A stretch of 64,000 nucleotides of DNA from contig CADCOE010000054.1 of assembly GCA_902802985.1 (NCBI GenBank), positions 1 to 64,000 of the forward strand, given 5' to 3'. The DNA is from an uncultured Ruminococcus sp. GTDB taxonomy: Bacteria > Bacillota > Clostridia > Oscillospirales > Acutalibacteraceae. How positions within the stretch are numbered: the stretch's first letter is position 1; every line of letters begins with the position of its first letter. Both the position numbers and the translations under genes were made by a program. The notes below the pieces were generated by a model. It made no database searches. It saw only the letters and a list, made by a program, of their open reading frames with translations, and was not told where the DNA came from. This document shows positions 1 through 64,000 of the stretch, one piece after another.

Positions 1-1008
1 CTTCACGTCGCCTTTGATCAGGGCGTACCCGATGTTCTTCTTGCGGAGCATACGGGCGATCGCGTCGATCTCCGGCACGAAGCGGGCGAACACGATGACC
101 TTTTTGCCTTCCTCTATGCAGCTGTCGATCACGTCTTCGAGGGCGTCGAGCTTTGCCGTCGAAAGCTGCTGGGCGTCATCGCCGTCATCGTTGCGGACGA
201 ATCCGCCCGTGACCTGCGAGAGGCGCAGAAGCTGGGTCAGCACGTTGCGGGTGGTGATTTCGCCGTTCATGAGCTCGGCGAAGCTGTCCTTTTCGATGCC
301 GTCGTAGATCTTCTGGGCGTTCTGCTCCAGCTTGACCGGTCGCACTTCCTCCACGAATTCCGGCAGATCGACCGCTTCATCGATGCGGATCCGGTATGCG
401 ATGGAATGCGCCTTTTCGACCAGCTCCGCCAGATGCTTGTACCCGACGATCTGGTGATTCTGGAATCCGCCGAGGATGGCGTAGTAGGCGCGGAAGCTGT
501 AGAAGCTGACGCCGAAGATGCTTTCGTCCAGAAACTTGTACTGGCTGAAAAAGTCCAGCGGGCTGTTGGTGATGGGGGTGCCCGTCAGGATCAGGTTATA
601 GCTGCTGATCTTGCCGAGCCGATGCAGCGCCTTCGAGCACTTCGCCTGCGGATTCTTAATCTTGCTGCTTTCGTCGCATACGATCATGTCCGGGTGCCAG
701 CGCGTGAGCTCCGCTTCCAGCCGCCAGCAGCTTTCGTAGTTGACCACGATGACCTGCAGGCCGTTGCCTATCATGTATCGGATGGTGTCAGCCTTCTTGG
801 CGCTGGTGCCGTCGAGCACAGCCAGCTGATACGGGAACGCAGCGAATTTCTCAAATTCCTGCTCCCACACGTCCACGATGGATTTCGGGCAGACCACCAG
901 CATTTGGGTGATCTTGTGCCTGTGGTAGAGCGTACCCGCCAGCGCGATGGTGGTGATGGTCTTGCCGGTGCCCATGTCCATGAGGAAGGCACAGCCTTTA
1001 CTTGCCAT
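1..1008 (-). CDS. SNF2-family helicase, C-terminal part (split gene, runs off left edge)
   Basis: ATP-dependent DNA helicase/translocase core of phage type. It begins MASKGCAFLMDMGTGKT, so motif I (Walker A) lies at residues 10-17. A DESS motif II (VCDESSKIKNP) and an LTGTPITNSP motif III follow, and the frame stays open to base 1. The ATG sits inside the last codons of the HNH gene (11-base overlap), so translation is probably coupled. The N-terminal part of the same helicase lies upstream at 1402-1719, and the HNH gene separates the two. Whether the pieces assemble into an active enzyme is inference. The C-terminal helicase motifs V and VI lie outside the window. Confidence 0.85.
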   Translation of the reverse strand, partial: MASKGCAFLMDMGTGKTITTIALAGTLYHRHKITQMLVVCPKSIVDVWEQEFEKFAAFPYQLAVLDGTSAKKADTIRYMIGNGLQVIVVNYESCWRLEAELTRWHPDMIVCDESSKIKNPQAKCSKALHRLGKISSYNLILTGTPITNSPLDFFSQYKFLDESIFGVSFYSFRAYYAILGGFQNHQIVGYKHLAELVEKAHSIAYRIRIDEAVDLPEFVEEVRPVKLEQNAQKIYDGIEKDSFAELMNGEITTRNVLTQLLRLSQVTGGFVRNDDGDDAQQLSTAKLDALEDVIDSCIEEGKKVIVFARFVPEIDAIARMLRKKNIGYALIKGDVK

Positions 1009-1405
1009 CGGGATCACCGCCTTCCATCTGCTCCATGGCCAGCGCCATGTGCAGCTGCCGGTGCTGCCTGTCCGGCATGACCAGCAGGTTCTCCGGGCTG
1101 TTGTCCGAGGCGTCGCCGTTCATGTGATGGACGACTTCGCCGTGCTCCAGCGGTCTGCCGATGTACGCCTCCGCTGCGGCGCGTGCCTTCTTCGAGTTGG
1201 CTTTGCCGCGATCGGCGATGTGGCAGAGAGGGTTCCGCTTCCGGTTGAGCTCCGTGAGGTGGGCTGCCTTATGGCCACGGGCGAGCTTGGCGAAATCCAC
1301 GTTCTCGCTCATCCACAGGTTCCGGTGCTCCGCCGAGCAGAAGTTCTTTCGGCGCGGGTTCTTTCGTTCGATGGCCTTTCCGCAGACCACGCAATGCACG
1401 ATCAT
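998..1405 (-). CDS. HNH homing-type endonuclease inserted in SNF2 helicase gene
   Basis: A 135-residue protein. The N-terminus holds a zinc-binding CxxC pair (C5, C8) with a further C23. The C-terminal half has the HNH signature GEVVHHMNGDASDNSPENL (His93-His94, Asn96, Asn106) followed by His119. The family cuts DNA at a specific site and is common as free-standing or intron-borne genes in phages. Its ATG overlaps the TGA of the helicase N-part (ATGA), and its TAA lies inside the start of the helicase C-part. The inserted segment is about 395 bp, nearly all ORF, which leaves no room for a self-splicing intron. A longer reading frame extends upstream, but only this ATG fits the overlap and the zinc motif. 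Confidence 0.85.
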   Translation of the reverse strand: MIVHCVVCGKAIERKNPRRKNFCSAEHRNLWMSENVDFAKLARGHKAAHLTELNRKRNPLCHIADRGKANSKKARAAAEAYIGRPLEHGEVVHHMNGDASDNSPENLLVMPDRQHRQLHMALAMEQMEGGDPDGK

Positions 1406-1719
1406 GGGGTGCCTCCGATCCCGAAGGTGCGCAGGGCGAAGTTGTACGCTCTGACCTGATGCTGATAGGGCGTCGCCTTGATCGGCATCGGGATAATCGG
1501 AACTTCGTCGCCCGCGTCCTGCGCCTTGATGTCCGGCGAAAGCGTATCGTCGAGCTCTGCTCCGAGCAGACCCAGCAGCGCCACGTTCTCTTTGGAGTAG
1601 GGCACCACCCACGCCTTATCGTCTGGGTCGTAGAATCTGCCGTCGATCTCTTTGATGCTCTCTTTCGCCAGAAATGCGTCGTAAACGCGAATGTGATTAC
1701 CGTCTCTTATTGCGTTCAA
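1402..1719 (-). CDS. SNF2-family helicase, N-terminal part (split gene)
   Basis: A 105-residue piece ending ATPYQHQVRAYNFALRTFG and then GGTP and a stop. The PYQHQ motif is the Q-motif-like segment that precedes motif I in phage SNF2 helicases, where the protein would normally continue straight into the Walker A region. Here the Walker A region starts in the separate gene at 1008. Both parts lie in the same reading frame, with the HNH gene between them in another. The start ATG overlaps the stop of the upstream HTH gene by 4 bases. Confidence 0.8.
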   Translation of the reverse strand: MNAIRDGNHIRVYDAFLAKESIKEIDGRFYDPDDKAWVVPYSKENVALLGLLGAELDDTLSPDIKAQDAGDEVPIIPMPIKATPYQHQVRAYNFALRTFGIGGTP

Positions 1720-2057
1720 TGTTTTTGCTCCTTCACGCTTGGTTTTGCGAAGGCGGTGAGGATGCTCTCTATCGTTTTCTGCTGATCCGGCTGCAGTCCG
1801 GGGAGCAGAGAGCGCAGAAGTGCTTCCTGATCATCGTGCAGATACCGGCGTGACAGGTACCATCCGTCCATGGCTCGGACGCCGCCACCACGCCAGTTTT
1901 CTGTAATGATGGGGTGAGAACACGAGAGAATCTGAACGTCGGTTCTTGCCGTCTTATCACAGATATGAAATTCATTGACGATGTCGCTGATCGTGACGTG
2001 ACGGCGATCGCTGATCATCTCTAAAATCAGCTGCCTGCGCTCGATGGCACTCTGCAT
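1716..2057 (-). CDS. small HTH (DeoR-type) protein
   Basis: A 113-residue protein. Its N-terminal 60 residues (IERRQLILEMISDRRHVTISDIVNEFHICDKTARTDVQIL) match the DeoR-type winged helix-turn-helix. No effector domain follows, only about 50 further residues. A good ribosome-binding site (GGAGGTGAGAAC) precedes the ATG. It is first in a translationally coupled string with the split helicase and HNH genes. The likely role is element-encoded transcriptional control; the target is unknown. Confidence 0.7.
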   Translation of the reverse strand: MQSAIERRQLILEMISDRRHVTISDIVNEFHICDKTARTDVQILSCSHPIITENWRGGGVRAMDGWYLSRRYLHDDQEALLRSLLPGLQPDQQKTIESILTAFAKPSVKEQKH

Positions 2058-2173
2058 GTTCTCACCTCCTTCCGCTTTCGTTGGTTGTATTGTAGGAATG
2101 AAGTCGGTAACCTAATTACCGGCTTTTTTAACCTTTTCAAAAAATGTGGTGGATTTTTTCGGGAACAAAAAAA

Positions 2174-2259
2174 GCCCGCCGCAGCAGGATTTCTCCTACC
2201 GTGGCGGGCATAAAAAGTCCGGCAGATAGAATGATCCTTCTGGATTTCTATCTGCCGGA
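2174..2259 (-). terminator. two strong hairpins between element operons
   Basis: The first hairpin (2174-2209) pairs GCCCGCC with GGCGGGC, has an inner AGGA/TCCT stem, and is followed on the minus strand by TTTTTTTG. That is a typical intrinsic terminator for the genes to the right. The second (2218-2259) is a perfect 14-bp inverted repeat, TCCGGCAGATAGAA with TTCTATCTGCCGGA, without a T tract. It could be a processing or protein-binding site. The rest of 2058-2349 shows no gene. Confidence 0.75.
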
Positions 2260-2349
2260 GCCATATTGATCTCTGTCAATTCCGATCCTGTAGCAGACTT
2301 TAACTGTTACGTGCGGCGCTCATAACGATGTGGTGTTCGAGTCCGGCGC

Positions 2350-2565
2350 TCATGGCGCAACAGAGGTCTTATTCGGTTTTTCTGGTCTGTCCGGTATCGT
2401 CTGTACCAGCTTGATTGTGACCGCTGCATCCTGCCCAACGATCACCCGCAGTTTGCTGCCGCACTTGGGGCAGCTCAGTTCCATTCCGTCGCAGCGCTTC
2501 GATTTTCCGATCGGCTTACTACACTTCGGACAGCAGGCGTAAAGAAACGTGTCTAATTCTTCCAT
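2350..2565 (-). CDS. small zinc-ribbon protein
   Basis: 71 residues with two CPKC knuckles (CCPKCSKPIG near residue 12 and CPKCGSKL near residue 32), which is the pattern of a zinc ribbon. The RBS AGGAGGATGTCAG lies just upstream. Such small zinc-ribbon proteins are common in conjugative elements and phages; no specific function can be assigned. It follows another zinc-ribbon gene. Confidence 0.6.
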   Translation of the reverse strand: MEELDTFLYACCPKCSKPIGKSKRCDGMELSCPKCGSKLRVIVGQDAAVTIKLVQTIPDRPEKPNKTSVAP

Positions 2566-2602
2566 CTGACATCCTCCTTGGTTTCTGTGCAGCGCACGGT
2601 CA

Positions 2603-2803
2603 TCAAACAGCCTCCCGCGCAGGGTACTGCGCCAGCTGATCCAGCCGCAAAAGCGGAATCTTCATGGCGTGCGTCCGGGCGTATTCGCCGTCCATGACCT
2701 CGGTGTTACAGTGCTCGCAAATCATCCAGCCGCCCGTTTCGTCCAGATACAAGCCTTTATTCAAAGTGCCGCAGATCGGGCACGTAATGTCGTATTGCTT
2801 CAT
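2603..2803 (-). CDS. small zinc-ribbon protein
   Basis: 66 residues with ITCPICGTLNKG and MICEHCNTEV, i.e. two CxxC knuckles about 20 residues apart. This is a likely zinc ribbon of unknown function. It sits between the YolD-like gene and a second zinc-ribbon gene in the same minus-strand run. Confidence 0.55.
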   Translation of the reverse strand: MKQYDITCPICGTLNKGLYLDETGGWMICEHCNTEVMDGEYARTHAMKIPLLRLDQLAQYPAREAV

Positions 2804-2818
2804 TTCAGGTGCCTCCGT

Positions 2819-3145
2819 TCAACCTAAATCCGTAATCCTGATTGAGTAGATATCCTCGAAGTATATCTGCTCGCCGTCCAATTTGAGCCAGCGGAACGTG
2901 CAATCCACGTCCGTGATCCTGCCGCGTTTGGTGACGTCATGAAAAGCGCAGTAGCAGTCGATTTCAACTTTCATGCCGCGCCGGAGCTTCAAGAGGATCC
3001 GTGAGTTGTGTTCCGCCTGCTCATCGGAAATCTCATGCCGCTCCACCCGCAGGTGTCGTTCTTCACGATCCCGCAGCGCTTCCTGCAAGCCCTTCATCGC
3101 ATCAAACGGACTGAAGATTTTAGCTCTTTCTGCTCTTGTCATCAT
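2819..3145 (-). CDS. YolD-like protein
   Basis: 108 residues with FSPFDAMKGLQEALRDREE near the N-terminus, resembling the YolD family. YolD-family genes are commonly paired with Y-family (UvrX/UmuC-like) polymerases, and here the gene overlaps the end of such a polymerase by 26 bases. The family is thought to modulate the polymerase or SOS mutagenesis. The pairing strongly supports the call. Confidence 0.75.
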   Translation of the reverse strand: MMTRAERAKIFSPFDAMKGLQEALRDREERHLRVERHEISDEQAEHNSRILLKLRRGMKVEIDCYCAFHDVTKRGRITDVDCTFRWLKLDGEQIYFEDIYSIRITDLG

Positions 3146-4406
3146 ATCCTGCTCGATGCCCTCCTATAAATCCGTTCCGTTCACGCTGGGTGCCCTCCGG
3201 CATGTAGTTGACGCCATGGAGGACAGCGTTTTTGCCGTACCGCTGCCGAATGTCGAGAACGGTCTGCTGCACGGTTCGCTCCCGCTCGACGGCATCAAAG
3301 TTCGTGAAAAGGTTGTAGCCCTCACAGCCTTCGTCGCACACATCCTCGAATGCGATGCCGAGCCGTCTGATCTTGGTGTGGCGATCCGTGGTTTTATCGT
3401 AGACCCGCAGCGCCGCCTCCACAAGGAAGGAAGCGAGGGCGGTCGTCACATCCAGCTTTGCAGTACCCTTGGTGGGGGCGATTTCGTCATGGGTATAGCC
3501 GACAAAAATGCCGACCTTGCTGGTGATGACTTTCCGCCGCATGAGCTCCGCTGCTCCGTTGAGCGCCATCTCATGCATGACTGTCCGGGCTTCCTCGAAG
3601 GTGTAGTCCCGGGGCAGGATCTGCGAGAACGATACGGATTTCGTCTTACTCTTATATGCTTTGATGTCAGAGATCAGGCACGGCTCGCGTCCCCACGCGT
3701 GGTCAATGAGCAGTTCCGCGTTCTTTCCGAAGATTTTGTACATGAGCCCTGTGTCCATCTGCGTCACGCCGCGCATATCGAAAACGCCGTAGCGCTCCAG
3801 CCGCCGTGCCGTCCCGCCTGCGACCATCCAGAAATCCGTGATCGGGCGGTGATCCCATAAGGTCTGCTTGTACTTTTCTTCGTCCAGTACGCCGATGTGA
3901 TCTCTGGCGTGCTTGGCCGTAATATCCAGCGCGATCTTGGCGAGGTAGAGGTTCGTGCCGACCCCTGCTGTGGAAGGAATGTGATAGCGGTCTGCGATCT
4001 CATTCATCAGGTGCTTGGCGAACGTCACCGCGTCCATGTGATTCGGTGCCAGATAATCGGTTACGTCGAGGAACGATTCGTCGATCGAGTACACGTGGAT
4101 GTCCTGTGGGTCGAAGTAATCCAGATACAGCGAGTAGATGTCCGCTGCGTATTCAATGTACAGAGCCATGCGGGGCGGGGCGACTTCGTACTTGACATTG
4201 TTCGGGATCTCCGACAGCCTGCACCGGTTTTTTATGCCTTGCGCTTTCATCGCCGGTGTAATGGCGAGGCACAAGGCATTCTTTCCGCGTGTAAGGTCTG
4301 CGACCACGAGGTTCGTCTCGAAGGGGTTGTACCCACGCTCGGCGCATTCGACCGAAGCGTAAAAGCTCTTCATGTCTATGCAGAAGTATGTTCGTTGCTT
4401 TGCCAT
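3120..4406 (-). CDS. Y-family (UmuC/UvrX-like) translesion DNA polymerase
   Basis: 428 residues, full length for the family. The palm has Asp11 in FCIDMKSFYASVE and the catalytic pair in YSIDESFLDVT (Asp109, Glu110). These are the metal-binding acids for nucleotide addition. A helix-hairpin-helix region (GGTARRLERYGVFDMRG) and a little-finger domain follow. It copies damaged DNA. It lies downstream of a LexA-like repressor and a 75-residue gene and upstream of YolD, so the module is an element-borne SOS/mutagenesis cassette. Confidence 0.93.
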   Translation of the reverse strand: MAKQRTYFCIDMKSFYASVECAERGYNPFETNLVVADLTRGKNALCLAITPAMKAQGIKNRCRLSEIPNNVKYEVAPPRMALYIEYAADIYSLYLDYFDPQDIHVYSIDESFLDVTDYLAPNHMDAVTFAKHLMNEIADRYHIPSTAGVGTNLYLAKIALDITAKHARDHIGVLDEEKYKQTLWDHRPITDFWMVAGGTARRLERYGVFDMRGVTQMDTGLMYKIFGKNAELLIDHAWGREPCLISDIKAYKSKTKSVSFSQILPRDYTFEEARTVMHEMALNGAAELMRRKVITSKVGIFVGYTHDEIAPTKGTAKLDVTTALASFLVEAALRVYDKTTDRHTKIRRLGIAFEDVCDEGCEGYNLFTNFDAVERERTVQQTVLDIRQRYGKNAVLHGVNYMPEGTQRERNGFIGGHRAGYDDKSRKS

Positions 4407-4447
4407 GGTGGGTACACTCCATTTTGGTTATTTGTGAGGCGGCGGAG

Positions 4448-4675
4448 TCATAGGGCCTGCACCGCCTCGATGCTAGGGCCGCTGCTCTGCAGACGGTCAG
4501 CGAATGCCTGCAGCCGCTCCTTTGTGTACATGGCCGTGCAGCTGATATGCATGACCATGCCTCCGGTCTTTTTGTCGTAGACTTGGATGTGCCCGTTGTA
4601 CGCCTGTCCCACGTAGTAGTCCTGCGTCTCAACGGCTTCGCCGTTTCTGCGGCGCTGCTGATATCCAGTTCTCAA
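4448..4675 (-). CDS. small conserved hypothetical protein
   Basis: 75 residues, MRTGYQQRRRNGEAVETQ at the start, with no domain I recognise. A TTG start is likely because GGAGG lies about 8 bases upstream. It sits between the LexA-like gene and the polymerase with short gaps, so it is probably co-transcribed and damage-regulated. Function unknown. Confidence 0.55.
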   Translation of the reverse strand: MRTGYQQRRRNGEAVETQDYYVGQAYNGHIQVYDKKTGGMVMHISCTAMYTKERLQAFADRLQSSGPSIEAVQAL

Positions 4676-4690
4676 CTCTGATCCCTCCGA

Positions 4691-5287
4691 TCACTCCAGA
4701 TCCTTGAGCACCTTGAACGCGACACCCTGAATCTCGCAGTTATCGACGTAGATGTCTTCCATGCGCGAGTTTTCCGGGTGCAAGCGGACGCGATGCTTCT
4801 TCGGTTCCGGGTAGAATCTCTTGAGCGTTGCTTCGTCCTCAATGAGGGCGACGACGATCTGACCTTCGTCGGCGTAGTTCTGCTTTCGGATCAAAACGAG
4901 ATCTCCATCATCGATACCTGCTTCGACCATAGAATCGCCGTAGGCACGAAGAATGAAGAAATCGCCTCGACCGAACAGCGCGACAGGGAGGCGGACGTAT
5001 TCCTCGATGTTTTCCTCTGCGTACTTCGGAATACCGCAGGCAACTGTGCCGAGGATGGGAACCGGGACTACTGCCGCCTTCGTCCGCGTTGCTGTCATGG
5101 TACGCCAGCCAGAATAACTGATAATGCCGTCTTCGCACATCTGGGCGATGTACCGCTGCACCGTGGCCTTCGACGATCCGACGCCGTCCGCTACTTCCTG
5201 CATGGTGGGCGAGATACCGTTATTGTCCGTAAAAGTGGTTACGAACTTCTCGATAGCCGCCATAAGGGTTTTGTCTTTGCTTCTCAT
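4691..5287 (-). CDS. LexA/UmuD-like self-cleaving repressor
   Basis: 198 residues. The N-terminal winged helix (residues 5-60, ISPTMQEVADGVGSSKATVQRYI) resembles LexA. The C-terminal S24 peptidase domain has Ser119 in YGDSM and Lys156 in EATLKRF, the catalytic dyad. The predicted cleavage site is Cys84-Gly85 (TVACGIP), where LexA usually has Ala-Gly. By family knowledge, RecA-stimulated self-cleavage would derepress the polymerase operon after DNA damage. The gene has its own promoter and a palindrome in the leader, so autorepression is likely. RBS: AGGAGGAATT. Confidence 0.9.
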   Translation of the reverse strand: MRSKDKTLMAAIEKFVTTFTDNNGISPTMQEVADGVGSSKATVQRYIAQMCEDGIISYSGWRTMTATRTKAAVVPVPILGTVACGIPKYAEENIEEYVRLPVALFGRGDFFILRAYGDSMVEAGIDDGDLVLIRKQNYADEGQIVVALIEDEATLKRFYPEPKKHRVRLHPENSRMEDIYVDNCEIQGVAFKVLKDLE

Positions 5288-5300
5288 GCGAAATTCCTCC

Positions 5301-5360
5301 TAATTGAAACCCGTGTCTCAATTACGTCTTAATTATACTCACGGCCAAGGCCTGCGTCAA
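5301..5360 (-). promoter_or_regulatory. promoter and operator of the LexA-like gene
   Basis: On the minus strand TTGACG (5355-5360), a 17-base spacer and TATAAT (5332-5337) form a near-consensus sigma-A promoter. Just downstream lies an exact inverted repeat, TAATTGA-N10-TCAATTA (5301-5324), placed around the expected transcription start and before the RBS. This is where an autorepressor would bind. The half-site differs from the GAAC-type box of Bacillus LexA. Confidence 0.8.
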
Positions 5361-5431
5361 GGGGTTTGAAACAGAAAGTTCTGTTAGCTGGCGTGAGGTA
5401 ATTATTTCGTTACATGAGCACGCAAAAAGAA

Positions 5432-5463
5432 ATCCCTCGCACCTTTAGTGGGGTACGAGGGAT
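5432..5463 (-). terminator. terminator of the methyltransferase-to-DUF3883 operon
   Basis: ATCCCTCG (5432-5439) pairs with CGAGGGAT (5456-5463), and on the minus strand TTTCTTTTT follows. It lies just after the last small gene of the operon and just before the LexA-like promoter, so it separates the two units. Confidence 0.8.
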
Positions 5464-5494
5464 GGCGCTCAAGTAGTATTCACTGGTACTCTGC

Positions 5495-5671
5495 CTAACG
5501 ATAACCCATTTTTTCACACAAATCGTGGAGACTCTTCTCATACTGCTCCTTCGAGATTGCCCTGCGTTCGAGAAAGGTTTCTAACAGTTTCTTCTGGCGA
5601 AGAAACAGCTGGTGGTTCTTTTCATTATAAGACAACTGCTCCCAAGGAGTATCTTTCCGTTGAATATCCAT
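5495..5671 (-). CDS. small 58-residue protein at end of defence-like operon
   Basis: It reads MDIQRKDTPWEQLSYNEKNH and continues as charged helices to KSLHDLCEKMGYR. The RBS GGAGAAAGGAAC sits 6-15 bases before the ATG. It is highly charged, predicted helical, and has no signal peptide. It lies 32 bases after the DUF3883 gene and before the terminator, so it belongs to the same transcript. No family is recognised with certainty; an accessory or antitoxin-like role is possible but unsupported. Confidence 0.6.
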   Translation of the reverse strand: MDIQRKDTPWEQLSYNEKNHQLFLRQKKLLETFLERRAISKEQYEKSLHDLCEKMGYR

Positions 5672-5703
5672 CAGTGTTCCTTTCTCCTACGAAACTAATC
5701 AAG

Positions 5704-6582
5704 TTATGAAACGGGGGCGAATCGAGCGGAGAATGCTGAATATGGGATCTTGGCGTTGTCCCACAATCCGGTTTTGCCATCTACGGGTATATGAGGACTC
5801 ATTTCATCTGCTGTGATCCTTGCCAGCATACGGCTTGAAGCGCATATACACCAAAAGTAAAAATAATACCGTCCTTTGTTGTTTGCCAGAGTTGCAGTTT
5901 CCCATTCATGTCTGGTAATAATAGCGAAGGCATTTTGAATGGATTGTGTCGAGGATTTGACCTCTATTAGTATTCGCTCGTTGTTCTCTGCAGACCGTTG
6001 CGATAGAATATCATATCCGGCAAGGTTGGTTTCGATAGCTCTCCAGTCTGGCTGAGCTCCAGTCCGCGCTTCTTCATAGAGCATTGTCAGTTTTTCTCCT
6101 TGCCGCCCGACTTCGTTATTCTGCTCATTCTTTTTCGTTCTTTCTATCTCTGCAAGAGCATCCCACCAATTCAAAACAGCATCATCTTGACTGTCAATCA
6201 GCCCTGCTTCTGAAAAGCAACGTTGTTCTTCTTCGTTCATGAAGAGATATGCTTCTTTTCTGCCATATGGGATTCTTTTCGCCCATGCAGGCTGGCACAC
6301 GGCAATATACTGTGACAAAATGATCCGCCATAATTCTTCCGAGATCGATTCACCATTAAACTTTGTGAGAATGGTGTGCCCAATATCAGAAATCCCAATT
6401 TTTGAATAGGACAGCAGTATCCACTCGCACTGTTCTGCAAATGCAAGAGAAACCGCGAAATTGATCCCAAGGGGCAGTTTGATTTGTGCTGCTTCCTCCA
6501 GTGTATGGCATCGATTCTTGTTGATGCAATCGATAAAGAGCAACGATTGGGACACGACGTTAACTGAAATATACGTTTTCAT
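5704..6582 (-). CDS. DUF3883 domain protein, putative PD-(D/E)xK nuclease
   Basis: 292 residues. The C-terminal half (from residue 156, NEVGRQGEKLTMLYEE) matches DUF3883. It has Glu163, Asp191 in GYDILSQ and the Glu207-Val-Lys209 pair in ILIEVKSS, the layout of a PD-(D/E)xK nuclease, then the ITRHEWETA and GRYYFYFW segments typical of the family. DUF3883 proteins are commonly found next to helicases and restriction enzymes. The start overlaps the helicase stop by 4 bases (ATGA). This is the only protein in the operon in which a complete nuclease-like triad is visible, so it is the best candidate effector (inference). Confidence 0.8.
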   Translation of the reverse strand: MKTYISVNVVSQSLLFIDCINKNRCHTLEEAAQIKLPLGINFAVSLAFAEQCEWILLSYSKIGISDIGHTILTKFNGESISEELWRIILSQYIAVCQPAWAKRIPYGRKEAYLFMNEEEQRCFSEAGLIDSQDDAVLNWWDALAEIERTKKNEQNNEVGRQGEKLTMLYEEARTGAQPDWRAIETNLAGYDILSQRSAENNERILIEVKSSTQSIQNAFAIITRHEWETATLANNKGRYYFYFWCICASSRMLARITADEMSPHIPVDGKTGLWDNAKIPYSAFSARFAPVS

Positions 6583-8366
6583 TTGGCATCGTCTCCAAAG
6601 AAATAATCGATCACTGCTTTAACGTCATCACCGGTCATATCGTCAGTTGAGAAATCGATGTCATACGGGATGGCCTCAACATTTAAGGATGTATCGTTTA
6701 GTGCATCAGCCATAGTATTAACTTTGATTTTCAACCGCTGATCGATCACCTCATCAATGGTGTTACGGCATTCAACAATTTCGATAATCGGTGATTCATC
6801 TGGCTTTAAGCCAAGCCGATGGATTCTATCTTCGGATTGTAAATAGTGAGCTGCATTAAACGAGCGATCCACATAGATTGCGTAATGACAAGCCTTGTGT
6901 AAACTTATGGCTTCCGCCGCTGCAGATGGATTTAAAACAAGTACCATCTTTTCCTTGTTTTCATGGAATTGCTTTATTTTCCATTCGCGGGTATCTTCCT
7001 CTTGCTCGTCTCCTGATCCGACACCTCCATATATGCAATCGGCTCCAATGTCTTTTAATCTTTCTGTGATCAGAAGCACATTACGCACGAACTGCGACCA
7101 AATGATCACCTTTTTCCCTTCAGCCGCCAGTTCCCGTGCCTTTTGACAAGCATACTCAATTTTGGGGCCAGAATCCATCGCGATCAAATCTCCGAGTCTC
7201 TTATCGAAGATATAATCCATATCATTTGCCAGTAATGATGGATTGGACGTAAATTCCATGACCTTCATTATTTTTTTGCCGATGTCTCTAAGCGAATACT
7301 TTTCTGCATCTGACAGCATTACCAGCATCTGTCTCTTTGTTTCTGACCGGATTGCTTGATATACCTCGGATTGCAACGGGGTCATGTCAAGGGATACTTT
7401 TCGATGAATGATCGGGGGGATGCCGAGTTGTCCTTTAGTCGTTCTAACGTAAACGGGCTGAAGACTCTCGACCACGTTGTCTTCGGTGACGTATTTGTCT
7501 GGATACAAAAACTCAAACTGTGGTAGCAAGTCGGCGAGTGACTGCGGGCAAGGGGTTCCGGACATAATGAGTTTTCTGTCCGGCAAGTACGAAACATTCA
7601 AAATCTCTTGCGGGCTTACTCCAGACCTACCGCTCTTTATTCTGTGGCTCTCGTCAAGAAACATCACGACTTTGTGGTACACAAGGAACTCTCTTATCAG
7701 ATGAGCGACCGTTGCAAACTGGCCGTATGAAATCAGCATGAATCGAGGATTGTCTCGGAGAAGCCTATCTACGTTCTTTTCACCACCACGCAACCGAACG
7801 AACTTGTATCCCTTGTTTGGACAACAGTCTTCCATCTGGGTCTCCCAAGCGCCCATTGCACTCAAAGGCCCAACTACTAACAAATGGTCGTTATGTTCTG
7901 CATTACAAAAATAGTAGGCGAGCGCTTCCGTAGTCTTGCCTGCTCCGGGAACGGAAAATGTCGCACCTGCGGGAAGAGGCGCAAGGTGCCGGACATTATT
8001 CATTTGGTTAACAGTGAGTTTTCTTGTAAAACCTGCTGCATCTAAACGCGCTTGGATTTCAGCCTCTGAAAGATCCGTCGCTTTACACGCATTTGAATAC
8101 GACCTTGCGTTTGCTGTTTTCAACAATTCCCGTACTTTTGGAGAAAACTCAGCACCGATGTCGTGGTTTTTAAGATACCGTGCTATTTCCGATCGCACGC
8201 CAATAAAAACCCGGTATGGAATGATCAATAGATTATCCACCTGAATAATGGCGGAACTGTAATCCATAATGATCCTAACAAAACCGCGCCATTCATTATC
8301 CGTAAAGCCAAGTGGTTTTACGGTTATTATTTCTTGGGTACTATCGTAATCGAAACGAATTTGCAT
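6579..8366 (-). CDS. SNF2-type DEAD/DEAH helicase of defence-like operon
   Basis: 595 residues. About 130 N-terminal residues have no recognised domain and may be specific to the system. The core has Walker A VPGAGKTT (141-146), motif II DESH (238-241), motif III MSGTPCPQS, and the C-terminal motif VI SEDRIHRLGL. The family translocates on or remodels DNA using ATP. It overlaps the DUF3883 gene by 4 bases and lies 15 bases after the ParB-like gene, so the three are probably made together. It is distinct from the split phage-type SNF2 at the left edge. Confidence 0.9.
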   Translation of the reverse strand: MQIRFDYDSTQEIITVKPLGFTDNEWRGFVRIIMDYSSAIIQVDNLLIIPYRVFIGVRSEIARYLKNHDIGAEFSPKVRELLKTANARSYSNACKATDLSEAEIQARLDAAGFTRKLTVNQMNNVRHLAPLPAGATFSVPGAGKTTEALAYYFCNAEHNDHLLVVGPLSAMGAWETQMEDCCPNKGYKFVRLRGGEKNVDRLLRDNPRFMLISYGQFATVAHLIREFLVYHKVVMFLDESHRIKSGRSGVSPQEILNVSYLPDRKLIMSGTPCPQSLADLLPQFEFLYPDKYVTEDNVVESLQPVYVRTTKGQLGIPPIIHRKVSLDMTPLQSEVYQAIRSETKRQMLVMLSDAEKYSLRDIGKKIMKVMEFTSNPSLLANDMDYIFDKRLGDLIAMDSGPKIEYACQKARELAAEGKKVIIWSQFVRNVLLITERLKDIGADCIYGGVGSGDEQEEDTREWKIKQFHENKEKMVLVLNPSAAAEAISLHKACHYAIYVDRSFNAAHYLQSEDRIHRLGLKPDESPIIEIVECRNTIDEVIDQRLKIKVNTMADALNDTSLNVEAIPYDIDFSTDDMTGDDVKAVIDYFFGDDAK

Positions 8367-8381
8367 GTGTTATCCCCGCTA

Positions 8382-9782
8382 TCAGTGTTTTTGATGCGTG
8401 TCCAGCCAGCTCTTGATTGCCTTCAAATGATCTTCGATCGTATCTATCTGAGCTCTAGCTCCTTCAGTAATAGTGCTATCGTTAAGGCCGCTGTTGCGTA
8501 CGTTCCACAAGGATTTTGCGACCGACGAAAGTGCATTTATCAGGTATTTCGCGCTCTTCTGCTCACTTTTGAGACTCTTTTGTTCGTCTGTGATCTGCTT
8601 AACAAGTCCCCCCAATTTGATCCCAGAACCCTGAACAGCAGCAGCAAGCTCACTGAACGTATCTTTTTTCGTTGTCTCTCCACCGAGCAAATCAATGTCG
8701 TCCTCATCTTCAGACGCAGGTGTTTCGACAGTAGCTGTTCCTCCGCTTACGGGGGTTGTAGGAATCGCTGTTTGTGAGGGCTGCGCAGGCTGAGGTTGAT
8801 CTAACAGAGTTGGCTGTGCGGGCTGCTGCGGCTTGGGGGGTTGTTGCAACAGTCCTTTTTCCTGAAGAGCTGCTGCTATCGCATCAAGATTCTCTGCAAT
8901 GTCTGGAATGTTTGAGTATAGCCTTCCCTGATAGTCTTTGTGTTCGATAAGAGTAAAACACACCGCCTCGAACAATTCCTTTCGGCCTTGATCAGTGATC
9001 TTTTTGCGTTCGTCCACCATGGCCTTAAAGGCGAATTCATCTCCGTCGACAATACTCCATTGATCCGGCTTGCCAATTTTACGGAGATAAATCTCCGCAT
9101 ACTCTAAGGCACCGATGAGTGTATCAACCTCTTTTTTCGTAACATCATAGGACTTAGCCAGCTGCTCCGGAGTCGCACCCGCCTCACGTTCCTCTTTCAT
9201 CATCGCCGCTTTGTTGTGCCATTTGTATTCGGCACGATGAGTTTTTTGAATCTGAAGGCGCTTTTCGAGCGCTTTTATCTCTTCTTCATCACAGTCCTCA
9301 GGAAGCACAGCGAGATCGACAAACTCAAAATGCTTATACTTCTCTGGCTCTTGATAGAATAGCGTTCTCCAAACACACAGTCTTCGGTTGCCGTTAACGA
9401 CAACACCGGTGCTTGTAACAATAACCGGTTCCGTCTGCTGCGTACCGCTCTGAAACTCCTTCAGCAGGTCTTCATCTTCTGCAAGCTTCCGCAGTATTTG
9501 ATGCTGTGCGCGCTGCGCCTCGAGCGAGTCGGGATCTTTAGTGAACAAGTCGGGAGCAGCATCCGGATGAGTCGCTAAGTACTCACGTTGAAAAGTACGT
9601 GTGCGCCCGTTACTCATTCTATACACAGGCAATCCAATTCTGACTGTTATTTGCTTGAGCCGCTGGTATTTTCCCATCACCTCAAGCGGATATAGCGTCT
9701 TTGAACTAGCTGCTTTTGTGGCGATTTCACTTTTCCGAGTGAGCAACGGCTCACCAAACTGTTTCATCGACGGCTGCATCAT
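8382..9782 (-). CDS. ParB-like (ParB/sulfiredoxin fold) protein with coiled-coil tail
   Basis: 466 residues. The N-terminal part has PVIVTSTGVVVNGNRRLCVWR (residues 119-139), the ParB/Srx nucleotide-binding signature (GNRR where ParB has GERR), then an HTH-like stretch (ATPEQLAKSYDVTKKEVDTLI). A Pro/Gln-rich linker (about 315-355) leads to a helical tail. ParB-fold proteins bind CTP/ATP or act as nucleases. It is unlikely to be a partition protein, since there is no ParA and it is embedded with restriction genes. The ATG overlaps the previous stop (ATGA), after GAGGAGG. Confidence 0.82.
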   Translation of the reverse strand: MMQPSMKQFGEPLLTRKSEIATKAASSKTLYPLEVMGKYQRLKQITVRIGLPVYRMSNGRTRTFQREYLATHPDAAPDLFTKDPDSLEAQRAQHQILRKLAEDEDLLKEFQSGTQQTEPVIVTSTGVVVNGNRRLCVWRTLFYQEPEKYKHFEFVDLAVLPEDCDEEEIKALEKRLQIQKTHRAEYKWHNKAAMMKEEREAGATPEQLAKSYDVTKKEVDTLIGALEYAEIYLRKIGKPDQWSIVDGDEFAFKAMVDERKKITDQGRKELFEAVCFTLIEHKDYQGRLYSNIPDIAENLDAIAAALQEKGLLQQPPKPQQPAQPTLLDQPQPAQPSQTAIPTTPVSGGTATVETPASEDEDDIDLLGGETTKKDTFSELAAAVQGSGIKLGGLVKQITDEQKSLKSEQKSAKYLINALSSVAKSLWNVRNSGLNDSTITEGARAQIDTIEDHLKAIKSWLDTHQKH

Positions 9783-10252
9783 GCTTCCTCCTCATTATCG
9801 AAGCCAATAACGACCATTGGCACCGTTATTACTTTTGAAAAAATATTTGTCAGTTCGTTCAGAAAACGCGAATAGTTAGCCACGTTTCCACCGAATGAAT
9901 TTGCACAATCTTTTGTTGGCAGAACGAAAATCGCTGCCTTGATTTTCTGATCCATGTATAAAGCTTGGAGTTTCATGAGATCCGCGTACATTCTCGCCAT
10001 ATTACCTGTCTGTGTACACAGTCCTATATCTTTCCAAATTGACGTTATCGATATGCTGGATTTGGCCGAGAGGTTAACTTTCCCCGACCAGCCCTTCATT
10101 TTTAATTGATCCGAAAGGTCGTCCTTAAAATGCTTGATGTCGTATTTTCCCAAGCTGTAATCAAGGCCGCGTATTACCGACAAAACACTCTCTGTTACTT
10201 CGTTTGGAACAACCTGCTGGCCACTACGATAATTGTAAATGATTGTTTTCAT
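9779..10252 (-). CDS. BglII/BstYI-family restriction-endonuclease-like protein, possibly inactive
   Basis: 157 residues. IGLCTQTGNMARMYADLMKL (77-96), the hydrophobic strand AAIFVLPT and ITVPMVVIG near the C-terminus resemble the BglII/BstYI family core, and the length is short for the family. The strand expected to carry the catalytic acids reads KVNLSAKSSISITS (58-71), with Asn60 and Thr70 where active enzymes have Asp and Glu. By eye it therefore looks catalytically dead, and target recognition may be its job. The methyltransferase lies immediately upstream. The family call rests on motif resemblance only. Confidence 0.6.
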   Translation of the reverse strand: MKTIIYNYRSGQQVVPNEVTESVLSVIRGLDYSLGKYDIKHFKDDLSDQLKMKGWSGKVNLSAKSSISITSIWKDIGLCTQTGNMARMYADLMKLQALYMDQKIKAAIFVLPTKDCANSFGGNVANYSRFLNELTNIFSKVITVPMVVIGFDNEEEA

Positions 10253-10272
10253 CGTTTTTCTCCCTGCCTAAG

Positions 10273-11175
10273 TTATTTCCACTCTTCTGGTGCTTTTGAT
10301 AGATTACTCTGTTTAGCATCATAAATCGGTTGATCGACAGGACGGTATTTGACTGTCCCGTCCAACGAATCTTGCAGTCGTTTCTGGCTAATATCAATGT
10401 ATTCATCTACAAGTTCACAGCCCCAGAATCTTCTTCCATGGATAATGGCCGCGACGCCTGCTGATGAAACGCCTGCGAAAGGATCAAATACCAATTCGCC
10501 TTCGTTTGTCATTGATAGCACCAAACGCTCTATCAATCCAACAGGGAACTGACAGGGGTGAGCAGTCTTTTCAATGTGATTGCTCTTTACATTCGGGATT
10601 TCCCACACATCTTCCGGGTTCTTTCCAAGAGGGTTTCCTGATAATTCGCCTTTGTGCGGGCCTTTGAAATATCTTTTGCCCGGATACTTTGATGGTATAC
10701 GCACGGGATCAAGATTGAATGTATACTTGTTTGTTTTAGTGTACCAAAGCACAACCTCATATCTGCCGCTAAACCTTTTCTTTGTATGCAGCCCGTGTCC
10801 GAAATGCCAGATAATCCGATTGCGAAGCTGCATGTTTAAGTCCTTGAAAATCGGTGCGAACTCGAAGTCAAGTGGTATAATTGCGCCGTTGGAAACATAG
10901 TTTCCTACCTGCCAACAGATACTACCCGTGTCTTTCAGCCGAGGATAGATTTTTCTTATAATTCGCTCCTGCCACTCAATGTAACGGGACAAATCCATCT
11001 TTTTTTCGTATTCTTTACCAATATTGTATGGTGGGGAAGTAACAACCAAATCGAAGATAGGTTCCTCCGGCAATGTATCAAGGAGCTTCTCGACATCCAT
11101 CCCAAAGAGAGCATTTTCTGTGGGTTGCACTGCTGTGATTTTTTTTGTGTCCTTCACAACAATTATATCCGACAT
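10273..11175 (-). CDS. beta-class DNA methyltransferase (SPPY; N4-cytosine or N6-adenine)
   Basis: 300 residues. The catalytic motif IV, TSPPYNIGKEY (SPPY at 47-50), precedes the SAM-binding motif I, FDPFAGVSSAG (DPFAG at 231-235). That order defines the beta class. SPPY is usual for N4-cytosine enzymes and is known in M.BglII-type methylases, which fits the BglII/BstYI-like neighbour. It would mark self DNA. The RBS GGAGGAATGACAG is good. It is first of five lower-GC genes and lies 40 bases after the WYL regulator gene. Confidence 0.92.
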   Translation of the reverse strand: MSDIIVVKDTKKITAVQPTENALFGMDVEKLLDTLPEEPIFDLVVTSPPYNIGKEYEKKMDLSRYIEWQERIIRKIYPRLKDTGSICWQVGNYVSNGAIIPLDFEFAPIFKDLNMQLRNRIIWHFGHGLHTKKRFSGRYEVVLWYTKTNKYTFNLDPVRIPSKYPGKRYFKGPHKGELSGNPLGKNPEDVWEIPNVKSNHIEKTAHPCQFPVGLIERLVLSMTNEGELVFDPFAGVSSAGVAAIIHGRRFWGCELVDEYIDISQKRLQDSLDGTVKYRPVDQPIYDAKQSNLSKAPEEWK

Positions 11176-11215
11176 TCTGTCATTCCTCCGTTTTTTCTTT
11201 TGCAGCTGCTTTCAT

Positions 11216-12214
11216 TCACTGTTCGCATATCGCAGTAATGTGCTTCTTGTACTGATCGATTACAGGCGAAGGCGATATGATCCGCATCTTGTTTCCGAAC
11301 TGCGCCAGCCACCCGAAGAATGTGGGGCTGATCTGCACGTGTACCGTCGCTGCGCAGGTGTTATCATTTACACCCATCATCGGTGTGTCTTCGCCGAATT
11401 TGTCAAAGACGGGGCCGATGAGCTCTTTGCTGAACTGGATTACCACGTCTTCCAGCTCGCCGCTGAACATCTTGAACGCCTGCTCCGTGAACTCTGTCAC
11501 GCCGTCGATCTTGGCGATGGCCTCATCCGACAGCACCGATTCCTCGACGACCTCGACGTGATCCATGCGGTCGATACGGTAGCTGGCGGTCTTGTCCGGG
11601 TGCCTGCTACTGTATGCCATCAGGTAGTAGTTGTCTTCATTGAATATTAGCGCGACCGGCTCCACGTAGTAACGCTTCTTGTCGCCGGTGCTGGTGGCCA
11701 CAAAGACGCGCTCTGCTTTTTCGTTCAGGTGGAAGTAATTGAACGCAATTTTTTTCCTGCGGATGATGGCATCCTCGATGCTGTCCACCGTATAGAGGAT
11801 GGATTCGTTGGTGTGCTTCCGGGTGTTGAAACAGACCATGTTTTCCTTTAGCAGCTTGGCTTGGTGTGATCCGCCGAGGGCGGCGACCTTTTCAACCAGC
11901 TCTGCCGTTTTCTTTTCGGTGACGAAACTGGCCGCCTGCACCGCGTCGATCAGTATCTTGATCTCCGGCACCGTGAGTTCGTGCTCCGGGACGTAGTAGA
12001 ACTTTTCCTTGTCCTTCAGGTAGCTCATGATCTCGAAGCCGTTTTCCTGCATGACTTCTATGTCCAGACTGAGCGTCCTGACGTTGCTGGAAATGCCCAT
12101 CTCATTCAGCCGTCTGCAGAGTTCAACGCGGGAGATAGGATGATCTTCATCCGTCTCTTTGCGAAGCATCTCGTAAAGCTTCAGCAGCTTGATCTTTTGC
12201 ATGTTAGCAGCCAT
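11216..12214 (-). CDS. WYL-domain transcriptional regulator
   Basis: 332 residues. N-terminal winged HTH (residues 5-65, ISRVELCRRLNEMGISSNVRTLSLDIEVM), then a WYL domain (about 145-235, ending YRIDRMDHVEVVEES) and a C-terminal WCX-like extension. WYL regulators of this layout (for example BrxR and CapW) repress phage-defence operons. It heads the defence-like operon with only 40 bases between genes and no visible promoter in the gap. Its GC is high like the element backbone, though, so it may be native to the element. RBS AAGGAGGGGG. Confidence 0.88.
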   Translation of the reverse strand: MAANMQKIKLLKLYEMLRKETDEDHPISRVELCRRLNEMGISSNVRTLSLDIEVMQENGFEIMSYLKDKEKFYYVPEHELTVPEIKILIDAVQAASFVTEKKTAELVEKVAALGGSHQAKLLKENMVCFNTRKHTNESILYTVDSIEDAIIRRKKIAFNYFHLNEKAERVFVATSTGDKKRYYVEPVALIFNEDNYYLMAYSSRHPDKTASYRIDRMDHVEVVEESVLSDEAIAKIDGVTEFTEQAFKMFSGELEDVVIQFSKELIGPVFDKFGEDTPMMGVNDNTCAATVHVQISPTFFGWLAQFGNKMRIISPSPVIDQYKKHITAICEQ

Positions 12215-12242
12215 GCCGTGCCCCCTCCTTGAAATGGGTACA

Positions 12243-12271
12243 ATTATACCTATCTATTTTACCACAAAACT
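12243..12271 (-). promoter_or_regulatory. probable promoter of the WYL/defence transcript
   Basis: A perfect TATAAT (12243-12248 on the minus strand) lies about 30 bases before the WYL start codon. The -35 region is weak (AGTTTT at 17 bases), which would suit a regulated promoter. No clear palindrome is visible around it. Confidence 0.45.
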
Positions 12272-12526
12272 CCCGGTTTTTCAAGGTTTTCGCGTAATTA
12301 AATCATTACACGACTGGATATTTTTTGTGAATAATCGGTTCAAATCCTGCCTCCTATATCCTTTTGTTCGTTCTTTACAGAGCAAAGAAACGCAAAAAGT
12401 ACACCAGCGTTTTCGGGCCATTTCTGCCGCTGAAAGCAAAAAATCGGGCTCCGCAGCAGCCGATCGACTGCTCCAAAGCCCGATTTCACTGTATTTTGCC
12501 CGTTTTTCGCCCAAAATGCACGAAAA

Positions 12527-12558
12527 AACCTCTTTTGTCTTGGTAGACAAAAGAGGTT
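12527..12558 (-). terminator. strong intrinsic terminator
   Basis: AACCTCTTTTGTCT and its exact complement flank a 4-base loop, followed on the minus strand by TTTTTTCG. It lies downstream of the end module and upstream of the WYL gene, and insulates the two. Confidence 0.75.
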
Positions 12559-12565
12559 TCTTTGA

Positions 12566-12602
12566 TGGTGAAGAGGGTAAGACTCGAACCACGATCCCTG
12601 CC
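12566..12602 (-). other. degenerate tRNA-3'-end-like sequence
   Basis: Read on the minus strand it contains GTGGTTCGAGTC followed by ACCCTCTTCACCA, resembling a T-arm plus CCA end. The T-stem does not pair well and no 5' half is present. It may be a relic of another attachment site. Low confidence; chance is possible. Confidence 0.25.
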
Positions 12603-12613
12603 GCGCGGTGCCT

Positions 12614-12635
12614 ATGGCACCATTTTTGGCACCCG
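12614..12635. repeat. 22-bp direct repeat, copy 1
   Basis: Identical to 15551-15572. It begins ATGGCACCATTTTTGGCA and ends CCCG, and itself contains GGCACC twice. The two copies are 2.94 kb apart and bracket the toxin/DUF4417/ImmA/XRE module. Confidence 0.8.
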
Positions 12636-12789
12636 AAATGGTGGACGGCGTTTCTGTGCTGTGGTTTAATCTATGTAAATTACGGAAGATACCCCAACAT
12701 CTTGTGTTCGTTTACGGAAAAAGCGCAAGATATGGATTTTACGGATATTGTGTACCCTATCAAGGGGAGCGGTCTATCACTTAAAGATG

Positions 12790-12818
12790 AAATCCCCGAT
12801 GTTTTGACTCGGGGATTT
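12790..12818 (-). terminator. terminator of the toxin/immunity-like module
   Basis: AAATCCCCGA pairs with TCGGGGATTT across a 9-base loop, 13 bases past the 112-residue gene on the minus strand. The T tract is poor, so efficiency is uncertain. Confidence 0.6.
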
Positions 12819-12830
12819 CTGCAATCGTGC

Positions 12831-13169
12831 TCAGTTTGTCACACTATCTGTCGGAAATGCTTTTTCGATCTCGTCAATGATTTCATAACGGCCTTGTGTT
12901 TTTCTGCGGAGTTCTGATACTGCGCATTGCCAGTCCTTGAGAAAAGCTCTCTTGTCAGCCTCGGTCTTGAAGCCAACATAATCAAACTCGTGTGCATTGT
13001 TGATAAACAATGCATCATAACGAGCCTGAAGATCATCGAATTTGGAATCCAATTCGCTATCGCTTCGGAGCTCTTCCGGAAGAAGGGTATCAACGATATT
13101 TCCTTCTTCATCATACAGCCACACGGGATAGCAACGGTATTCAAGCATAATCCTAAGGGTTTTAATCAT
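12831..13169 (-). CDS. putative immunity protein (hypothetical)
   Basis: 112 residues, acidic, soluble, no signal peptide: IKTLRIMLEYRCYPVWLYDE at the start, then an acidic middle. I know no named family for certain. It follows the toxin-like gene by 18 bases in the same direction, and size, acidity and order (toxin then immunity) fit polymorphic-toxin immunity proteins. The assignment is from context only. Confidence 0.5.
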   Translation of the reverse strand: MIKTLRIMLEYRCYPVWLYDEEGNIVDTLLPEELRSDSELDSKFDDLQARYDALFINNAHEFDYVGFKTEADKRAFLKDWQCAVSELRRKTQGRYEIIDEIEKAFPTDSVTN

Positions 13170-13187
13170 TTTCTTATACCTCCATCT

Positions 13188-13595
13188 TTATCTCGGATTT
13201 GCACCAACGATATAGCCATTATCACCTACGGTTACGGCAACCTGATAAGTTTTCCCATTGTACTCCACTTCATAGATGGGGCGTCCGGTGCCTTTTCCTT
13301 GGTATCCGACGATAGTTCCTTTTGATGCCGCTGTAAGCACAAAATCGGAAATATCGCTTGATGCGATCCCTTTTGCATTAAAGTTTGATTCGTGTGCGTC
13401 GATTATATGAGCAAGCCCACTTGGTTTTCCGCCTAAATGTCCTTTTTCCAGCCAGATGATTTTCCCTGACGAGTCCTTTGTGATGCCGATGACTTCGTCG
13501 GGATTAATCTTATCGCCGTGCGCTTGAACTTCATCTATTAATGCTCGCCCTTCTCCGCTTGTACCCGTGAAATAACCACTATTACTTTTGCTCAT
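13188..13595 (-). CDS. stand-alone polymorphic-toxin-like domain (BECR-type fold suspected)
   Basis: 135 residues. LAHIIDAHESNF (His63, His68) is followed by a helical stretch (ISDFVLTAASKG) and two strands, RPIYEVEYNGKTYQVAVTVG and DNGYIVGANPR. This His-containing helix, beta-strand pattern ending in GANP resembles C-terminal nuclease toxin domains of the barnase/EndoU/colicin/RelE-like group. There is no secretion or repeat region upstream, so it is a free toxin module. The start overlaps the DUF4417 stop by 4 bases. The reaction is inferred only. Confidence 0.55.
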   Translation of the reverse strand: MSKSNSGYFTGTSGEGRALIDEVQAHGDKINPDEVIGITKDSSGKIIWLEKGHLGGKPSGLAHIIDAHESNFNAKGIASSDISDFVLTAASKGTIVGYQGKGTGRPIYEVEYNGKTYQVAVTVGDNGYIVGANPR

Positions 13596-14308
13596 CCCGC
13601 CCGCCTCCTTTTGTCGAAGGCTGACGCCGTGTTGCCGGGGTAAGCGATCACGTTGATCCCCTGTTCACCCAGCCTGTCAAAGCAAGGATATTTGGCAGAG
13701 CCAAATACGAGAACCGTATGTGGTTGCAGGACGCGGACGAGTTCTTCCAATCCTTCTTCAAATCGCTTGCGATCAACAAGCTTGCGTGGGCTGCCACCGA
13801 CGGTTCCAATGCAAATAACACTGTTCTTTGGGATGCCGTCCCAACAGTATTGCCACGTTTCCTGCGTACCCCAGCGGCAGTTGTTGATAACAGCGATTCC
13901 GTTTTTCCCGAGCCAGTACCCGAATACCCGCATTCGATATACGTTGTATTTCTTAAGCGGCTCCGGGAAATCCTGATAGGTGGAAAAATCCGGCGTGATC
14001 GCTCCGGCGAAATGTCGAAGCACCCGCAGTACGAATTTGCAATCGTGCCAGATCCCGCGCGGTCCGTCGAATTTATAATCGTCGATGTACCAACAGACGA
14101 ATGCGTTACAGAAAAAGGAATCATCCTTTCGTGCCAGCGCATTTCTGTATAACCGTTTCGCTTCATCCCACGTAATGATCGCCGCCGGGATTTCCGTTGC
14201 AGTTGTCGGGCAGAACGGAATATCGTTCGTGCTAAAGGACGCACCTTCACACATGAAGGCGTTCCAAACGTCTTTGCACCCGCTTCGGGTGCGGTTCGAT
14301 ATTGGCAT
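13592..14308 (-). CDS. DUF4417 domain protein
   Basis: 238 residues. Landmarks are the YIDDYKFDGPRGIWHD segment, ITPDFSTYQDFPEPLKKYNVYR and the C-terminal HTVLVFGSAKYPCFD with a Rossmann-like strand. This matches DUF4417, a family common on phages and conjugative elements of Firmicutes with no known reaction. It is upstream of and overlaps the toxin-like gene. A start further upstream cannot be excluded. Confidence 0.75.
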   Translation of the reverse strand: MPISNRTRSGCKDVWNAFMCEGASFSTNDIPFCPTTATEIPAAIITWDEAKRLYRNALARKDDSFFCNAFVCWYIDDYKFDGPRGIWHDCKFVLRVLRHFAGAITPDFSTYQDFPEPLKKYNVYRMRVFGYWLGKNGIAVINNCRWGTQETWQYCWDGIPKNSVICIGTVGGSPRKLVDRKRFEEGLEELVRVLQPHTVLVFGSAKYPCFDRLGEQGINVIAYPGNTASAFDKRRRAG

Positions 14309-14539
14309 ATTTCAACGCTTCCTTCGCTGTGCCCGCAGCGAAACCCTCCGGGACGGGCTGAATTTTTTGCCCGGATGGGTTGACTTTCGAGCAGAAATAT
14401 GCCATAATATCTAATACCACTTAGGAATATGGGAACATATTTCTGCGGAAGGCACATGGTTTGCTGCGCCAACAGCTTATCCATGTGTCTTTTGTCTATC
14501 GTGAACAACCAATTAACACCACCTGCCTTCGTATCATTT

Positions 14540-15103
14540 CTATGACAACAGACTCATTAGGGTCTTTTCATAGTTTTTGGTGAACGGGATATTGCACCAA
14601 TTCTCGTATCTGGTAAAGCAGCGCATCGCGCACGGCTCTGAAACAAAAAACGCATTTGCCACGTCCGTGTAATCATCGCAGCCTGCTTGCCCGATCCACG
14701 GGGTAGGCGCAAGCAGATATGCAGAGTAATAATCTGCGATGCGCCGCGCCAGTTCGCTTTCGCCTCTGTGTCCCATCCGTATGTGACCGATCTCATGACC
14801 GATCGTAAACCGAAGGCGTTCCTTCATTCCATCCGGTCTGTAGTAGATCACAAACGTTTTTCGATCAGGATTGTAATGACTGACTCCATCGACATCCTTC
14901 GGCACGAGTATCCGCTTTGCTTCTTTATCCATTTTGGAAAAAGGAACAAGCTCATATCCGAGCGATAACGCGATTTGCATTGGGTCTATCGGATAGCTTC
15001 GGATATTCAGCTGCACAAGCAAATCAACGGCATTTTCTTCGATTTTATTGTACAGCTTAGCGGGCAAAGACAAGTAGTCCAGATAATCCTGTTCGTACAT
15101 CAT
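14540..15103 (-). CDS. ImmA/IrrE-type zinc metallopeptidase
   Basis: 187 residues with the zinc motif HEIGHIRMGH (HExxH) in the middle, the ImmA/IrrE (M78) hallmark. Members cleave XRE-type repressors to induce mobile elements, as ImmA does for ImmR of ICEBs1. The gene overlaps the XRE gene upstream by 4 bases, so the protease and its probable substrate are made together. This supports an integrative element. Confidence 0.9.
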   Translation of the reverse strand: MMYEQDYLDYLSLPAKLYNKIEENAVDLLVQLNIRSYPIDPMQIALSLGYELVPFSKMDKEAKRILVPKDVDGVSHYNPDRKTFVIYYRPDGMKERLRFTIGHEIGHIRMGHRGESELARRIADYYSAYLLAPTPWIGQAGCDDYTDVANAFFVSEPCAMRCFTRYENWCNIPFTKNYEKTLMSLLS

Positions 15104-15405
15104 TTCTCCATCAGAAGCTTGATCAGCTTGAATTTTTCTTCGTCCGTCATAGAAATGGTGCTTCTGGCGACAAGACGGTAAACATCTTCAAAGCCGGTCT
15201 GATCTTCTTTTCCTGTGATTAAATACTCAACGGTCGTGTTCAGCGCGGTGGCCATGTTTGCTACCACCTCGATCTTGGGCTCTCTTTCGTTTTTCAAGTA
15301 CCTGCACATTGCTGCTTCGGTTACGCCACACATTAGTGCAAACTCCTTTTGTGTGTAGCCGCTTTCTTTAAGCAACTTTGCAATTCGATCTCCTATTCGT
15401 GTCAT
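15100..15405 (-). CDS. XRE-family repressor (ImmR-like)
   Basis: 101 residues. The HTH occupies residues 5-60 (IAKLLKESGYTQKEFALMCGVTEAAMCRYLKNE), followed by a short tail. It is the likely master repressor of the element and target of the downstream ImmA-type protease. It has its own strong promoter with a palindrome between promoter and gene. RBS AAGGAGGAAGGCACC. Confidence 0.88.
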   Translation of the reverse strand: MTRIGDRIAKLLKESGYTQKEFALMCGVTEAAMCRYLKNEREPKIEVVANMATALNTTVEYLITGKEDQTGFEDVYRLVARSTISMTDEEKFKLIKLLMEK

Positions 15406-15426
15406 GGTGCCTTCCTCCTTGATTTG

Positions 15427-15480
15427 CCGAAATTATCCTTTCGGTAATTTTAGTATAGCACCTGGTTGTAGCATTGTCAA
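15427..15480 (-). promoter_or_regulatory. promoter and operator of the XRE gene
   Basis: TTGACA (15475-15480), 17 bases, TATACT (15452-15457) on the minus strand. The inverted repeat CCGAAA-N6-TTTCGG (15427-15444) lies just downstream of the start point and is a probable autorepressor site. Confidence 0.8.
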
Positions 15481-15550
15481 GTGTTTTTGCAAAAAAATAT
15501 GGCCCACTTTCTTTCGTGGGCTGAATTCTTTTTCAATTGTCGATGAAACA

Positions 15551-15572
15551 ATGGCACCATTTTTGGCACCCG
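15551..15572. repeat. 22-bp direct repeat, copy 2
   Basis: Identical to 12614-12635 and in the same orientation. It lies about 145 bases from the tRNA-Arg junction, a position where tyrosine recombinases have arm-type binding sites. Confidence 0.8.
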
Positions 15573-15714
15573 CTTTGGTGTATAATGGTTTTGGCACATA
15601 GCAAAGGGCAATCGGTTTTCTCTAAATCCTGAAAAATATCGTGAAAACGATGTAAATTGTGCGAATAATCCGCGCTTTTGCGGATAAGGTATTTGGTTGG
15701 GAGCGAAGCACAGT

Positions 15715-15760
15715 CCTCCTAAGCGGAAGGTCGTGGGTTCAAATCCCGCCGAGGACGCCA
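15715..15760 (+). other. tRNA-Arg(CCU) 3' fragment, attachment-site junction
   Basis: The sequence has an anticodon loop CTCCTAA with 3' stem GCGG, a perfect T-arm (GTGGG TTCAAAT CCCGC), the 3' acceptor strand CGAGGAC, G73 and CCA. The 5' half is missing: the expected acceptor GTCCTCG is not found 77 bases upstream and the 5' anticodon stem is broken. This is the pattern left when an element integrates into a tRNA gene. The reconstituted tRNA should lie at the other end, left of the window. Confidence 0.8.
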
Positions 15761-15765
15761 TTTTT

Positions 15766-15800
15766 AACCGTTTTTGATAATTTTTTTATCAAAAACGGTT
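15766..15800 (+). terminator. terminator of the interrupted tRNA gene
   Basis: AACCGTTTTTGAT pairs with ATCAAAAACGGTT and TTTCTC follows. It lies 6 bases after the tRNA CCA and marks the first chromosomal DNA. Confidence 0.8.
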
Positions 15801-15864
15801 TTTCTCTTTTTACAGATTTCGTTTATGTGATCGTGCTAACAAAAATCATCTTTCTGTTAACAGA

Positions 15865-16890
15865 TTAGGTGCGCGGTATGCTGGCGGATTGTTTGCCAAT
15901 GTCAGTTCCTTTTGGTTGGAACGAGGCTACTTTTGATTTCGGATCGGTAAAAGTTTGCAGTTGAGTTCCATCCGATGAAATAATAATATTTCCGTCTTCC
16001 AGTGTCGTCAACACCGTATCAACGGATCTTTTTAAACGCTGCATTACTGCAGAATCTGGCAAAGATTTTTCCTCATTTCCCACAGAAACTATGGCTGTCT
16101 TTGGTGCAACTTTATTAATAAAAGCTTGACTCGTTGCTGTTTTACTGCCATGGTGAGAAACTTTGAGTACATCTGAAGTTATTGTTTTCCCTGAATTGAT
16201 TAAATCATTTTCTGCTCCTTGTCCTGCATCTGCCATCAATAAAAATGATGTGTTTTTATACAGTATTCTCACAACTAACGAATTATCATTTTTATTTTGA
16301 TAATCTCTGCCGGGCGAAAGAATTTGAAACACAACATCTCCAAGAGAATAATTATTGATTCCGGTTTCTATTACTTTAATATGATGTTCCTTTATTTTAG
16401 CGTACATCATACGTTCCGTTTCGGTTTGCTCTGAAGAAGAACGTATATTGTATTGACTCAAAAACACATTGTCGATCGGAAAATAATCCGCTATTGACGA
16501 AAAATCGCCTATATGATCACTATCGGTATGGGTTACTATTAACAAATTGATTCTTTTCACTTCACACCGCTGCAAGTATTTTCGGGTTGCATTTCCGAGA
16601 GATGCTTTTCCTGTATCAATTAAGGCTGTATTTTCTCCACAACGGACAAGAATGCTATCCCCGTGACCCACATCAATAAAATGAATGGAAAAGGGACTGT
16701 TATAAGCTGTAAGAGAAAAATCACTCAATCCTAGGCGGTATTTCAAATCACTGAATGTAATTCCAAAAAAACAATCTGTAAATATTAAATACGACAGGCA
16801 TAGATACAAAAAGATAGATATAGTCGTCAGCAAACACTGCGTTGGCTGCGATAGTTGAGATTTACCTCGATGATGATGTTTCCTTAACAT
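15865..16890 (-). CDS. ComEC/Rec2-like metallo-beta-lactamase-fold hydrolase
   Basis: About 341 residues. One N-terminal membrane helix (CLLTTISIFLYLCLSYLIF) is followed by an exported MBL domain: FIDVGHGDSILVR, the zinc motif HTDSDHIG, then MADAG and VSHHGSKTATS. This is the arrangement of the ComEC C-terminal domain without the pore, typical of secreted or surface hydrolases of unknown substrate. The ATG at 16890 has a good RBS (AAAGGGTG); an earlier TTG exists. It overlaps the end of the CNNM-type gene. Confidence 0.8.
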   Translation of the reverse strand: MLRKHHHRGKSQLSQPTQCLLTTISIFLYLCLSYLIFTDCFFGITFSDLKYRLGLSDFSLTAYNSPFSIHFIDVGHGDSILVRCGENTALIDTGKASLGNATRKYLQRCEVKRINLLIVTHTDSDHIGDFSSIADYFPIDNVFLSQYNIRSSSEQTETERMMYAKIKEHHIKVIETGINNYSLGDVVFQILSPGRDYQNKNDNSLVVRILYKNTSFLLMADAGQGAENDLINSGKTITSDVLKVSHHGSKTATSQAFINKVAPKTAIVSVGNEEKSLPDSAVMQRLKRSVDTVLTTLEDGNIIISSDGTQLQTFTDPKSKVASFQPKGTDIGKQSASIPRT

Positions 16891-18151
16891 CTTCTTCACC
16901 CTTTGTTTTATCAATCATTATAATGGAATTCACTCTTTGATCTTCCACATCGGTTACAATTATTTTGAAATCATTATATTCAAAGAACATTCCATTTTTT
17001 GGAATATCACCTATCTGCTCAATGACCCAACCGCCAACGGATTTACTATCCGTATCAATATAACCGCTATCTTTTTCAATCAATTCCAACATATCATTGA
17101 TGTTCATATCCCCACTAATTTTATACTTATTTTTTTCCAGCTTTGTAAATTTATTTTCTACTTCTTCATCCTCATCCCATATATCCCCTACCAGCTGCTC
17201 AAGCAAATCTTCCATTGTCACAATACCGAGTGTCCCTCCGTAATCATCTGTAACAATCGCCATATGCAGCCGCTTATATTTAAAATCTGCCAACAACGAT
17301 GACAGTTTTTTAGAGCGATAGATAAAATAAGCTGGCTGTATCAGTTCACGTATATCAGGATATTTGTTCTGCGGCATTTTTTCAAGATAATCTCTGGTAT
17401 GCAACACACCAATAATATTGTCAATATTTTGTTTGTAAACAGGAATACGGGAATAACGTTCTTTTAAAATGATCTCTTTGATTTTGAAGGGCTCATCATC
17501 GATATCAAGTGCTATCATATCTACACGAGGCGTTAAAATATCATAAGCGGTTTTTTCATCAAACTCAAGTGCGGATTGTACAAGTTCACTCTCCTGTTCT
17601 TCCAGAACTCCCTCTTCCTCAATACTTTCAACGATATATTTCAGTTCATCTTCGGTTACAGTTGGTTCTTTGTGACTGTTTTTACCAGCAATTTTTTTAA
17701 CCAAACGATTAATACACAATAAAAGATAAGTCACAGGAGACATCACTATCATTAATATATATAGTACTGCTGCCGAACGCATACAAAAGCTTTCACTATT
17801 TTCTTTCGCAATGTTCTTGGGCATTACCTCTCCAAAAATCAAAACCACAACTGTTAAAACAATGGTACTGACCAGCGTTCCCGAAGCATCACCCAAAAAT
17901 GATACAAACAGCAGCGTAGCTAATGAAGATGCTGCTATGTTCACGATATTGTTGCCAACAAGAATAGTAGACAATGCTTTGTCATAATGTTCACAGATAT
18001 AATAAGCTTTTTTTGCTTTTTTATTTCCGTTATCAGCATAGTTTTTCAGTCTGATTTTGCTGACAGAAGAATATGCCGTTTCAGTCGATGAAAAAAAGGC
18101 TGAGCACATTACAAGTAAAATAATAACCGCTTCCAAGAACCAAGGATTCAA
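16862..18151 (-). CDS. CNNM/CorC-family membrane protein (hemolysin-like)
   Basis: 429 residues. The N-terminal DUF21/CNNM domain has four hydrophobic segments (AFFSSTETAYSSVSK, VGNNIVNIAASSLATLLFV, GEVMPKNIAKE are family marks). A CBS pair follows (about 200-325), then a CorC_HlyC domain at the C-terminus (VGGWVIEQIGDIP). Members export Mg/Co or regulate ion balance. The last 29 bases overlap the MBL gene, suggesting coupled expression. Confidence 0.9.
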   Translation of the reverse strand: MNPWFLEAVIILLVMCSAFFSSTETAYSSVSKIRLKNYADNGNKKAKKAYYICEHYDKALSTILVGNNIVNIAASSLATLLFVSFLGDASGTLVSTIVLTVVVLIFGEVMPKNIAKENSESFCMRSAAVLYILMIVMSPVTYLLLCINRLVKKIAGKNSHKEPTVTEDELKYIVESIEEEGVLEEQESELVQSALEFDEKTAYDILTPRVDMIALDIDDEPFKIKEIILKERYSRIPVYKQNIDNIIGVLHTRDYLEKMPQNKYPDIRELIQPAYFIYRSKKLSSLLADFKYKRLHMAIVTDDYGGTLGIVTMEDLLEQLVGDIWDEDEEVENKFTKLEKNKYKISGDMNINDMLELIEKDSGYIDTDSKSVGGWVIEQIGDIPKNGMFFEYNDFKIIVTDVEDQRVNSIIMIDKTKGEEDVKETSSSR

Positions 18152-18370
18152 AAAATGTTCACTCCTTCATTTTATAGTGATCCTACTCAATCAAATAACA
18201 CAATAAATCATTTTTTCTTTGCCAAAAAACACACAGTTTTGACCGGAACGATAAGATTTTACTATGTAACCCGGAAAAATTGTATGCGATGATTGTCATA
18301 GAACACTATATATCAACATAATAATCTATTAGAGATATTACCAAACTTTTTCTTCCTTTTCAATAGCATT

Positions 18371-18823
18371 TTATAAAAATACATCCTGCTGACAATGGCA
18401 TAAAAGCTCCTGTAGTTTCATTTCAAAGGCTTTATCTTGTTCAACCGTTCTTTTTGAGGGTCCTTTCACCCTACCTCCCGAACGGCAAATTTTTCTGATA
18501 ATGTATCGGGAATGGAGTAACAAATCTATATTGCCGCTGTTATAAGACATCCCGTTTTGATTGATCACTACTGCCTTTCTGACAAGACACATTGCCGCAA
18601 GACCATAATCTTGTGTAATAACAATATCTCCGCTTTCTACCATATTGACAAGTGTAAAATCCACGCTGTCCGTTCCCTTGGAAACGGTGATAATTTCAGC
18701 ATAATCATTCTGAAAAATATGCGATGTATCACATACAATAACACATTGCAGACGATGTTTTCCACCAATTTTCACAGCAATATTGACCACTGGGCAACCG
18801 TCTGCATCGATTAATAGTTTCAT
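18371..18823 (-). CDS. YaiI/YqxD family protein (DUF188)
   Basis: 150 residues beginning MKLLIDADGCPVVNIAVKIG, with the conserved CDTSH, KGTDSVDFTLVNMVESGDIVITQDYGLA and a basic GGRVKGPSKRT near the end. These mark the DUF188 family, a PIN-like fold with possible nuclease function but no proven reaction. The start is chosen because TGGAGG lies 6 bases before this ATG. Confidence 0.9.
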   Translation of the reverse strand: MKLLIDADGCPVVNIAVKIGGKHRLQCVIVCDTSHIFQNDYAEIITVSKGTDSVDFTLVNMVESGDIVITQDYGLAAMCLVRKAVVINQNGMSYNSGNIDLLLHSRYIIRKICRSGGRVKGPSKRTVEQDKAFEMKLQELLCHCQQDVFL

Positions 18824-18879
18824 TTTTGCCTCCATTAGGATAATTTTTCTTATTATAGCATAAAAATCAAAAAAACAAT

Positions 18880-18904
18880 AGACCCACATAAAAAATGTGA
18901 GTCT
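18880..18904 (-). terminator. pullulanase terminator
   Basis: AGACCCACA and TGTGAGTCT pair across a short A-rich loop, with TTGTTTTTTT following on the minus strand. It lies 45 bases after the pullulanase stop. Confidence 0.7.
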
Positions 18905-18948
18905 GTTGTAGAAAACACTGAAATTCACAAAGAAATCAAGATTTACTT

Positions 18949-21900
18949 TTAGGAAACTTTAATAGTCGTATATTGATACGCATTTTTTCCCGATGAATCC
19001 ACAACACTAACCTTTACACTGTAGGTTCCCGCTGTTGAAAATGTAATCGTCTTATAATTTCTTGTATTGAGAGGCATCGCTGTTGTCCAATCGGAAGAAC
19101 CGAGTCGGAGATACTCGATTTCATACCGATAGCTTCCCGTACCGCCCGATGCAGTGGCGGTCACAACAACACCGGTTCCTTTTTTAACGGAAGTTGCACT
19201 GGATTTCACACTGACAGAAAGTGCTTCGTCCTTTTTTGACACCTTGACAACAAAGTCTTTATTCACTACTTTATTTGATTTATCCTTGACCTTGACACGA
19301 ATATCATAAGAGGTCGCCACTGCGGGTTTTACTGTCATCGTTGCACTCGAAGCATAATCTCTTATTCTTGTCCATTTGGCAGAAGAACTCTTTTTGTAAT
19401 AAGCGGCATAAGTGTACGGACTGGTTCCTCCCGATGCTGCTGCTGTAATTTTAACGGTATCACCTAACTTGACAGAATTAGAGGAAATTTTGGAATTATT
19501 GGTAAGTGCAATATCATCTTTGCTGACAGCAACATTAAAATCTTTGTTTTCATTCTTGCCTTTAGCATCATATACTGTCACACGGATAGTATAATTTGTT
19601 GCTAATGTCGGCTTCACACTGATGGTTGCCGTACTTTGTTTGTTTTGTACCGTTACCCAAGAGTCGCTGCTTGCTTTCTTATACATTATAGTGTAAGTGT
19701 AAGGTGATGTACCGCCTGTGGCAGAAGCATTGACTGTCACAGTTTCTCCCAGCTTGATAGCGGTTTTTGATACTGATGATGTGTTTTTGAGTGCTTCAAT
19801 CGGATCCACTTTGCTCTTATATACATAGTTGACGGTAATGGTAGCAGAAGTATACTTGCCTGTAGCATTGGTCGGAGTTGTTTTCAGTTCGTATCCGTCA
19901 AAACTCTTAGCTGAAGTAGTGTATGTATTAGTACCATCTGCCATTCCCTTCAATGTTTCGGATGCCAACACCTTGCCGCTTTCATCGGTATAATTCACTA
20001 CTACTTTACCGGTAGGATATACCTTGCCGCCCTTGACCCACGCTTCACCGCTGACAGAATAACCTTTACTTCCCGTACCTGTCGGATCCTGTGAACCACC
20101 GTTATTATTATTGGCGATAAACAATGCACTTTCTGCTGAATCAACAGTACCACTGTACCAGTTATTACCATCATCCTTCATTAATGTACCCGGCCATTTG
20201 CCTGCATACTCTTTAGCTGTCGAACCATTTTCGGTATATACGTACATTGCTACCTGTGACCAACTGCTGGAGTTATAATAATGAATGATGAGTCCCTGCT
20301 CCTCTACAGCATTATATTTGAACGTTACTGTAATGGTACTGCTGGCGAATTTACCGCTGGCATTGGTGGTCAGCGACAAGTCACATTCATACCCCTTCAC
20401 TGTTTTGGGAGAATAGGAATACGATGAACCTATCAATCCGGTATAGGTATCACTTTCGGCAATCTTGGAATTGCTTGCAGCATCTACATAGTTCACGATG
20501 ACAGTTCCGTATTTGGTATTATCAATTTCATAATAGTAATTGACAGTTGCACCACTCTTGGAATAGGTGCCTTTTGTGGGACCGGATGTAGAAGATACAG
20601 TATAACCCTCATTCAGCAGAGCAACAAGCGGTGAAGTGCTGTAAGAGGCACCTTCATCACCCTTGAGTGTTTCTGTCTGATAGGTCTTCCCGGTTGATTT
20701 GATAATATGATTGACGGTGACCGTACATTTTTTGGAAATATCGGTGTTATCAAAGCTTGTCTTATCAATCAACACCATAGTAGAACGTGCCGGCACAGTA
20801 ACTGTACTACCTGTGGTACCCAAAGAAGTCGTACCTGCTTGTTTGCCGTTGGCAACAATAACCCACTGAGACGGCAGTGTCTGACCATCATAGGTCATCA
20901 ATGTAACCGTTTTGGCAGAACTGTTGGCATTATGCAGAACAGCTGCAAAATTCCATTCATTGCTTGCATTGAGCTTGTTGTACATTGTGAAAGCAACGAC
21001 ACCGTCAGGACAATTTGCACCCCACGAGAAATAAATGGTATCATTACTGGTATTGGTCGGATCTCTGAAGGGGGAATATGCTTTTCTGATTTCGATCAAA
21101 CCCTTATAATAAGAACTGACATCAGAATAGGTAACTGTATTTTGCCATTTAAGCTGGTTAACTGACGTTGCAGATTTATAGCTGTTATCATCGCCGCCTT
21201 TGGTTCTTGCAAACTCTTCACCGGCCTGGAAGAAAGACATACCCTGAGAGGTAAGAATAATACCGCCTGCCATTTTATTCATTTCAACCAGATCATCATA
21301 ACGGTTGCCATAACCGGAACCACCCTTAACAGACTTCACAAGCTTATCATAGAGGGTATAGTTATCGTGTGCAGAAGTATAAGTAACGGTTTGTGAAGGT
21401 TGTTTGGACCATTTGCCCGTTCCCGACATACTGGTCGAGTTTGCCTGTATACCGCCCTTTAAAGCGGTTTCATAGCCTGCTGCCCCCTGAATAAAACCTT
21501 TGTCAGCAGCATTAAAGCAACTTCCCTTGATAGCATCACGTACTTTATCATTGAAGGCTGCTATTTCTTCCGATACCATTGACATATTGCCTTGTACTGC
21601 TGTCGGTTTGGGACAAGTAGTGGCTTCTGCCGTCCACGGTTCGCCGTACATCAGAATATCAGGATCAATTTCATCCAATGCAGCACGAATTTTATTCATC
21701 GTATCAACATCGTGTATACCCATCAAGTCAAATCGGAAACCGTCCAGATGATATTCTGTTGCCCAATATACGATCGAGTCGATCATATATTTCTGATACA
21801 TCGCACGGTCACTGGCTGTTTCGTTACCGCATCCTGATGCATTGGAAAGGGTCCCCTTCTCCGTCTGACGATAATAGTAACCTGGTACCGTATAGTCAAA

Positions 21901-22839
21901 CCAGTCGTTAATTCCCGAGGAACCTGCGTATGTATGGTTGTATACTACGTCCATAACAACACCGATATTTTTTTTATGCAAAGACTGCACCATCTGCTTG
22001 AACTCGTTAACTCTTACATCACCATGATAAGGGTCTGTAGAATAAGAACCCTCGGGAGTATTATAGTTCATCGGGTCATAACCCCAGTTAAACTGATCTG
22101 TATCAAGCTTGGTTTCATCTACGCTTCCGTAGTCATAAACAGGCAGAAGATGGACGTGTGTAACACCAAGGTCTGCGAGGTAATCTACACCCGTGGGATT
22201 AACGCCATTGCCGTTAACGGTAGTGCCTGTTTCCGTAAAGGCAAGATATTTACCTTTGTTTTTCATACCGGAGTCTGATGAAGAAGAGAAGTCACGCACA
22301 TGTGCCTCCCAGATGATAGCATCTGTTTGATTGGGACACTCCACTCGTTTGTCGTTTTCCCATCCCGCAGGGTCTGTCTCGTCAAGGTCAATGACCATAC
22401 CACGTTTGCCGTTGACACCTGTAGAACGTGCATAAATATCTACAGTTTCTTTTGTGGTACCATTGACCGTCACAAGATAAGTATAATAGGTATTTTTCAG
22501 GTCACCCGATATAGTGATGGACCATATACCCTGAGAACCTTTTATCATATCTTTGGTTTCGATGACAGAGGCTCCCGATTCACTGTCGCTTCCTGTTGTG
22601 TATCGCTTGATTTTGACAGCGGAAGCCGTTGGTGCCCATACTTTAAAGGTGGTGGATGCCTTAGTGTAAACGGCTCCCAAATCGTTTCCGCTGTATGCAT
22701 ATTGGTCGAGTGCGGACATTTCTGAATAGGATACCGCATTGACATCCAGCGTTGCTGCAACAGAAAACACCGAAAGAGACAGCAATGCTGACATCAATAA
22801 TGATGTCGCTTTTCTCATTCCGGTTTTTAGATTTGCCAT
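18949..22839 (-). CDS. secreted type I pullulanase (GH13) with starch-binding and Ig-like modules
   Basis: 1,296 residues from the ATG with RBS GAAAGAAGG. A signal peptide ends near DVNA. A CBM48-like domain comes next, then the GH13 core with the pullulanase mark FNWGYDPMNY and the four GH13 regions: DVVYNHTY, GFRFDLMGIHD (nucleophile Asp), GEPW (acid Glu), SAHDNYTLYDK. After it come MucBP-like repeats (VNYVD... types), a CBM26-like module (YNSSSWSQVAMYVYTENG) and three Ig-like repeats with GGTSPYTY. It cleaves alpha-1,6 bonds of pullulan/amylopectin outside the cell. No dockerin or LPXTG is seen. Confidence 0.95.
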   Translation of the reverse strand: MANLKTGMRKATSLLMSALLSLSVFSVAATLDVNAVSYSEMSALDQYAYSGNDLGAVYTKASTTFKVWAPTASAVKIKRYTTGSDSESGASVIETKDMIKGSQGIWSITISGDLKNTYYTYLVTVNGTTKETVDIYARSTGVNGKRGMVIDLDETDPAGWENDKRVECPNQTDAIIWEAHVRDFSSSSDSGMKNKGKYLAFTETGTTVNGNGVNPTGVDYLADLGVTHVHLLPVYDYGSVDETKLDTDQFNWGYDPMNYNTPEGSYSTDPYHGDVRVNEFKQMVQSLHKKNIGVVMDVVYNHTYAGSSGINDWFDYTVPGYYYRQTEKGTLSNASGCGNETASDRAMYQKYMIDSIVYWATEYHLDGFRFDLMGIHDVDTMNKIRAALDEIDPDILMYGEPWTAEATTCPKPTAVQGNMSMVSEEIAAFNDKVRDAIKGSCFNAADKGFIQGAAGYETALKGGIQANSTSMSGTGKWSKQPSQTVTYTSAHDNYTLYDKLVKSVKGGSGYGNRYDDLVEMNKMAGGIILTSQGMSFFQAGEEFARTKGGDDNSYKSATSVNQLKWQNTVTYSDVSSYYKGLIEIRKAYSPFRDPTNTSNDTIYFSWGANCPDGVVAFTMYNKLNASNEWNFAAVLHNANSSAKTVTLMTYDGQTLPSQWVIVANGKQAGTTSLGTTGSTVTVPARSTMVLIDKTSFDNTDISKKCTVTVNHIIKSTGKTYQTETLKGDEGASYSTSPLVALLNEGYTVSSTSGPTKGTYSKSGATVNYYYEIDNTKYGTVIVNYVDAASNSKIAESDTYTGLIGSSYSYSPKTVKGYECDLSLTTNASGKFASSTITVTFKYNAVEEQGLIIHYYNSSSWSQVAMYVYTENGSTAKEYAGKWPGTLMKDDGNNWYSGTVDSAESALFIANNNNGGSQDPTGTGSKGYSVSGEAWVKGGKVYPTGKVVVNYTDESGKVLASETLKGMADGTNTYTTSAKSFDGYELKTTPTNATGKYTSATITVNYVYKSKVDPIEALKNTSSVSKTAIKLGETVTVNASATGGTSPYTYTIMYKKASSDSWVTVQNKQSTATISVKPTLATNYTIRVTVYDAKGKNENKDFNVAVSKDDIALTNNSKISSNSVKLGDTVKITAAASGGTSPYTYAAYYKKSSSAKWTRIRDYASSATMTVKPAVATSYDIRVKVKDKSNKVVNKDFVVKVSKKDEALSVSVKSSATSVKKGTGVVVTATASGGTGSYRYEIEYLRLGSSDWTTAMPLNTRNYKTITFSTAGTYSVKVSVVDSSGKNAYQYTTIKVS

Positions 22840-22992
22840 ATTAAGACCTTCTTTCTCTGATTTTTTATGGAATATGCACACTATCCTCTATTATAGTTTA
22901 ATACAATTACCATTCTTTTTATTTCTTAAAAAGAATGATGAAACAAAAAAACTAATAAAAATCGCTTATTATATCTATGCATAATGACAAAA

Positions 22993-23021
22993 AAAGAAAC
23001 TGCATCCAACACAGTTTCTTT
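22993..23021 (-). terminator. terminator after the EamA transporter gene
   Basis: AAAGAAACTG pairs with CAGTTTCTTT, and minus-strand TTTTTTTGTC follows. It separates queA/transporter from the pullulanase unit. Confidence 0.75.
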
Positions 23022-23036
23022 TAATTTGATTGTTGA

Positions 23037-23939
23037 TCACTTCTTTTTGGATAATGCATGAGCCTGTCCTCTGTTTTTGAAAAACCATTTGTTATTATTA
23101 TACAGAAACATCAACAGTGACATTGAGAATATCACCACGTATCCGACGAAACTGTACATATCAGGCATTTCCGCAAGGAAAACAACACCCAGCAATGTCG
23201 CAAAAATAATTTGAGAGTAATCATACACTGAAATCTCTCTGGCCGGTGCATAGCAATAGGCTGCTGTAATGGTAAACTGTCCCCCTGCTGCTGAAGCACC
23301 TGCTCCCAACAACATCAACAACTGCCACCATTCCATCGAATGAAAATCAATAATGAGATATGGCAAGGTCACAAGACACGAAAATACCGAGAAAAACAAA
23401 ACGATTACCGAACCATTTTCCTTTCGGTTTCCCAGCACACGAACAACAGTGTAAGCAACGCCTGCACACATTCCTCCTATCAAACCGATAGCAGAGGGGA
23501 ATAAATCAACATTTTGAAATGACGGCTTAATGATAAACAATGCTCCGATAAAAGCAATAAACACAGCAGAACCCTGTAAAAAAGTCAACCGTTCCTTTAG
23601 GAAAATCAATGAAAAGATGATGACAAAGAACGGCGACATTTTGTTGAGGATAGAAGCATCTGCCAAAGGAATATGATCTATAGCATAAAAATTACAAATA
23701 ATTCCTAATGTACCAAATGAAGAACGCAAAAGCAAAAATTTAAGATTGCCCTTTTTCCATCGAAAACTTTCCTTATTTTTTAAAATTACCGCCAATGCAA
23801 AAAATATCGCCATAAAATTGCGGAAAAAGCATTTTTGAAACGACGGCAAATCTCCCGATAGTCTTACAAATAAATTCATAAAGGCAAAAAAGAAAGCCGA
23901 TAAAATGATGTAGAGAATTGCTTTATTTTTTTGTTTCAT
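23037..23939 (-). CDS. EamA/DMT-family transporter
   Basis: About 300 residues with ten hydrophobic segments and two EamA repeats (first half KAILYIILSAFFFAFMNLFVR..., second half AIGLIGGMCAGVAYTVVRVLG...). It resembles drug/metabolite exporters of the RhaT/YdcZ type; the substrate is unknown. The ATG at 23939 follows AAGGTGG at good spacing; an earlier ATG overlaps the queA stop. Likely the second gene of a queA operon. Confidence 0.85.
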   Translation of the reverse strand: MKQKNKAILYIILSAFFFAFMNLFVRLSGDLPSFQKCFFRNFMAIFFALAVILKNKESFRWKKGNLKFLLLRSSFGTLGIICNFYAIDHIPLADASILNKMSPFFVIIFSLIFLKERLTFLQGSAVFIAFIGALFIIKPSFQNVDLFPSAIGLIGGMCAGVAYTVVRVLGNRKENGSVIVLFFSVFSCLVTLPYLIIDFHSMEWWQLLMLLGAGASAAGGQFTITAAYCYAPAREISVYDYSQIIFATLLGVVFLAEMPDMYSFVGYVVIFSMSLLMFLYNNNKWFFKNRGQAHALSKKK

Positions 23940-23953
23940 TCCAACCACCTTCA

Positions 23954-24979
23954 TCACCCTATAAACATTGCATCACCAAAGCTAAAAAATCTGTATTTTT
24001 CGGCAACCGCCGTTCGATAGGCATTCATCACATTGTCATACCCTGCAAAGGCAGAAACCAGCATAATCAATGTACTTTCTGGCAGATGAAAATTGGTAAT
24101 GAGTCCATCAAGCACTTTGAACTGAAACCCAGGATAAATAAATATATCTGTCCAGCCCTCGCTTGCCTTAACACAGCCTTCTTTTTGAGCAACCGACTCA
24201 AGAGTACGACAGCTTGTGGTACCTACTGAAATCACTCTGCCACCATTTTGTTTGGTTTCATTGATCAAATCGGCAGTTTGCCGCGGTAGCTCATAATGTT
24301 CGGAATGCATATGGTGATTGGTAACATCATCCACCTTAACGGGACGAAATGTTCCCAGTCCTACATGAAGTGTAACATATCCTATTTTGACTCCTTTTTC
24401 TTCGGCTTTCTGTAAAAGCTCTTTTGTGAAATGCAGTCCCGCCGTAGGAGCCGCTGCAGAACCAAGTTCACGGCTATACACTGTCTGATAACGTTCCTTA
24501 TCCTTCAGCTTTTCGTGAATATAGGGCGGCAAGGGCATTTGACCAAGCTTGTCGAGTGTTTCGTAAAAATTACCGTCACAGGAAAAATCAATAATACGGT
24601 TACCATCTGGCAAAACATCCACAACAGTTCCCATCATCAATCCTTCACCAAAGATAAATTGTGCGCCCAGTCTTGCTTTTTTTCCCGGTCTTGCCAGTGC
24701 TTCCCAACGCTTACTTTCGATATGGCGAAGCAGCAAAAATTCCACATTGGCACCGGTTTTCTCCTTGATGCCATATATACGAGCCGGCAATACTCTGGAA
24801 TCATTCAATATCAGGCAATCGTCCTTATTGAGAAAATCAAGTATATCGTAAAAATGTTGATGCTGAAGTTCACCGGTCTGTCTGTTCATCACAAGCATAC
24901 GGGAACTATCTCGAGGCTCGACAGGTATTTGTGCAATCAGCTCCTCTGGCAAGTTATAATAAAAATCGCTTGTTTTCAT
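23954..24979 (-). CDS. queA: tRNA preQ1(34) SAM ribosyltransferase-isomerase
   Basis: 341 residues, full length. It begins [19 protein letters not shown] and contains [36 protein letters not shown] and THVGLGTF-like ([12 protein letters not shown]), all strongly conserved in QueA. It transfers the ribosyl part of SAM to preQ1 in tRNA to form epoxyqueuosine. No other queuosine genes are in the window. Confidence 0.97.
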
Positions 24980-25084
24980 TGAATAGCTGTCCTTTCCTTT
25001 TCCATTTTTGTTATAAAACAATTATACTACATCATGTAGAAATTTCAAGCAATATCCACGAAAATCAATTCGTTCTGTCCTAAT

Positions 25085-25120
25085 AAAACTGCTCCTCAAA
25101 TTACTTTGAGGAGCAGTTTT
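25085..25120 (-). terminator. pckA terminator
   Basis: A perfect 16-bp stem, AAAACTGCTCCTCAAA with its complement, and a 4-base loop TTAC. It lies about 65 bases beyond pckA. Confidence 0.8.
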
Positions 25121-25183
25121 ATCGTTCGATCAAACAAAAGACACGTATCTTTTTGACTTACCAAACATATTGATTTTTACCAA

Positions 25184-26875
25184 TTACAGAGCATCAACAA
25201 GCTTCTGAACTGCTTCCAATGCTTCATCGGGGAGCTTATCATAACCACCCTTATTTTCTGCAAATCCCTTGATTGCATTAACACGATTTTCCATTGCATT
25301 CTTGAGAGCTGCTCTATACTCAGGATCGTTAAGGTCAGGTGTAAAGCCGTCCCAGTTGAGAATTTCAACATCATCAAACGGTCCCCATTTTTCAAACTTC
25401 GCTGTACCCTCAACGATCGCCTCGAGAATACCGAGTGTATCCTCTTTCTGAACCTTTTTGCCCATAAAGTCACCTGTGTTAACAATATAGCAGGCAACAT
25501 TCTTTTCTGCAACCAGCTTCTTAAACTTCTCATAGTCATTAACCAACGGATAAGTTCTAAAAGGGTTAGCATAAGGAACGATACGGAGGGCATTCATGTC
25601 CGTACCTGCCTTTACACGCTCAGCAGACGATGTTTTAGTAGCAAGTGTAGCACCCATAACCGAAGCAAGAGCAGCACCCTCCAGCTTGAGGCAAGGCGGA
25701 ATGGTGGGATCCTTCATAATCCAGATAATAGAATTGACCGGTGAACTGATCTTGTCAACACGGTTCGGAGACCAAAGTTTAGATTTAATAGCACGTCCGT
25801 TACCATTTCTGATGTCTTCTGTTACAAGCTGAATCTTACCCTCGATGTCCTTAGTACAGGAGCAGTTCTGAACACTGAGAAGATATTTATTATCAGCACA
25901 GCCTGTAGGATAGTCAGCTGTTTTATCAAAGTAGGACGGCTCAAGTGCGATGGATGCACAAGTATCGGAATTGATAATAAATGCATCATCGTGAAGAACA
26001 GTAATATTCGGATATTTGCCATCGTGCTTAGCGTGTGTAAGAGTAGATTTACCGGATCCGGAAAGACCGAATACGGAAGCAACATATTTACTGCCATCAG
26101 AAAGTGTATATTCCTTCTGACCGCCGTGACAGGATGCATAACCATTACGGTTAGCGATTGCCCAAGCGATGGTCAAGGTACCCTTTTTATGTTCACCGAA
26201 GTATTTCATACCAAGGATAGCAGCACAGTTCTGCTCTGTATCGAAGTAGCAACAGGTAAGATCGTCACTCAGACAACTGTAGTCGACATCAGGTGATGGT
26301 GTTGGGGTCCACTGCGGATCGGAGAAGATGTAAATATCAGGCTCATTGCCGTTTCCCACTGGAGCAGAACTTTCATACATCTTTGCATAAGTATCGTTGA
26401 TATACTGGAAGTTAAGCAGCCAGTTATACATCAACACCTCTTCACCCTCGGGAATAAGAAGATGAGCTTTTACCATAAATTCAGGATCAAGACCGATATA
26501 AGCGGTTGCATGATAGAGTTTCTTGAAGCGTGTCTTATAAACAGCATCCATTACAACCTTATCGAGTTTCGCATCGTCAACGCCAGGTTCACCCTTAATG
26601 CGTCTTGCGGCAGCATATCTGCCTGTTACTGCGCCGTCATTAAAGAGAAGAACCTTTGCATCAGCAGGAAGTCCTACTTCTTCACTTTTGTAGATGGGCA
26701 TATCTGTAACCACAGTACCCGGTGATTTTTTAGCGAGGTTATAAGCCTCAGCAAGCGAACCTACTTCTACAACGTTATTGCCGTAGAAAGCTCCTTCAAT
26801 GATGGAACGTGTTTTTGAAAAACCAACTTTTCCTTTTCCTATTTCTGATATAGGATAATACGCTTTAGTTGACAT
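25184..26875 (-). CDS. pckA: phosphoenolpyruvate carboxykinase (ATP)
   Basis: 563 residues. The P-loop is GLSGSGKSTLTHAKH, followed by the kinase-2 region VLHDDAFIIN. CSCTKDIEG, IKSKLWSPNRVDKISSPVNSIIW and KTSSAERV are further family marks. It interconverts PEP and oxaloacetate. In rumen and gut anaerobes it usually runs toward oxaloacetate, conserving ATP during succinate formation. It is monocistronic with its own promoter. Confidence 0.95.
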   Translation of the reverse strand: MSTKAYYPISEIGKGKVGFSKTRSIIEGAFYGNNVVEVGSLAEAYNLAKKSPGTVVTDMPIYKSEEVGLPADAKVLLFNDGAVTGRYAAARRIKGEPGVDDAKLDKVVMDAVYKTRFKKLYHATAYIGLDPEFMVKAHLLIPEGEEVLMYNWLLNFQYINDTYAKMYESSAPVGNGNEPDIYIFSDPQWTPTPSPDVDYSCLSDDLTCCYFDTEQNCAAILGMKYFGEHKKGTLTIAWAIANRNGYASCHGGQKEYTLSDGSKYVASVFGLSGSGKSTLTHAKHDGKYPNITVLHDDAFIINSDTCASIALEPSYFDKTADYPTGCADNKYLLSVQNCSCTKDIEGKIQLVTEDIRNGNGRAIKSKLWSPNRVDKISSPVNSIIWIMKDPTIPPCLKLEGAALASVMGATLATKTSSAERVKAGTDMNALRIVPYANPFRTYPLVNDYEKFKKLVAEKNVACYIVNTGDFMGKKVQKEDTLGILEAIVEGTAKFEKWGPFDDVEILNWDGFTPDLNDPEYRAALKNAMENRVNAIKGFAENKGGYDKLPDEALEAVQKLVDAL

Positions 26876-27185
26876 CTGATGATAGCCTCCTATATATTAT
26901 TATGAAAAACGAAAACATTCTTCGTTTTTCAATATACGTCTATTGTACTTCCAATAGTATTTTTTGTCAAGACAAATCGGAAATAATCAAGCGATTTTTA
27001 TGACGACAAAATGCAATATTTGACAATAAGTAATGCAAAAAAGAGAATTTTTACGACATATAAGGGCTTTTGTAAGATTTTTCACCCTGCAATTTGAATA
27101 ATTCCGCAAAAAATCTTTCACAATAATTTAATTTATTTAACTGTCTCGACAAAATTCACTTTAATCTGTCTATTATCTCCTGCTG
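26876..27185. other. pckA upstream region with promoter and leader hairpin
   Basis: On the minus strand TTGACA (26965-26970), 17 bases, TACAAT (26942-26947). Within the leader GAAAAACGAA pairs with TTCGTTTTTC (26904-26930), just before the RBS, a possible mRNA stabiliser. No gene is seen in 26,990-27,185, which is AT-rich. Confidence 0.65.
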
Positions 27186-28499
27186 TCAATAATAGACAAA
27201 CGGCGGCAAGTCGGATTCTTCAATATAATATCCATCACTACTTTCTACTGTTATATTCAAATCTTCATCAATCAATAGGTTGTAAACCAAATAATAATCT
27301 GTAACCGTTCCCGATCTTGATTTGCACAGAAGATTGATTGCTGTGCGTCCCGGACGCAGTACACTATAAGTATATCTAGCTGCTTCATCAAGTGTTTCGG
27401 TGGAAATCACCTCTGTTACATTAGGGTCTGTAACGATACAGCTCCATCTGCTCTCATCATCTTTATTTTCGACTGTAACTGAAAATTCCTTGGTTACTCT
27501 TTTGGGCTCGGGAATGTTGTCAGTAAAATATTCTCCATCAGAAGAAACTACTTCTGCATTAAGGCTGCGGTCAACTGTTATCTGATACTTGACCGCATAG
27601 TTGTTGCCGCTGTAAGAATGATATGTCAGTGTCATCGATGTCATACCGGCACGGAGAGTCTTAATACGATATTCCAACGCTACTGAAGCGTGCAGTACAT
27701 CACATTCTCCTACTACTGTCGGTTCCGATACAGAGAGAATATCCTCATCTTCCAATTCACAATCCCACTGATAAGGTGCTGACATCGGAGCGCTGACGAT
27801 CAGTGTATACTCGGCAGGTGTTACGCTCGGACGAACCACATTGAGTTTAAAATACTTTTTGCTCACTTCCTCTTTACTATCCTTCACTTTGATGCATACA
27901 TCATACACACCTGCTTCTGACGGCATCCACGACATTGTATCGACAGAGCTGTATTTTGACAGAACGTTCCAATCAGAAGCGTCCTCTTTTTTAGAATAAA
28001 ACGCATACTGATAAGATGGTTTTCCTCCCTTGGCACAAGCCGACATTGCTACACTGCCACCCTCATTGATATAGGATGCTCCAATAACAGACTCATTTTC
28101 CAACTTGGGCAGCACATTGACTGTCATAAACTTTTTATAGATAATATTCAGCGATGAATAAACCTTAACACACACAGTATACTTGCCGACAGATTTCGGT
28201 GTCCACGTGCAAGTATTGACCGTCGTTTTATCCGCCATTGTTGTCCAGGTTGTATTTTCATATTTGGCAAGATAGGCATATTTGCATTTTTGGGCGTTCA
28301 GCATCGATGTTTTTGCGAAAATAGTGACACTTTCCCCTAAATACACTTCATTGGAGCTTACAACAGACTTATTAAAAACAGTTGAAGTAATTTCTGTCAG
28401 CGGCTTGGTGGCTGCATTGACATTGACTCCAAAAGCAAACATCATTACAACACACATCAATACAGTTGAAAATCTTGTCAACATCCTTTGTTTTGTCAA
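27186..28499 (-). CDS. secreted Ig-like repeat protein, function unknown
   Basis: 437 residues with an N-terminal signal peptide (MLTRFSTVLMCVVMMFAFGVNVNA). Two Ig-like repeats follow (about 40-125 and 130-220), of the same family as those on the pullulanase and amylase: LGESVTIFAK... and GGKPSYQYAFYSKKEDASDWNVL. The C-terminal half has two other repeats (YQWDCELEDEDILSV... and RWSCIVTDPNVTEV..., each ending in AGMTSMTLTYHS or GRTAINLLCKS) that weakly recall chagasin-like protease-inhibitor folds. No enzyme or anchor motif is visible. Confidence 0.75.
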   Translation of the reverse strand: MTKQRMLTRFSTVLMCVVMMFAFGVNVNAATKPLTEITSTVFNKSVVSSNEVYLGESVTIFAKTSMLNAQKCKYAYLAKYENTTWTTMADKTTVNTCTWTPKSVGKYTVCVKVYSSLNIIYKKFMTVNVLPKLENESVIGASYINEGGSVAMSACAKGGKPSYQYAFYSKKEDASDWNVLSKYSSVDTMSWMPSEAGVYDVCIKVKDSKEEVSKKYFKLNVVRPSVTPAEYTLIVSAPMSAPYQWDCELEDEDILSVSEPTVVGECDVLHASVALEYRIKTLRAGMTSMTLTYHSYSGNNYAVKYQITVDRSLNAEVVSSDGEYFTDNIPEPKRVTKEFSVTVENKDDESRWSCIVTDPNVTEVISTETLDEAARYTYSVLRPGRTAINLLCKSRSGTVTDYYLVYNLLIDEDLNITVESSDGYYIEESDLPPFVYY

Positions 28500-28816
28500 T
28501 ATTCTTACCTCCTGTGAGTTTGATTGGCAATATACCGATTACAGCATAACAGCCAAACCAAAATAACACACTCTACCTTTGGCACTGGCAAGCTTCTGAT
28601 CTGCCACCGTATACTGCTATGATTAGTTTTTCCAAGTTTTATTATTAACACAAACAAAAAAATATGTCAACCTTCCTTGAAAAGATTGACATATTTGTAA
28701 TGAATATCGAACACTTTGATAACACTTTTATGACATTTTGATACCAAACAGTAACAAATATATGATTGTATTATTATTTTTTCGTATTAGTTAGATGGTC
28801 ATATATTTTGTTCAAT
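28500..28816. other. intergenic region with overlapping terminator and promoter
   Basis: The hairpin at 28660-28696 ends the Crp/Fnr gene. Its 3' arm contains TTGACA on the minus strand, followed 17 bases later by TAATAA, so a promoter for the repeat-protein gene may start inside the terminator. Nothing else is seen. Confidence 0.55.
28660..28696 (-). terminator. terminator of the Crp/Fnr-type regulator gene
   Basis: AAATATGTCAA and TTGACATATTT pair, and on the minus strand TTTTTTTG follows. Confidence 0.75.
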
Positions 28817-29503
28817 CTATCCGCTATCTGCGATCTGCTGCAAACGATCTTTACACAGAACTTTAATACCACCTCTAAGCAGTTCCACTATTCCTTCCCG
28901 TGAAAATTTTTTCAATACTCTGGTCACTGCCTCTCGTGCGGAACTGATATATCCGGCAAGTTGTTCGTGAGTAAGATAGATAGTGGTACTGTTTGTTTTT
29001 GCCATTTCTTCGCACAAAAAAATTGCTATACGTTTATCCAAACTCACAGCAATGGTTTGCTGCATTGCTAACACTGCCGAAGATAAACTCCTGACAGCAA
29101 TATTGAATATATAATCACGGGCTTCTGTATTTTCTTTAGCAATATCGGAGTACGCATTACCCGAAATGATCAATATGTCAGCCACTTTTTCGGCATCGAT
29201 CACCACGTTGAGTCCCATAGACGCAATAACACACGATGCGGCAAAAACACATATTTCTCCTTTTTCAAATCGCGTCAACGTCAGTTCTCTGCCATTTTCC
29301 GCAATCAAATAGGATCTCAGTGTGCCGCTCAGAACGATCATCAATCCCCTGCACGTTTCATCACCGCCATGAATATTTGACCGCTTTTTATATTGATTAA
29401 TACTGCTGCCTGTACACAGCTTATTCTGTTGCGTGACAGTTAGTTGATCCCAAAACGGCAGATACTGTATCAAAAGCTGTACTATTTCATTATTTTTCTG
29501 CAT
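28817..29503 (-). CDS. Crp/Fnr-family transcriptional regulator
   Basis: 228 residues. A cyclic-nucleotide-binding-like beta-roll (residues 30-115) precedes a C-terminal HTH (TIYLTHEQLAGYISSAREAVTRVLKKFSREGIVEL). The FNR-type Cys cluster is not evident and no clear cAMP-binding Arg-Ser motif is seen, so the ligand is unknown. It follows the serine acetyltransferase by 35 bases and is probably co-transcribed, so it may respond to sulfur, redox or oxygen state. Confidence 0.85.
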   Translation of the reverse strand: MQKNNEIVQLLIQYLPFWDQLTVTQQNKLCTGSSINQYKKRSNIHGGDETCRGLMIVLSGTLRSYLIAENGRELTLTRFEKGEICVFAASCVIASMGLNVVIDAEKVADILIISGNAYSDIAKENTEARDYIFNIAVRSLSSAVLAMQQTIAVSLDKRIAIFLCEEMAKTNSTTIYLTHEQLAGYISSAREAVTRVLKKFSREGIVELLRGGIKVLCKDRLQQIADSG

Positions 29504-29538
29504 TTTGTCACCTTTCGGACGTTAATCTTTTCTACCAC

Positions 29539-30504
29539 CTATATGATATAATACCAATTTTCATCCTGTTCAAGCTCAGAACATTTTACTTTTTCGGTTT
29601 TCTTGTACTTATAATTATAGGAAAGTTCTTGATTTTTAATGCTTACTCTTGCCCCTTCCGAAATAGAAGTAGTAATAAACGCATTGCCTCCTACCACAAC
29701 ATCTTTACCGACAACGGTATCTCCACCGAGAATAGTTGCTCCTGAATAAATAGTAACATTATCGTGTATAGTCGGATGACGTTTCTTATTTTTCAGCTTC
29801 TGACCACCCCTTGTTGAAAGTGCGCCCAGAGTAACACCTTGATAAATTTTAACATTGTTGCCGATCACCGTGGTTTCACCGATCACAATACCGGTTCCGT
29901 GATCAATAAAGAAATATTTTCCGATCTGAGCACCAGGATGAATATCAATTCCTGTACAGCTATGGGCGTGTTCTGTCATCATTCTGGGAATGATCGGCAC
30001 CTTCAAACAATACAGTTCGTGGGCAATGCGATTGACGAGTATAGCATACAGTCCCGGATAGGAGAAAATAATTTCATCCGTATTATAGGCTGCCGGATCG
30101 CCGTTATATGCTGCTTCCACATCCGTGTTAATATACTCCCTTATTCTTGGCAGCTGTTCCAGAAATTTAAAAGTAATATTTTCTGCTTTTTGAGCAATTT
30201 GTGCATCATTCAACAGCTTATTTTCTTCATCATACTTTAATACAGATGATATTTGTTTCGTCAGGTTAAAAACAATGTCCTCTATCAACATTGAGATATG
30301 ATTTTTTATGGTATAAACCCTGTACGAATTGCTTTTGAAATATTCCGGGAAAATGACCTTTCGCAGCTGCATCAATATTTCAACGATCTGTTCTTTATCG
30401 GGATATTGAAAGGAAAGTTCGGCATTATCCCCAAAATCTTTTTTATAATCATCGGCAAGTAAATCAATAATATTATTAATTCTCTGTCCTATCTTGTGTT
30501 CCAT
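29539..30504 (-). CDS. serine O-acetyltransferase (EpsC-type)
   Basis: 321 residues, longer than the enteric CysE. After about 170 helical residues comes the left-handed beta-helix with hexapeptide repeats: GIDIHPGAQIGKYFFIDHGTGIVIGET and TIYSGATILGGDTVVGKDVVVGGNAFIT. His in the FIDHGTG motif is the expected catalytic base. It makes O-acetylserine for cysteine synthesis. The cysteine synthase gene lies 7 kb away rather than adjacent. Confidence 0.92.
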   Translation of the reverse strand: MEHKIGQRINNIIDLLADDYKKDFGDNAELSFQYPDKEQIVEILMQLRKVIFPEYFKSNSYRVYTIKNHISMLIEDIVFNLTKQISSVLKYDEENKLLNDAQIAQKAENITFKFLEQLPRIREYINTDVEAAYNGDPAAYNTDEIIFSYPGLYAILVNRIAHELYCLKVPIIPRMMTEHAHSCTGIDIHPGAQIGKYFFIDHGTGIVIGETTVIGNNVKIYQGVTLGALSTRGGQKLKNKKRHPTIHDNVTIYSGATILGGDTVVGKDVVVGGNAFITTSISEGARVSIKNQELSYNYKYKKTEKVKCSELEQDENWYYII

Positions 30505-30719
30505 AGTTTCACGTCTCCATTTACTAAAGCTTTTTTTGATTATATACTATTTTATTATAAATTGCAAATCAATGTTCATTGCTCATTGCATAAAACACGT
30601 AAAGTATATCTACTTTATACTATTTCTTTCTACAAAATACGATGGTAACTTTTATCTTATTTGTTTACTTTTTCCGCTTTTTATGGTATCATAGATACAA
30701 AAGTGATGAGAGGATGCTG

Positions 30720-31469
30720 ATGGTGATGAACATTTGTATTTGCGATGAAAACCTCTTGGCCGCTTCTTCTATCAAACGACTGATTGAAGAAAAATGTCAT
30801 CTGCCTGATCTATTGGTTAGTATTTATGAAAATCCCCATCAGCTCATTGACGAAATGATCGAAAATGCACTATCTGCTCCCCATTTGGTTCTGATGGATA
30901 TTGCTCTTAACTCTTTCAATGGCATTACATTGGCTGCCCACATACAATCTCTTAACCCCGAAACAAAAATCGTTTTTATCTCGGGCTATGAAAAACGCTA
31001 TTCTCAAATGATATTTGACAACGTTTCTCCCTCTGGTCTAATCATCAAGCCTGTTGATCCCACCATACTGATTTCTGCTATTCACCGTATCTTTCTGGAA
31101 GTCAACCAAAAACAACAACAGGTTACCATCAAAACTTCCATGGGAAATATCACTGTATCTGTAAACAGTATTTTATACATAGAAAGCTTTAAACGTACAC
31201 TCATTTATCATATCAATAACGATACTTACACTGTTTATGATAAACTGGACTGTGTGGAAAATCATTTGGCTCCCTGCTTTATCCGATGCCATAAGAGCTA
31301 TATTGTCAATTTGGGTTCGATTGTAAAAATGGACACAGACTTCCTGTTGATTTGCAACGGAACAAAAATTCCGATCAGCAAAAAATATAAGGAAATAACC
31401 CGTGAGCATTACTTTAAGTACAAAGGCTTTGAATATGCCGATAAACGAACCGACATATCAACCGAATAA
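30720..31469 (+). CDS. LytTR-family response regulator (orphan)
   Basis: 249 residues. Receiver domain (1-120) with the acidic pair near the start (CDEN), phospho-acceptor Asp in LVLMDIALN, and Lys in IIKPVD. A LytTR DNA-binding domain follows (130-235, ILYIESFKRTLIYHI..., FIRCHKSYIVNLGSI). No histidine kinase is next to it. The second ATG of three is chosen because GAGAGG is then 6 bases upstream. Such regulators often control secreted peptides or autolysis. Confidence 0.88.
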   Translation: MVMNICICDENLLAASSIKRLIEEKCHLPDLLVSIYENPHQLIDEMIENALSAPHLVLMDIALNSFNGITLAAHIQSLNPETKIVFISGYEKRYSQMIFDNVSPSGLIIKPVDPTILISAIHRIFLEVNQKQQQVTIKTSMGNITVSVNSILYIESFKRTLIYHINNDTYTVYDKLDCVENHLAPCFIRCHKSYIVNLGSIVKMDTDFLLICNGTKIPISKKYKEITREHYFKYKGFEYADKRTDISTE

Positions 31470-31482
31470 AAATAGCATTAAC

Positions 31483-31532
31483 AAAAGACACATTATGCGA
31501 TAACCCTTATCCATACGCATAATGTGTCTTTT
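31483..31532. terminator. bidirectional terminator between LytTR and feo genes
   Basis: A 17-bp perfect stem, AAAAGACACATTATGCG with its complement, with T runs on both strands. It sits between two converging genes. Confidence 0.85.
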
Positions 31533-31545
31533 ACTTTATCAAGCG

Positions 31546-31725
31546 TTACTGCTTATGGCACGAATCGTGCATTGCACAACCCGCACATCCGCTGCAGCTG
31601 CCGCCGCAGGAGGACTTGCCTTTCTTTTTATCTTTTACCATTCCGTAAATAATCAACGAAATAACCATCAAAAGAACAGCACTTACTAAAATCGTTGGGA
31701 GATTAGCCTCTATCCATTCTATCAT
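31546..31725 (-). CDS. FeoB-associated Cys-rich membrane protein
   Basis: 59 residues. MIEWIEANLPTILVSAVLLM starts a single membrane helix, followed by a basic stretch and a Cys tail (SSCGGSCSGCAGCAMHDSC). This is the pattern of the small FeoB-associated family. It follows feoB by 25 bases. The start is set by AAAGGAGGAC before this ATG. It probably helps handle Fe(II) at the FeoB pore. Confidence 0.9.
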   Translation of the reverse strand: MIEWIEANLPTILVSAVLLMVISLIIYGMVKDKKKGKSSCGGSCSGCAGCAMHDSCHKQ

Positions 31726-31750
31726 TGTAAAGTCCTCCTTTTTTCTCTGA

Positions 31751-34321
31751 TTACGTTTTTGCTTTTTTCTTTTTCGTACCGTTGTAAGCAAGTGTATTGG
31801 ACTCTTTATATGGTCTAAACAACATATAACCCATCAATCCGATCACGGCAATAGCAAAGATAAGACCAATAATATGTCCTGCTGCATATTCACCAGCAAG
31901 CTCGCCTGAAAACGCGGAACCAATCTGATAAATAATGAGCGATACGGCATAAGCAAAGGCACACTGATAGCCAATAGCAAACCAGGTCCATTTTGCACTG
32001 TTCATTTCTCTTCTGATGGCACCGATTGCCGCAAAACAAGGAGCACAAAGAAGGTTGAATACAAGGAAGGAATAGCCTGCCAAAGGTGCCAATCCTTTAA
32101 AATCAAGTACACCAAAAACACCCACTACTTCTTCTTTTGCTACAAGACCCATTATGGTAGCTATCGCAGCCTGTGCGTTACCAAAACCGAGCGGTGCAAA
32201 TATCCACATAACAGCTTCGCCGATTTTTCCGAGAACACTATCTGCCAACTCGAGGTCAGCGTTAAAACCAAACACACCGTCTGTCCAGCCAAACACAGAA
32301 CCTGCCCAAATAATAATGGATGACAGAAGAATGATCGTACCTGCTTTTTTGATAAATGACCAGCCACGCTCCCACATAGAGCGAAGAACATTGCTGACGG
32401 TAGGAAGATGATAAGCCGGAAGTTCCATTACAAACGGAGCCGGATCCCCTGCAAACATCTTTGTTTTCTTCAGCATAATACCTGACAAAACGATAGAAAT
32501 AGCTCCGAGGAAATAAGCACTCGTCATAATCAGCGGTGAGCCGCCGAACAGTGCTACGGAAATCATTGTAATGATCGGAAGTTTTGCTCCGCAGGGAATA
32601 AATGTCGTTGTCATAATGGTCATTTTACGGTCACGGTCATTTTCAATAGTTCTTGACGCCATAATACCCGGAACACCGCATCCTGTACCGATCAGCATCG
32701 GAATAAAGGATTTACCGGAAAGACCGAACTTTCTGAAAATTCTGTCCATAATGAATGCGACACGAGCCATATAACCGCAGCTTTCAAGAATAGCCAGCAT
32801 AATAAACAGGAGCAGCATCTGTGGCACAAATCCCAGCACAGCGCCTACACCACCGATGATACCATCAATAATGAGGGAATGCAGCCATTCGGCACAGTTA
32901 ATATCAGTCAGCCATTGATCCATCAATCCGGAAATACCGGGGATCCATATGCCATACTCCGATGGATCAGGAATATTGTCAGCGTCTTCAGCGTCATCGC
33001 CAAACACATCCTCAAACATTGCATTAAACGGCTCCTCTTCCGCTTTGACAGCATCCTCAAAATCTGCTGTTTCGATTTTCTTAGCCTGAAGTGCTTTAAC
33101 ATATACATCGGTCGACTCGGCAATATCTTCATCCACTGCAGTAGCATAGGAACCAAACGCCTCTTCAAAGCCGCCGTAATCCTTATCTTCCATCGTGTCT
33201 TGGATCTCATCGGCTCCCGTAACATTTCTGCCGACTGCTGTGTCAACTAATGTAACGAATTCTTGATTGTTCCAAAGATGAGAATCGGCATATTCCGACA
33301 TTGCATCGTCATAATCATCAGTGCCAATACCAAACAAATGCCATCCATCGCCAAACAAACCATCGTTCGCCCAGTCAGTCAAAACGGTGCCAAGAGAATC
33401 GCCCCACGGCATAGGAATAGGCATAGAGGCAATCGAATATACAAGAAACATTATTACAACAAAGATTGGTAGAGCCGCCCAACGGTTAGTAACCACTCTG
33501 TCGATTTTATCTGAGACACTGAGTTGTCCCGCTGTTTTTTTCTTATAAACACCTTTTAATGTTTCTGCAATATAAATATAGCGTTCGTTAGTAATAATGC
33601 TTTCTGCATCATCATCCAATTCTTTTTCTGCTGCAGCAATATCTTTTTCGATATGCTTCATTTTGTCTTCTTTGATTTCCAGCTGTTCAATGATTTTTTC
33701 GTCACGCTCAAAAATTTTAATCGCATACCATCTTTGCTGTTCTTCGGGAAGATCGTGAACTGCCGCCTCTTCAATATGGGCAATAGCGTGTTCAACAGGA
33801 CCCGAGAAAGTATGAGCAGGAACTGTCTTGGTTTCCTTAGCCGCTTTGATCGCTTCTTCTGCGGCTTCCATAATGCCAGTTCCTTTCAGTGCTGAAATTT
33901 CAACGATCTGACAGCCCAACTTTTTGGAAAGCTCCTTAATATTGATCTTGTCACCGTTCTTTTTGACCAGATCCATCATATTGATAGCAATAACGACCGG
34001 TATTCCCAGTTCTGTCAGCTGAGTAGTTAAATAAAGATTTCTTTCCAGGTTGGTGCCGTCAACAATATTAAGTATCGCATCAGGTCGTTCGCTAACAAGA
34101 TAATTTCTGGCAACTACTTCTTCCAGCGTATACGGTGAGAGAGAATAAATACCGGGGAGGTCTGTGATAACTACATCACTATGTTTTTTTAGCTTACCTT
34201 CCTTTTTTTCTACCGTAACACCGGGCCAGTTACCCACAAATTGGTTAGAACCCGTTAATGCATTAAACAGTGTTGTTTTACCGCAATTCGGGTTGCCGGC
34301 AAGTGCAATTCGCAAACTCAT
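31751..34321 (-). CDS. feoB: ferrous iron transporter FeoB
   Basis: 856 residues. The G domain has GNPNCGKTTLFN (G1), TDLPGIYSLSPYT (G3) and INMMD (G4), followed by the GDI-like helical region. The membrane domain carries Gate motifs such as PCGAKLP and IGTGCGVPGIMASR. Between the first and later membrane segments lies an acidic insertion of about 110 residues (DDYDDAMSEYADSHLWNN... to GDDAEDADNIPDP). It takes up Fe(II) across the membrane. It is the third gene of feoA-feoA-feoB. Confidence 0.97.
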   Translation of the reverse strand: MSLRIALAGNPNCGKTTLFNALTGSNQFVGNWPGVTVEKKEGKLKKHSDVVITDLPGIYSLSPYTLEEVVARNYLVSERPDAILNIVDGTNLERNLYLTTQLTELGIPVVIAINMMDLVKKNGDKINIKELSKKLGCQIVEISALKGTGIMEAAEEAIKAAKETKTVPAHTFSGPVEHAIAHIEEAAVHDLPEEQQRWYAIKIFERDEKIIEQLEIKEDKMKHIEKDIAAAEKELDDDAESIITNERYIYIAETLKGVYKKKTAGQLSVSDKIDRVVTNRWAALPIFVVIMFLVYSIASMPIPMPWGDSLGTVLTDWANDGLFGDGWHLFGIGTDDYDDAMSEYADSHLWNNQEFVTLVDTAVGRNVTGADEIQDTMEDKDYGGFEEAFGSYATAVDEDIAESTDVYVKALQAKKIETADFEDAVKAEEEPFNAMFEDVFGDDAEDADNIPDPSEYGIWIPGISGLMDQWLTDINCAEWLHSLIIDGIIGGVGAVLGFVPQMLLLFIMLAILESCGYMARVAFIMDRIFRKFGLSGKSFIPMLIGTGCGVPGIMASRTIENDRDRKMTIMTTTFIPCGAKLPIITMISVALFGGSPLIMTSAYFLGAISIVLSGIMLKKTKMFAGDPAPFVMELPAYHLPTVSNVLRSMWERGWSFIKKAGTIILLSSIIIWAGSVFGWTDGVFGFNADLELADSVLGKIGEAVMWIFAPLGFGNAQAAIATIMGLVAKEEVVGVFGVLDFKGLAPLAGYSFLVFNLLCAPCFAAIGAIRREMNSAKWTWFAIGYQCAFAYAVSLIIYQIGSAFSGELAGEYAAGHIIGLIFAIAVIGLMGYMLFRPYKESNTLAYNGTKKKKAKT

Positions 34322-34336
34322 TTTCCAATCTCCTTT

Positions 34337-34558
34337 TTAAGCTATTTCTATCATTTCCGCATCGGCTTTTCTTAAAGAAAGCTCATAGCCTCTGACGGTT
34401 ACTTCGATCGGATCACCTAAAGGAGCAACTTTACGAATATAGACTTCCACACCTTTTGTAATACCCATATCCATAATTCTGCGTTTGATAGCTCCTTCTC
34501 CGTGGAGTTTTACCACTTTTGCTGTTTCACCGATTTTAACATCTTTTAATGTTCTCAC
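34337..34558 (-). CDS. feoA: FeoA-domain protein (second copy)
   Basis: 73 residues, an SH3-like FeoA domain: LKDVKIGETAKVVKLHGEGAIKRRIMDMGI then GVEVYIRKVAPLGDPIEVTVRGYELSLRK. It is thought to bind and stimulate FeoB. It lies 15 bases before feoB. Confidence 0.93.
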   Translation of the reverse strand: MRTLKDVKIGETAKVVKLHGEGAIKRRIMDMGITKGVEVYIRKVAPLGDPIEVTVRGYELSLRKADAEMIEIA

Positions 34559-34605
34559 TTATCTCTTCCTCCTGCATTCGATTATGTTAACATACAATCA
34601 AAAAG

Positions 34606-34818
34606 TTACACCATAATTTTTTGAGCCATTTCTTTACTGATAGCAACTCTCGCCTCTTTTACATTAACAATCACGTTACCGCCGTTGACAGAAATAATTT
34701 TCACGCTTCCGCCGGCAACAAAACCAAGATTTTCCAGATGTTTTTTTACCTCAGGGTTTCCTCCGATACGCTTGATGATGTTATCTTGACCTGGGTCAGC
34801 AAGTGTCAATGGCAACAT
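34606..34818 (-). CDS. feoA: FeoA-domain protein (first copy)
   Basis: 70 residues: LTLADPGQDNIIKRIGGNPEVKKHLENLG, then FVAGGSVKIISVNGGNVIVNVKEARVAISKE. A diverged FeoA-type SH3 fold, first gene of the iron operon. Two unequal FeoA proteins before one FeoB is frequent in Firmicutes; they may form a heteromeric regulator. Confidence 0.9.
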   Translation of the reverse strand: MLPLTLADPGQDNIIKRIGGNPEVKKHLENLGFVAGGSVKIISVNGGNVIVNVKEARVAISKEMAQKIMV

Positions 34819-34843
34819 AAATATCCCCTCCGTTACAAAAAAA

Positions 34844-34928
34844 TTAGATTTATCTAACTTAAAATCATCCCAAAAGGTTAGACCACTCTAACCTTTCATA
34901 GTTTAACATACCTAAGTACATTTGTCAA
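34844..34928 (-). promoter_or_regulatory. feo operon promoter with two DtxR-like palindromes
   Basis: TTGACA (34923-34928), 17 bases, TAAACT (34900-34905) on the minus strand. Downstream are two palindromes: AAAGGTTAGA-CCAC-TCTAACCTTT (34873-34896) and TTAGATTTATCTAA (34844-34857). Both share TTAGA/TCTAA half-sites, close to the DtxR/IdeR consensus (TTAGGTTAG...). Iron-dependent repression is inferred. Confidence 0.8.
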
Positions 34929-35036
34929 TATCATTTTTTGAATTTTGTCGTATTTTTTGCAATAGACAATACTGAAATTGTCTGATATAATACTAACAAT
35001 CCATTATAATTATCATCATCAGAAGGAGAAATGTCA

Positions 35037-35666
35037 ATGTCTAATGTTCACTATATTGATCATCCGCTTATCAAACACAAAATTACAATGCTGCGTATGG
35101 AAACCACCGGTACTGGAGAATTTCGCAAGCTTGTGGAAGAAATAGCAATGCTGATGGGCTACGAAGCTCTTTCCGACCTACAAACGAAGGAAATTGAGAT
35201 CAAAACACCCATTGAAGACAGCATACAACCTGTCATCGACGGCAAAAAAATGGCCATTGTTCCGATTTTACGTGCCGGACTGGGTATGGTGGGCGGCATT
35301 CTGGCTTTGGTTCCCAATGCCAAAGTAGGACATATCGGTATGTACCGTGACGAAAAAACACACATTCCTCATCCGTATTACTGCAAACTCCCTCCATTTA
35401 TCAGTGAAAGACTCATCATTGTCGTCGATCCGATGCTGGCTACCGGCGGTTCACTATCGGACGCTGTAAACGAAATTAAAGCACAGGGCGGCAAACATAT
35501 TAAGTGTATGTGTATTATTGCAGCACCGGAGGGAGTCGAAACATTTACTAAAAAGCATCCCGATGTTGAACTGTATATCGGTGCTCTTGACCGATGTCTG
35601 AACGAAAATGCTTATATTTGTCCGGGACTCGGAGACGCAGGCGATAGAATTTTTGGAACTAAATAA
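35037..35666 (+). CDS. upp: uracil phosphoribosyltransferase
   Basis: 209 residues, the usual length. It starts [20 protein letters not shown] and has the PRPP-binding loop [20 protein letters not shown] and the uracil-binding [15 protein letters not shown]. It converts uracil and PRPP to UMP in pyrimidine salvage. The second ATG is preferred since AAGGAG then lies 8 bases upstream. Confidence 0.97.
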
Positions 35667-35705
35667 TAACTTTTTTTATCTATCCAGTACAATGTATTCC
35701 AAAAT

Positions 35706-35747
35706 AAAAGGGCTTCTCATTCCACTATTGGTTGAGTAAGCCCTTTT
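35706..35747. terminator. bidirectional terminator between upp and spoVAD
   Basis: AAAAGGGCTT and AAGCCCTTTT form the stem between two converging genes, with T-rich flanks on both strands. Confidence 0.8.
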
Positions 35748-35749
35748 TG

Positions 35750-36772
35750 TTAATTATTGGTTGTGTTACAGCAGATGTTCAGGAGATGTGCAATACCAGG
35801 AATGCTTTCTCCCTGCTGAGACGATGTCGGTGACATCAAGGCACCTGTCGCAATAAACAGAATGTTTTTTAATTCGCACTGCTTCAGTTTCTGCATAATA
35901 TACGTACAAAACACAGAAGCACAACAACCACATCCCGAACCTCCTGCGTGTACATCCTGTCCTTCAATGTCATAAATCATCAATCCACAGTCATTATGGT
36001 TTTGGGTAATATCGATCCCTTCACGAAGAAGAATATCTTCCAGCAATGCCGAACCGACCTTTCCAAGGTCACCCGTCAATATCAAATCATAATCCTTTGG
36101 ATCGGTTTGCGTGTCATTCAAATAATTAAAAATCGTATCTGCTGCCGCAGGTGCCATAGCCGCTCCCATATTGTTGGCATCTTTAATGTTCAGATCGTTG
36201 ATCTTACCGACCGTAACATTACGAATATATGGACCAATGTCATCCTTGTCTATCAAAGCGGCACCTGCTCCTGTCACCGTCCATTGAGCGGTAGGGGTTC
36301 GCTGACCTCCGTATTCAATCGGCAAACGAAATTGTCTTTCAGCAGTACAAAAATGAGACGATGTAACCGCTACTGCCCGTCCTGCTGCACTGCTGTCAAC
36401 AAAAATTGATCCCAGTGCCAAGGTTTGTGCCATTGTCGAACAAGCACCAAACTGACCAAAAAGAGGAATATCCAGTCCTCGGAGTCCGAACGTAGATGAA
36501 ATACATTGATTGAGCAGGTCTCCTGCGAAAATAATGTCAACATCACCGGCAGACAACTGTACCTTTCCGAGCAGAGTATCTACAGCGGTCGTCTGTAGGG
36601 TACTCTCTGCCTTTTCCCAACTGTCCTGTCCCAGCATATCATCATAGAACACTTTGTCAAAATACTGAGCCAAGGGTCCTTCTCCCTCTTTTTTACCTAC
36701 AACCCCCACTGAGGAATGAATATTGACATTATTGGACATTTTAATGGTATATCGTCCTATTCTTTCGGGCAT
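35750..36772 (-). CDS. spoVAD: stage V sporulation protein AD (SpoVAD)
   Basis: 340 residues with a thiolase-like fold. Marks are SVGVVGKKEGEGPLAQYFD, DIIFAGDLLNQCISSTFGLR, FGACSTMAQTLALG, TSSHFCTAERQFRLPIEYG and GSGCGCCASV. In spore formers it binds dipicolinic acid for uptake into the forespore with SpoVAC and SpoVAEb. Those partners are not next to it here. The RBS is GGAGG. Confidence 0.92.
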   Translation of the reverse strand: MPERIGRYTIKMSNNVNIHSSVGVVGKKEGEGPLAQYFDKVFYDDMLGQDSWEKAESTLQTTAVDTLLGKVQLSAGDVDIIFAGDLLNQCISSTFGLRGLDIPLFGQFGACSTMAQTLALGSIFVDSSAAGRAVAVTSSHFCTAERQFRLPIEYGGQRTPTAQWTVTGAGAALIDKDDIGPYIRNVTVGKINDLNIKDANNMGAAMAPAAADTIFNYLNDTQTDPKDYDLILTGDLGKVGSALLEDILLREGIDITQNHNDCGLMIYDIEGQDVHAGGSGCGCCASVFCTYIMQKLKQCELKNILFIATGALMSPTSSQQGESIPGIAHLLNICCNTTNN

Positions 36773-36980
36773 AAAAAAACCTCCTGTATTTTTGATGTTA
36801 TTTTGCCCTGAATATAAAACAGTTATTCTATCAAATTCATTGCTGATTTATTATGTTCATCCATCAAAAATTATTTTTCTTACGCTCCGATTTCTTTGCT
36901 CCACTTTCCATATTAATTTCCAGATTTTGCAGCATCTGCATCGTGAGCGGCAAGTTCTTTCCCAACAGTCGACTTTGTTT

Positions 36981-37508
36981 TTAATGACAAGTGCAGCAAC
37001 TGTGTGTTTGACATCCATATTTTTCGACTCTGTCGATATTTTTTTGCAAGAGCAGTTTTAAATCCAACACCATTCCTTCCCGTGACTCTGTAAAGCCGAA
37101 TTTTTGATAAAGACTTCTGCCCTGCTCGGTTGCATCCAGTGTAATTTCTGTCACGCCCATCTCTTTTGCCTGTTCTATCAACATAAAAAGCATTGTCTTT
37201 GCCAATCCTTGGCAGCGATATTCCTTTTTAGTATAAACGTTCATCATATGAGCACGTTTGCCGGTTGGATGAGAAAAGGTGGGCAACATTTCTGTATAGC
37301 ATAAAGTAGCACAACCTACCGCAGCACCATCTTCTGTTGCCAATACAGTAGTATGCTGACCGCTCATAAAATATTGTTGGCTGTCATCAAGAAACAAGGA
37401 ACTAAAAGAATATTCTTCCGGAAGATGGTTGATCTCTTTCAGCATTTCGAGTCGGAGTTTCATTAAATCGTCAAGATTGTTTTCTGTCGCCTTAATCATT
37501 TTGATCAT
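36981..37508 (-). CDS. GNAT-family N-acetyltransferase
   Basis: 175 residues. The acetyl-CoA pyrophosphate-binding motif is KEYRCQGLAKTMLFMLIEQA, followed by LDATEQGRSLYQKFGFTESREGMVL. Substrate unknown. It ends in a Cys/His-rich tail (YGCQTHSCCTCH) that is unusual for the family and could bind metal. It lies downstream of cysK by about 60 bases and may share its transcript. Confidence 0.85.
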   Translation of the reverse strand: MIKMIKATENNLDDLMKLRLEMLKEINHLPEEYSFSSLFLDDSQQYFMSGQHTTVLATEDGAAVGCATLCYTEMLPTFSHPTGKRAHMMNVYTKKEYRCQGLAKTMLFMLIEQAKEMGVTEITLDATEQGRSLYQKFGFTESREGMVLDLKLLLQKNIDRVEKYGCQTHSCCTCH

Positions 37509-37571
37509 CTGTTGAGGACTCCTTTATGTGCATTCATTGTATCATTGGCAGTATCAATGAATTGATTTGCG

Positions 37572-38501
37572 TTAACCGTCAAACAACGGCGTAGAAAAAT
37601 ACCGTTCTGCTGTGTCAGGAAGAATAGTAACAACTGTCTTCCCAGGACCAAGCTTTTCTGCAAGCCTGAGTGCTGCTGCCACATTTGTTCCACTGGAAAT
37701 ACCGCACATAATTCCTTCCAATGAAGCCAGCTGCTTCGCAGTATTGATGGAATCTTCATCCGTTACAATATGAATATGGTCGTATATCTCCGTGTTTAAA
37801 ATGGATGGAATAATGCCGTCACCAATTCCCATTTGAAGATGAGTTCCCACGTTTCCTCCGGCAAGAATGGCTGCATTTTCTGGTTCAACCGCCCATATTT
37901 CGATGTTGGGATACTGCTTTTTGAGAGTTTCCCCAATGCCTGTTATAGTTCCTCCGGTCCCTATACCGGAACAAAAACCATCAATATTTTTGGAAGTTTG
38001 TTCGAGTATCTCCAATGCTGTGTGGTATTTATGAGCGTAGATATTGTTCTTATTTTCAAACTGCTGGGGAACAAATACTCTCGGATCATTTGCTTTCATT
38101 TCCAAAGCCGTATCCAAACATTTATGTATACATTTGCCAATATCGCCGTCATCGTGAATAAGTATAACTGCTGCTCCGTATTGTTTTACCAGCTTTCTTC
38201 TTTCTTCACTCACCGAATCCGGCATAATAATAATGGTTTTATATCCCTTGACTGCCCCTATCAATGCAAGCCCTATTCCCTGATTACCGCTAGTAGGTTC
38301 AACAATGATCGTATCTTTGTTAATTTTACCTTCTTTTTCTGCATTGACGATCATATGATAAGCTGTGCGTATTTTGACAGAACCGCCAATATTTAACCCT
38401 TCAAACTTAACAAGTATATCAGCGTTTCCCTGCTTATTGATCCTGTTCAGCTTTATCATAGGTGTATGACCTATTGCTTCAAGAATATTATTATATACCA
38501 T
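37572..38501 (-). CDS. cysK: cysteine synthase (O-acetylserine sulfhydrylase)
   Basis: 309 residues. The PLP lysine is in NIGGSVKIRTAYHMI (most homologues have NPGGSVKDR), followed by VEPTSGNQGIGLALIGAVKGY and the phosphate-binding GIGTGGTITGIGE. It makes cysteine from O-acetylserine and sulfide. The Pro and Asp changes next to the active lysine are noticeable and might change partner or substrate choice, as in some CysM-like enzymes. Confidence 0.92.
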   Translation of the reverse strand: MVYNNILEAIGHTPMIKLNRINKQGNADILVKFEGLNIGGSVKIRTAYHMIVNAEKEGKINKDTIIVEPTSGNQGIGLALIGAVKGYKTIIIMPDSVSEERRKLVKQYGAAVILIHDDGDIGKCIHKCLDTALEMKANDPRVFVPQQFENKNNIYAHKYHTALEILEQTSKNIDGFCSGIGTGGTITGIGETLKKQYPNIEIWAVEPENAAILAGGNVGTHLQMGIGDGIIPSILNTEIYDHIHIVTDEDSINTAKQLASLEGIMCGISSGTNVAAALRLAEKLGPGKTVVTILPDTAERYFSTPLFDG

Positions 38502-38631
38502 AATACAGTGCTTTCATCTCCTGTTATTTGATTATTCTATCGTTATACAACATAGTTATTATAACGTAAATGACCGAAAAAGCAATACAACAGAACAATT
38601 AATCAATATGTCTTTCCTACTAATTCAGAAA

Positions 38632-39357
38632 TTATCCGTCAGCTATTACGGATGCAATATAATCCTCAAAAACAGATCGATAATCTCCAGGAAGGTCATA
38701 TGCCCAACTGTTGCAAAGCACCATTGCAGCATCATCGTTGATCACAATAGTCAATTCCGAAACCTCTTGTGTTTCAGATGACACGGTCATAGACATCGGT
38801 TGATCCATTATAATATCAATCAACATTCCGTTATTGCCCCATTCCCGATAACGACTTTCCGGCACTGACATATCAAGTAAAAAATCGTTATTGGTTATCA
38901 CTTCCCTAGCACGCTGAAATAACTGTCTTTGGTCTTCATCTGTTAAATTAAGTGTGCTGCCCTGATACATAGCTTCTACAGAGTAACCATCAGAGAAATT
39001 TTGCGTATTCTGTGACGCTTCAGACAGTTCGTTTGGTTCTGATACCAACACCGACACTTGTGATGAATTATTGCTTTCAGAAGTAATATCGACATCGGAT
39101 ATATTCTTTGACGAGACAAAACTGCTTTCTGAGCGGCTGTTTTCTTCCGCTGGCTGCTCAATCTCACTGATTGGAGATGACATCTCAGCTGATTGTGTTT
39201 CAGATACATTTTTTCCTTTCACCGATACAGCAACACTGCCTTCGTTAGTGCTTTCCACACGGTTTTCTTCTGCCGGCTCGAAACGGCAGGAACACAAAAC
39301 CATTGAGCATATCACAGCAGCTGTAAAGGCACAAATAGATTGTTTTGACATTGTCAT
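38632..39357 (-). CDS. lipoprotein of unknown function
   Basis: 241 residues. The signal peptide ends in a lipobox (MVLCSC). A Ser/Glu-rich low-complexity linker (about 30-125) precedes a compact C-terminal domain from YSVEAMYQGSTLNLTDEDQRQLF to the end (DLPGDYRSVFEDYIASVIADG). No family recognised. Its ATG overlaps the end of the upstream membrane protein gene, so the two are probably a pair. Confidence 0.7.
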   Translation of the reverse strand: MTMSKQSICAFTAAVICSMVLCSCRFEPAEENRVESTNEGSVAVSVKGKNVSETQSAEMSSPISEIEQPAEENSRSESSFVSSKNISDVDITSESNNSSQVSVLVSEPNELSEASQNTQNFSDGYSVEAMYQGSTLNLTDEDQRQLFQRAREVITNNDFLLDMSVPESRYREWGNNGMLIDIIMDQPMSMTVSSETQEVSELTIVINDDAAMVLCNSWAYDLPGDYRSVFEDYIASVIADG

Positions 39358-40028
39358 TTTCCCTCCTGTTTTTCCAAGCCATTTAATATTTTATTGTACA
39401 GCTTTTTTTGTCTGATAATGAGTAAAAAACCCACCACAATTCCTATAAATAATACAACTCCGGATAACAACAACGCAATAGCGACAGTATTTCGTAATGC
39501 AATCAACAAAACTGCTATCATCAAAATAACGATCGTTATATCAATGGAAATCATTCTTACGGAATATTCAAACAAACCGTTGGTCAACACAGTTCGATTA
39601 CAGGAATAACTGACCTTGGGATTTTTAATACAATTAATATTGACGATCGGTCTTGTATATTCATTAATCGATTTATCATATTTCGGTCGGGTGTATGAAA
39701 AGATCAATTCCGATGTTTTGGACGGTGTTACATCAAATTCGGTTTCAAACTTAACAACACCTTTATTTTTATACCAATCCGAATCAATGTTGATCATAAT
39801 AATATTCATCAATCCTTGAAATATTAACGTAAGAAGATTGAGAAGGATCTTACCGAAACTGTGATTGCTTTTGCTTTCCTGTTGCGAAATTCTGATATGA
39901 TATTGTTGATCGGGAGTCAGTTCAAATTCAGCTTGACGGTCAGCGTGATGAAGCGTTTTGCTCTCACTTCCCACAGTTACTGTAAAAATGTCGTCTTCCA
40001 GAATTTTGCTGTCGATTTTAAATTGCAA
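39354..40028 (-). CDS. membrane protein of unknown function
   Basis: About 224 residues from a TTG start with AGAGGTG upstream. A soluble N-terminal part leads to one hydrophobic segment near residue 65 (ILLNLLTLIFQGLMNIIMI) and two near the C-terminus (ISIDITIVILMIAVLLIAL and VAIALLLSGVVLFIGIVVGFLL). The ORF extends further upstream, but that part runs through the amylase terminator and is unlikely to be translated. Pairs with the downstream lipoprotein. Confidence 0.65.
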   Translation of the reverse strand: MQFKIDSKILEDDIFTVTVGSESKTLHHADRQAEFELTPDQQYHIRISQQESKSNHSFGKILLNLLTLIFQGLMNIIMINIDSDWYKNKGVVKFETEFDVTPSKTSELIFSYTRPKYDKSINEYTRPIVNINCIKNPKVSYSCNRTVLTNGLFEYSVRMISIDITIVILMIAVLLIALRNTVAIALLLSGVVLFIGIVVGFLLIIRQKKLYNKILNGLEKQEGK

Positions 40029-40069
40029 TGATAACACCTCTGAATTGTAATCACTTACTTTTAATGTAC

Positions 40070-40105
40070 AAAACCTCCCACGCCAATCATTGCGTGAAAG
40101 GTTTT
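40070..40105 (-). terminator. alpha-amylase terminator
   Basis: AAAACCTcCCACGC pairs with GCGTGaAAGGTTTT with one bulge, 16 bases past the amylase stop. Confidence 0.75.
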
Positions 40106-40120
40106 GTCGGGTCAATCCAA

Positions 40121-43100
40121 TTATTTTGTGACAGTCAAAGTTAAATACTTCTTAGCAATATTCCCCTTGCTGTCCTTTACTTTGGTACATATGTCGTAAG
40201 TACCCGTTTTGGTCAGTTTAAATGTCATTGAGGATGTAGAATTATAAGATTGTGCTGTCTGCCACGTTGTATCTGATGTCTTTTTGTAATACAGACCGTA
40301 GCTGTACGGTGATGTACCACCCGATGCTGTTACTTTAAAAGTAGCAGTTTTACCGAGTGTGATACTTTCAGAAGAAGCGGTCGTTTTATTGACCAGTTCC
40401 GTTTTATTAACGGTAATTTTAAAATACTGTTTAGCAATGTTGCCTTTATTATCCTTCACCTTAGAGCATACATCATAAGTACCTACAGCGGTTGGTTTAA
40501 AGCTCATTGTTGCCGAAGAACCATATGCCTGTGCTGTTTTCCACGCTGTATCTGATGTCTTTTTGTAATACAAACCGTAGCTGTACGGTGATGTACCGCC
40601 AGATGCTGTTACTTTAAAAGTAGCAGTTTTTCCAAGGGTGATTGTTGTTGCCGATACGGTTGTTTTGTTGACCAATGATGCCTTCTTGACAGTTACAGTA
40701 AAGTATTGCTTTGCAATATCGTTTTTATTATCTTTTACTTTAGTACATACATCATAAGTACCTACATCAGTTGGTTTAAAACTCATTGTTGCCGAAGAAC
40801 CGTATGCCTGCGCTGTTTTCCACGCTGTATCTGATGTCTTTTTGTAATACAGACCATAACTATACGGTGATGTACCGCCAGATGCTGTTACTTTGAAGGT
40901 AGCGGTTTTCCCAAGGGTGACTGTTGTTGCCGATACAGTTGTTTTATTGGTAAGAGGATCATTTACCGGATCAGTAACGGTAATTACTTTTGTTGCCGTA
41001 ATATCTGACTCGGAATCAACCGCATTTACTGCTACAATAAACTTGCCCTTTTTAGTAGGTGTCCATGTACAAGCATTGGATGTGCTTGATGCCTTGATCG
41101 TAGTTCCGTCAGAAGCAATAAAGGAATATTTCACTGTACCTTGACTATTAGACGGTGTAGCTTTGAGCGTTACCGATTTGCCAAGAGCCACTTTTTCCGG
41201 TGTTGCTGTAAAGTTGATACTTAAAGTTTTGGTTGATTCAGGGAGATCGGTAAGTTCTTTTGATACAAACAATTTTTTCTCGGTAGAGAGCATTTTCAGA
41301 CCCTCTCCTGTCGGATATTGAACGCCGGAACCATTATTAAAGATCACATAAACATTACCAGTCAGTGTAGATGGAATAAGATAGGACCAATAATCACCGC
41401 TTTCTTCGGTCATTTCGATACCGGGCCAGCCTGCATTATTTTTCTTATTACTATCATAAACATAGCAGTAAACCTTCGACCAGTTGTATTCCGAATTGTC
41501 AAAAACAACACCGCCTGCTGAAAGTGCGGGATAGCCTACTCTCTTGCCTTTTTTGGTAAAGCTGTATGATTTTGACTTTGTAGTTCCGTCTGCTGCCTTT
41601 GCATCAATAGTTACTGTTACAGTATCGTCTGTTGCCGTGAAAGCACCCACCGTAATCGTTTTGCTGGATGATGTGATAATGCCGCTGTCACCTTCGGATG
41701 TGGTATAACTTACATTGGAAGCGTTCTGTGCCTTGATGGTAACATCCACTGTATTGGTAGTAAATACATTTTTACCATCGGCAGTTTCTGCAGAAATCTT
41801 GAGAACAGTCGGCTGAGGTGGTGTTACCTTACCATAATCTACAGTAGGATTATAGATAACGGCAATACCATTCTCATTTTTAATGGTACCTTTGATTGTT
41901 CCGCCTGATACGGTAAACTTTTCACCTGATACCTGATCTGTGTATGTACCGTCTGTCATACCGACACTAAGTGAAACAGCACCGGGACCTTCTCCTCTGA
42001 CAATAACAATACCGGTTGTGCCTCTCACGTTATAAGCAGTATTGCCCGAACTGCCCAATCTTTCACTTTGACCAACAAAGGCATTACGAAATCTGTTGGC
42101 TGCCACTACTTCAGGATCTGCCCACGTGAGAGAACCGACGTCGCCCAACTGTGTCTGTTCACCGCCAAGATTATCAAGTATGGTTGCATAAGACTGTCTT
42201 GCCTTCGATACGTCACCTGCCAGAATATCTTTTGAATAATAAGGACGTGCAAAGAAAAGACCGGTGGAGTTTTTACGTGAAGCAATGATAGCCCACGTCT
42301 TTTTGATGTCGGCATCATTAGCATCATAGGAGGAACCTCCGCCCATATAAGTATCGTGCGATTCTGCCCACATAACACACTTATCACCCTGTCCTGCAAT
42401 GTATCCGCAGTAACCGGAAGTAGCCAGTGCATTCACACTTCCATGAATAACGCTGTTTCTAAGGTTATCACTGGTAGAGTTATCAGTGATTGACATTTTG
42501 CTGCGGTAATACGCTTCTGCTTTCGTATCATCCAGTCGGTTTAACACTTCACCGTAAAAGTAAACGCCGTCATAACCATTTACTTTTTTGTAGTAATCTC
42601 TTGCGCCATCAAGAACAACATCCCAGAAGTCACTGGCAAAGGCAGGATTATCTGCCGGTGTTTCAATATGCTTGGCTGCGTCAAAACGGAACCCGTCTGC
42701 ACCACAGTCAATACATTCCTTTAAGAGATTAAGCACCATCTGCTGTACACGTTTGTCACCTGTATTCAGATCGGGCATACCCATATTTCCCTGTGTTACA
42801 TCAAAACGTCCGTCACTGGAATGTGTCCACGATGTACTGATATGCCAATAGGTGGGATCAATCAGCATATCCGGCTCCCAAAATTCGCCAACCTGCTTGG
42901 AAATATCGCCCATTACGGTTTTTTCATCACCGATTTTATAGCCCTGAATATTACCCATATGGTTCGCTACAATATCAACAATTACTTTAACATTGTATTT
43001 TTCGGCTTCAGCACACATTGCTTTAAATTCTGATTTTGTTCCAAACCAAGTATGTCCATTGTCGCAGATAGAAAAGGTAACCGGCTGATAAAGTTTCCAC

Positions 43101-43474
43101 CAGTTACTGTTATAACCTCCTGTACCATCGGGAATACCAACATCACCGTAAGCGACACCTTCCCAATAATAATCCTTGGGCTGCTGTACAGGTGATGTCT
43201 GAATAGAAGTATAACCGGCAGCGGCAATATATTTCATATATTTTTTGATGTTATTGTATGACCAGTTCCAGCAATGGAGGGTCACACCCTGCTGTGATGT
43301 TTCTGCCAATCCGTAATCTGTCGTTGTGGCTGCATCTGTTTTCAATGCAAAGATATTGCTCATACCGGCAAAGGAGGCAGCCATTACAGCTGCCGAAAGA
43401 ACTGCCGCTGTCGCTTTTTTAGCAATAGCACTGCATTTTGATGGTTTGATTTTTGATTTGATCTTTGAATTCAA
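40121..43474 (-). CDS. secreted alpha-amylase (GH13) with CBM26-like module and tandem Ig-like repeats
   Basis: 1,117 residues, signal peptide ending near DAAT. The GH13 core has DIVANHMGN (region I), GFRFDAAKH (nucleophile Asp), YFYGEVLN (acid Glu) and WAESHDTY (region IV). A CBM26-type starch-binding module follows (VVFDNSEYNWSKVYCYVYD, NAGWPGIEM), then one diverged and three near-identical 94-residue Ig-like repeats (GGTSPYSYGLYYKKTSD). It hydrolyses alpha-1,4 bonds of starch outside the cell. No cohesin, dockerin or sortase motif, so surface retention, if any, would rest on the repeats. Confidence 0.95.
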   Translation of the reverse strand: MNSKIKSKIKPSKCSAIAKKATAAVLSAAVMAASFAGMSNIFALKTDAATTTDYGLAETSQQGVTLHCWNWSYNNIKKYMKYIAAAGYTSIQTSPVQQPKDYYWEGVAYGDVGIPDGTGGYNSNWWKLYQPVTFSICDNGHTWFGTKSEFKAMCAEAEKYNVKVIVDIVANHMGNIQGYKIGDEKTVMGDISKQVGEFWEPDMLIDPTYWHISTSWTHSSDGRFDVTQGNMGMPDLNTGDKRVQQMVLNLLKECIDCGADGFRFDAAKHIETPADNPAFASDFWDVVLDGARDYYKKVNGYDGVYFYGEVLNRLDDTKAEAYYRSKMSITDNSTSDNLRNSVIHGSVNALATSGYCGYIAGQGDKCVMWAESHDTYMGGGSSYDANDADIKKTWAIIASRKNSTGLFFARPYYSKDILAGDVSKARQSYATILDNLGGEQTQLGDVGSLTWADPEVVAANRFRNAFVGQSERLGSSGNTAYNVRGTTGIVIVRGEGPGAVSLSVGMTDGTYTDQVSGEKFTVSGGTIKGTIKNENGIAVIYNPTVDYGKVTPPQPTVLKISAETADGKNVFTTNTVDVTIKAQNASNVSYTTSEGDSGIITSSSKTITVGAFTATDDTVTVTIDAKAADGTTKSKSYSFTKKGKRVGYPALSAGGVVFDNSEYNWSKVYCYVYDSNKKNNAGWPGIEMTEESGDYWSYLIPSTLTGNVYVIFNNGSGVQYPTGEGLKMLSTEKKLFVSKELTDLPESTKTLSINFTATPEKVALGKSVTLKATPSNSQGTVKYSFIASDGTTIKASSTSNACTWTPTKKGKFIVAVNAVDSESDITATKVITVTDPVNDPLTNKTTVSATTVTLGKTATFKVTASGGTSPYSYGLYYKKTSDTAWKTAQAYGSSATMSFKPTDVGTYDVCTKVKDNKNDIAKQYFTVTVKKASLVNKTTVSATTITLGKTATFKVTASGGTSPYSYGLYYKKTSDTAWKTAQAYGSSATMSFKPTAVGTYDVCSKVKDNKGNIAKQYFKITVNKTELVNKTTASSESITLGKTATFKVTASGGTSPYSYGLYYKKTSDTTWQTAQSYNSTSSMTFKLTKTGTYDICTKVKDSKGNIAKKYLTLTVTK
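40140..40985 (-). repeat. three tandem 282-bp repeats in the amylase gene
   Basis: Near-identical copies spaced 282 bases apart, each coding one 94-residue Ig-like domain. The segment coding GGTSPYSYGLYYKKTSD recurs near 40270, 40551 and 40833. The high DNA identity suggests recent duplication or gene conversion. Confidence 0.9.
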
Positions 43475-43815
43475 AAAACAACACTCCCCTGTAATAATTT
43501 AATTTTGGATAAATGCCGCTGCATCTACCACATCTACTATGATAATTTTACAATAATTTTTAAAATTTGTAAAACTGCTTATTCTGATGATAGAATTACT
43601 TTTTACAAAAAAATCGCCGATTTCCAATTTAAATGTCGGCGGTTTTTATAATATGTTTTTTATTTTTTTGTTAACCATTTTACATTTTTCTGTATTTTTT
43701 TCGATATATTAACCATAGAAAATATTATTTTTATTTATTTTACACAATAATCATTTTTGTATCATTGCACAATAATTCAATAATTGACACTATTTTTATG
43801 TATTTTATTTATAAC
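43475..43815. other. amylase promoter region and znu terminator
   Basis: On the minus strand TTTACA (43568-43573), 17 bases, TAAAAT (43545-43550), followed by a 70-base leader to the amylase ATG. The znu terminator is at 43608-43647. The AT-rich remainder (43650-43815) has no visible gene. Confidence 0.65.
43608..43647 (-). terminator. znu operon terminator
   Basis: AATCGCCGA and TCGGCGGTT pair, and T7 follows on the minus strand. Confidence 0.75.
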
Positions 43816-44667
43816 TTAAAACACTTTTTGGTGTATACCTGCTTTTTTCAAAATAAAGCCGACAACCGAGAATAAAATCAAAGCACCCAGATTAACAATG
43901 ACAATACTGGCACCTGTCGGTGTCGAATAGATATATGAAATAACCAGACCGATAAAAAAGCATATGACAGACACGATTGCTGAACTGATCATTACAGTTT
44001 TAAACCGTTTGAAAATCCGCATAGAAGTGATGGCAGGAAAGATAATCAGACTTGATATTAACAATGAACCCATCATTTTCATTCCAATCACAATAGTGAG
44101 TGCCGTCAGCAATGCAATGATCATATTATATATTCCTGCCTTTGTTCCTGTTGCACGTGCAAAGCTTTCATCAAATGTAACCGCAAAAATTTTGTGATAA
44201 AAGAATATAAAAAGAATCAATACCACTACCGACAGTACCACACATATCCATAGATCACTTTGTGACATCGAAAGAATACTGCCAAACAAATAGCTGTTGA
44301 TGTCTGTCTGTAATCCTTTTGCCATAGTAGCCGCCATAATGCCAATAGCGAGCGAAGCAGTGGAAATTAACGCAATAGCAGCGTCACCTTTAATTTTACT
44401 GTTTTCGCTTAGACGCAGCAGCAAAAATGCGGCTGCTACAACAATCGGCATCGCAAATTCCAACGGCGTCAGGTTGGCAATATTCGCTGCTGTAGCGATC
44501 GCCAATGCTCCAAATCCCACGTGGGAAAGACCATCGCCTATCATAGAATATCTCTTTAAAACAAGACTAACTCCCAACAGTGCCGCACACAGCGACACAA
44601 GCGTTCCGCCGACCAATGCCCGAAACATAAACGGATAGGAAAACATTTCTATTATTTCATTCAACAA
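43816..44667 (-). CDS. znuB: zinc/manganese ABC transporter permease (ZnuB-like)
   Basis: About 283 residues with eight to nine hydrophobic segments. FSYPFMFRALVGGTLVSLCAALLG and the central GDGLSHVGFGALAIA are ABC-3 family marks. A TTG start is chosen since GGGAG lies 9 bases upstream; the longer frame enters the znuC gene. It forms the membrane channel with the ZnuC and ZnuA products upstream. Confidence 0.9.
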   Translation of the reverse strand: MLNEIIEMFSYPFMFRALVGGTLVSLCAALLGVSLVLKRYSMIGDGLSHVGFGALAIATAANIANLTPLEFAMPIVVAAAFLLLRLSENSKIKGDAAIALISTASLAIGIMAATMAKGLQTDINSYLFGSILSMSQSDLWICVVLSVVVLILFIFFYHKIFAVTFDESFARATGTKAGIYNMIIALLTALTIVIGMKMMGSLLISSLIIFPAITSMRIFKRFKTVMISSAIVSVICFFIGLVISYIYSTPTGASIVIVNLGALILFSVVGFILKKAGIHQKVF

Positions 44668-44683
44668 TTTTAAAATCTCCCGA

Positions 44684-45394
44684 TTAAAATGATTTTTCTT
44701 CCGAAAAGAAATAGCGTCCCATTGGACTTTTGATATACTCTTCTGTCGTTCCGTAAAAGCTTTGATCAAAATTCAAATGCAGAATATGTGAAGCATATTT
44801 TACAGAAGCATTGATATCATGTGACACCATAATAATGGTTATTTTTTCTTTTTTGTTCAGTTCCTCTATCAACCGATACATTTCTTCAGTGACAATCGGA
44901 TCAAGTCCTGTGACCGGTTCATCCAGAATAATAATTTTTTTGCTTGCACATAATGCCCGGGCAAGAAGGACTCTTTGTTGCTGTCCTCCCGATAATTCCC
45001 GATAACTTTTATGAACAAGTGACTGAATACCAAGACGCTCTATATTCTCCATCGCGTTTTTTTTATCATTTTTGGAATAAAAAGGAAACCAACCTCTGCT
45101 GTTGAGTCTGCCTGACAACACTACCTCAAATACTCCTGCCGGAAAATCCTTTTGAGCAGGAGTCTGCTGTGGCAAATACCCTACTTCGTTTGATTTAAGT
45201 CCCGATAAATGAATAATTTTCCCACGAGAAGGCGATTTCAAACCAAGCAATCCTTTGATCAATGTACTTTTCCCAGAGCCGTTTTCGCCGACCACACAAA
45301 GATATTCCCCTTCGTTAACATCAAAACTAAGGTTTTTGACGACCTGTGTACTTTCATAGGAAAACGACAGATTATCACAAGAAATCAGCTTCAT
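44684..45394 (-). CDS. znuC: zinc ABC transporter ATPase (ZnuC-like)
   Basis: 236 residues: Walker A GENGSGKSTLIKGL, Q-loop YLPQQ, signature LSGGQQQRVLLARAL, Walker B IIILDEPVTGLD, and H-loop MVSHD. It powers uptake with the ZnuA and ZnuB products on either side. Confidence 0.93.
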   Translation of the reverse strand: MKLISCDNLSFSYESTQVVKNLSFDVNEGEYLCVVGENGSGKSTLIKGLLGLKSPSRGKIIHLSGLKSNEVGYLPQQTPAQKDFPAGVFEVVLSGRLNSRGWFPFYSKNDKKNAMENIERLGIQSLVHKSYRELSGGQQQRVLLARALCASKKIIILDEPVTGLDPIVTEEMYRLIEELNKKEKITIIMVSHDINASVKYASHILHLNFDQSFYGTTEEYIKSPMGRYFFSEEKSF

Positions 45395-45395
45395 T

Positions 45396-46349
45396 TCAGG
45401 ATAAAGCCTCCTTCAGATTTTTAACATTTTTCTGCATTAATTCTATATAAGTGATCCCACTGTCAAATTCATCTTGTGTTACGTTATGACAGGAATGAAA
45501 CGTCAGCTTTTTAGCATCCGAACTCTCACAGATCGTATCGGCAATTTTTCCATTGGAAAATTCTATAGAAAAAACAACCGGTATTTTTTCCGTTTTTACT
45601 TTATTGATCAAAAATGATATGGTAGAGGCACTTGGTTCCGTTTCCGAAGAACAACCCGGAAATGCCGCATAATAGCTCAGTTCATATTCATCGGTGAAAT
45701 ATCGGAACGGAAATCTATCACCAAAAATCAGAGTTTTTCGTTTGCCGTTTTCCACCACCTTACGAAATTGATCGTCAAGAGAGGATAATTTGGCACAATA
45801 AGCAACCGTATTTTTTTCAAAATCCGCAGAATAGGATGGTTCCAATTCCTTCAATGCTTCCGCTATTTTTTTAGCTATGGTAACAGCATTTTTCGGAGAA
45901 GTCCAGACGTGCTCATCATATTCCACTTCATCTTCTTGTTCTTCTTCTGCTTCCATTCCCTCCACTGTTTCTTCTTCCACAGTATCTACGCAATCCATCA
46001 AAGCGATCACCTTTTTTGGTTTCTGTTCATCGGAGGAAAGAATATCTTTTACCCATTCGTCCGATTCTCCTCCTACATAAATAAACAAATCACAATTTTG
46101 CACCTTAATAATATCCTGTGGCGTAGGGTCATAGTCGTGACTTTCTGTTCCCGGTTTCAGCAGCATTGACACATCTATATGATCGCCACCCACCTGACGA
46201 GCAAAATCATAGGACGGGAATATAGTGGAAATCACATTCAACTGCGGCCCCTTGTTTTTGTCTTTTATCTGACTGTTTTTCTCGGTACAAGCACAAAGCA
46301 AAACAACTGTCATTACCATTGCAAGTATGACGGCGGTTATTTTTTTCAT
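45396..46349 (-). CDS. znuA: zinc-binding lipoprotein (ZnuA-like, cluster A-I)
   Basis: 317 residues. Lipobox LLCACTEKN. Fold marks are IFPSYDFARQVGGD, SMLLKPGTESHDYDPTP and YVGGESDEW. A Glu-rich stretch (VEEETVEGMEAEEEQEDEVEYDE) leads to EHVWTSPKNA; in ZnuA this loop is His/Asp/Glu-rich and gathers zinc. His in GTESHDYDPTP and DEHVW are likely ligands. Manganese is possible, but the Zur-type gene next door favours zinc. Confidence 0.92.
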   Translation of the reverse strand: MKKITAVILAMVMTVVLLCACTEKNSQIKDKNKGPQLNVISTIFPSYDFARQVGGDHIDVSMLLKPGTESHDYDPTPQDIIKVQNCDLFIYVGGESDEWVKDILSSDEQKPKKVIALMDCVDTVEEETVEGMEAEEEQEDEVEYDEHVWTSPKNAVTIAKKIAEALKELEPSYSADFEKNTVAYCAKLSSLDDQFRKVVENGKRKTLIFGDRFPFRYFTDEYELSYYAAFPGCSSETEPSASTISFLINKVKTEKIPVVFSIEFSNGKIADTICESSDAKKLTFHSCHNVTQDEFDSGITYIELMQKNVKNLKEALS

Positions 46350-46786
46350 CTCTTTTTTATCTCCTTTTCGTTGGGATCATCGGCACATTTCTGACATATT
46401 CCGTAAAATACCGTTTTGAACGGATCTATTTTAAATCCGTGCTCCGAAAAAATATGCGAATACAGATCGTTCATTCGATGACATTCCAAATGTATCAGGC
46501 AACCGCATTTTTCACACATTAAATGGAAATGTTCATAACATTCTTGGTCACGAACAGCATATTGAAAGCAGGCTCCGTTAGTGGTTCCCGTATTATACTT
46601 ACGTACAAAATCCTGTTCCAAAAGCTTTTCAAGGTGTCTGTAAATGGTTGTTACTCCGATGGGGTGTCCGTTATTTTCAAAATACTCACTGATTTGATTG
46701 ACCGTCACGTGACTGTCTTTATGTTTTAACATATAATCTAGAATTGCTTCACGCTGACGTGTTTTATAACCATTTGAGCTGTTCAT
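46346..46786 (-). CDS. zur: Fur-family metalloregulator (Zur-like)
   Basis: 146 residues. The winged HTH spans residues 8-75 (TVNQISEYFENNGHPIGVTTIYRHLEKL). Two CxxC pairs (MCEKCG and ICQKC) form the structural zinc site, and a His-rich segment (HFHLMC) the sensor. It heads zur-znuA-znuC-znuB with a 4-base overlap, so autoregulation by zinc is likely. Zur is inferred from context; Fur or PerR type cannot be fully ruled out. Confidence 0.88.
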   Translation of the reverse strand: MNSSNGYKTRQREAILDYMLKHKDSHVTVNQISEYFENNGHPIGVTTIYRHLEKLLEQDFVRKYNTGTTNGACFQYAVRDQECYEHFHLMCEKCGCLIHLECHRMNDLYSHIFSEHGFKIDPFKTVFYGICQKCADDPNEKEIKKR

Positions 46787-46822
46787 TTTATCGATTTCAC
46801 CTCTCGCTTCGGTGTATGAATT

Positions 46823-46865
46823 TGAAAAGCATTTTCATTTTAGCATTATGTACTGCTATTGTCAA
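46823..46865 (-). promoter_or_regulatory. zur-znu promoter and operator
   Basis: TTGACA (46860-46865), 17 bases, TAAAAT (46837-46842) on the minus strand. Immediately downstream is the palindrome TGAAAATGCTTTTCA (46823-46837 on either strand), placed so that a bound repressor would block the start. Confidence 0.75.
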
Positions 46866-46957
46866 GGCAATTACAGCATAATTTTTTATAAACTCTGTAA
46901 CCGATTTTCAAAATATGCGTATTATATAGTGTAATCAATAAAAGGAGGAATTAAGTT

Positions 46958-47095
46958 ATGTGTAACAATGGTTTTTTTGGTGGAAATAGCTGCTGCTGGG
47001 TGATCATCCTTATCGTAATCCTTGTTTGCTGCTGCGGTGGCAACAACAACGGCGGATGCTGCGGCGATAACAACGGCTGTGGCTGTGGCTGCTGA
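46958..47095 (+). CDS. small Cys/Gly/Asn-rich membrane protein
   Basis: 45 residues. MCNNGFFGGNSCCW is followed by a short helix (VIILIVILV) and CCCGGNNNGGCCGDNN with 12 cysteines in all. A perfect RBS (AAAGGAGGAA) and a downstream terminator show that it is a real transcript. It recalls the YjcZ-type small sporulation coat/membrane proteins, but the Cys content also suits metal binding. It is unusual for this region in being a lone plus-strand gene beside the zur locus. Confidence 0.75.
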   Translation: MCNNGFFGGNSCCWVIILIVILVCCCGGNNNGGCCGDNNGCGCGC

Positions 47096-47106
47096 TCCTG
47101 AAGCTT

Positions 47107-47151
47107 AAAAACGGCTCCGACATTCCATTGCGGTTTGTCGGAGCCGTTTTT
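47107..47151 (+). terminator. terminator of the small Cys-rich gene
   Basis: A 16-bp stem, AAAAACGGCTCCGACA with its complement, followed by T. It may also serve rpiB on the other strand. Confidence 0.85.
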
Positions 47152-47160
47152 CATTATTCA

Positions 47161-47610
47161 TCAGATGTCTTTTCCGTTTTCAATATCTGTCAAAAGATCC
47201 ACTCTGCGTTGGTGTCTTCCCCCCTCAAATTCGGTCGAAATAAAAATATCCACCAGTTTATCGGCAAGTTCCGAAGTCACAACATTCTGTCCCATACAGA
47301 TAACATTCGCATTGTTATGACGGCGTGTCATTTCAGCCAACATTTCGTTAGTACATACAGCAGCACGTATTCCGTGAACCTTGTTTGCTGCCATTGATAC
47401 ACCAAGCCCAGTGGTGCAACAGATAACACCGAAATCATACTCTTTTTTTGCTACAGCGGAAGCGGCAAGATAAGCAAATTTAGGATAATCTACCGATTCT
47501 TTTGAAAAACATCCGAAATCTTTATAAACTATTCCTTTTTCATCCAGATGCTTTTTGATGGATTCTTTTAATTCAAAAGCGCCGTGGTCGGCTGCAAGTG
47601 CTAATTTCAT
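47161..47610 (-). CDS. rpiB: ribose-5-phosphate isomerase B
   Basis: 149 residues: LAADHGAFELKESIKKHL, the active-site Cys in VICCTTGLGVSMAANKVHGIRAA and NANVICMGQN. It interconverts ribose-5-P and ribulose-5-P; LacAB-type sugar isomerase activity is a known alternative in the family. Downstream of tsaB by about 50 bases. Confidence 0.93.
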   Translation of the reverse strand: MKLALAADHGAFELKESIKKHLDEKGIVYKDFGCFSKESVDYPKFAYLAASAVAKKEYDFGVICCTTGLGVSMAANKVHGIRAAVCTNEMLAEMTRRHNNANVICMGQNVVTSELADKLVDIFISTEFEGGRHQRRVDLLTDIENGKDI

Positions 47611-47660
47611 TTATATTTTCCTTTCAGATAACAATATTTTTAAACACAAACCGTGTGTTT

Positions 47661-48377
47661 TCACCAATTACTTTTTTGCTGTGCCAATTTTGCTTTCAGC
47701 TCCCGTTCTGCCTGCGGCAGCCGAAGATAGAGCGGCTGCAGAGCAGCAGAGGTGCAAAGTCCGTTGTGACAGGCAAGCCGTTCGGCTGCTTTTGCTGTAC
47801 CGTATGCCCGTTGATAGCGGATATTTTCCGGAACAAGAATGATATTGTCGAGTTTGCCGCTGTAAGCATTATAACAAATACTGGCTCCGTCTCCCACCAG
47901 ATAAATGTCATCGTCATAATATTCCAAATCTGACAGCAGTTCATTAATACTAAGCGCTCTGTCAGCTGTGATACGTTCTACATTTCCTTTCCCAAGCATA
48001 AATAAGGCATTGTATATCTGACTGCATCGTGCATCCATCACGCAACACGCTATCCCGTGAAAATAGGGCATATTATACGCCATTGACTCCAATGTTGACA
48101 CCGATGCACAAGGTTTATCAAGCGGCATTGATAATCCTTTTATCGTTGATACTCCGATACGTACCCCTGTAAAAGATCCCGGACCTGCATTGACCGCAAA
48201 GATATCAACATCATCAATATTGGTATCAGTGGTCTTCAGTAAGGTATCGACAATAGGCATTAACGTCTGACTGTGGGTTGTTTTTATATTCAAAAAAAAT
48301 TCTCCTGCTAATTCACCGTCACTCAATAAAGCAGCGGATACCGGGGAAGCAGATGTATCTAATGCAAGAATTTTCAT
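47661..48377 (-). CDS. tsaB: tRNA threonylcarbamoyladenosine biosynthesis protein TsaB
   Basis: 238 residues: ILALDTSASPVSAALL at the start, then FAVNAGPGSFTGVRIGVSTIKGLS, the ASKHA-fold mark of TsaB. It acts with TsaD and TsaE in t6A modification of ANN-decoding tRNAs. It overlaps tsaE by 4 bases. tsaD is not in the window. Confidence 0.95.
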   Translation of the reverse strand: MKILALDTSASPVSAALLSDGELAGEFFLNIKTTHSQTLMPIVDTLLKTTDTNIDDVDIFAVNAGPGSFTGVRIGVSTIKGLSMPLDKPCASVSTLESMAYNMPYFHGIACCVMDARCSQIYNALFMLGKGNVERITADRALSINELLSDLEYYDDDIYLVGDGASICYNAYSGKLDNIILVPENIRYQRAYGTAKAAERLACHNGLCTSAALQPLYLRLPQAERELKAKLAQQKSNW

Positions 48378-48796
48378 ATCTGTTCAGCCCCCTCTATGGT
48401 AATTTCTCGTTCTGTTTCGGACAAATATTCGATCGTGATCGTAATAAGATTTTCGGGAAGAAAGGAGGAAATATTTTCGCTCCATTCAATCACCATTATT
48501 CCATTGTTAATATAATCAAAAAATCCCGTTGAATAAAGATCATCATAGCAAGTGATCCTATACATATCAAAATGATAGATACGAAACTTTCCTTCGTATT
48601 CATTCACCAGTGCAAAAGTCGGACTCGAAACGCCGTCGTTTATACCCAAACCTCGGGAAAGACCTCTTGTAAATGCTGTTTTCCCTGCACCCAATCCGCC
48701 AAACATAGCTATGATCTCCGTACCCTTCAGCGTTTGAGAAAGACGAAATGCGATCTGCTCGGTTTCTTCAGGGGAAATACTTATGAATTTCTGCAA
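48374..48796 (-). CDS. tsaE: tRNA threonylcarbamoyladenosine biosynthesis ATPase TsaE
   Basis: 140 residues: the P-loop GGLGAGKTAFTRGLSRGLG, VSSPTFALVNEYEG, and a Walker B-like IMVIEWSEN. It drives turnover of the t6A complex. Directly upstream of tsaB. Confidence 0.95.
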   Translation of the reverse strand: MQKFISISPEETEQIAFRLSQTLKGTEIIAMFGGLGAGKTAFTRGLSRGLGINDGVSSPTFALVNEYEGKFRIYHFDMYRITCYDDLYSTGFFDYINNGIMVIEWSENISSFLPENLITITIEYLSETEREITIEGAEQI

Positions 48797-48814
48797 ATTA
48801 ATAACCTCTCAATA

Positions 48815-50482
48815 TCAGAAAAGTCCTGTTATTTTTCCGTTGGAATCAACGTCAATTTTTTCCGCCGCCGGCACCTTCGGCAGTCCCGGCATCGTCATAA
48901 TATCACCTGTATATACCACAACAAAACCTGCACCATTAGACAGACGTATATCACGTACTGTAATGCAGAAGTTTTGCGGCTTTCCAAGAAGCTGCGGATC
49001 ATCCGAAAGAGAATACTGTGTTTTAGCGATACAAACCGGAAGCCCCGATACATTCAACTTTTCGATCTCTGCCAAAGCTTTATTGGCGGCTGTGGTATAG
49101 ACAACATCATCTGCACCGTAAATATTGGCAGCAATGCACTTTATTTTCTCTTTGATCGACAATTCATCAGGATAAAGTGTTTGAAAATCAGAGGGCTTTT
49201 CTGTTGCTTTAACAACCTTTTCAGCAAGTTCTATACCGCCTTCACCGCCTTTGGCAAATACCTCCGACAATGCAAAATCGGCTCCTAACTCTTTACAATA
49301 ATTTTCAACATAACTAAGCTCCGCATCTGTATCTGCATCGAAACGGTTAATGGCTACCACAACAGGAACACCGAACTGATGCATATTTTTAATATGTACA
49401 CCAAGATTAACGATACCTTTTTTCAAAGCATCCAGATTTTCTGCCCCCAGATCCGCTTTTGCCACACCGCCGTTATATTTCAAAGCTCGCACTGTAGCGA
49501 CAAGAACTACGGCAGATGGTTTTAAACCTGCCTTGCGGCATTTAATATCAAAGAATTTCTCTGCTCCCAGATCCGATCCGAATCCTGCCTCGGTAACGCA
49601 ATAATCTGCCAGCTTCAAGCCAAGTTTTGTTGCTCTGACGGAATTACATCCGTGAGCAATATTAGCAAAAGGACCGCCGTGCATTAATGTGGGAGTTCCT
49701 TCTAATGTCTGTACCAAATTAGGTTTGATAGCATCTTTAAGAAGTGCCGCCATCGCTCCGTTCGCCCTGAGATCTTTGGCATAAACCGGCTCTCCGCCGG
49801 TAGTGTACGCAACCAGAATGTTTCCCAGACGTTCCTTCAAATCATCAATATCGGATGCCAGACACAGAATGGCCATTACTTCACTGGCAACCGTAATGAT
49901 AAATCCGTCTTCACGGGGCACTCCGTTCACCTTACCGCCCAATCCTGCTACTATATTGCGTAATTCACGATCGTTCATATCCAAACAACGCTTGATCAAA
50001 ATTCTTTTGACATCTATATCAAGGCTGTTTCCTTGCTGAACGTGGTTGTCAAGCATGGCACAAAGCAGATTGTTGGCAGATGTAATAGCATGCATATCTC
50101 CTGTAAAATGCAGATTGATGTCTTCCATTGGTACGACTTGAGCATAACCTCCGCCTGCTGCACCGCCTTTTATTCCAAAGACGGGTCCAAGTGATGGTTC
50201 ACGCAAAGCAATAATTGTTTTCTTTCCTATTTTGGAAAGAGCATCACCAAGTCCGACTGATGTCGTTGTTTTGCCCTCTCCCGCCGGAGTGGGATTGATC
50301 GCTGTTACCAAAATAAGCTTACCGTCCTGATCGGCAGAAGTTCTTTGAACAAGTTTCTCTGTCAGCTTTGCTTTATATTTACCATAAAGTTCCAGCTCAT
50401 CTTCCGTAATACGAAGTTTTTCTGCTACTTTGACAATCAGCTGCGGATCTGCCTGTTGTGCAATTTCTATATCCGTAAGCAT
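48815..50482 (-). CDS. fhs: formate-tetrahydrofolate ligase
   Basis: 555 residues: [23 protein letters not shown], the P-loop [49 protein letters not shown] and [17 protein letters not shown]. It makes 10-formyl-THF from formate and ATP, in one-carbon metabolism. The start is at the second ATG since GGAGAG is 9 bases upstream. Confidence 0.97.
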
Positions 50483-50771
50483 ATAATTCATCTCTCCGTT
50501 TCAATTTTTTATTTTATTGTAACATAAATTTTTTTTTTGTACAATAACAACCGGAAAAGATTTTCAGGCAAAGGGCATTTTATACCGCAGAATTTCGTTT
50601 TCTTCCGGAAAAAGAAATGTTTTTTGTTAAGTTCACCTAGCCTATTATCGATGATAGGAAAGTACCGGAAGATAATTTTTATAAAATAATATAAAAATAT
50701 GATTGTTTTGTTATGCATCATTGTGTTATAATAGTAGACGTTAAAAATTTTACAAAGGATGATGAAACTGA
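50483..50771. other. divergent fhs/suf control region
   Basis: The fhs promoter on the minus strand is TTGTAC, 17 bases (A10 then TTTATGT), TACAAT. The suf promoter on the plus strand is TTGTTT (50703-50708), 18 bases, TATAAT (50727-50732). Between them CCGGAA/TTCCGG occurs at 50551, 50603-50610 and 50665, and a near-palindrome CCTATTATCGATGATAGG at 50641-50658. No gene is seen. Confidence 0.6.
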
Positions 50772-51497
50772 ATGCTTAGGCTTGAAAATATTTGTTGGAA
50801 CACCCCCGATGGGGTTGGTATTCTGAATGACCTTAATCTCACTGTCCCTGACGGCAAGCTCGTTGTTATAACAGGTCCCAACGGCGGAGGAAAAACAACC
50901 CTTGCTAAAATCATTGCAGGTCTTTATCAGCAGGACAGCGGTAAAATATATCTTGACGATCAGGATATTACCAGCCTTGACATTACAGAGCGTGCGAAAC
51001 TGGGCATCAGTTTTGCTTTTCAGCAGCCTGTGCGGTTTAAGGGAATTACTGTCAAAAAATTATTGGAACTTTCCGCAGGAGAACAAATCTCCGAAGATAA
51101 AATGTGTGATATTCTCAGCAAGGTCGGTCTTTGCGCCAGAGAATATATTAACCGTGAGGTCAACGCTACCCTCTCCGGCGGTGAAATCAAACGAATAGAA
51201 ATTGCTACAGTTATCGCAAGACACAGCAAACTTTCCGTATTTGATGAACCTGAAGCAGGTATCGATCTGTGGAGCTTTACCAACTTAATTCATACCTTTG
51301 AAGAAATGCGTAGAAATATGAATGGTACCATCATTATCATCTCTCATCAGGAAAGAATTTTGCAAATCGCTGACGAAATCGCCGTTGTTGCCGACGGTAA
51401 AATAAAATCCAGCGGTTCTACAAACACAATGATGGACAAACTCTTAGGCGGAAGCGAAAAAACAGCAAAATGTTCAAAGCAGGAGGAATTGTTCTGA
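50772..51497 (+). CDS. sufC: Fe-S assembly ATPase SufC
   Basis: 241 residues: Walker A GPNGGGKTTLAKIIAGL, signature LSGGEIKRIEIATV, Walker B LSVFDEPEAGIDLWSF (the SufC-type EAGID), and the H-loop IISHQ. It is a soluble ATPase that works with the SufB/D scaffold. Its TGA overlaps the next ATG (ATGA-type coupling). Confidence 0.9.
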   Translation: MLRLENICWNTPDGVGILNDLNLTVPDGKLVVITGPNGGGKTTLAKIIAGLYQQDSGKIYLDDQDITSLDITERAKLGISFAFQQPVRFKGITVKKLLELSAGEQISEDKMCDILSKVGLCAREYINREVNATLSGGEIKRIEIATVIARHSKLSVFDEPEAGIDLWSFTNLIHTFEEMRRNMNGTIIIISHQERILQIADEIAVVADGKIKSSGSTNTMMDKLLGGSEKTAKCSKQEELF

Positions 51498-52414
51498 TGA
51501 ATGATATTACAAAAGATCTGTTAAAACAAATTTCCGAATGGGACGGCAGCTTTCAAGGTGCCTATAATATTCGCGAAAACGGTCAGTGTGCCGGACGTAT
51601 GTCCAGTAAAAATATACAAATCGAGAGCAAAAAGGATCAGCCGGGTTTGGAAATTTTTATTGCTCCCAATACCAAAGGAGAAACCGTGTCTATCCCTGCT
51701 TGTGTTACTCACGGTGATGTAGATGATCTGGTTTACAATGATTTTTATGTGGGTGAAAATGCCGATGTTACCATCGTGGCAGGCTGCGGCATCCATACCG
51801 AAACGGGAGAACCGGCAAGGCATAACGGCATTCATCGCTTTTTTCTTGCCAAAAACTCCAAGGTAAAATATCTGGAAAAACACATCGGTACAGGTCATGG
51901 TACGGGTTTACGTTCGATTGACCCCGTTACAACAGCGGAATTGGAAGAAAATGCCGTTCTTGAAATGGATACTGCACAAATCGGCGGTGTTGACAAAACT
52001 ATCAGAAAAACCGAAGCTGTCCTCGGAGCTGGTGCCAGACTGCTCATCAGAGAACGTATTTTGACAGAAAAAGAACAAACTGCCGTTACCGATTTCAAAG
52101 TAGAAATGAACGGTGATAATTCGGGTGTCGATCTGATCTCCCGTTCTGTTGCCAAAGATAATTCTCACCAAAGCTACCATTCCGTCATTATCGGCAATGC
52201 AAAATGTACGGGACATTCCGAGTGCGATGCCATTATCTCTGAAAACGGTCAAGTTGATGCTGCTCCTGAACTACATGCCAGAAATAATGACGCCGCACTT
52301 ATTCACGAAGCTGCTATCGGAAAAATCGCCGGAGAACAAATTCTGAAACTGATGACACTCGGTCTCAGTGAACACGATGCGGAAGCAACTATTATTGACG
52401 GTTTTTTAAGCTGA
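51497..52414 (+). CDS. sufB: SufB/SufD-family Fe-S scaffold protein
   Basis: 305 residues, short for SufB. The beta-helix core (AGCGIHTETGEPARHNGIHRFFLAKNSKVKYLEKH to TGHSECDAIISENGQV) and the C-terminal LHARNNDAALIHEAAIGKIAGEQILKLMTLGLSEHDAEATIIDGFL are family marks, including the conserved EA..GKI region. It forms a minimal SufBC pair without SufD, SufS or SufU. It is probably the ancestral SufB-type scaffold of anaerobes. RBS AGGAGGAATTG. Confidence 0.88.
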   Translation: MNDITKDLLKQISEWDGSFQGAYNIRENGQCAGRMSSKNIQIESKKDQPGLEIFIAPNTKGETVSIPACVTHGDVDDLVYNDFYVGENADVTIVAGCGIHTETGEPARHNGIHRFFLAKNSKVKYLEKHIGTGHGTGLRSIDPVTTAELEENAVLEMDTAQIGGVDKTIRKTEAVLGAGARLLIRERILTEKEQTAVTDFKVEMNGDNSGVDLISRSVAKDNSHQSYHSVIIGNAKCTGHSECDAIISENGQVDAAPELHARNNDAALIHEAAIGKIAGEQILKLMTLGLSEHDAEATIIDGFLS

Positions 52415-52432
52415 TATTTTTTGACATATCTT

Positions 52433-52467
52433 AGATGTCTGTGCTGACATTTTCCGCACAGACATCT
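52433..52467 (+). terminator. suf operon terminator
   Basis: AGATGTCTGTGC and GCACAGACATCT pair across an 11-base loop, with TTTTTT following. Confidence 0.85.
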
Positions 52468-52526
52468 TTTTTGCTGCATAAATCCACTTCTCATACAAAT
52501 ACTAAGTACAAGGAGTTGTAATTGGT

Positions 52527-52916
52527 ATGAGAAAAAAATGGAGCGGTAATTGCATTTTGTTTGCAGTAGGCGGTATTTCTTACGGATTAATAGAAATATT
52601 ATGGAGAAGATATACGCACTGGTCAATGGTGATGACCGGCGGTATCTGTTTTATTGCCTTATACAGAATATTCAAAAAAATGGCTCAATATTCAATGACG
52701 ATCAAATGTGTCACGGGAAGTGCGGTCATTACAGCTGTGGAATTTGTTGCCGGATGTATTTTTAATATCGTAATGAAACTTAAGGTGTGGGATTATTCAA
52801 AATTGCCGATGAACTTTTGCGGTCAAATCTGCTTATTGTACAGTATCTTATGGGGCTTTCTCAGTATCCCTATTGTCATTCTCTGCAAAGCAATCCATCA
52901 AAAATGGCGGCTATAA
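52527..52916 (+). CDS. small integral membrane protein (ABC-transporter type IV-like, PF06541-like)
   Basis: 129 residues with four hydrophobic segments (ILFAVGGISYGLIEILWR, VMTGGICFIALYRIF, VTGSAVITAVEFVAGCIFN, LLYSILWGFLSIPIVIL). EFVAGCIFN...VWDYSKLPMNFCGQICLLYSILWG closely matches the family with the WDYS and GxICxxYSxxW core. Function unproven. Monocistronic. Confidence 0.7.
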   Translation: MRKKWSGNCILFAVGGISYGLIEILWRRYTHWSMVMTGGICFIALYRIFKKMAQYSMTIKCVTGSAVITAVEFVAGCIFNIVMKLKVWDYSKLPMNFCGQICLLYSILWGFLSIPIVILCKAIHQKWRL

Positions 52917-52978
52917 ATACACTTATTTCTATATGAAGTTAATGTTTTTAAAAATTTAAAAAAATTTTTAAAAAAGTA

Positions 52979-53007
52979 TTGACATCTATACCATAATACG
53001 CTATAAT
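52979..53007 (+). promoter_or_regulatory. tRNA-Gly promoter
   Basis: TTGACA (52979-52984), 17 bases, TATAAT (53002-53007). Perfect consensus elements, as expected for a stable RNA. Confidence 0.9.
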
Positions 53008-53045
53008 GATACACGTCGCTGGGAGATGCGATAAAAGCAGAAGAT

Positions 53046-53121
53046 GCGGATGTAGCTCATCTGGTAGAGCGCAACCTTGCCAAGGTTGAGGTAGCGAGTT
53101 CGAGCCTCGTCATCCGCTCCA
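53046..53121 (+). tRNA. tRNA-Gly (GCC)
   Basis: 76 bases including the encoded CCA. Acceptor GCGGATG pairs with CATCCGC. D-stem GCTC/GAGC, anticodon arm CAACC-TTGCCAA-GGTTG (anticodon GCC), and T-arm GCGAG-TTCGAGC-CTCGT. It is intact and followed by a terminator, so it is not an integration junction. Confidence 0.97.
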
Positions 53122-53123
53122 TT

Positions 53124-53151
53124 AAAAAGAACGTAGTTTTACGTTCTTTTT
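53124..53151 (+). terminator. tRNA-Gly terminator
   Basis: AAAAAGAACGTA and ACGTTCTTTTT form the stem, followed by a T-rich run. Confidence 0.85.
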
Positions 53152-53451
53152 CTTTTTGTCTCCATTTGGACAGAATACAGGATAACCGCAATGAAAAAAG
53201 AGTAGGGTACGCTATATATGAGTTCTATGCTCCCTATTAGCGGTCTATCGAAGCACAATCTTTATTATTAATAACTTCGAGAAGCTTATTCGCTATTTTT
53301 TGATCTTATTTCGGTTACAGATTTATCACAAAATTAAATTAACCTGCAACATTGACGCAATATTTGACAAGTTATATTTTTTTTGATAATATTAAAAGGT
53401 TAAGGAAAAAAGAACCGGGAAACGGATAATTCCGCAACAGGGAGAGATTTT
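53152..53451. other. intergenic region with DEAD-box helicase promoter
   Basis: TTGACA (53364-53369), 17 bases, TAATAT (53387-53392) gives a 5' UTR of about 55 bases before the helicase ATG, with RBS GGGAGAG. The part 53,160-53,350 shows no gene or stable structure. Confidence 0.65.
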
Positions 53452-55227
53452 ATGCCAAAAAATATAATCAACACATTTGAAGAATTGGAACTGATGCCGT
53501 CAATCAAACGCGCACTGGATGATATGGGATTTGAAGAGCCGACTGAAATCCAAGCACAAGCTATTCCTTTGGTACGCAGTGGCAAAGACATTATCGGACG
53601 ATCTCAAACAGGTACCGGCAAAACGATGGCTTTTGCTGTTCCTGCTATTGAAAAAATCAACACTCACGAAGACAAACCTAGCATACAAGTACTCATTATG
53701 CTGCCCACCCGTGAATTAGCTTTACAGTGCAGTGATGAAATCAAAAAGCTCACCAAATACACAAACGGTATTCGTCCGGTTGAAGTTTATGGCGGCACAC
53801 CGATGGACAAACAGATTACACGATTAAAACGTGCCAATATCGTTATCGGAACTCCCGGACGTATTATGGATCATATGAGAAGAAAAACGCTCAAACTGGA
53901 TAATATCAAACTGGTGGTACTGGACGAAGCAGACGAAATGCTGAGTATGGGCTTTAAGGAGGATATGGAAACGATCCTGCGTGAAACACCTGACAGCCGT
54001 CAAACTGTGCTTTTTTCTGCAACAATGCCTCCGTCTATTATGGCGATCACCAACGAATTTCAGAAAGATCCACAGGTCGTACAGGTCAATCGCAAACAAG
54101 TAACACTGGATAATATCATTCAAAATTATGTAGATGTTCCAATGGGCAGAAAAACAGATGCACTGAAACTTTTACTGCACTATTTTTCTCCCTCTCTCTC
54201 CATTGTTTTTTGCAATACAAAAAAAATGGTGGATGATGTAACGGAAACTTTGAACAAAAGCGGTTTTAACGCCGATGCACTACACGGTGATCTAAAACAA
54301 TCTCAGCGTACTGCTGTAATGGATAAATTTCGCAGCGGCTCTACCTCTATTCTGGTCGCAACAGACGTTGCTGCAAGAGGTATTGATGTCAATGACGTGG
54401 AATATGTATTCAACTATGATATTCCTCAAAATCCCGAATATTATGTTCATCGCATCGGCAGAACAGGACGTATCGGAAAAGCCGGCAATACTGTTACCGT
54501 ATGCAGCGGCAGACGTCAGGTTCTTGCATTGATGGATATTGCTCATTCTGTCAAATCCAAAATTACGGAAATCAATGTACCTACTGCTGCTGACATTCAT
54601 AGCCGCACAGCTGAAAAAAATGCTCTTCAAGTCGAAGAGGCTCTTTCTGGTGACATCGCCCCCCAATACAGCGAAATGGTCAATCTGCTGCTCGCAAAAG
54701 GTTACTCTCTGTTTAATATTGCCTCGGCTGCATTGCAGATACACTTTCAATCAAATGAAGTCAATATTGCCGACATTGAAAAGAAACAAAAACAATACCA
54801 TCAATCCAACAAAAACGGTAATATTGATTTCAGCAAGATCATTCTCAACATCGGTCGTTCTTCTCACGCTGCTCCCAACCATATAGTAGCATCCATCACC
54901 GAAAGAAGTATCCTCCACGGCTCTGACATTGGTAAAATTGAGATCTATGATGACAGCACGATCGTTTCTATCCCCAGTGCCAGCGTAGAAGATGTGATCG
55001 ACAGTATGTATGGTGCCAAGGTGTGCGGCAAACCTGTTAAAACAATGCTCTTTGACCAGCCATCCAAAAACGGACGTTTTTACGGATCAAAGCAATCCCA
55101 CAGCAACAAAAATACCAAAACTGCTTTCAAATCAAAAGCAAAAACGTTTTCCGGCAAAAAAGACCATCCCGATAGAAAACTGCACAGCGGAAAACCACAC
55201 CGCAGGAGCAACAAACGACAGGGATGA
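53452..55227 (+). CDS. DEAD-box RNA helicase (DeaD/CshA-like with DbpA-type RNA-binding domain)
   Basis: 591 residues: Q motif PTEIQAQAIP, motif I SQTGTGKT, VLDEADEML (motif II), LFSATMP (III), TDVAARGID (V), YVHRIGRTGR (VI). A C-terminal DbpA-like RNA-binding domain (FSKIILNIGRS... VSIPSASVEDVIDSMYG) and a Lys/Ser-rich basic tail follow. It acts in ribosome assembly or mRNA turnover, especially in the cold (family knowledge). Confidence 0.95.
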   Translation: MPKNIINTFEELELMPSIKRALDDMGFEEPTEIQAQAIPLVRSGKDIIGRSQTGTGKTMAFAVPAIEKINTHEDKPSIQVLIMLPTRELALQCSDEIKKLTKYTNGIRPVEVYGGTPMDKQITRLKRANIVIGTPGRIMDHMRRKTLKLDNIKLVVLDEADEMLSMGFKEDMETILRETPDSRQTVLFSATMPPSIMAITNEFQKDPQVVQVNRKQVTLDNIIQNYVDVPMGRKTDALKLLLHYFSPSLSIVFCNTKKMVDDVTETLNKSGFNADALHGDLKQSQRTAVMDKFRSGSTSILVATDVAARGIDVNDVEYVFNYDIPQNPEYYVHRIGRTGRIGKAGNTVTVCSGRRQVLALMDIAHSVKSKITEINVPTAADIHSRTAEKNALQVEEALSGDIAPQYSEMVNLLLAKGYSLFNIASAALQIHFQSNEVNIADIEKKQKQYHQSNKNGNIDFSKIILNIGRSSHAAPNHIVASITERSILHGSDIGKIEIYDDSTIVSIPSASVEDVIDSMYGAKVCGKPVKTMLFDQPSKNGRFYGSKQSHSNKNTKTAFKSKAKTFSGKKDHPDRKLHSGKPHRRSNKRQG

Positions 55228-55267
55228 CAACATCGTAGGCCGTGATTGACTTAAGGAGGTATTTTCA

Positions 55268-55894
55268 TTGAAAAAAGCAATATGTACCATATTGACAGCA
55301 TTCCTGCTTTGTTCATCGGCATACGGATGCCGCAATCAAAATAATGCTGTTGTTTCTTCTTCAATATTATCCTCTCCGCCTAAAACATCCGACCGTCAGA
55401 CAACCTCTTCTGATCAGCATCCTTACGATATTGACGAAGAAAGCTATGAAAAATTGCCGGTAGGTATTGAGCGTATTGATGATAGTACTCTTAAATTCAA
55501 AATCAACAGTTCAAGATATTCCGTCATTTTTCCATCAGAATTTTGGATATGCAATGGGGACTACACTCCTGAAAGAGGTATCTATCTTCAAAATGATGAA
55601 GGAACGGCAACTTTGCTGATGGAAGCTGTTGAAGATAATTTTGTCGACAATGACAAGCTCGCTGATTACCTCAAAGCAAAGTATCCTAAAGCAGAATTAT
55701 TAAAAAACGAAAATGATGTTGTCATCACTGCTGAAAAAGAGGACAACAGCGGCAATCGCTTTACTTTGATCCAAAAAATTACCGCGACCGACAATGGCTA
55801 CGTCTTAGCTGCTATCTCCTGTCAGTCTGAAAATAAAAAATCCTATCAAGCTCTTTGCAATGTCATTTCAATTATCAAAACAGAGAAAAATTGA
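55268..55894 (+). CDS. lipoprotein of unknown function
   Basis: 208 residues from a TTG start preceded by TTAAGGAGG. The signal peptide ends in a lipobox-like YGC (LCSSAYGC). A Ser/Thr-rich linker is followed by a compact domain (YSVIFPSEFWICNGDYTPERGIYL...) with no family I recognise. It follows the helicase by about 40 bases, perhaps by read-through. Confidence 0.75.
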   Translation: MKKAICTILTAFLLCSSAYGCRNQNNAVVSSSILSSPPKTSDRQTTSSDQHPYDIDEESYEKLPVGIERIDDSTLKFKINSSRYSVIFPSEFWICNGDYTPERGIYLQNDEGTATLLMEAVEDNFVDNDKLADYLKAKYPKAELLKNENDVVITAEKEDNSGNRFTLIQKITATDNGYVLAAISCQSENKKSYQALCNVISIIKTEKN

Positions 55895-56055
55895 CTCTGT
55901 TTTTACTCTTTTTTTCATTTTCTGTTTTTACTCTTTTTTTCATTTTCACTCTTGATTATTTTATCAAAAATTACTATAATAGTATTTGGGTTGTAAATAA
56001 ATCAAATTTTTTGTTTCTGATGAATACATTGTTAACTTGCGAAAGTGGTGATACT

Positions 56056-56134
56056 ATGAGTTCCGACCCTTATGTCAAACGTAAACTTTATATTCCAGAC
56101 TAAGGGACGTGACCGTATTTTCCTAACGTCCCTT
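56056..56134 (+). promoter_or_regulatory. corA leader: short ORF and hairpin
   Basis: A 15-codon ORF (MSSDPYVKRKLYIPD, 56056-56103) ends at the start of a hairpin, AAGGGACGT (56102-56110) with ACGTCCCTT (56126-56134), 20 bases before the corA ATG and just before its RBS AAAAGGGG. The arrangement suggests translation-controlled leader regulation, possibly by Mg2+. No M-box consensus is seen. Confidence 0.45.
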
Positions 56135-56154
56135 GAAAAAGGGGCGTATTTTTT

Positions 56155-57084
56155 ATGATCAGCTACTACAAAACCATCAACAGCAGAATTGAAGAAATAG
56201 AAAAATATGAAGAAGGCTGTTGGGTTAACTGTATTTCTCCCGACGATGAGGAAGTGCAGCATCTTCTGGATTTTTTCAATATTCCTCCCGAACTGCTTCG
56301 TTCCGCTCTCGATGAAGAGGAGTCGGCGCATATCGACAGTGAAGAAGGTACCACTTTAATTATTATTGACGTTCCCGTAGTGGAAAAAATCGCAAAGAAC
56401 ATCACTTACTCCACAATGCCTATCGGTATTATTTTTACAGATAAAAATGTCATTACCGTATCGCTTCGTGAAAACACTGTCCTCAGCGAATTTTCCGAAG
56501 GAGTGGTACGCAATGTTGTCACCAACTACAAGACTCATTTTGTGCTTCATATTATGCTGCGAATGGCCACAAAGTATTTACAGTATCTCAAACAGATAGA
56601 TAAAATCAGCAACCGTATTGAACGTGAAATTCGCCGCTCTGCCAAAAATAAAGACTTAAACCAGCTGCTTGATATTGAAAAGTCATTGGTGTATTTTTCA
56701 TCCTCCTTGAAATCGGATGAGATCACATTGGAGAAAATAATGCGTGGCAGATATATCAAACTTTATGATGAAGATCAGGATTTATTAGAGGACGTACTGA
56801 TCGAAATTAAACAGGCCGTCGATATGGCAGGTACCTATCTTAATATCCTTACAGGCACAATGGACGTTTTTGCTTCTATTATTTCCAATAACCTCAATAT
56901 CGTAATGAAAATACAAGCCTCCCTTACACTATTAGTATCTGTTCCTACAGTCGTTTCAGGGTTGTATGGTATGAATATCGTCGGCGGTCTGCCTTTTGAC
57001 CATTCGTGGTGGTTTCCTATCGTACTATCAGCAGTTCTGATGGTAGTTATGTATTTTATCCTCAAACGTAAAGATATGTTCTGA
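56155..57084 (+). CDS. corA: CorA-family magnesium/divalent cation channel
   Basis: 309 residues. A cytosolic alpha/beta domain and long stalk helices (residues 1-240) lead to two C-terminal membrane helices (LTLLVSVPTVVSGLYGMNI and WFPIVLSAVLMVVMYFIL) with the YGMN signature between them. It forms a pentameric channel for Mg2+ or Co2+/Ni2+. The leader before it may regulate it. Confidence 0.93.
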   Translation: MISYYKTINSRIEEIEKYEEGCWVNCISPDDEEVQHLLDFFNIPPELLRSALDEEESAHIDSEEGTTLIIIDVPVVEKIAKNITYSTMPIGIIFTDKNVITVSLRENTVLSEFSEGVVRNVVTNYKTHFVLHIMLRMATKYLQYLKQIDKISNRIEREIRRSAKNKDLNQLLDIEKSLVYFSSSLKSDEITLEKIMRGRYIKLYDEDQDLLEDVLIEIKQAVDMAGTYLNILTGTMDVFASIISNNLNIVMKIQASLTLLVSVPTVVSGLYGMNIVGGLPFDHSWWFPIVLSAVLMVVMYFILKRKDMF

Positions 57085-57157
57085 ATATTGACTCAAATGC
57101 AGCCTTCCATCACAGGGAGGCTGTTATGATAAAATAATAACGAAAGAAGACAAAACA

Positions 57158-57928
57158 ATGAACGAAACAACACTTTTTCATATTGGTATCACGCCAGCTC
57201 AAGGTGCAAAATATGCTATTCTTCCCGGTGATCCCGGACGTGTTGAAAAAATAGCCGCCTTTATTGATCATCCCCGACCACTTGCACATAATCGGGAGTT
57301 TCTCTCCTATTGTGGTACACTTTGTTCGGAACGCATTATTATTCTATCAACAGGAATTGGCGGTCCCTCTGCCGCTATTGCACTGGAGGAATTGGCAAAA
57401 GCAGGATTAACCACTGCTGTCAGAATTGGTACGTGTGGTGGGATACAGAACAAGGTTATTCCCGGAGATTTGGTGATCCCGACCGCTGCTGTCCGTATGG
57501 AAGGAACCTCAAAGGAATATGCTCCCGTTGAATATCCTGCTGCTGCCGATTTTGAAATGGTATCGGCTCTTGCAGAAGCTGCAAAAGAAAATCATTATCG
57601 TTATCATACAGGCATTATTCAAAGCAAGGATTCTTTTTACGGTCAACACAGCCCCGATACAATGCCTGTGGATTACGAACTGACCAACAAATGGAATGCG
57701 TGGAAAAAACTCGGAGTGCTTGCTTCAGAAATGGAAACAGCAGCATTGTTTACAGTTGGTGCCGTCAGAAATATCAAAGTAGGTTGCGTTCTCCACGCAT
57801 TATGGAATCAGGAACGTGCAAAAATCGGAATGAATGACAAAAATCGCTTCGACACCGATGCTGCCATCAGAACTGCAGTTCGAGCTTTAATGAAAATAAT
57901 TTCCAAGGAGAAACAAACGAATGAATGA
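57158..57928 (+). CDS. uridine/purine nucleoside phosphorylase (PNP/UDP family)
   Basis: 256 residues: YAILPGDPGRVEKIA (phosphate loop), STGIGGPSAAIALEEL, VRIGTCGGIQ, and the ribose-binding ASEMETAALF. These match the hexameric NP-I family, closest to uridine phosphorylase, which splits uridine to uracil and ribose-1-P. Uracil would then feed Upp. It overlaps miaA by 8 bases. Confidence 0.9.
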   Translation: MNETTLFHIGITPAQGAKYAILPGDPGRVEKIAAFIDHPRPLAHNREFLSYCGTLCSERIIILSTGIGGPSAAIALEELAKAGLTTAVRIGTCGGIQNKVIPGDLVIPTAAVRMEGTSKEYAPVEYPAAADFEMVSALAEAAKENHYRYHTGIIQSKDSFYGQHSPDTMPVDYELTNKWNAWKKLGVLASEMETAALFTVGAVRNIKVGCVLHALWNQERAKIGMNDKNRFDTDAAIRTAVRALMKIISKEKQTNE

Positions 57929-58865
57929 TAACAAAAAGCTGATAGCGATCGTCGGTCCTACTGCTTCGGGAAAAACTGCTTTGGCGGTTAATCTCGCCAA
58001 ACGATATAATGGTGAGATCGTTTCTGCCGACTCTATGCAGATATACAAAGGAATGGATATTGCTACTGCTAAACCATCAATCAGCGAAAGGGAAGGCATC
58101 CCCCACCACTTGATGGATTTTCTTCCTCCAAATCAAAAATTTTCCGTTTCGCAATATGTTGAACTTGCCAAAAAAGTGATCAATGATATTTTGTCCCGTG
58201 GAAAACAGCCCATACTTTGCGGAGGAACAGGATTGTATATCCGCTCTTTGGCAGAAAATGTACAGTTTACTCCAGAAGAAATGGATGAGACACTTCGCAG
58301 CGAACTTAACAAAAGATATGAAACGGAAGGCGGACAAGTACTTCTGGATGAGTTAGCTCAATTCGATCCTGAAACTGCCATTCTCCTACATCCTCACAAC
58401 AACAAACGAATTATACGTGCGATCGAAATATACCGCACTACTGGAATCACAATGTCCGAACATATCAAACAATCAAAACGTACCCCCTCTCCCTATTCCT
58501 TGGTTGCCATTGGAATTACCTATTCTGACCGTCAAAAACTGTATGACAGAATTAATCAACGTGTAGATATTATGCTCGAACAAGGTCTAATCGAAGAAAC
58601 AAAACAGTTTTATGCTGAGGAAAAAAGTTCTACTGCTGCAGCGGCAATCGGTTACAAAGAATTGAAACCATACCTTGACGGTATGACCGATCTCTCTGCC
58701 GCTGTCGAAAAACTCAAGCAGGAAACCCGACGTTATGCCAAACGCCAGTTGACGTGGTTTAAGCGTGATGAATACATTCACTGGATATACGCTGATTTGT
58801 GCAACAATGTAATGGAGGAGGCTGTCAAAATTCTTGAAAGTGAGCTTCTATCGTCTGAAAAATAA
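57921..58865 (+). CDS. miaA: tRNA dimethylallyltransferase
   Basis: 314 residues: P-loop AIVGPTASGKTALAVNLA, VSADSMQIYKGMDIATAKPS, HHLMDFL, the GGTGLYIRSL loop and QETRRYAKRQLTWFK. It adds an isopentenyl group to A37 of tRNAs reading UNN codons. RBS AAGGAGAAAC lies inside the end of the phosphorylase gene. Confidence 0.97.
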   Translation: MNDNKKLIAIVGPTASGKTALAVNLAKRYNGEIVSADSMQIYKGMDIATAKPSISEREGIPHHLMDFLPPNQKFSVSQYVELAKKVINDILSRGKQPILCGGTGLYIRSLAENVQFTPEEMDETLRSELNKRYETEGGQVLLDELAQFDPETAILLHPHNNKRIIRAIEIYRTTGITMSEHIKQSKRTPSPYSLVAIGITYSDRQKLYDRINQRVDIMLEQGLIEETKQFYAEEKSSTAAAAIGYKELKPYLDGMTDLSAAVEKLKQETRRYAKRQLTWFKRDEYIHWIYADLCNNVMEEAVKILESELLSSEK

Positions 58866-58911
58866 TAATACCCGTACAGTTCACCTGTCCGAGAACTGTA
58901 CGGGTATTATT
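58864..58911. terminator. bidirectional terminator miaA / DUF5662
   Basis: An 18-bp perfect stem (AATAATACCCGTACAGTT and its complement) with T-rich flanks, shared by converging genes. Confidence 0.85.
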
Positions 58912-59464
58912 ATTTTTTCAGAATTTCTTTTTTGATATATTTTAGTGTTACATCCTCACCCTCCTCCTTCAGCATTAACAAAAGCCGTTCTAATAATTCA
59001 GAAGTTTCAGGATGTATAATATAGTGGCTTTTGGACCTCATAAAGTAATCGTAAGCATCGGAATCCATATACTGACTTCCTTGATAAGTCTTGCTTGCTG
59101 CGACTCGGTCGCAAAACATCTCAACAACGTATTTCACAGGCATTTTCATACCAATCATTTGATGACCGTTATCCAAATCATAATCGATCCAATACTCTAA
59201 ATGATGTTTATTTCTTCCTTTATGGTGCAGCCATGCCGCACTGTAGCCAACAGCTTCGTGTTCGGCAACATTCGGGCTGCGTGTTCCCTGATAATATTTT
59301 GCTCCAACCCAAAACTCCGTTGGTGAGTACTTCGATAAATCGTGCATCAAGCCCTGACGGTACATTCCCAGGCGAAAGCAAAGCTGCCTTACAATACGTT
59401 TATGATGATTAATCGTTCTTAAATGCTTTATCCATTTCAACCCACATCCCATTCCTTTCTTCAC
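58910..59464 (-). CDS. DUF5662 family protein
   Basis: 184 residues: LRTINHHKRIVRQLCFRLGMYRQGLMHDLSKYSPTEF (His-Asp pair resembling an HD site), then HHKGRNKHHLEYWID and MKMPVKYVVEMFCDRVAASKTYQG. The family is common in Firmicutes; a phosphohydrolase role is suspected but unproven. The start is uncertain: GTG at 59464 or a downstream TTG near 59440. Confidence 0.8.
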   Translation of the reverse strand: MKKGMGCGLKWIKHLRTINHHKRIVRQLCFRLGMYRQGLMHDLSKYSPTEFWVGAKYYQGTRSPNVAEHEAVGYSAAWLHHKGRNKHHLEYWIDYDLDNGHQMIGMKMPVKYVVEMFCDRVAASKTYQGSQYMDSDAYDYFMRSKSHYIIHPETSELLERLLLMLKEEGEDVTLKYIKKEILKK

Positions 59465-59516
59465 TGCATTGTACCATATTATTTCTCAAGCTTCAATATA
59501 TCCATATAGATATAAT

Positions 59517-59557
59517 AAAACAGAGCGACAACCGATAAAGATTAATCGCTCTGTTTT
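59517..59557 (-). terminator. terminator of the subtilase gene
   Basis: AAAACAGAGCGA and TCGCTCTGTTTT form the stem, 30 bases beyond the protease stop on the minus strand. Confidence 0.75.
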
Positions 59558-59587
59558 ACTCTCATCATATCTGCGAATTACTTCACA

Positions 59588-62500
59588 TCAAACCGTTTTA
59601 TGCTTTTTGGTAAGTGCTAATACCAATAATCCAGCCACTGCCAACAAAAATACAGTCACCCTTACACTGCGGTCATCACCAGTTGGCTCAAAAACAACTA
59701 CTCTTTCTGCTGTACTTGTTTCATAGTTAACTGTATTGCTATTGATATTTTTATTATCAAAACGGCTTGTTTCTGAAAATTCAGAGGAACCGGAAATTTT
59801 ACTGCTTTGTTCAAATTTACTGCTCTGTTCAGATTTACTGCTCTGTTCAGGTTTAGTGCTTGGTTCCGATGCACACGGCTTAGCCAATTTCAATGTTTGC
59901 TCCATATTGTAATGTTTACTATTAAGGAAAAGCGTCACGTTCTCTTTCGTTATTGTATATTTTTTAGGCATTGACTGAACTTTCAGCTCGACTTTTGAAA
60001 CGGGAAGATTAACAATAGTAATTTTTCCTTCTTTATCGGATATATATTCCGTATCTCCATAGGATATGACCGCTCCCTCGACAGGCTTTCCATCAGTATC
60101 TACCACTGTTAAAACTGCTTTTCCATAACTATTCAGGTCAAGCTTGATGGGATCCGAACCATTCAAAGCATAGTCATAAGCCGTAAGTATAAGATCTTTC
60201 TTTGAAAAGTTATATGTATCGTCTGTTTCGTAATTTTCGGTACCATTGATCTCATCAAGTCCGTCCATCAAGCCGGTTATATCATAAACGACAGTATATT
60301 TAGTGTTATCATCTTCTAACTTGTGAGAAAGCTCTTTCATCATATCCTCAAAAGCCATACCATGAAAAATCATTTGACCGAGTGACACATACTTCTTGGT
60401 CGTTTTGTCCTTCATCTCTACATCGATTGCCTGAATGTAGTTTTCATCCTTATAGGTTGCAGTAAGCAAAAGTTTGCCTTCCTCATCTTTGCTGAGCACA
60501 AAATTCTCCATTGTCGGCTTATTATTGTCAAATTTGATAGAAACACTGCATTTTTCCTCTTTGCCTGGCATTCCATCAGTTCCTATTTTTTTACCCGATA
60601 CGGTATAAATATATTCTCCGTCAGGAACCCCATCCATTGCGTGATCAAATTCTTCCAATGCTGACGCTGCCAATAGAGCACAAAATACTTTTTCATTATT
60701 CGACACACTGCCAAAGTTATATTCAAAGATTATTTTGCCGCTCAAATCACTAACAGAAACAGTATAATCCTTCACTTCACGCAGCAATGCAAACTCAGGA
60801 AGCATAAAGGCGTTATTGATCAATTTTGACTTACTCAACCCGCTATTTTTGATACTGTCCCTGCCAAACGCATATTCCACTGGCATATAACCAGCATTAT
60901 TATAGTAATTCATTCCTGCAGTATAAAATACAACTCCGCTGGTGTAATGGTATCTTTCTTCTTCGGTATCACCACTGCCGGCTATAACACAAAAATTATT
61001 GTTCGTTCTGAGAATAGATTCCTCGCCGGTCAGGGTAATTTTATCAAAAATAGGGGCTTTGCTCCAATCACCGCAGAAACCAAGAAACGGCAAATTCAAA
61101 GAAACACCGCTGTCACTGTTCAGCATAACAAATCCATCCACATAAAAACCATTTGAGAAGGGAATATTATATTTTTTCACAAAATCCGGATCTAAACGAA
61201 TACTTACATCGACTGTTTTGACTGATCTGGGCATCACTGAAACGGTATCCGCTTCTTCACCATCAACGCCGAATATCACTTCCGCATACTCTTTTATATT
61301 GACAGGAGAAAACGTGTTAAGGTATCTTGTTTCTACGTCTTCATAACCGTCTGTTTCCAGCACGCTGTCAAAATGATACGTCTGTTCTTTGTTCGAATTA
61401 TTCCGAATCTCAAAGTGAAAAGAAAACTCGCCGTTCTTGTTATCCAGCATTTCTCCCTTTGGGCGGTTTCCATTCACCGTAAGATAGGTTTCTGTGGTGA
61501 TCGCCTTACCCAGATTAATAACGCCGGCTCCCTGCAGTCTGGGACTGTAGTACAGATTCTCTTTGCCTTCATCAAGATACATCATCGGATCCGCTGTACT
61601 CATCATCAGCGAATATATGTATTCTTCCCTTTGTCGAGGTGTCATTTCTTTACAAATCTCTGTTTCTTCTGCATATTGTCTAAGTACTGCCATAGCACCC
61701 GCCGTACAGGGGGATGCCATTGACGTTCCCGAAATAATTCCATAGCTGTTGCCGGGACAAGAAGAAATAATGTCACTGCCCGGTGCGGCAATTTCAGGCT
61801 TGAGCCGCAGATCACTTGCCGGACCGTATGAACTAAATTCCGATACTTTCCCTTTCATACCTGACATACACTCTGTAAATTCATCACTGCACTGCAAGGT
61901 TCCTTTAGGATGTTCTTTCAAATACAATGCCGTATCCTGCCCCACCAAAGCACAAGGCAAATCATTTGTTCCTAATATTAACGACCAACCACCTTCTTTT
62001 GGGCGGTCGTCAACAATAACAACACCTGCTGCACCGTGCTTCTTGGCTATGCTTACCTTTTCAGAAAATTCTATACCTCCTCTGTCAACGAAAACAATTT
62101 TTCCTTTTACACTCCAATTATCATAATCCGATTTTTTTCCTGTTGCGTTAAGATATACGTACTCTGTATCTTTTGCGAAATAATCAATAAAGACTTTTGG
62201 GTCATCATAAGACCATATATCCCAAAAATTCTCATAAGCAATAATTTGTTCCTCATTCAGCTTCATTGAAAGTTGAGTATAATAGGTGTCAGGATATATT
62301 GATGCTACCGATAGCTGAGAGCGGTATGACGAAGGTGACGCCACTGTATTATACTGAATCACATCAGTAGGGATAAACTGAAAACCATCATCTGTATAGA
62401 TATGAGAGCTGTTGCCTGCCGCCACCGCCGTATTGATACCCAGTTCTCCAAGCTTGTCATAAAGCTCATCTTCCGGATCATCGTATCCGTAAATATTAGC

Positions 62501-63475
62501 ACCAAAACTACAGTTGATCACATCCGGTCCCAATTTAACAGCATCGTCCAGAGCGGCATAAATGGCACTGTCGATAAATGTATCGTCGTCATCCGCAACT
62601 TTCATCAGGGCAAGCTGTGCGTCATAAGCAGTACCCTTAAATTCAAAACCATCTTTGCCGCCGTTGTTCCCTGCTGCTATACCTGCAACGTGCGTTCCGT
62701 GGAAATGATTTTCATCACCCGAAGAGGTCTCTTGGTCGATGTCACCATAGTCAAACGCAAAAACAATCTTTTTATTTTTATAAATCTCATTTATTGTGTA
62801 TTCATCTGCAGCGTTAAACGAAACGACGGAATTCATTTTTTTCAATGTCTTCAAATCCCACTTACCCTCAGAAGGCATTACCGAAAATACGTCGTGAGTC
62901 ACTTCAAACTCATTGTCAATGATGGCTATCAGTTGATTTTTTCCTGTATAACCCTTGTCATACGCTGCTTGAACATTAATTTTGGATTTTGCAGCCATAC
63001 CATATTCTCGGCTATTGATAGCTTCCAATTTGTCAGTCTGTGTCTTGATGTTCTCAAATTCTCTGACTGGTTCTGCCGACAAAACACCATCTATTTTCTG
63101 TACCGTCTTGATTTGATCGGCAGGCAAAGTGACAGTAAAACCATTTTTCACTGCATTATAACGGATACTTTGACTAAAATCGGCATCTTTGACGGTTTCC
63201 TTAATTCGTTCTATCACGGCATCTTGACCATTTTGAATGATCTCTGCATAGCTGCTGCACGCATCCGACATAAAAAAGTCTCTCAATGTGATATTGTCTG
63301 ATTTGAATGCTAATGCATAGTCAACCAACGGAGATGACGTCAAAGTAACAATCACCGTTGTTTTCGCTTCGAACGTATCGACGCCGTCATCGGCGATCGC
63401 TGATGCCATACTTCCTCCCATCATTCCTAAAATGATCTCTGTCAACAACAGAACAGCAGTGAGCCTCTTTTTCAT
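59588..63475 (-). CDS. giant cell-surface subtilase (S8 family, lactocepin/C5a peptidase-like)
   Basis: About 1,295 residues from the ATG after GGAGTGAATCAT. Signal peptide, inhibitor-like pro-region, then the catalytic triad in LIAIIDNEFEVTHD (Asp), HGTHVAGIAAG (His) and GTSMASPCTAGAM (Ser). A PA domain (GKIVFVDRGGIEFSEKVSIAKKHGAAGVVIVDD) is inserted before the Ser. Fn3-like domains and a carboxypeptidase-like domain (VEGAVISYGDTEYISDKEGKITI) follow, then repeats of SSK.EQ and a sorting-type tail FEPTGDD-helix-KKHKTV. It degrades extracellular protein. Confidence 0.93.
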   Translation of the reverse strand: MKKRLTAVLLLTEIILGMMGGSMASAIADDGVDTFEAKTTVIVTLTSSPLVDYALAFKSDNITLRDFFMSDACSSYAEIIQNGQDAVIERIKETVKDADFSQSIRYNAVKNGFTVTLPADQIKTVQKIDGVLSAEPVREFENIKTQTDKLEAINSREYGMAAKSKINVQAAYDKGYTGKNQLIAIIDNEFEVTHDVFSVMPSEGKWDLKTLKKMNSVVSFNAADEYTINEIYKNKKIVFAFDYGDIDQETSSGDENHFHGTHVAGIAAGNNGGKDGFEFKGTAYDAQLALMKVADDDDTFIDSAIYAALDDAVKLGPDVINCSFGANIYGYDDPEDELYDKLGELGINTAVAAGNSSHIYTDDGFQFIPTDVIQYNTVASPSSYRSQLSVASIYPDTYYTQLSMKLNEEQIIAYENFWDIWSYDDPKVFIDYFAKDTEYVYLNATGKKSDYDNWSVKGKIVFVDRGGIEFSEKVSIAKKHGAAGVVIVDDRPKEGGWSLILGTNDLPCALVGQDTALYLKEHPKGTLQCSDEFTECMSGMKGKVSEFSSYGPASDLRLKPEIAAPGSDIISSCPGNSYGIISGTSMASPCTAGAMAVLRQYAEETEICKEMTPRQREEYIYSLMMSTADPMMYLDEGKENLYYSPRLQGAGVINLGKAITTETYLTVNGNRPKGEMLDNKNGEFSFHFEIRNNSNKEQTYHFDSVLETDGYEDVETRYLNTFSPVNIKEYAEVIFGVDGEEADTVSVMPRSVKTVDVSIRLDPDFVKKYNIPFSNGFYVDGFVMLNSDSGVSLNLPFLGFCGDWSKAPIFDKITLTGEESILRTNNNFCVIAGSGDTEEERYHYTSGVVFYTAGMNYYNNAGYMPVEYAFGRDSIKNSGLSKSKLINNAFMLPEFALLREVKDYTVSVSDLSGKIIFEYNFGSVSNNEKVFCALLAASALEEFDHAMDGVPDGEYIYTVSGKKIGTDGMPGKEEKCSVSIKFDNNKPTMENFVLSKDEEGKLLLTATYKDENYIQAIDVEMKDKTTKKYVSLGQMIFHGMAFEDMMKELSHKLEDDNTKYTVVYDITGLMDGLDEINGTENYETDDTYNFSKKDLILTAYDYALNGSDPIKLDLNSYGKAVLTVVDTDGKPVEGAVISYGDTEYISDKEGKITIVNLPVSKVELKVQSMPKKYTITKENVTLFLNSKHYNMEQTLKLAKPCASEPSTKPEQSSKSEQSSKFEQSSKISGSSEFSETSRFDNKNINSNTVNYETSTAERVVVFEPTGDDRSVRVTVFLLAVAGLLVLALTKKHKTV

Positions 63476-63656
63476 ATTATGATTCACTCCTTCATTAAAA
63501 TGTAGCAACAATAATGGTAACATATTAACATATCTATTATAGGATGAATGTATCATAAAATCAATACGGAATTTGTCTATTATTTCATCAATTAGTGCCA
63601 AAAATCGTTATAAAATCTTCCATTATTTTTAATTTTAAATAATGTGGTTAAAATGG

Positions 63657-63685
63657 TTGACAACATTCAATTACAATGGTATATT
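63657..63685 (+). promoter_or_regulatory. promoter of the lysine-riboswitch transcript
   Basis: TTGACA (63657-63662), 17 bases, TATATT (63680-63685), placing the start near 63692, about 20 bases before the riboswitch. Confidence 0.85.
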
Positions 63686-63708
63686 ATATAGTAAGTAAAA
63701 GTTTAAAT

Positions 63709-63892
63709 CGTTTCCGGATAGAGGTGCGGTTCTGCGTGTAGTAGAGCTGAGGCGACCGACGCCCTTGACGCTTTGTGAATAGCTTTGCCGCCGAAAAACG
63801 AATTGTGGTAATATTCGTTTTGGTGATATGTCACATTGGCATATCACTGTCATCATATGCAATACACTATGATGGGGAGCTATCGTTTACAT
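63709..63892 (+). ncRNA. lysine riboswitch (L box)
   Basis: The family core is visible: GATAGAGGTGCG at the 5' side (63717 onward), then AGTAGAG, the CTTTGCCGCCGAA stretch in the middle and GGGGAGCTATC at the 3' side (63874-63884). GATAG and CTATC form P1. It binds lysine and ends transcription when lysine is plentiful. The regulated gene begins beyond 64000. Confidence 0.9.
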
Positions 63893-63928
63893 TTCTGCTG
63901 TGCAGAGTTAACAGCTGCTTTTTATGCT

Positions 63929-63957
63929 TCCGGTTTAGTGTTAAACCGGATTTTTTA
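63929..63957 (+). terminator. expression-platform terminator of the lysine riboswitch
   Basis: TCCGGTTTA pairs with TAAACCGGA and TTTTTTATTT follows, about 45 bases after P1. An RBS-like AAAGGAGCC lies at the window edge (63991-63999). Confidence 0.85.
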
Positions 63958-64000
63958 TTTGGTTGCGGTTTACTTTTCAAGTTTATCTTAAAGGAGCCAG

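Follow-up and report, generated by a model that had tools for sequence, protein, structure and literature searches.

We have found a five-gene operon on the minus strand of the window (the whole stretch of 64,000 nucleotides analysed here) in which a protein with the predicted fold of a Type II restriction enzyme, X hereafter, lacks the catalytic acids of its relatives and precedes genes for a ParB-like protein, a SNF2-family ATPase and a NOV_C/DUF3883 protein. We consider it likely that the operon codes for an ATP-dependent restriction-modification system, its defence function being inferred, with X as the specificity subunit, the ParB-like protein as a clamp, the SNF2 protein as the motor and the NOV_C protein as the cutter. 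With only slightly more confidence than doubt, we propose further that this conserved ParB clamp-SNF2-DUF3883 machine has recruited dead Type II enzymes from three or more unrelated families as specificity subunits that can replace one another, so that its target can change when the recognition gene and the methyltransferase are swapped.

The operon and the conservation of its core

The core operon spans positions 5704-11175 and its genes follow each other, from the methyltransferase to NOV_C, with 20 bp, a 4-bp overlap, 15 bp and a 4-bp overlap between them. The genes, their neighbours and the sites discussed below are:

10273..11175, minus strand: methyltransferase, N6_N4_Mtase with SPPY motif, 300 aa (PF01555, E 1e-52)
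9779..10252, minus strand: X, BglII-like protein, 157 aa (PF09195, E 9.7e-7, 29.1 bits against a cut-off of 26)
8382..9782, minus strand: ParB-like protein, 466 aa (ParB/Noc/KorB fold predicted by AlphaFold2 and Foldseek)
6579..8366, minus strand: SNF2-family ATPase with FSVPGAGKT P-loop, 595 aa (PF00176, E 1.4e-14)
5704..6582, minus strand: NOV_C/DUF3883 protein of PD-(D/E)xK type, 292 aa (PF13020, E 5e-11)
11216..12214, minus strand: HTH-WYL-WCX regulator adjoining the operon, 332 aa (PF13280, E 2.8e-10)
5495..5671, minus strand: 58-aa ORF, no real match
10043..10045, minus strand: codon of X residue T70, aligned with the residue that serves as the first catalytic acid in stand-alone BglII-family proteins
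10016..10018, minus strand: codon of X residue C79, aligned with the second catalytic acid and followed two positions later by the invariant Q81
5956..6012, minus strand: NOV_C motif D191...E207-V-K209, with D, E and K invariant in 86/86 alignment rows

The sequence-only reading had named these gene families in this order, and all of them were located at these places on the minus strand. It had also described the genes as lower in GC, which holds against the left flank (46% in the operon, 56% at window positions 1-5000) and fails against positions 16001-64000 (40%). Its inclusion of the WYL regulator and the 58-aa gene in the system found no support. With the WYL protein as query, tblastn over 128 homologous loci gave a single homologue, in locus L013 and about 7 kb downstream, and at the family level WYL appeared in one locus (L064) when 91 upstream ORFs from 48 loci were compared; the 58-aa ORF had no tblastn homologue in the 128 homologous loci. 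Judging from these sequence comparisons, the regulator is possibly a local one and not a conserved part of the system.

The ParB, SNF2 and NOV_C genes were found in this order in 73 of 80 loci, which are the best 80 of 505 confirmed SNF2 relatives and come from genomes of 13 phyla. This recurrence exceeds chance, and the absence of such conservation, which the earlier reading had set as its own refutation, was not what we observed. The seven exceptions are loci at contig ends (L014, which still shows the start of NOV_C, L083, L069 and L075), split SNF2 frames (L063 and L079) and a SNF2 ORF start called too early (L011). The counts include near-copies, i.e., duplicate places (L019/L094, L093/L102, L095/L114) and identical SNF2 proteins (L130/L132, L127/L133, L049 and viral L137). 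Outside the 80, six ParB-SNF2 loci had no NOV_C in the retrieved DNA (L118, L119, L120, viral L141, L143, L153); L119 and L120 carry a PLD-SNF2 fusion, and in viral L141 a Type III res-type protein with an endonuclease domain stands before ParB.

Among 398 genomes of the window's phylum a ParB match was detected in 11, five of which have the full core (the window's own genome, G382, G336, G426 and G350) and three ParB-SNF2 without NOV_C (G476, G483 and G151). In genome G289 the ParB-like protein carries a HEPN domain, and SNF2 was not found there; G410 and G438 gave weak ParB matches (E 7e-4) and were not counted. A separate search of 149 genomes recovered the full core in G040, and the weak match in G018 (E 6.9e-4) was without any module match. 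Plasmids and a streptococcal phage record also carry the module. When the ParB-like protein was used as a single query in viral contigs, none of the 20 stretches obtained was confirmed.

X and the other families of its slot

X meets the test for the BglII/BamHI fold family both by sequence (the PF09195 score given above) and by fold. Its AlphaFold2 model (pLDDT 93) had only BstYI, BglII, BamHI or OkrAI as the top 16 Foldseek matches (E<=9e-7), the best being BstYI (8.5e-10) and BglII (9.0e-10). In the alignment, both catalytic acids are missing from all 62 in-operon BglII-like proteins, that of the window included, and both are kept in the 10/10 stand-alone relatives that served as controls. 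The second-acid column of the 62 system proteins holds C in 45, Q in 12 and an acid in none. The X proteins of L018 and L063, left out of the alignment for ORF-calling reasons, read GLC-x-QTG, likewise without Glu. The third position is occupied by G in three of the ten controls (L106-L108), which are possibly inactive. No ParB, SNF2 or NOV_C genes were found in the 1.8-7.7 kb of DNA flanking the control loci. As far as alignment and predicted structure can tell, X is a restriction-enzyme fold that lost its active site; a displaced site is not excluded, D91 and E133 being invariant.

Two further, unrelated restriction-enzyme families occupy the slot elsewhere, and catalytic residues have been lost there too. 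The DpnII/BanI type has D-E-N in 8/8 controls (L204, L211, L212, L213 and L214, partial or unrecovered by the ORF rule, are outside this count), and the corresponding positions of ten slot proteins read S in nine and D in one, D in nine and M in one, and S in seven and T in three, the replacement of E by D in 9/10 leaving that position acidic. The single protein that keeps the first D belongs to L115, an operon with a methyltransferase and a strong NgoBV-family match beside the module (the active site of this NgoBV-family protein was not examined). Searching PDB sequences with the BanI-like X gave nothing but matches to repeat proteins, ribosomal proteins and the like, which were judged spurious. 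In the third family, sampled from plasmid homologues, D, E/D and K are present in 7/7 controls and the slot proteins keep K alone (5/5); the PADLOC model for it, PDLC03501, matched 0 of 199 genomes of the window's phylum, a scan without a single match. On the SNF2 tree, from which L063, L079 and L083 are missing, the BanI type requires two changes and the third type one, so the evidence amounts to about three losses and not to 77 independent ones.

BglII-type X lies directly upstream of ParB in 61 of the 80 loci (again the best 80 of 505 SNF2 relatives). X is absent from 11 of the 80, all with NOV_C present, which is what one would expect if the cutting is done by NOV_C and not by X; the same loci indicate that X is not always needed. 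At one such locus, L076, the gene before ParB codes for a PD-(D/E)xK protein from a different family (PF12705, E 9.2e-12), possibly an active nuclease. All three core genes were present in 19 of 80 viral loci, most of the remaining 61 being distant SNF2 proteins without a ParB match. Directly upstream of the core, 18 of these 19 have an X (nine BanI/DpnII-like, eight BglII-like and one of the third family), and the nineteenth locus starts at a contig end.

Core proteins and proposed mechanism

Pfam, NCBIfam and PADLOC gave no match for the ParB-like protein at E 0.1, and its similarity to ParB is by fold. Its AlphaFold2 model (pLDDT 89) retrieved ParB, Noc, KorB or ParB-like proteins throughout Foldseek rows 1-33 (best E 4.6e-3), with unrelated helical proteins lower down the lists, and comparison with KorB 8qa9 gave a VIA-align Z of 9.8 (4.6 A, 199 residues). 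Residues G131, N132 and R134 are present in 93/93 alignment rows. The arrangement that defines the ParB/Noc/KorB superfamily, an N-terminal nucleotide-binding fold with a GxRR box followed by a HTH region, is recognised here from the predicted structure and the alignment; that the protein binds CTP and closes as a clamp is inferred.

The SNF2 motifs are intact (K144 and T145 in 86/86 rows, D238 and E239 in 87/87, R514 and R517 in 86/86) and the best PADLOC match of this protein was ZorD (E 4.4e-19), followed by weak matches to DrmA (3.1e-6) and DrmD (1.9e-7). We propose that it is a DNA translocase, an activity inferred from the motifs. For the NOV_C protein, which keeps its putative catalytic D191, E207 and K209 throughout, we propose the role of system nuclease, cutting being likewise inferred; DUF3883 is named a novel REase domain in PMC3710099. 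A PDB sequence search with the NOV_C alignment gave nothing useful.

The closest solved relative of the window methyltransferase is M.RsrI (E 1.4e-30). A methyltransferase gene lies within the retrieved DNA of 71 of the 80 homologous loci, and in the six tested with Pfam it is of the N4/N6 or C5 type. We propose that it is the modification subunit that protects self DNA. We also considered whether alphaproteobacterial copies lacking an N4/N6 methyltransferase use the host CcrM, and dropped this idea, the ones examined carrying an adjoining C5 methyltransferase (by Pfam for L021 and L024).

In the mechanism that we infer, the methyltransferase would mark a site in the host DNA and X would bind the same site when unmodified, by analogy with HsdS in Type I systems, and pass it to the ParB-like protein. 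This protein, whose predicted fold is that of ParB, Noc and KorB, all CTP-dependent clamps, may then close on the DNA at the site. The SNF2 ATPase would travel along the DNA or strain it, and the PD-(D/E)xK domain of NOV_C would cut. The earlier proposal that separate proteins carry recognition, translocation and cutting in a restriction-like system gains support from the sequences, residues being lost in the X families and kept in NOV_C and SNF2. If true, restriction enzymes have been turned into pure DNA-recognition subunits, with active-site losses in three families at one operon slot, and a modular type of restriction is added, found in genomes of 13 phyla and with a ParB-like protein for which PADLOC has no model. 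It would also give a testable role to a ParB clamp in immunity and to DUF3883 as a restriction nuclease, and in practice the pairing of an unchanging core with swappable recognition proteins is attractive for the construction of site-specific cutters.

Known systems and alternative explanations

As in Type I (HsdRMS) systems, modification and specificity are separate and a PD-(D/E)xK nuclease goes with an ATP motor (PMC2878639, PMC3874165). Unlike them, the operon has its specificity proposed from a dead Type II enzyme, its motor and nuclease on separate proteins and an extra ParB-like protein, and scans of ten window proteins with Pfam, PADLOC and NCBIfam gave no HsdS, HsdM or HsdR. Of the Type I trait of ATP-driven translocation with cleavage away from the site, the sequence shows only the intact SNF2 motifs. 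CglI and NgoAVII also combine a methyltransferase, a site-recognising protein and a separate helicase-like ATPase (PMC4267653, PMC5737866). However, their R protein is an endonuclease with recognition and active nuclease together, which X without its acids does not match, and here the nuclease motif is on another protein and a ParB-like protein is present; no window module protein had a PLD match at E 0.1 in Pfam. Classical Type II systems of the BglII/BamHI/BstYI and DpnII/BanI kinds share families or folds with X and usually have a methyltransferase gene near. A DNA methyltransferase is indeed in the operon, its cognate status being inferred, but X has lost the catalytic residues and there are three additional conserved genes. 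An endonuclease with its own active PD-(D/E)xK site is wanting (absent acids in 62/62 BglII-type X, a sequence test without an assay).

DISARM and Zorya have a SNF2-type helicase, and DISARM a methyltransferase, features that the operon shares. The earlier view that it is not DISARM, BREX or Zorya was borne out among the ten window proteins scanned with PADLOC, which gave no match to DrmB or DrmC (of the DrmA-DrmB core with DrmC), to PglZ or BrxC, or to the membrane proteins ZorA or ZorB, only the ZorD-like SNF2 being there. A match to an existing defence model would also have counted against that view; in the comparison, made with PADLOC only, there was no model for the ParB-like protein. BREX-related (BR) systems join an inactive REase domain, a SNF2 helicase and an active nuclease, and the inactive domain lies inside the helicase and is a proposed nucleotide sensor (PMC12839542); the inactive REase of the operon is instead a free-standing relative of Type II enzymes, of several families, and PADLOC gave no PglZ in the window proteins scanned. 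No description of the operon was found in the literature searched, including the available portions of PMC4260502, PMC10853773, PMC12839542, PMC3710099, PMC6098607, PMC3459991, PMC5512222 and PMC5737866, and most subscription papers were outside the search.

X could still be a nuclease with a moved active site (e.g., at Q81, D91 or E133), in a Type II enzyme for which ParB-SNF2-NOV_C would be an accessory that processes or removes the cut DNA. Catalytic acids are known to migrate in other PD-(D/E)xK enzymes, D91 and E133 are invariant in 62/62 X proteins, none of the ten controls has E at position 133 (two have D), and the L115 methyltransferase and NgoBV-family enzyme adjoin the module. However, D91 is also found in 7/10 controls and looks structural, X can be missing while NOV_C remains, and the losses extend to both acids in the BglII and third types and, in DpnII/BanI, to D in nine of ten and E in the tenth. 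We regard this explanation as unlikely. Slightly less credit is due to an exclusion of phage DNA without cutting, as BREX is thought to do, with NOV_C as a regulator or binding domain. The methyltransferase and ATPase architecture, the ParB-SNF2 loci without NOV_C and the related NOV_C domains in other defence proteins (PADLOC TmtA, PD-T4-1) would fit it, but the invariant D-E-K of NOV_C and the lack of a PADLOC match to PglZ or BrxC in the ten window proteins scanned would not.

A role of the operon in the maintenance of plasmids or phages (partition or copy control) through the ParB-like protein, in place of the restriction that we favour, seems very improbable to us. The ParB fold and the several copies on plasmids and viral contigs would suit such a role, and on a small Kozakia plasmid the module has a ParA gene at a distance of about 1.3 kb, ParA-type families being matched by 2 of the 91 upstream ORFs of 48 loci. 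Nevertheless, no ParA match was found among 16 window proteins scanned with Pfam, and the ParB-like protein is constantly accompanied by a SNF2 motor and a nuclease fold, to which a methyltransferase and a restriction-enzyme fold are usually added.

The operon and the ParB-SNF2-NOV_C block

Between neighbours among the five core genes of the operon there are two gaps (20 and 15 bp) and two 4-bp overlaps; a WYL regulator and a 58-residue ORF flank the set:

12214-11216, WYL regulator, flanking the five-gene set
11175-10273, minus strand, methyltransferase (Pfam N6_N4_Mtase, E 1e-52)
10252-9779, minus strand, BglII-family protein, here called X (Pfam Endonuc-BglII, E 9.7e-7)
9782-8382, minus strand, ParB-like protein (no Pfam, PADLOC or NCBIfam match at E 0.1)
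8366-6579, minus strand, SNF2 protein (Pfam SNF2-rel_dom, E 1.4e-14)
6582-5704, minus strand, NOV_C (DUF3883) protein (Pfam NOV_C, E 5e-11)
5671-5495, 58-residue ORF, flanking the five-gene set

The SNF2 alignment was used to scan a collection of genomes from 84,980 species; at least 590 stretches were matched, of which at least 505 encode relatives, and we retained the 80 best. The ParB, SNF2 and NOV_C genes were consecutive and on one strand in 73 of them, as expected if the genes form one system, which the sequence-only reading had proposed. The other seven were four loci at contig ends (L083, L069, L075 and L014, where NOV_C begins and is then cut), two with split SNF2 frames (L063 and L079) and one (L011) with the SNF2 ORF start called too far upstream; no locus among the best 80 contradicts the block. 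The 80 span 13 phyla, with 42 loci in Pseudomonadota and 17 in Bacillota. With the ParB-like protein as query against plasmids and phages, we found the same order on plasmids of Paracoccus, Rhizobium, Kozakia and Azospirillum, on a Streptomyces plasmid without X, in the Streptococcus phage Javan191 and on a Mesorhizobium plasmid, where a transposase gene sits between the SNF2 and DUF3883 genes. On viral contigs the full core was present in 19 of 80 loci. Hosts are intermixed on the SNF2 tree of 107 rows (Verrucomicrobiota with Pseudomonadota, for example), suggesting transfer between species. Within the phylum of the window 11 of 398 genomes gave a ParB-like match: five carry the full core (the window genome, G382, G336, G426 and G350), three ParB-SNF2 without NOV_C (G476, G483 and G151), and the rest are a ParB-like HEPN protein (G289) and two weak matches. 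Among 149 relatives there were three matches: the window genome, one with the full core (G040) and a weak one.

The WYL regulator and the 58-residue gene had also been counted as parts of the system, a proposal that is not supported. By tblastn of 128 homologous loci, the WYL protein had a single homologue, in L013 and about 7 kb downstream; the 58-residue ORF had none. At the family level, 91 upstream ORFs of 180-450 residues from 48 loci included one WYL protein (in L064), and a WYL gene adjoins the module in two places, the window and L064. Therefore, neither gene is a conserved part.

Probably inactivated restriction enzymes upstream of ParB

The gene place directly upstream of ParB (the slot) encodes a BglII-type protein in 61 of the 80 loci, mostly of 151-160 residues. 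The AlphaFold2 model of the window X had a pLDDT of 93, and its best 16 Foldseek matches were all BstYI, BglII, BamHI or OkrAI (E 9e-7 or lower; the next match had E 0.28). We aligned 62 in-operon proteins (the window, 59 of the 61 loci, L004 and L095) with 10 stand-alone BglII-family proteins from the 398 genomes, around which no ParB, SNF2 or NOV_C genes were found within 2-3.6 kb. The first catalytic position was D in seven and E in three of these controls, against T 42, F 8, S 6, A 3, N 2 and P 1 in the operons; the second was E in eight and D in two, against C 45, Q 12, H 2, A 1, G 1 and S 1. Two residues further, all 62 in-operon proteins have glutamine (controls E 4, Q 3, G 3).

A BanI/DpnII-like protein fills the slot in L010 (PF24447, E 5.4e-8; PF04556, E 6.6e-6), in L115, whose genome shares its genus with the window (L002 is the same place: PF24447, E 3.2e-7; PF04556, E 1.3e-5), in L116 and in viral loci. 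Ten such proteins were compared with eight stand-alone DpnII-family proteins. The controls were uniformly D, E and N at the first acid, the second acid and the third position, where the slot proteins had S 9 and D 1, D 9 and M 1, and S 7 and T 3; the one that kept D is the one with M. A third family, in L005-L008 and L128, matched the PADLOC REase_II model PDLC03501 (E 1.4e-18 to 1.1e-21, three tested). Its seven stand-alone plasmid relatives, which adjoin C5 methyltransferases, have D (7/7), E or D (6 and 1) and K (7/7) in columns that we read from the alignment as the putative active site; in the five slot proteins the first is V 3 and I 2, the second I 5 and the third K 5. The viral full-core loci have an X in 18 of 19 cases (nine BanI-like, eight BglII-like, one of the third type). 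Mapped on the SNF2 tree, one change accounts for the third type and two for the BanI type, which gives about three losses, each in a different family.

The motifs of the other subunits are kept. In NOV_C, whose DUF3883 domain is named a novel restriction endonuclease domain in PMC3710099, D191, E207 and K209 were found in 86/86 rows. SNF2 retains K144 and T145 (86/86), D238 and E239 (87/87) and R514 and R517 (86/86). The ParB-like model (pLDDT 89) matched ParB, Noc, KorB and related ParB proteins in Foldseek rows 1-33 (best E 4.6e-3) and superimposed on KorB 8qa9 with Z 9.8 (4.6 A over 199 residues). G131, N132, R134 and E173 were kept in 93/93 rows; the nucleotide box is present, CTP binding not having been shown.

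Proposed mechanism and comparison with known systems

What the sequences and models show is the conserved block, predicted folds for X and ParB, an X that lacks its acids, and intact motifs in the motor and NOV_C. Beyond this we infer a scheme in which X would bind the unmodified site, the same as that of the methyltransferase, ParB would be loaded at the X-bound site, SNF2 would translocate and NOV_C would cut. Above all, there is no experiment at all behind it. Also counting against it are the invariant D91 and E133 of X, the strong NgoBV-family match in L115 (PF09564, E 7.5e-100, active site unchecked) and the loci lacking X or NOV_C. Of the split systems that have been worked out, CglI comes nearest: it pairs an endonuclease with a helicase-like ATPase, a protein of its own that travels along DNA (PMC5737866). 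It differs in that its R protein is the nuclease. Inactive restriction endonuclease domains within SNF2 helicases, a related idea, appear in PMC12839542. No description of the operon, nor of dead Type II enzymes as specificity subunits, was found in the literature searched. The ParB-like protein is without a PADLOC model, and the PADLOC matches of SNF2 (ZorD, DpdE, DrmD) and NOV_C (TmtA, PD-T4-1) are only partial, in agreement with the initial impression that no named system fits. We classify the operon as a new form of restriction-modification that falls outside Type I, Type II, DISARM, BREX and Zorya.

Variation among loci and the surroundings of the operon

In eleven of the 80 loci the ParB-SNF2-NOV_C core is present while an X of any known type is missing (L019, L043, L048, L050, L056, L064, L066, L076, L080, L081 and L082); in L076 the gene before ParB codes for a PD-(D/E)xK protein of another family (PF12705), and L015 keeps only a remnant of X. 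Some loci can thus do without X, an argument against its being the cutter and also against its being indispensable for recognition. Outside the best 80, NOV_C was not found by HMM or tblastn in L118, L119, L120, L141, L143 and L153, where ParB and SNF2 are present; one way to read these loci is that the nuclease part is exchangeable too. In L119:4561-12747 and L120:637-4417 the gene after the ParB-like one encodes an SNF2 protein that carries a PLD-like domain at its N terminus. L119 also has a MutH-family protein (PF02976, E 3.4e-33) and, by eye, a methyltransferase of C5 type. The viral contigs L141 (3349-9506), L143 and L153 have a protein of roughly 990 residues, then ParB-like and SNF2; in L141 it is Type III res with an endonuclease domain. 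L121:7346-9463 encodes a ParB-like protein with a Swt1-like HEPN domain (PF18731, E 7.4e-23), adjoining what by eye are C5-type methyltransferases.

Using nine tblastn queries on the DNA around each locus, we found a methyltransferase gene in 71 of the 80 loci. Seven of the other nine are cut near the module (L025, L029, L035, L059, L069, L079 and L087), L066 does have a methylase ORF (PF01555, E 1.9e-8), which the queries overlooked, and in L011 there was none in 17.8 kb. By Pfam the type is N4/N6 in L041, L052 and L080 and C5 in L021, L024 and L064. In L021, L026, L030, L034, L037, L053 and L065, with a BglII-type X, a C5-type enzyme downstream on the opposite strand replaces the N4/N6 one, some also having a Vsr-like gene. 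L043, L048, L050 and L056 have the same methyltransferase family and the core without an X gene; recognition may there have been taken over by the methyltransferase. L115:416-7712 (in G040) encodes in one run a C5 methyltransferase, an NgoBV-family restriction enzyme, a BanI-like protein without the Glu, ParB, SNF2 and NOV_C, i.e., a Type II pair adjoining a dead-enzyme module.

Just left of the window operon (3120-5287), a LexA-like repressor (NCBIfam lexA, E 2.3e-39) adjoins a DinB/UmuC-type polymerase gene, forming a small SOS cassette. At 12831-15405, genes for a DUF4417 protein, an IrrE-type peptidase and a Cro/C1-type HTH protein are accompanied by two small ORFs that match nothing in Pfam, a set that suggests a mobile element. 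The GC content changes along the window, from 56% (1-5000) to 46% (the operon and on to 16 kb) and then 40% (16 to 64 kb).

Follow-up and report, generated by a model that had tools for sequence, protein, structure and literature searches.

Classical Type II restriction–modification (R-M) systems consist of a dedicated methyltransferase (MTase) and, encoded by the adjoining gene, a restriction endonuclease (REase) that acts as a single autonomous, ATP-independent nuclease. CglI and NgoAVII combine a MTase with a separate ATPase/helicase and a nuclease, and recognition of the site sets off ATP hydrolysis, which precedes the cut (PMC4267653). Their R protein carries a B3 reader and a PLD nuclease, and their N protein is a DEAD-Z1 helicase. 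LlaJI and other McrBC-like R-M systems also have dedicated MTases and split recognition, NTPase and nuclease among subunits; in LlaJI, a McrB-related NTPase works together with a B3 reader (PMC12707154). BREX-type-3 BrxHII and BREX-related SNF2 helicases combine a degenerate PD-(D/E)XK domain with SNF2, in some cases together with an active REase; this inactive domain, which is RapA-like and lies inside the helicase, has been proposed as a nucleotide sensor (PMC12839542). Finally, DUF3883 was earlier termed a novel REase domain in R-M operons, fused to a SNF2 helicase, and the available sections of that paper describe no BglII-like or ParB-like partner for this SNF2 and DUF3883 nuclease combination (PMC3710099).

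The locus described here lies in a window of 64,000 nucleotides from an uncultured Ruminococcus sp., in which the genes for a MTase, a BglII-like protein, a ParB-like protein, a SNF2-type ATPase and a DUF3883 protein form a compact run on one strand (Table 1). Stop and start codons overlap by 4 bp between the BglII-like and ParB-like genes and between the SNF2 and DUF3883 genes. The order BglII-like–ParB-like–SNF2–DUF3883 was found in every related locus on a contig of sufficient length, while the adjacent WYL-domain regulator had no match in 18 related loci and is not conserved.

As in a classical Type II system, a dedicated MTase adjoins the REase gene, but here the REase lacks its catalytic acids and a SNF2 ATPase and a separate nuclease are encoded as well. 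In contrast to CglI and NgoAVII with their R and N proteins, the operon has one protein for each of the four putative functions (reader, clamp, motor and nuclease), all from other families, and Pfam searches with the operon proteins gave no PLD, B3 or Z1 match. Where LlaJI has its NTPase and B3 reader, the operon has a SNF2 protein and a Type II enzyme without its catalytic acids. The BrxHII-type helicases carry their inactive REase domain internally, and the available text describes no such domain as a stand-alone reader; here the degenerate nuclease is a stand-alone relative of orthodox Type II enzymes. PADLOC reported SNF2-domain cross-hits (ZorD, DpdE and DrmD) and cross-hits to REase_II, MTase_II and NOV_C and nothing more. 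The hallmark gene sets of DISARM, BREX, Zorya and Dpd were not found in the operon by this program, and PADLOC 2.0 contained neither a model nor a match for the ParB-like protein. No published account of this gene combination was found in the open-access literature searched. We propose that the operon may work most like CglI/NgoAVII or LlaJI, though it lacks their defining domains.

In the reading that we consider probable, the whole operon encodes an R-M system that has several subunits and depends on ATP: an inactivated Type II endonuclease would read the site, and the DUF3883 protein would cut. The MTase would mark the sites of the host, and the BglII-fold protein, a former Type II endonuclease, would only read the unmodified site. 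The ParB-like clamp, probably nucleotide-gated, and the SNF2 translocase would be loaded or activated at this site, and cleavage would be carried out by the DUF3883 protein of the PD-(D/E)XK type. In this reading, the SNF2 protein would act as a translocase and the operon would serve in defence.

Table 1. Genes of the operon and the adjacent regulator gene, with their positions in the window
Feature	Position	Strand	Length (aa)	Characteristics
WYL-domain regulator	11216..12214	minus		directly upstream on the same strand; possible regulator; Pfam WYL E=2.8e-10
MTase	10273..11175	minus	300	beta-class, TSPPYNIG motif (N4-C or N6-A); Pfam N6_N4_Mtase E=1e-52
BglII-like protein	9779..10252	minus	157	ATG at 10252, stop ends at 9779; catalytic Asp replaced by Thr70 and Glu by Cys79, Gln81 retained; putative subunit for site recognition
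ParB/Noc/KorB-like protein	8382..9782	minus	466	NGNRR motif; AF2 and Foldseek
SNF2-type ATPase/translocase	6579..8366	minus	595	Pfam SNF2-rel_dom E=1.4e-14 and Helicase_C
DUF3883/NOV_C protein	5704..6582	minus	292	putative nuclease, GYD...IEVK; Pfam NOV_C E=5e-11

The initial annotation had placed the BglII-like protein in the BglII/BstYI family and proposed a structural comparison with these enzymes. Pfam PF09195 (Endonuc-BglII) matched the protein at 29.1 bits with a cut-off of 26 (E=9.7e-7). An AlphaFold2 (AF2) model built with 18 homologues reached a pLDDT of 89.6 and a pTM of 0.88, and its 16 Foldseek matches in the PDB with E<=0.001 were exclusively BstYI, BglII, OkrAI and BamHI (best E 3.1e-9; TMq 0.64-0.87). 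Profile searches of PDB sequences with the BglII-like protein also returned OkrAI (2e-4) and BstYI (8e-4). The family assignment was thus borne out by Pfam and by the AF2/Foldseek comparison, and the predicted fold is that of BglII, BstYI and BamHI.

Active-site columns were assigned by profile-profile alignment with intact family members and by pairwise alignments with BstYI and BamHI. We take the catalytic residues to be D84, E93 and Q95 in BglII, equivalent to D119, E128 and Q130 in BstYI, a numbering that fits the BstYI alignment obtained. The column of the catalytic Asp falls on Thr70 of the BglII-like protein (Ser71 in the pairwise BstYI alignment), that of the catalytic Glu on Cys79 and that of the catalytic Gln on Gln81; the counterpart of the ExQ motif is Cys79-Thr80-Gln81. 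The earlier placement of the Glu-x-Gln/Lys site at Thr70-Ser71 was therefore wrong. Asn60, which had been put forward as the Asp position, pairs with D94 of BamHI in the BamHI alignment only, whereas the Asp of BglII and BstYI falls at Thr70. The central claim, that both catalytic acids are lost, held and could be extended to all cassette members. Because the defining acids are absent, the protein does not count as a functional member of the BglII/BstYI endonucleases, and from its sequence we predict that it does not cut.

The loss is consistent across the cassette, as we call the conserved genes from the BglII-like to the DUF3883 gene. An acid at either catalytic position occurs in 0/26 cassette members, versus both acids in 13/13 stand-alone relatives. 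The acid loss in this family represents a single event, so that the sequence counts are not independent, and Fisher tests, which take no account of relatedness, are given no weight. The stand-alone set comprises nine classical PF09195 members, which the phylum search recovered independently, and four MTase-paired plasmid enzymes. In the alignment of 23 cassette members, T, A or F occupies position 70, C or Q occupies position 79 and Q is always found at position 81, and the active-site pattern of the three further members agrees with this. The cassette protein resembles BglII, BstYI, BamHI and OkrAI (PF09195, PF02923) in fold, in the third catalytic residue (Gln81 corresponds to BglII Gln95) and in its slot after the MTase. 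It differs from them by the missing acids and by the ParB-like, SNF2 and DUF3883 genes that always follow it in complete loci, and it is shorter than the plasmid BglII/BstYI enzymes (151-157 versus about 190-205 aa).

The partner proteins retain their motifs. The helicase motifs LDE[SA]HR (DEAH-type) and RIHR of the SNF2 protein are intact in 20/20 members. The same holds for the PD-(D/E)XK motif G[YF]D...IEVK of the DUF3883 protein (20/20 aligned members, with further loci in agreement), which on this D…EVK site is a putative nuclease. For the ParB-like protein, Pfam gave no match. Its AF2 model (pLDDT 81) had Noc, KorB and ParB as top Foldseek matches, covering the N-domain and the HTH with a probability of 1.00 but an E-value of only 4e-3. 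Within the family, NGNRR stands in place of the GERR box, one of the CTP-binding motifs of ParB CTPase clamps, and is invariant, as are E173 and Q177. Since the modelled fold matches Noc, KorB and ParB and these residues are invariant, a putative nucleotide-gated clamp is a reasonable inference.

A search with the ParB-like protein regardless of its neighbour revealed a second subtype of the cassette. At four plasmid loci (Rhizobium, Mesorhizobium, Kozakia and Azospirillum), a protein of 280-319 aa is followed by the ParB-like, SNF2 and DUF3883 proteins. This first-slot protein matches the PADLOC Type II REase model PDLC03501 with an E-value of about 1e-19, and a PDB profile search with this family matched nothing. 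Its stand-alone relatives, each beside an m5C MTase and without ParB or SNF2, carry D-x13-(E/D)-x-K in 6/6 cases. By the PD-(D/E)XK rule, this motif would be the active site of the family. The four cassette copies have V or I and I at the acid positions and keep the Lys. If the active-site assignment is right, two enzyme families would have been disarmed independently in the same slot, and the loss in the second would count as an event of its own.

The slot can also be empty: loci L076 and L077 keep MTase-ParB-SNF2-DUF3883 without any REase-like gene in first position. The dead enzyme is therefore not universally required, and site recognition at these loci must be achieved by other means, perhaps through the MTase or the HTH of the ParB-like protein. 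Such loci would suit a different reading, in which the BglII-fold protein is dead yet accessory, as a modification sensor, a scaffold or an inhibitor restraining the nuclease, while the site is located by the MTase or by the HTH of the ParB-like protein. In other defence proteins, inactive REase domains have been proposed to act as nucleotide sensors (PMC12839542). We nevertheless regard an accessory role as unlikely. The slot holds two different acid-less families of Type II REases, and their common ancestral property is sequence-specific DNA binding. Moreover, Q81-x-G83-N84 and R87 are strongly conserved in the BglII-like protein, in a stretch that aligns to ETGN of BamHI and OkrAI.

Far less probable is residual cleavage by the BglII-fold protein itself through a rearranged site, either with a migrated acid such as Asp91 or Glu133, which might form an unusual metal site, or on a Cys/Gln basis. 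No acids other than Asp91 and Glu133 are common to all aligned cassette members, and some PD-(D/E)XK enzymes have a migrated Glu. However, intact relatives that have the normal acids in place likewise carry D or N in the Asp91 column, so that Asp91 is not an obvious replacement. Judging from the alignment, the substitutions at both acid positions appear to have no compensating acid nearby. The second REase family in the slot also lacks both acids, and the operon encodes another nuclease, whose motif is intact.

The 23 cassette BglII-like proteins form one clade (support 100/99), and in six unsaturated pairs the dN/dS of the gene was 0.05-0.17, which indicates purifying selection on a protein that is kept for a function. 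Cassette hosts belong to Bacillota, Alphaproteobacteria, Zoogloeaceae, Nitrosospira, Ignavibacteria, Acidobacteria, Verrucomicrobia, Planctomycetota and Marinimicrobia, and further members occur on a Paracoccus plasmid and in viral-collection contigs. One clade, a low dN/dS and a distribution over many phyla together show that the acid loss is old and that the protein has been maintained, rather than decaying locally. That the BglII-like gene is a decaying Type II R-M remnant beside an unrelated helicase-nuclease cassette, as the ordinary Type II order of MTase and BglII-like gene might suggest, is hardly credible in view of this conservation, the constant gene order in many phyla, the invariant residues over 23 sequences and the translational overlaps.

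Despite its wide distribution, the cassette is rare. Its BglII-like members were found in 1/198 close relatives, which is the window's own genome, and in 2/397 genomes of the Mesorhizobium order. The cassette is thus sporadic, as the same genus and family show none beyond the window's own genome in these 198 genomes. Phage records gave no match, and a search of a viral structure library returned nothing significant. Three single loci deserve mention. In L003, a homologue of KwaB (Kiwa) lies directly upstream of the cassette (6827-7780), and this copy may therefore sit in a defence island. The SNF2 gene of the Planctomycetota copy L017 matches in two frames (9864-11569), so that this copy may be frameshifted. 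L081 (2837-10983) carries a more distant ParB-SNF2-DUF3883-MTase set, preceded by a MTase-like protein of 887 aa that may be another, third type of partner in the first slot.

For the MTase of the window, M.RsrI was the best among the PDB matches, and the SPPYN motif is present in 12/12 cassette MTases. This MTase lies upstream in 12 aligned loci including the window, and a convergent m5C MTase is found instead in 10 loci. Vsr mismatch endonuclease genes are located near the m5C-MTase cassettes in four loci (L005, L008, L010 and L033); Vsr is the usual companion of m5C MTases. An exchangeable MTase fits the expectation for an R-M system. Host CcrM had been considered as the MTase of the alphaproteobacterial loci without an upstream MTase and was dropped, since the convergent m5C MTase adjoins them. 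Locus L002 has no adjacent related MTase; a 51%-identical relative is unlinked, on another contig. At L059 (3980-6716), a relative of the cassette MTase is followed by a DGQHR-domain (DndB-like) protein in place of the REase.

The closest plasmid relatives of the window MTase (51-59% identical) are encoded on small plasmids of Acinetobacter, Sphingobium, Spirosoma and Komagataeibacter. All four are paired with annotated BglII/BstYI-family endonucleases, in which D...E-x-Q is intact (4/4). Furthermore, two cassette MTases, from the Paracoccus plasmid (L049) and from L051, branch with two of these plasmid Type II MTases with moderate support (83/94). Most simply, a BglII/BstYI-type pair would have lost cutting and gained clamp, motor and nuclease. 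Because the relatives of the MTase are paired with intact BglII/BstYI enzymes, the target of the BglII-like protein is probably, by analogy, a GATC-centred palindrome of the BglII/BstYI type.

Taken together, the acid loss, the intact DUF3883 site and the Type II-like MTase support the suggestion of the initial annotation that the BglII-like protein recognises DNA without cutting it and leaves cleavage to the DUF3883 protein, with recognition as the inferred part. Whether the operon goes further and represents a distinct R-M class, whose common effector, made up of ParB clamp, SNF2 motor and DUF3883 nuclease, has recruited inactivated Type II enzymes of at least two families as interchangeable readers, we judge to be an evenly balanced question.

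The surroundings of the operon contain several features of mobile DNA. A tRNA-like sequence at 15716-15760 consists of the 3′ half alone, with CCA at its end and no 5′ half; ARAGORN calls no tRNA there, and the GC content drops at this point from about 0.46 to 0.36. The arrangement resembles an integrated element with its attachment end here and the operon as cargo (5700-15800). A 30-nt direct repeat with 90% identity lies between the operon and this putative end of the element; its copies, at 12614-12643 and 15551-15580, are separated by 2.9 kb. An ImmA/IrrE-type peptidase gene with an adjoining XRE-like regulator was found at 14540-15405, a pair typical of integrative elements. On the left side, which has a higher GC content, genes for a UmuC/DinP-like polymerase and a LexA-like repressor are located at 3120-5287; such genes are often carried by mobile elements.

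An acid-less BglII-type enzyme beside a clamp, a motor and an intact nuclease suggests that ordinary restriction enzymes have been turned into non-cutting DNA readers. If this is true, the specificity of orthodox Type II enzymes would twice in nature have been separated from cutting and linked to an effector powered by ATP. Inactivated restriction enzymes that direct another protein to the place of cutting would then parallel dCas9 as its natural equivalent, and they would supply a set of small proteins that bind specific sequences without cutting them. The finding would also show a way in which ATP-dependent restriction can arise from Type II systems, and it would give a ParB-type clamp a role in restriction that can be tested.
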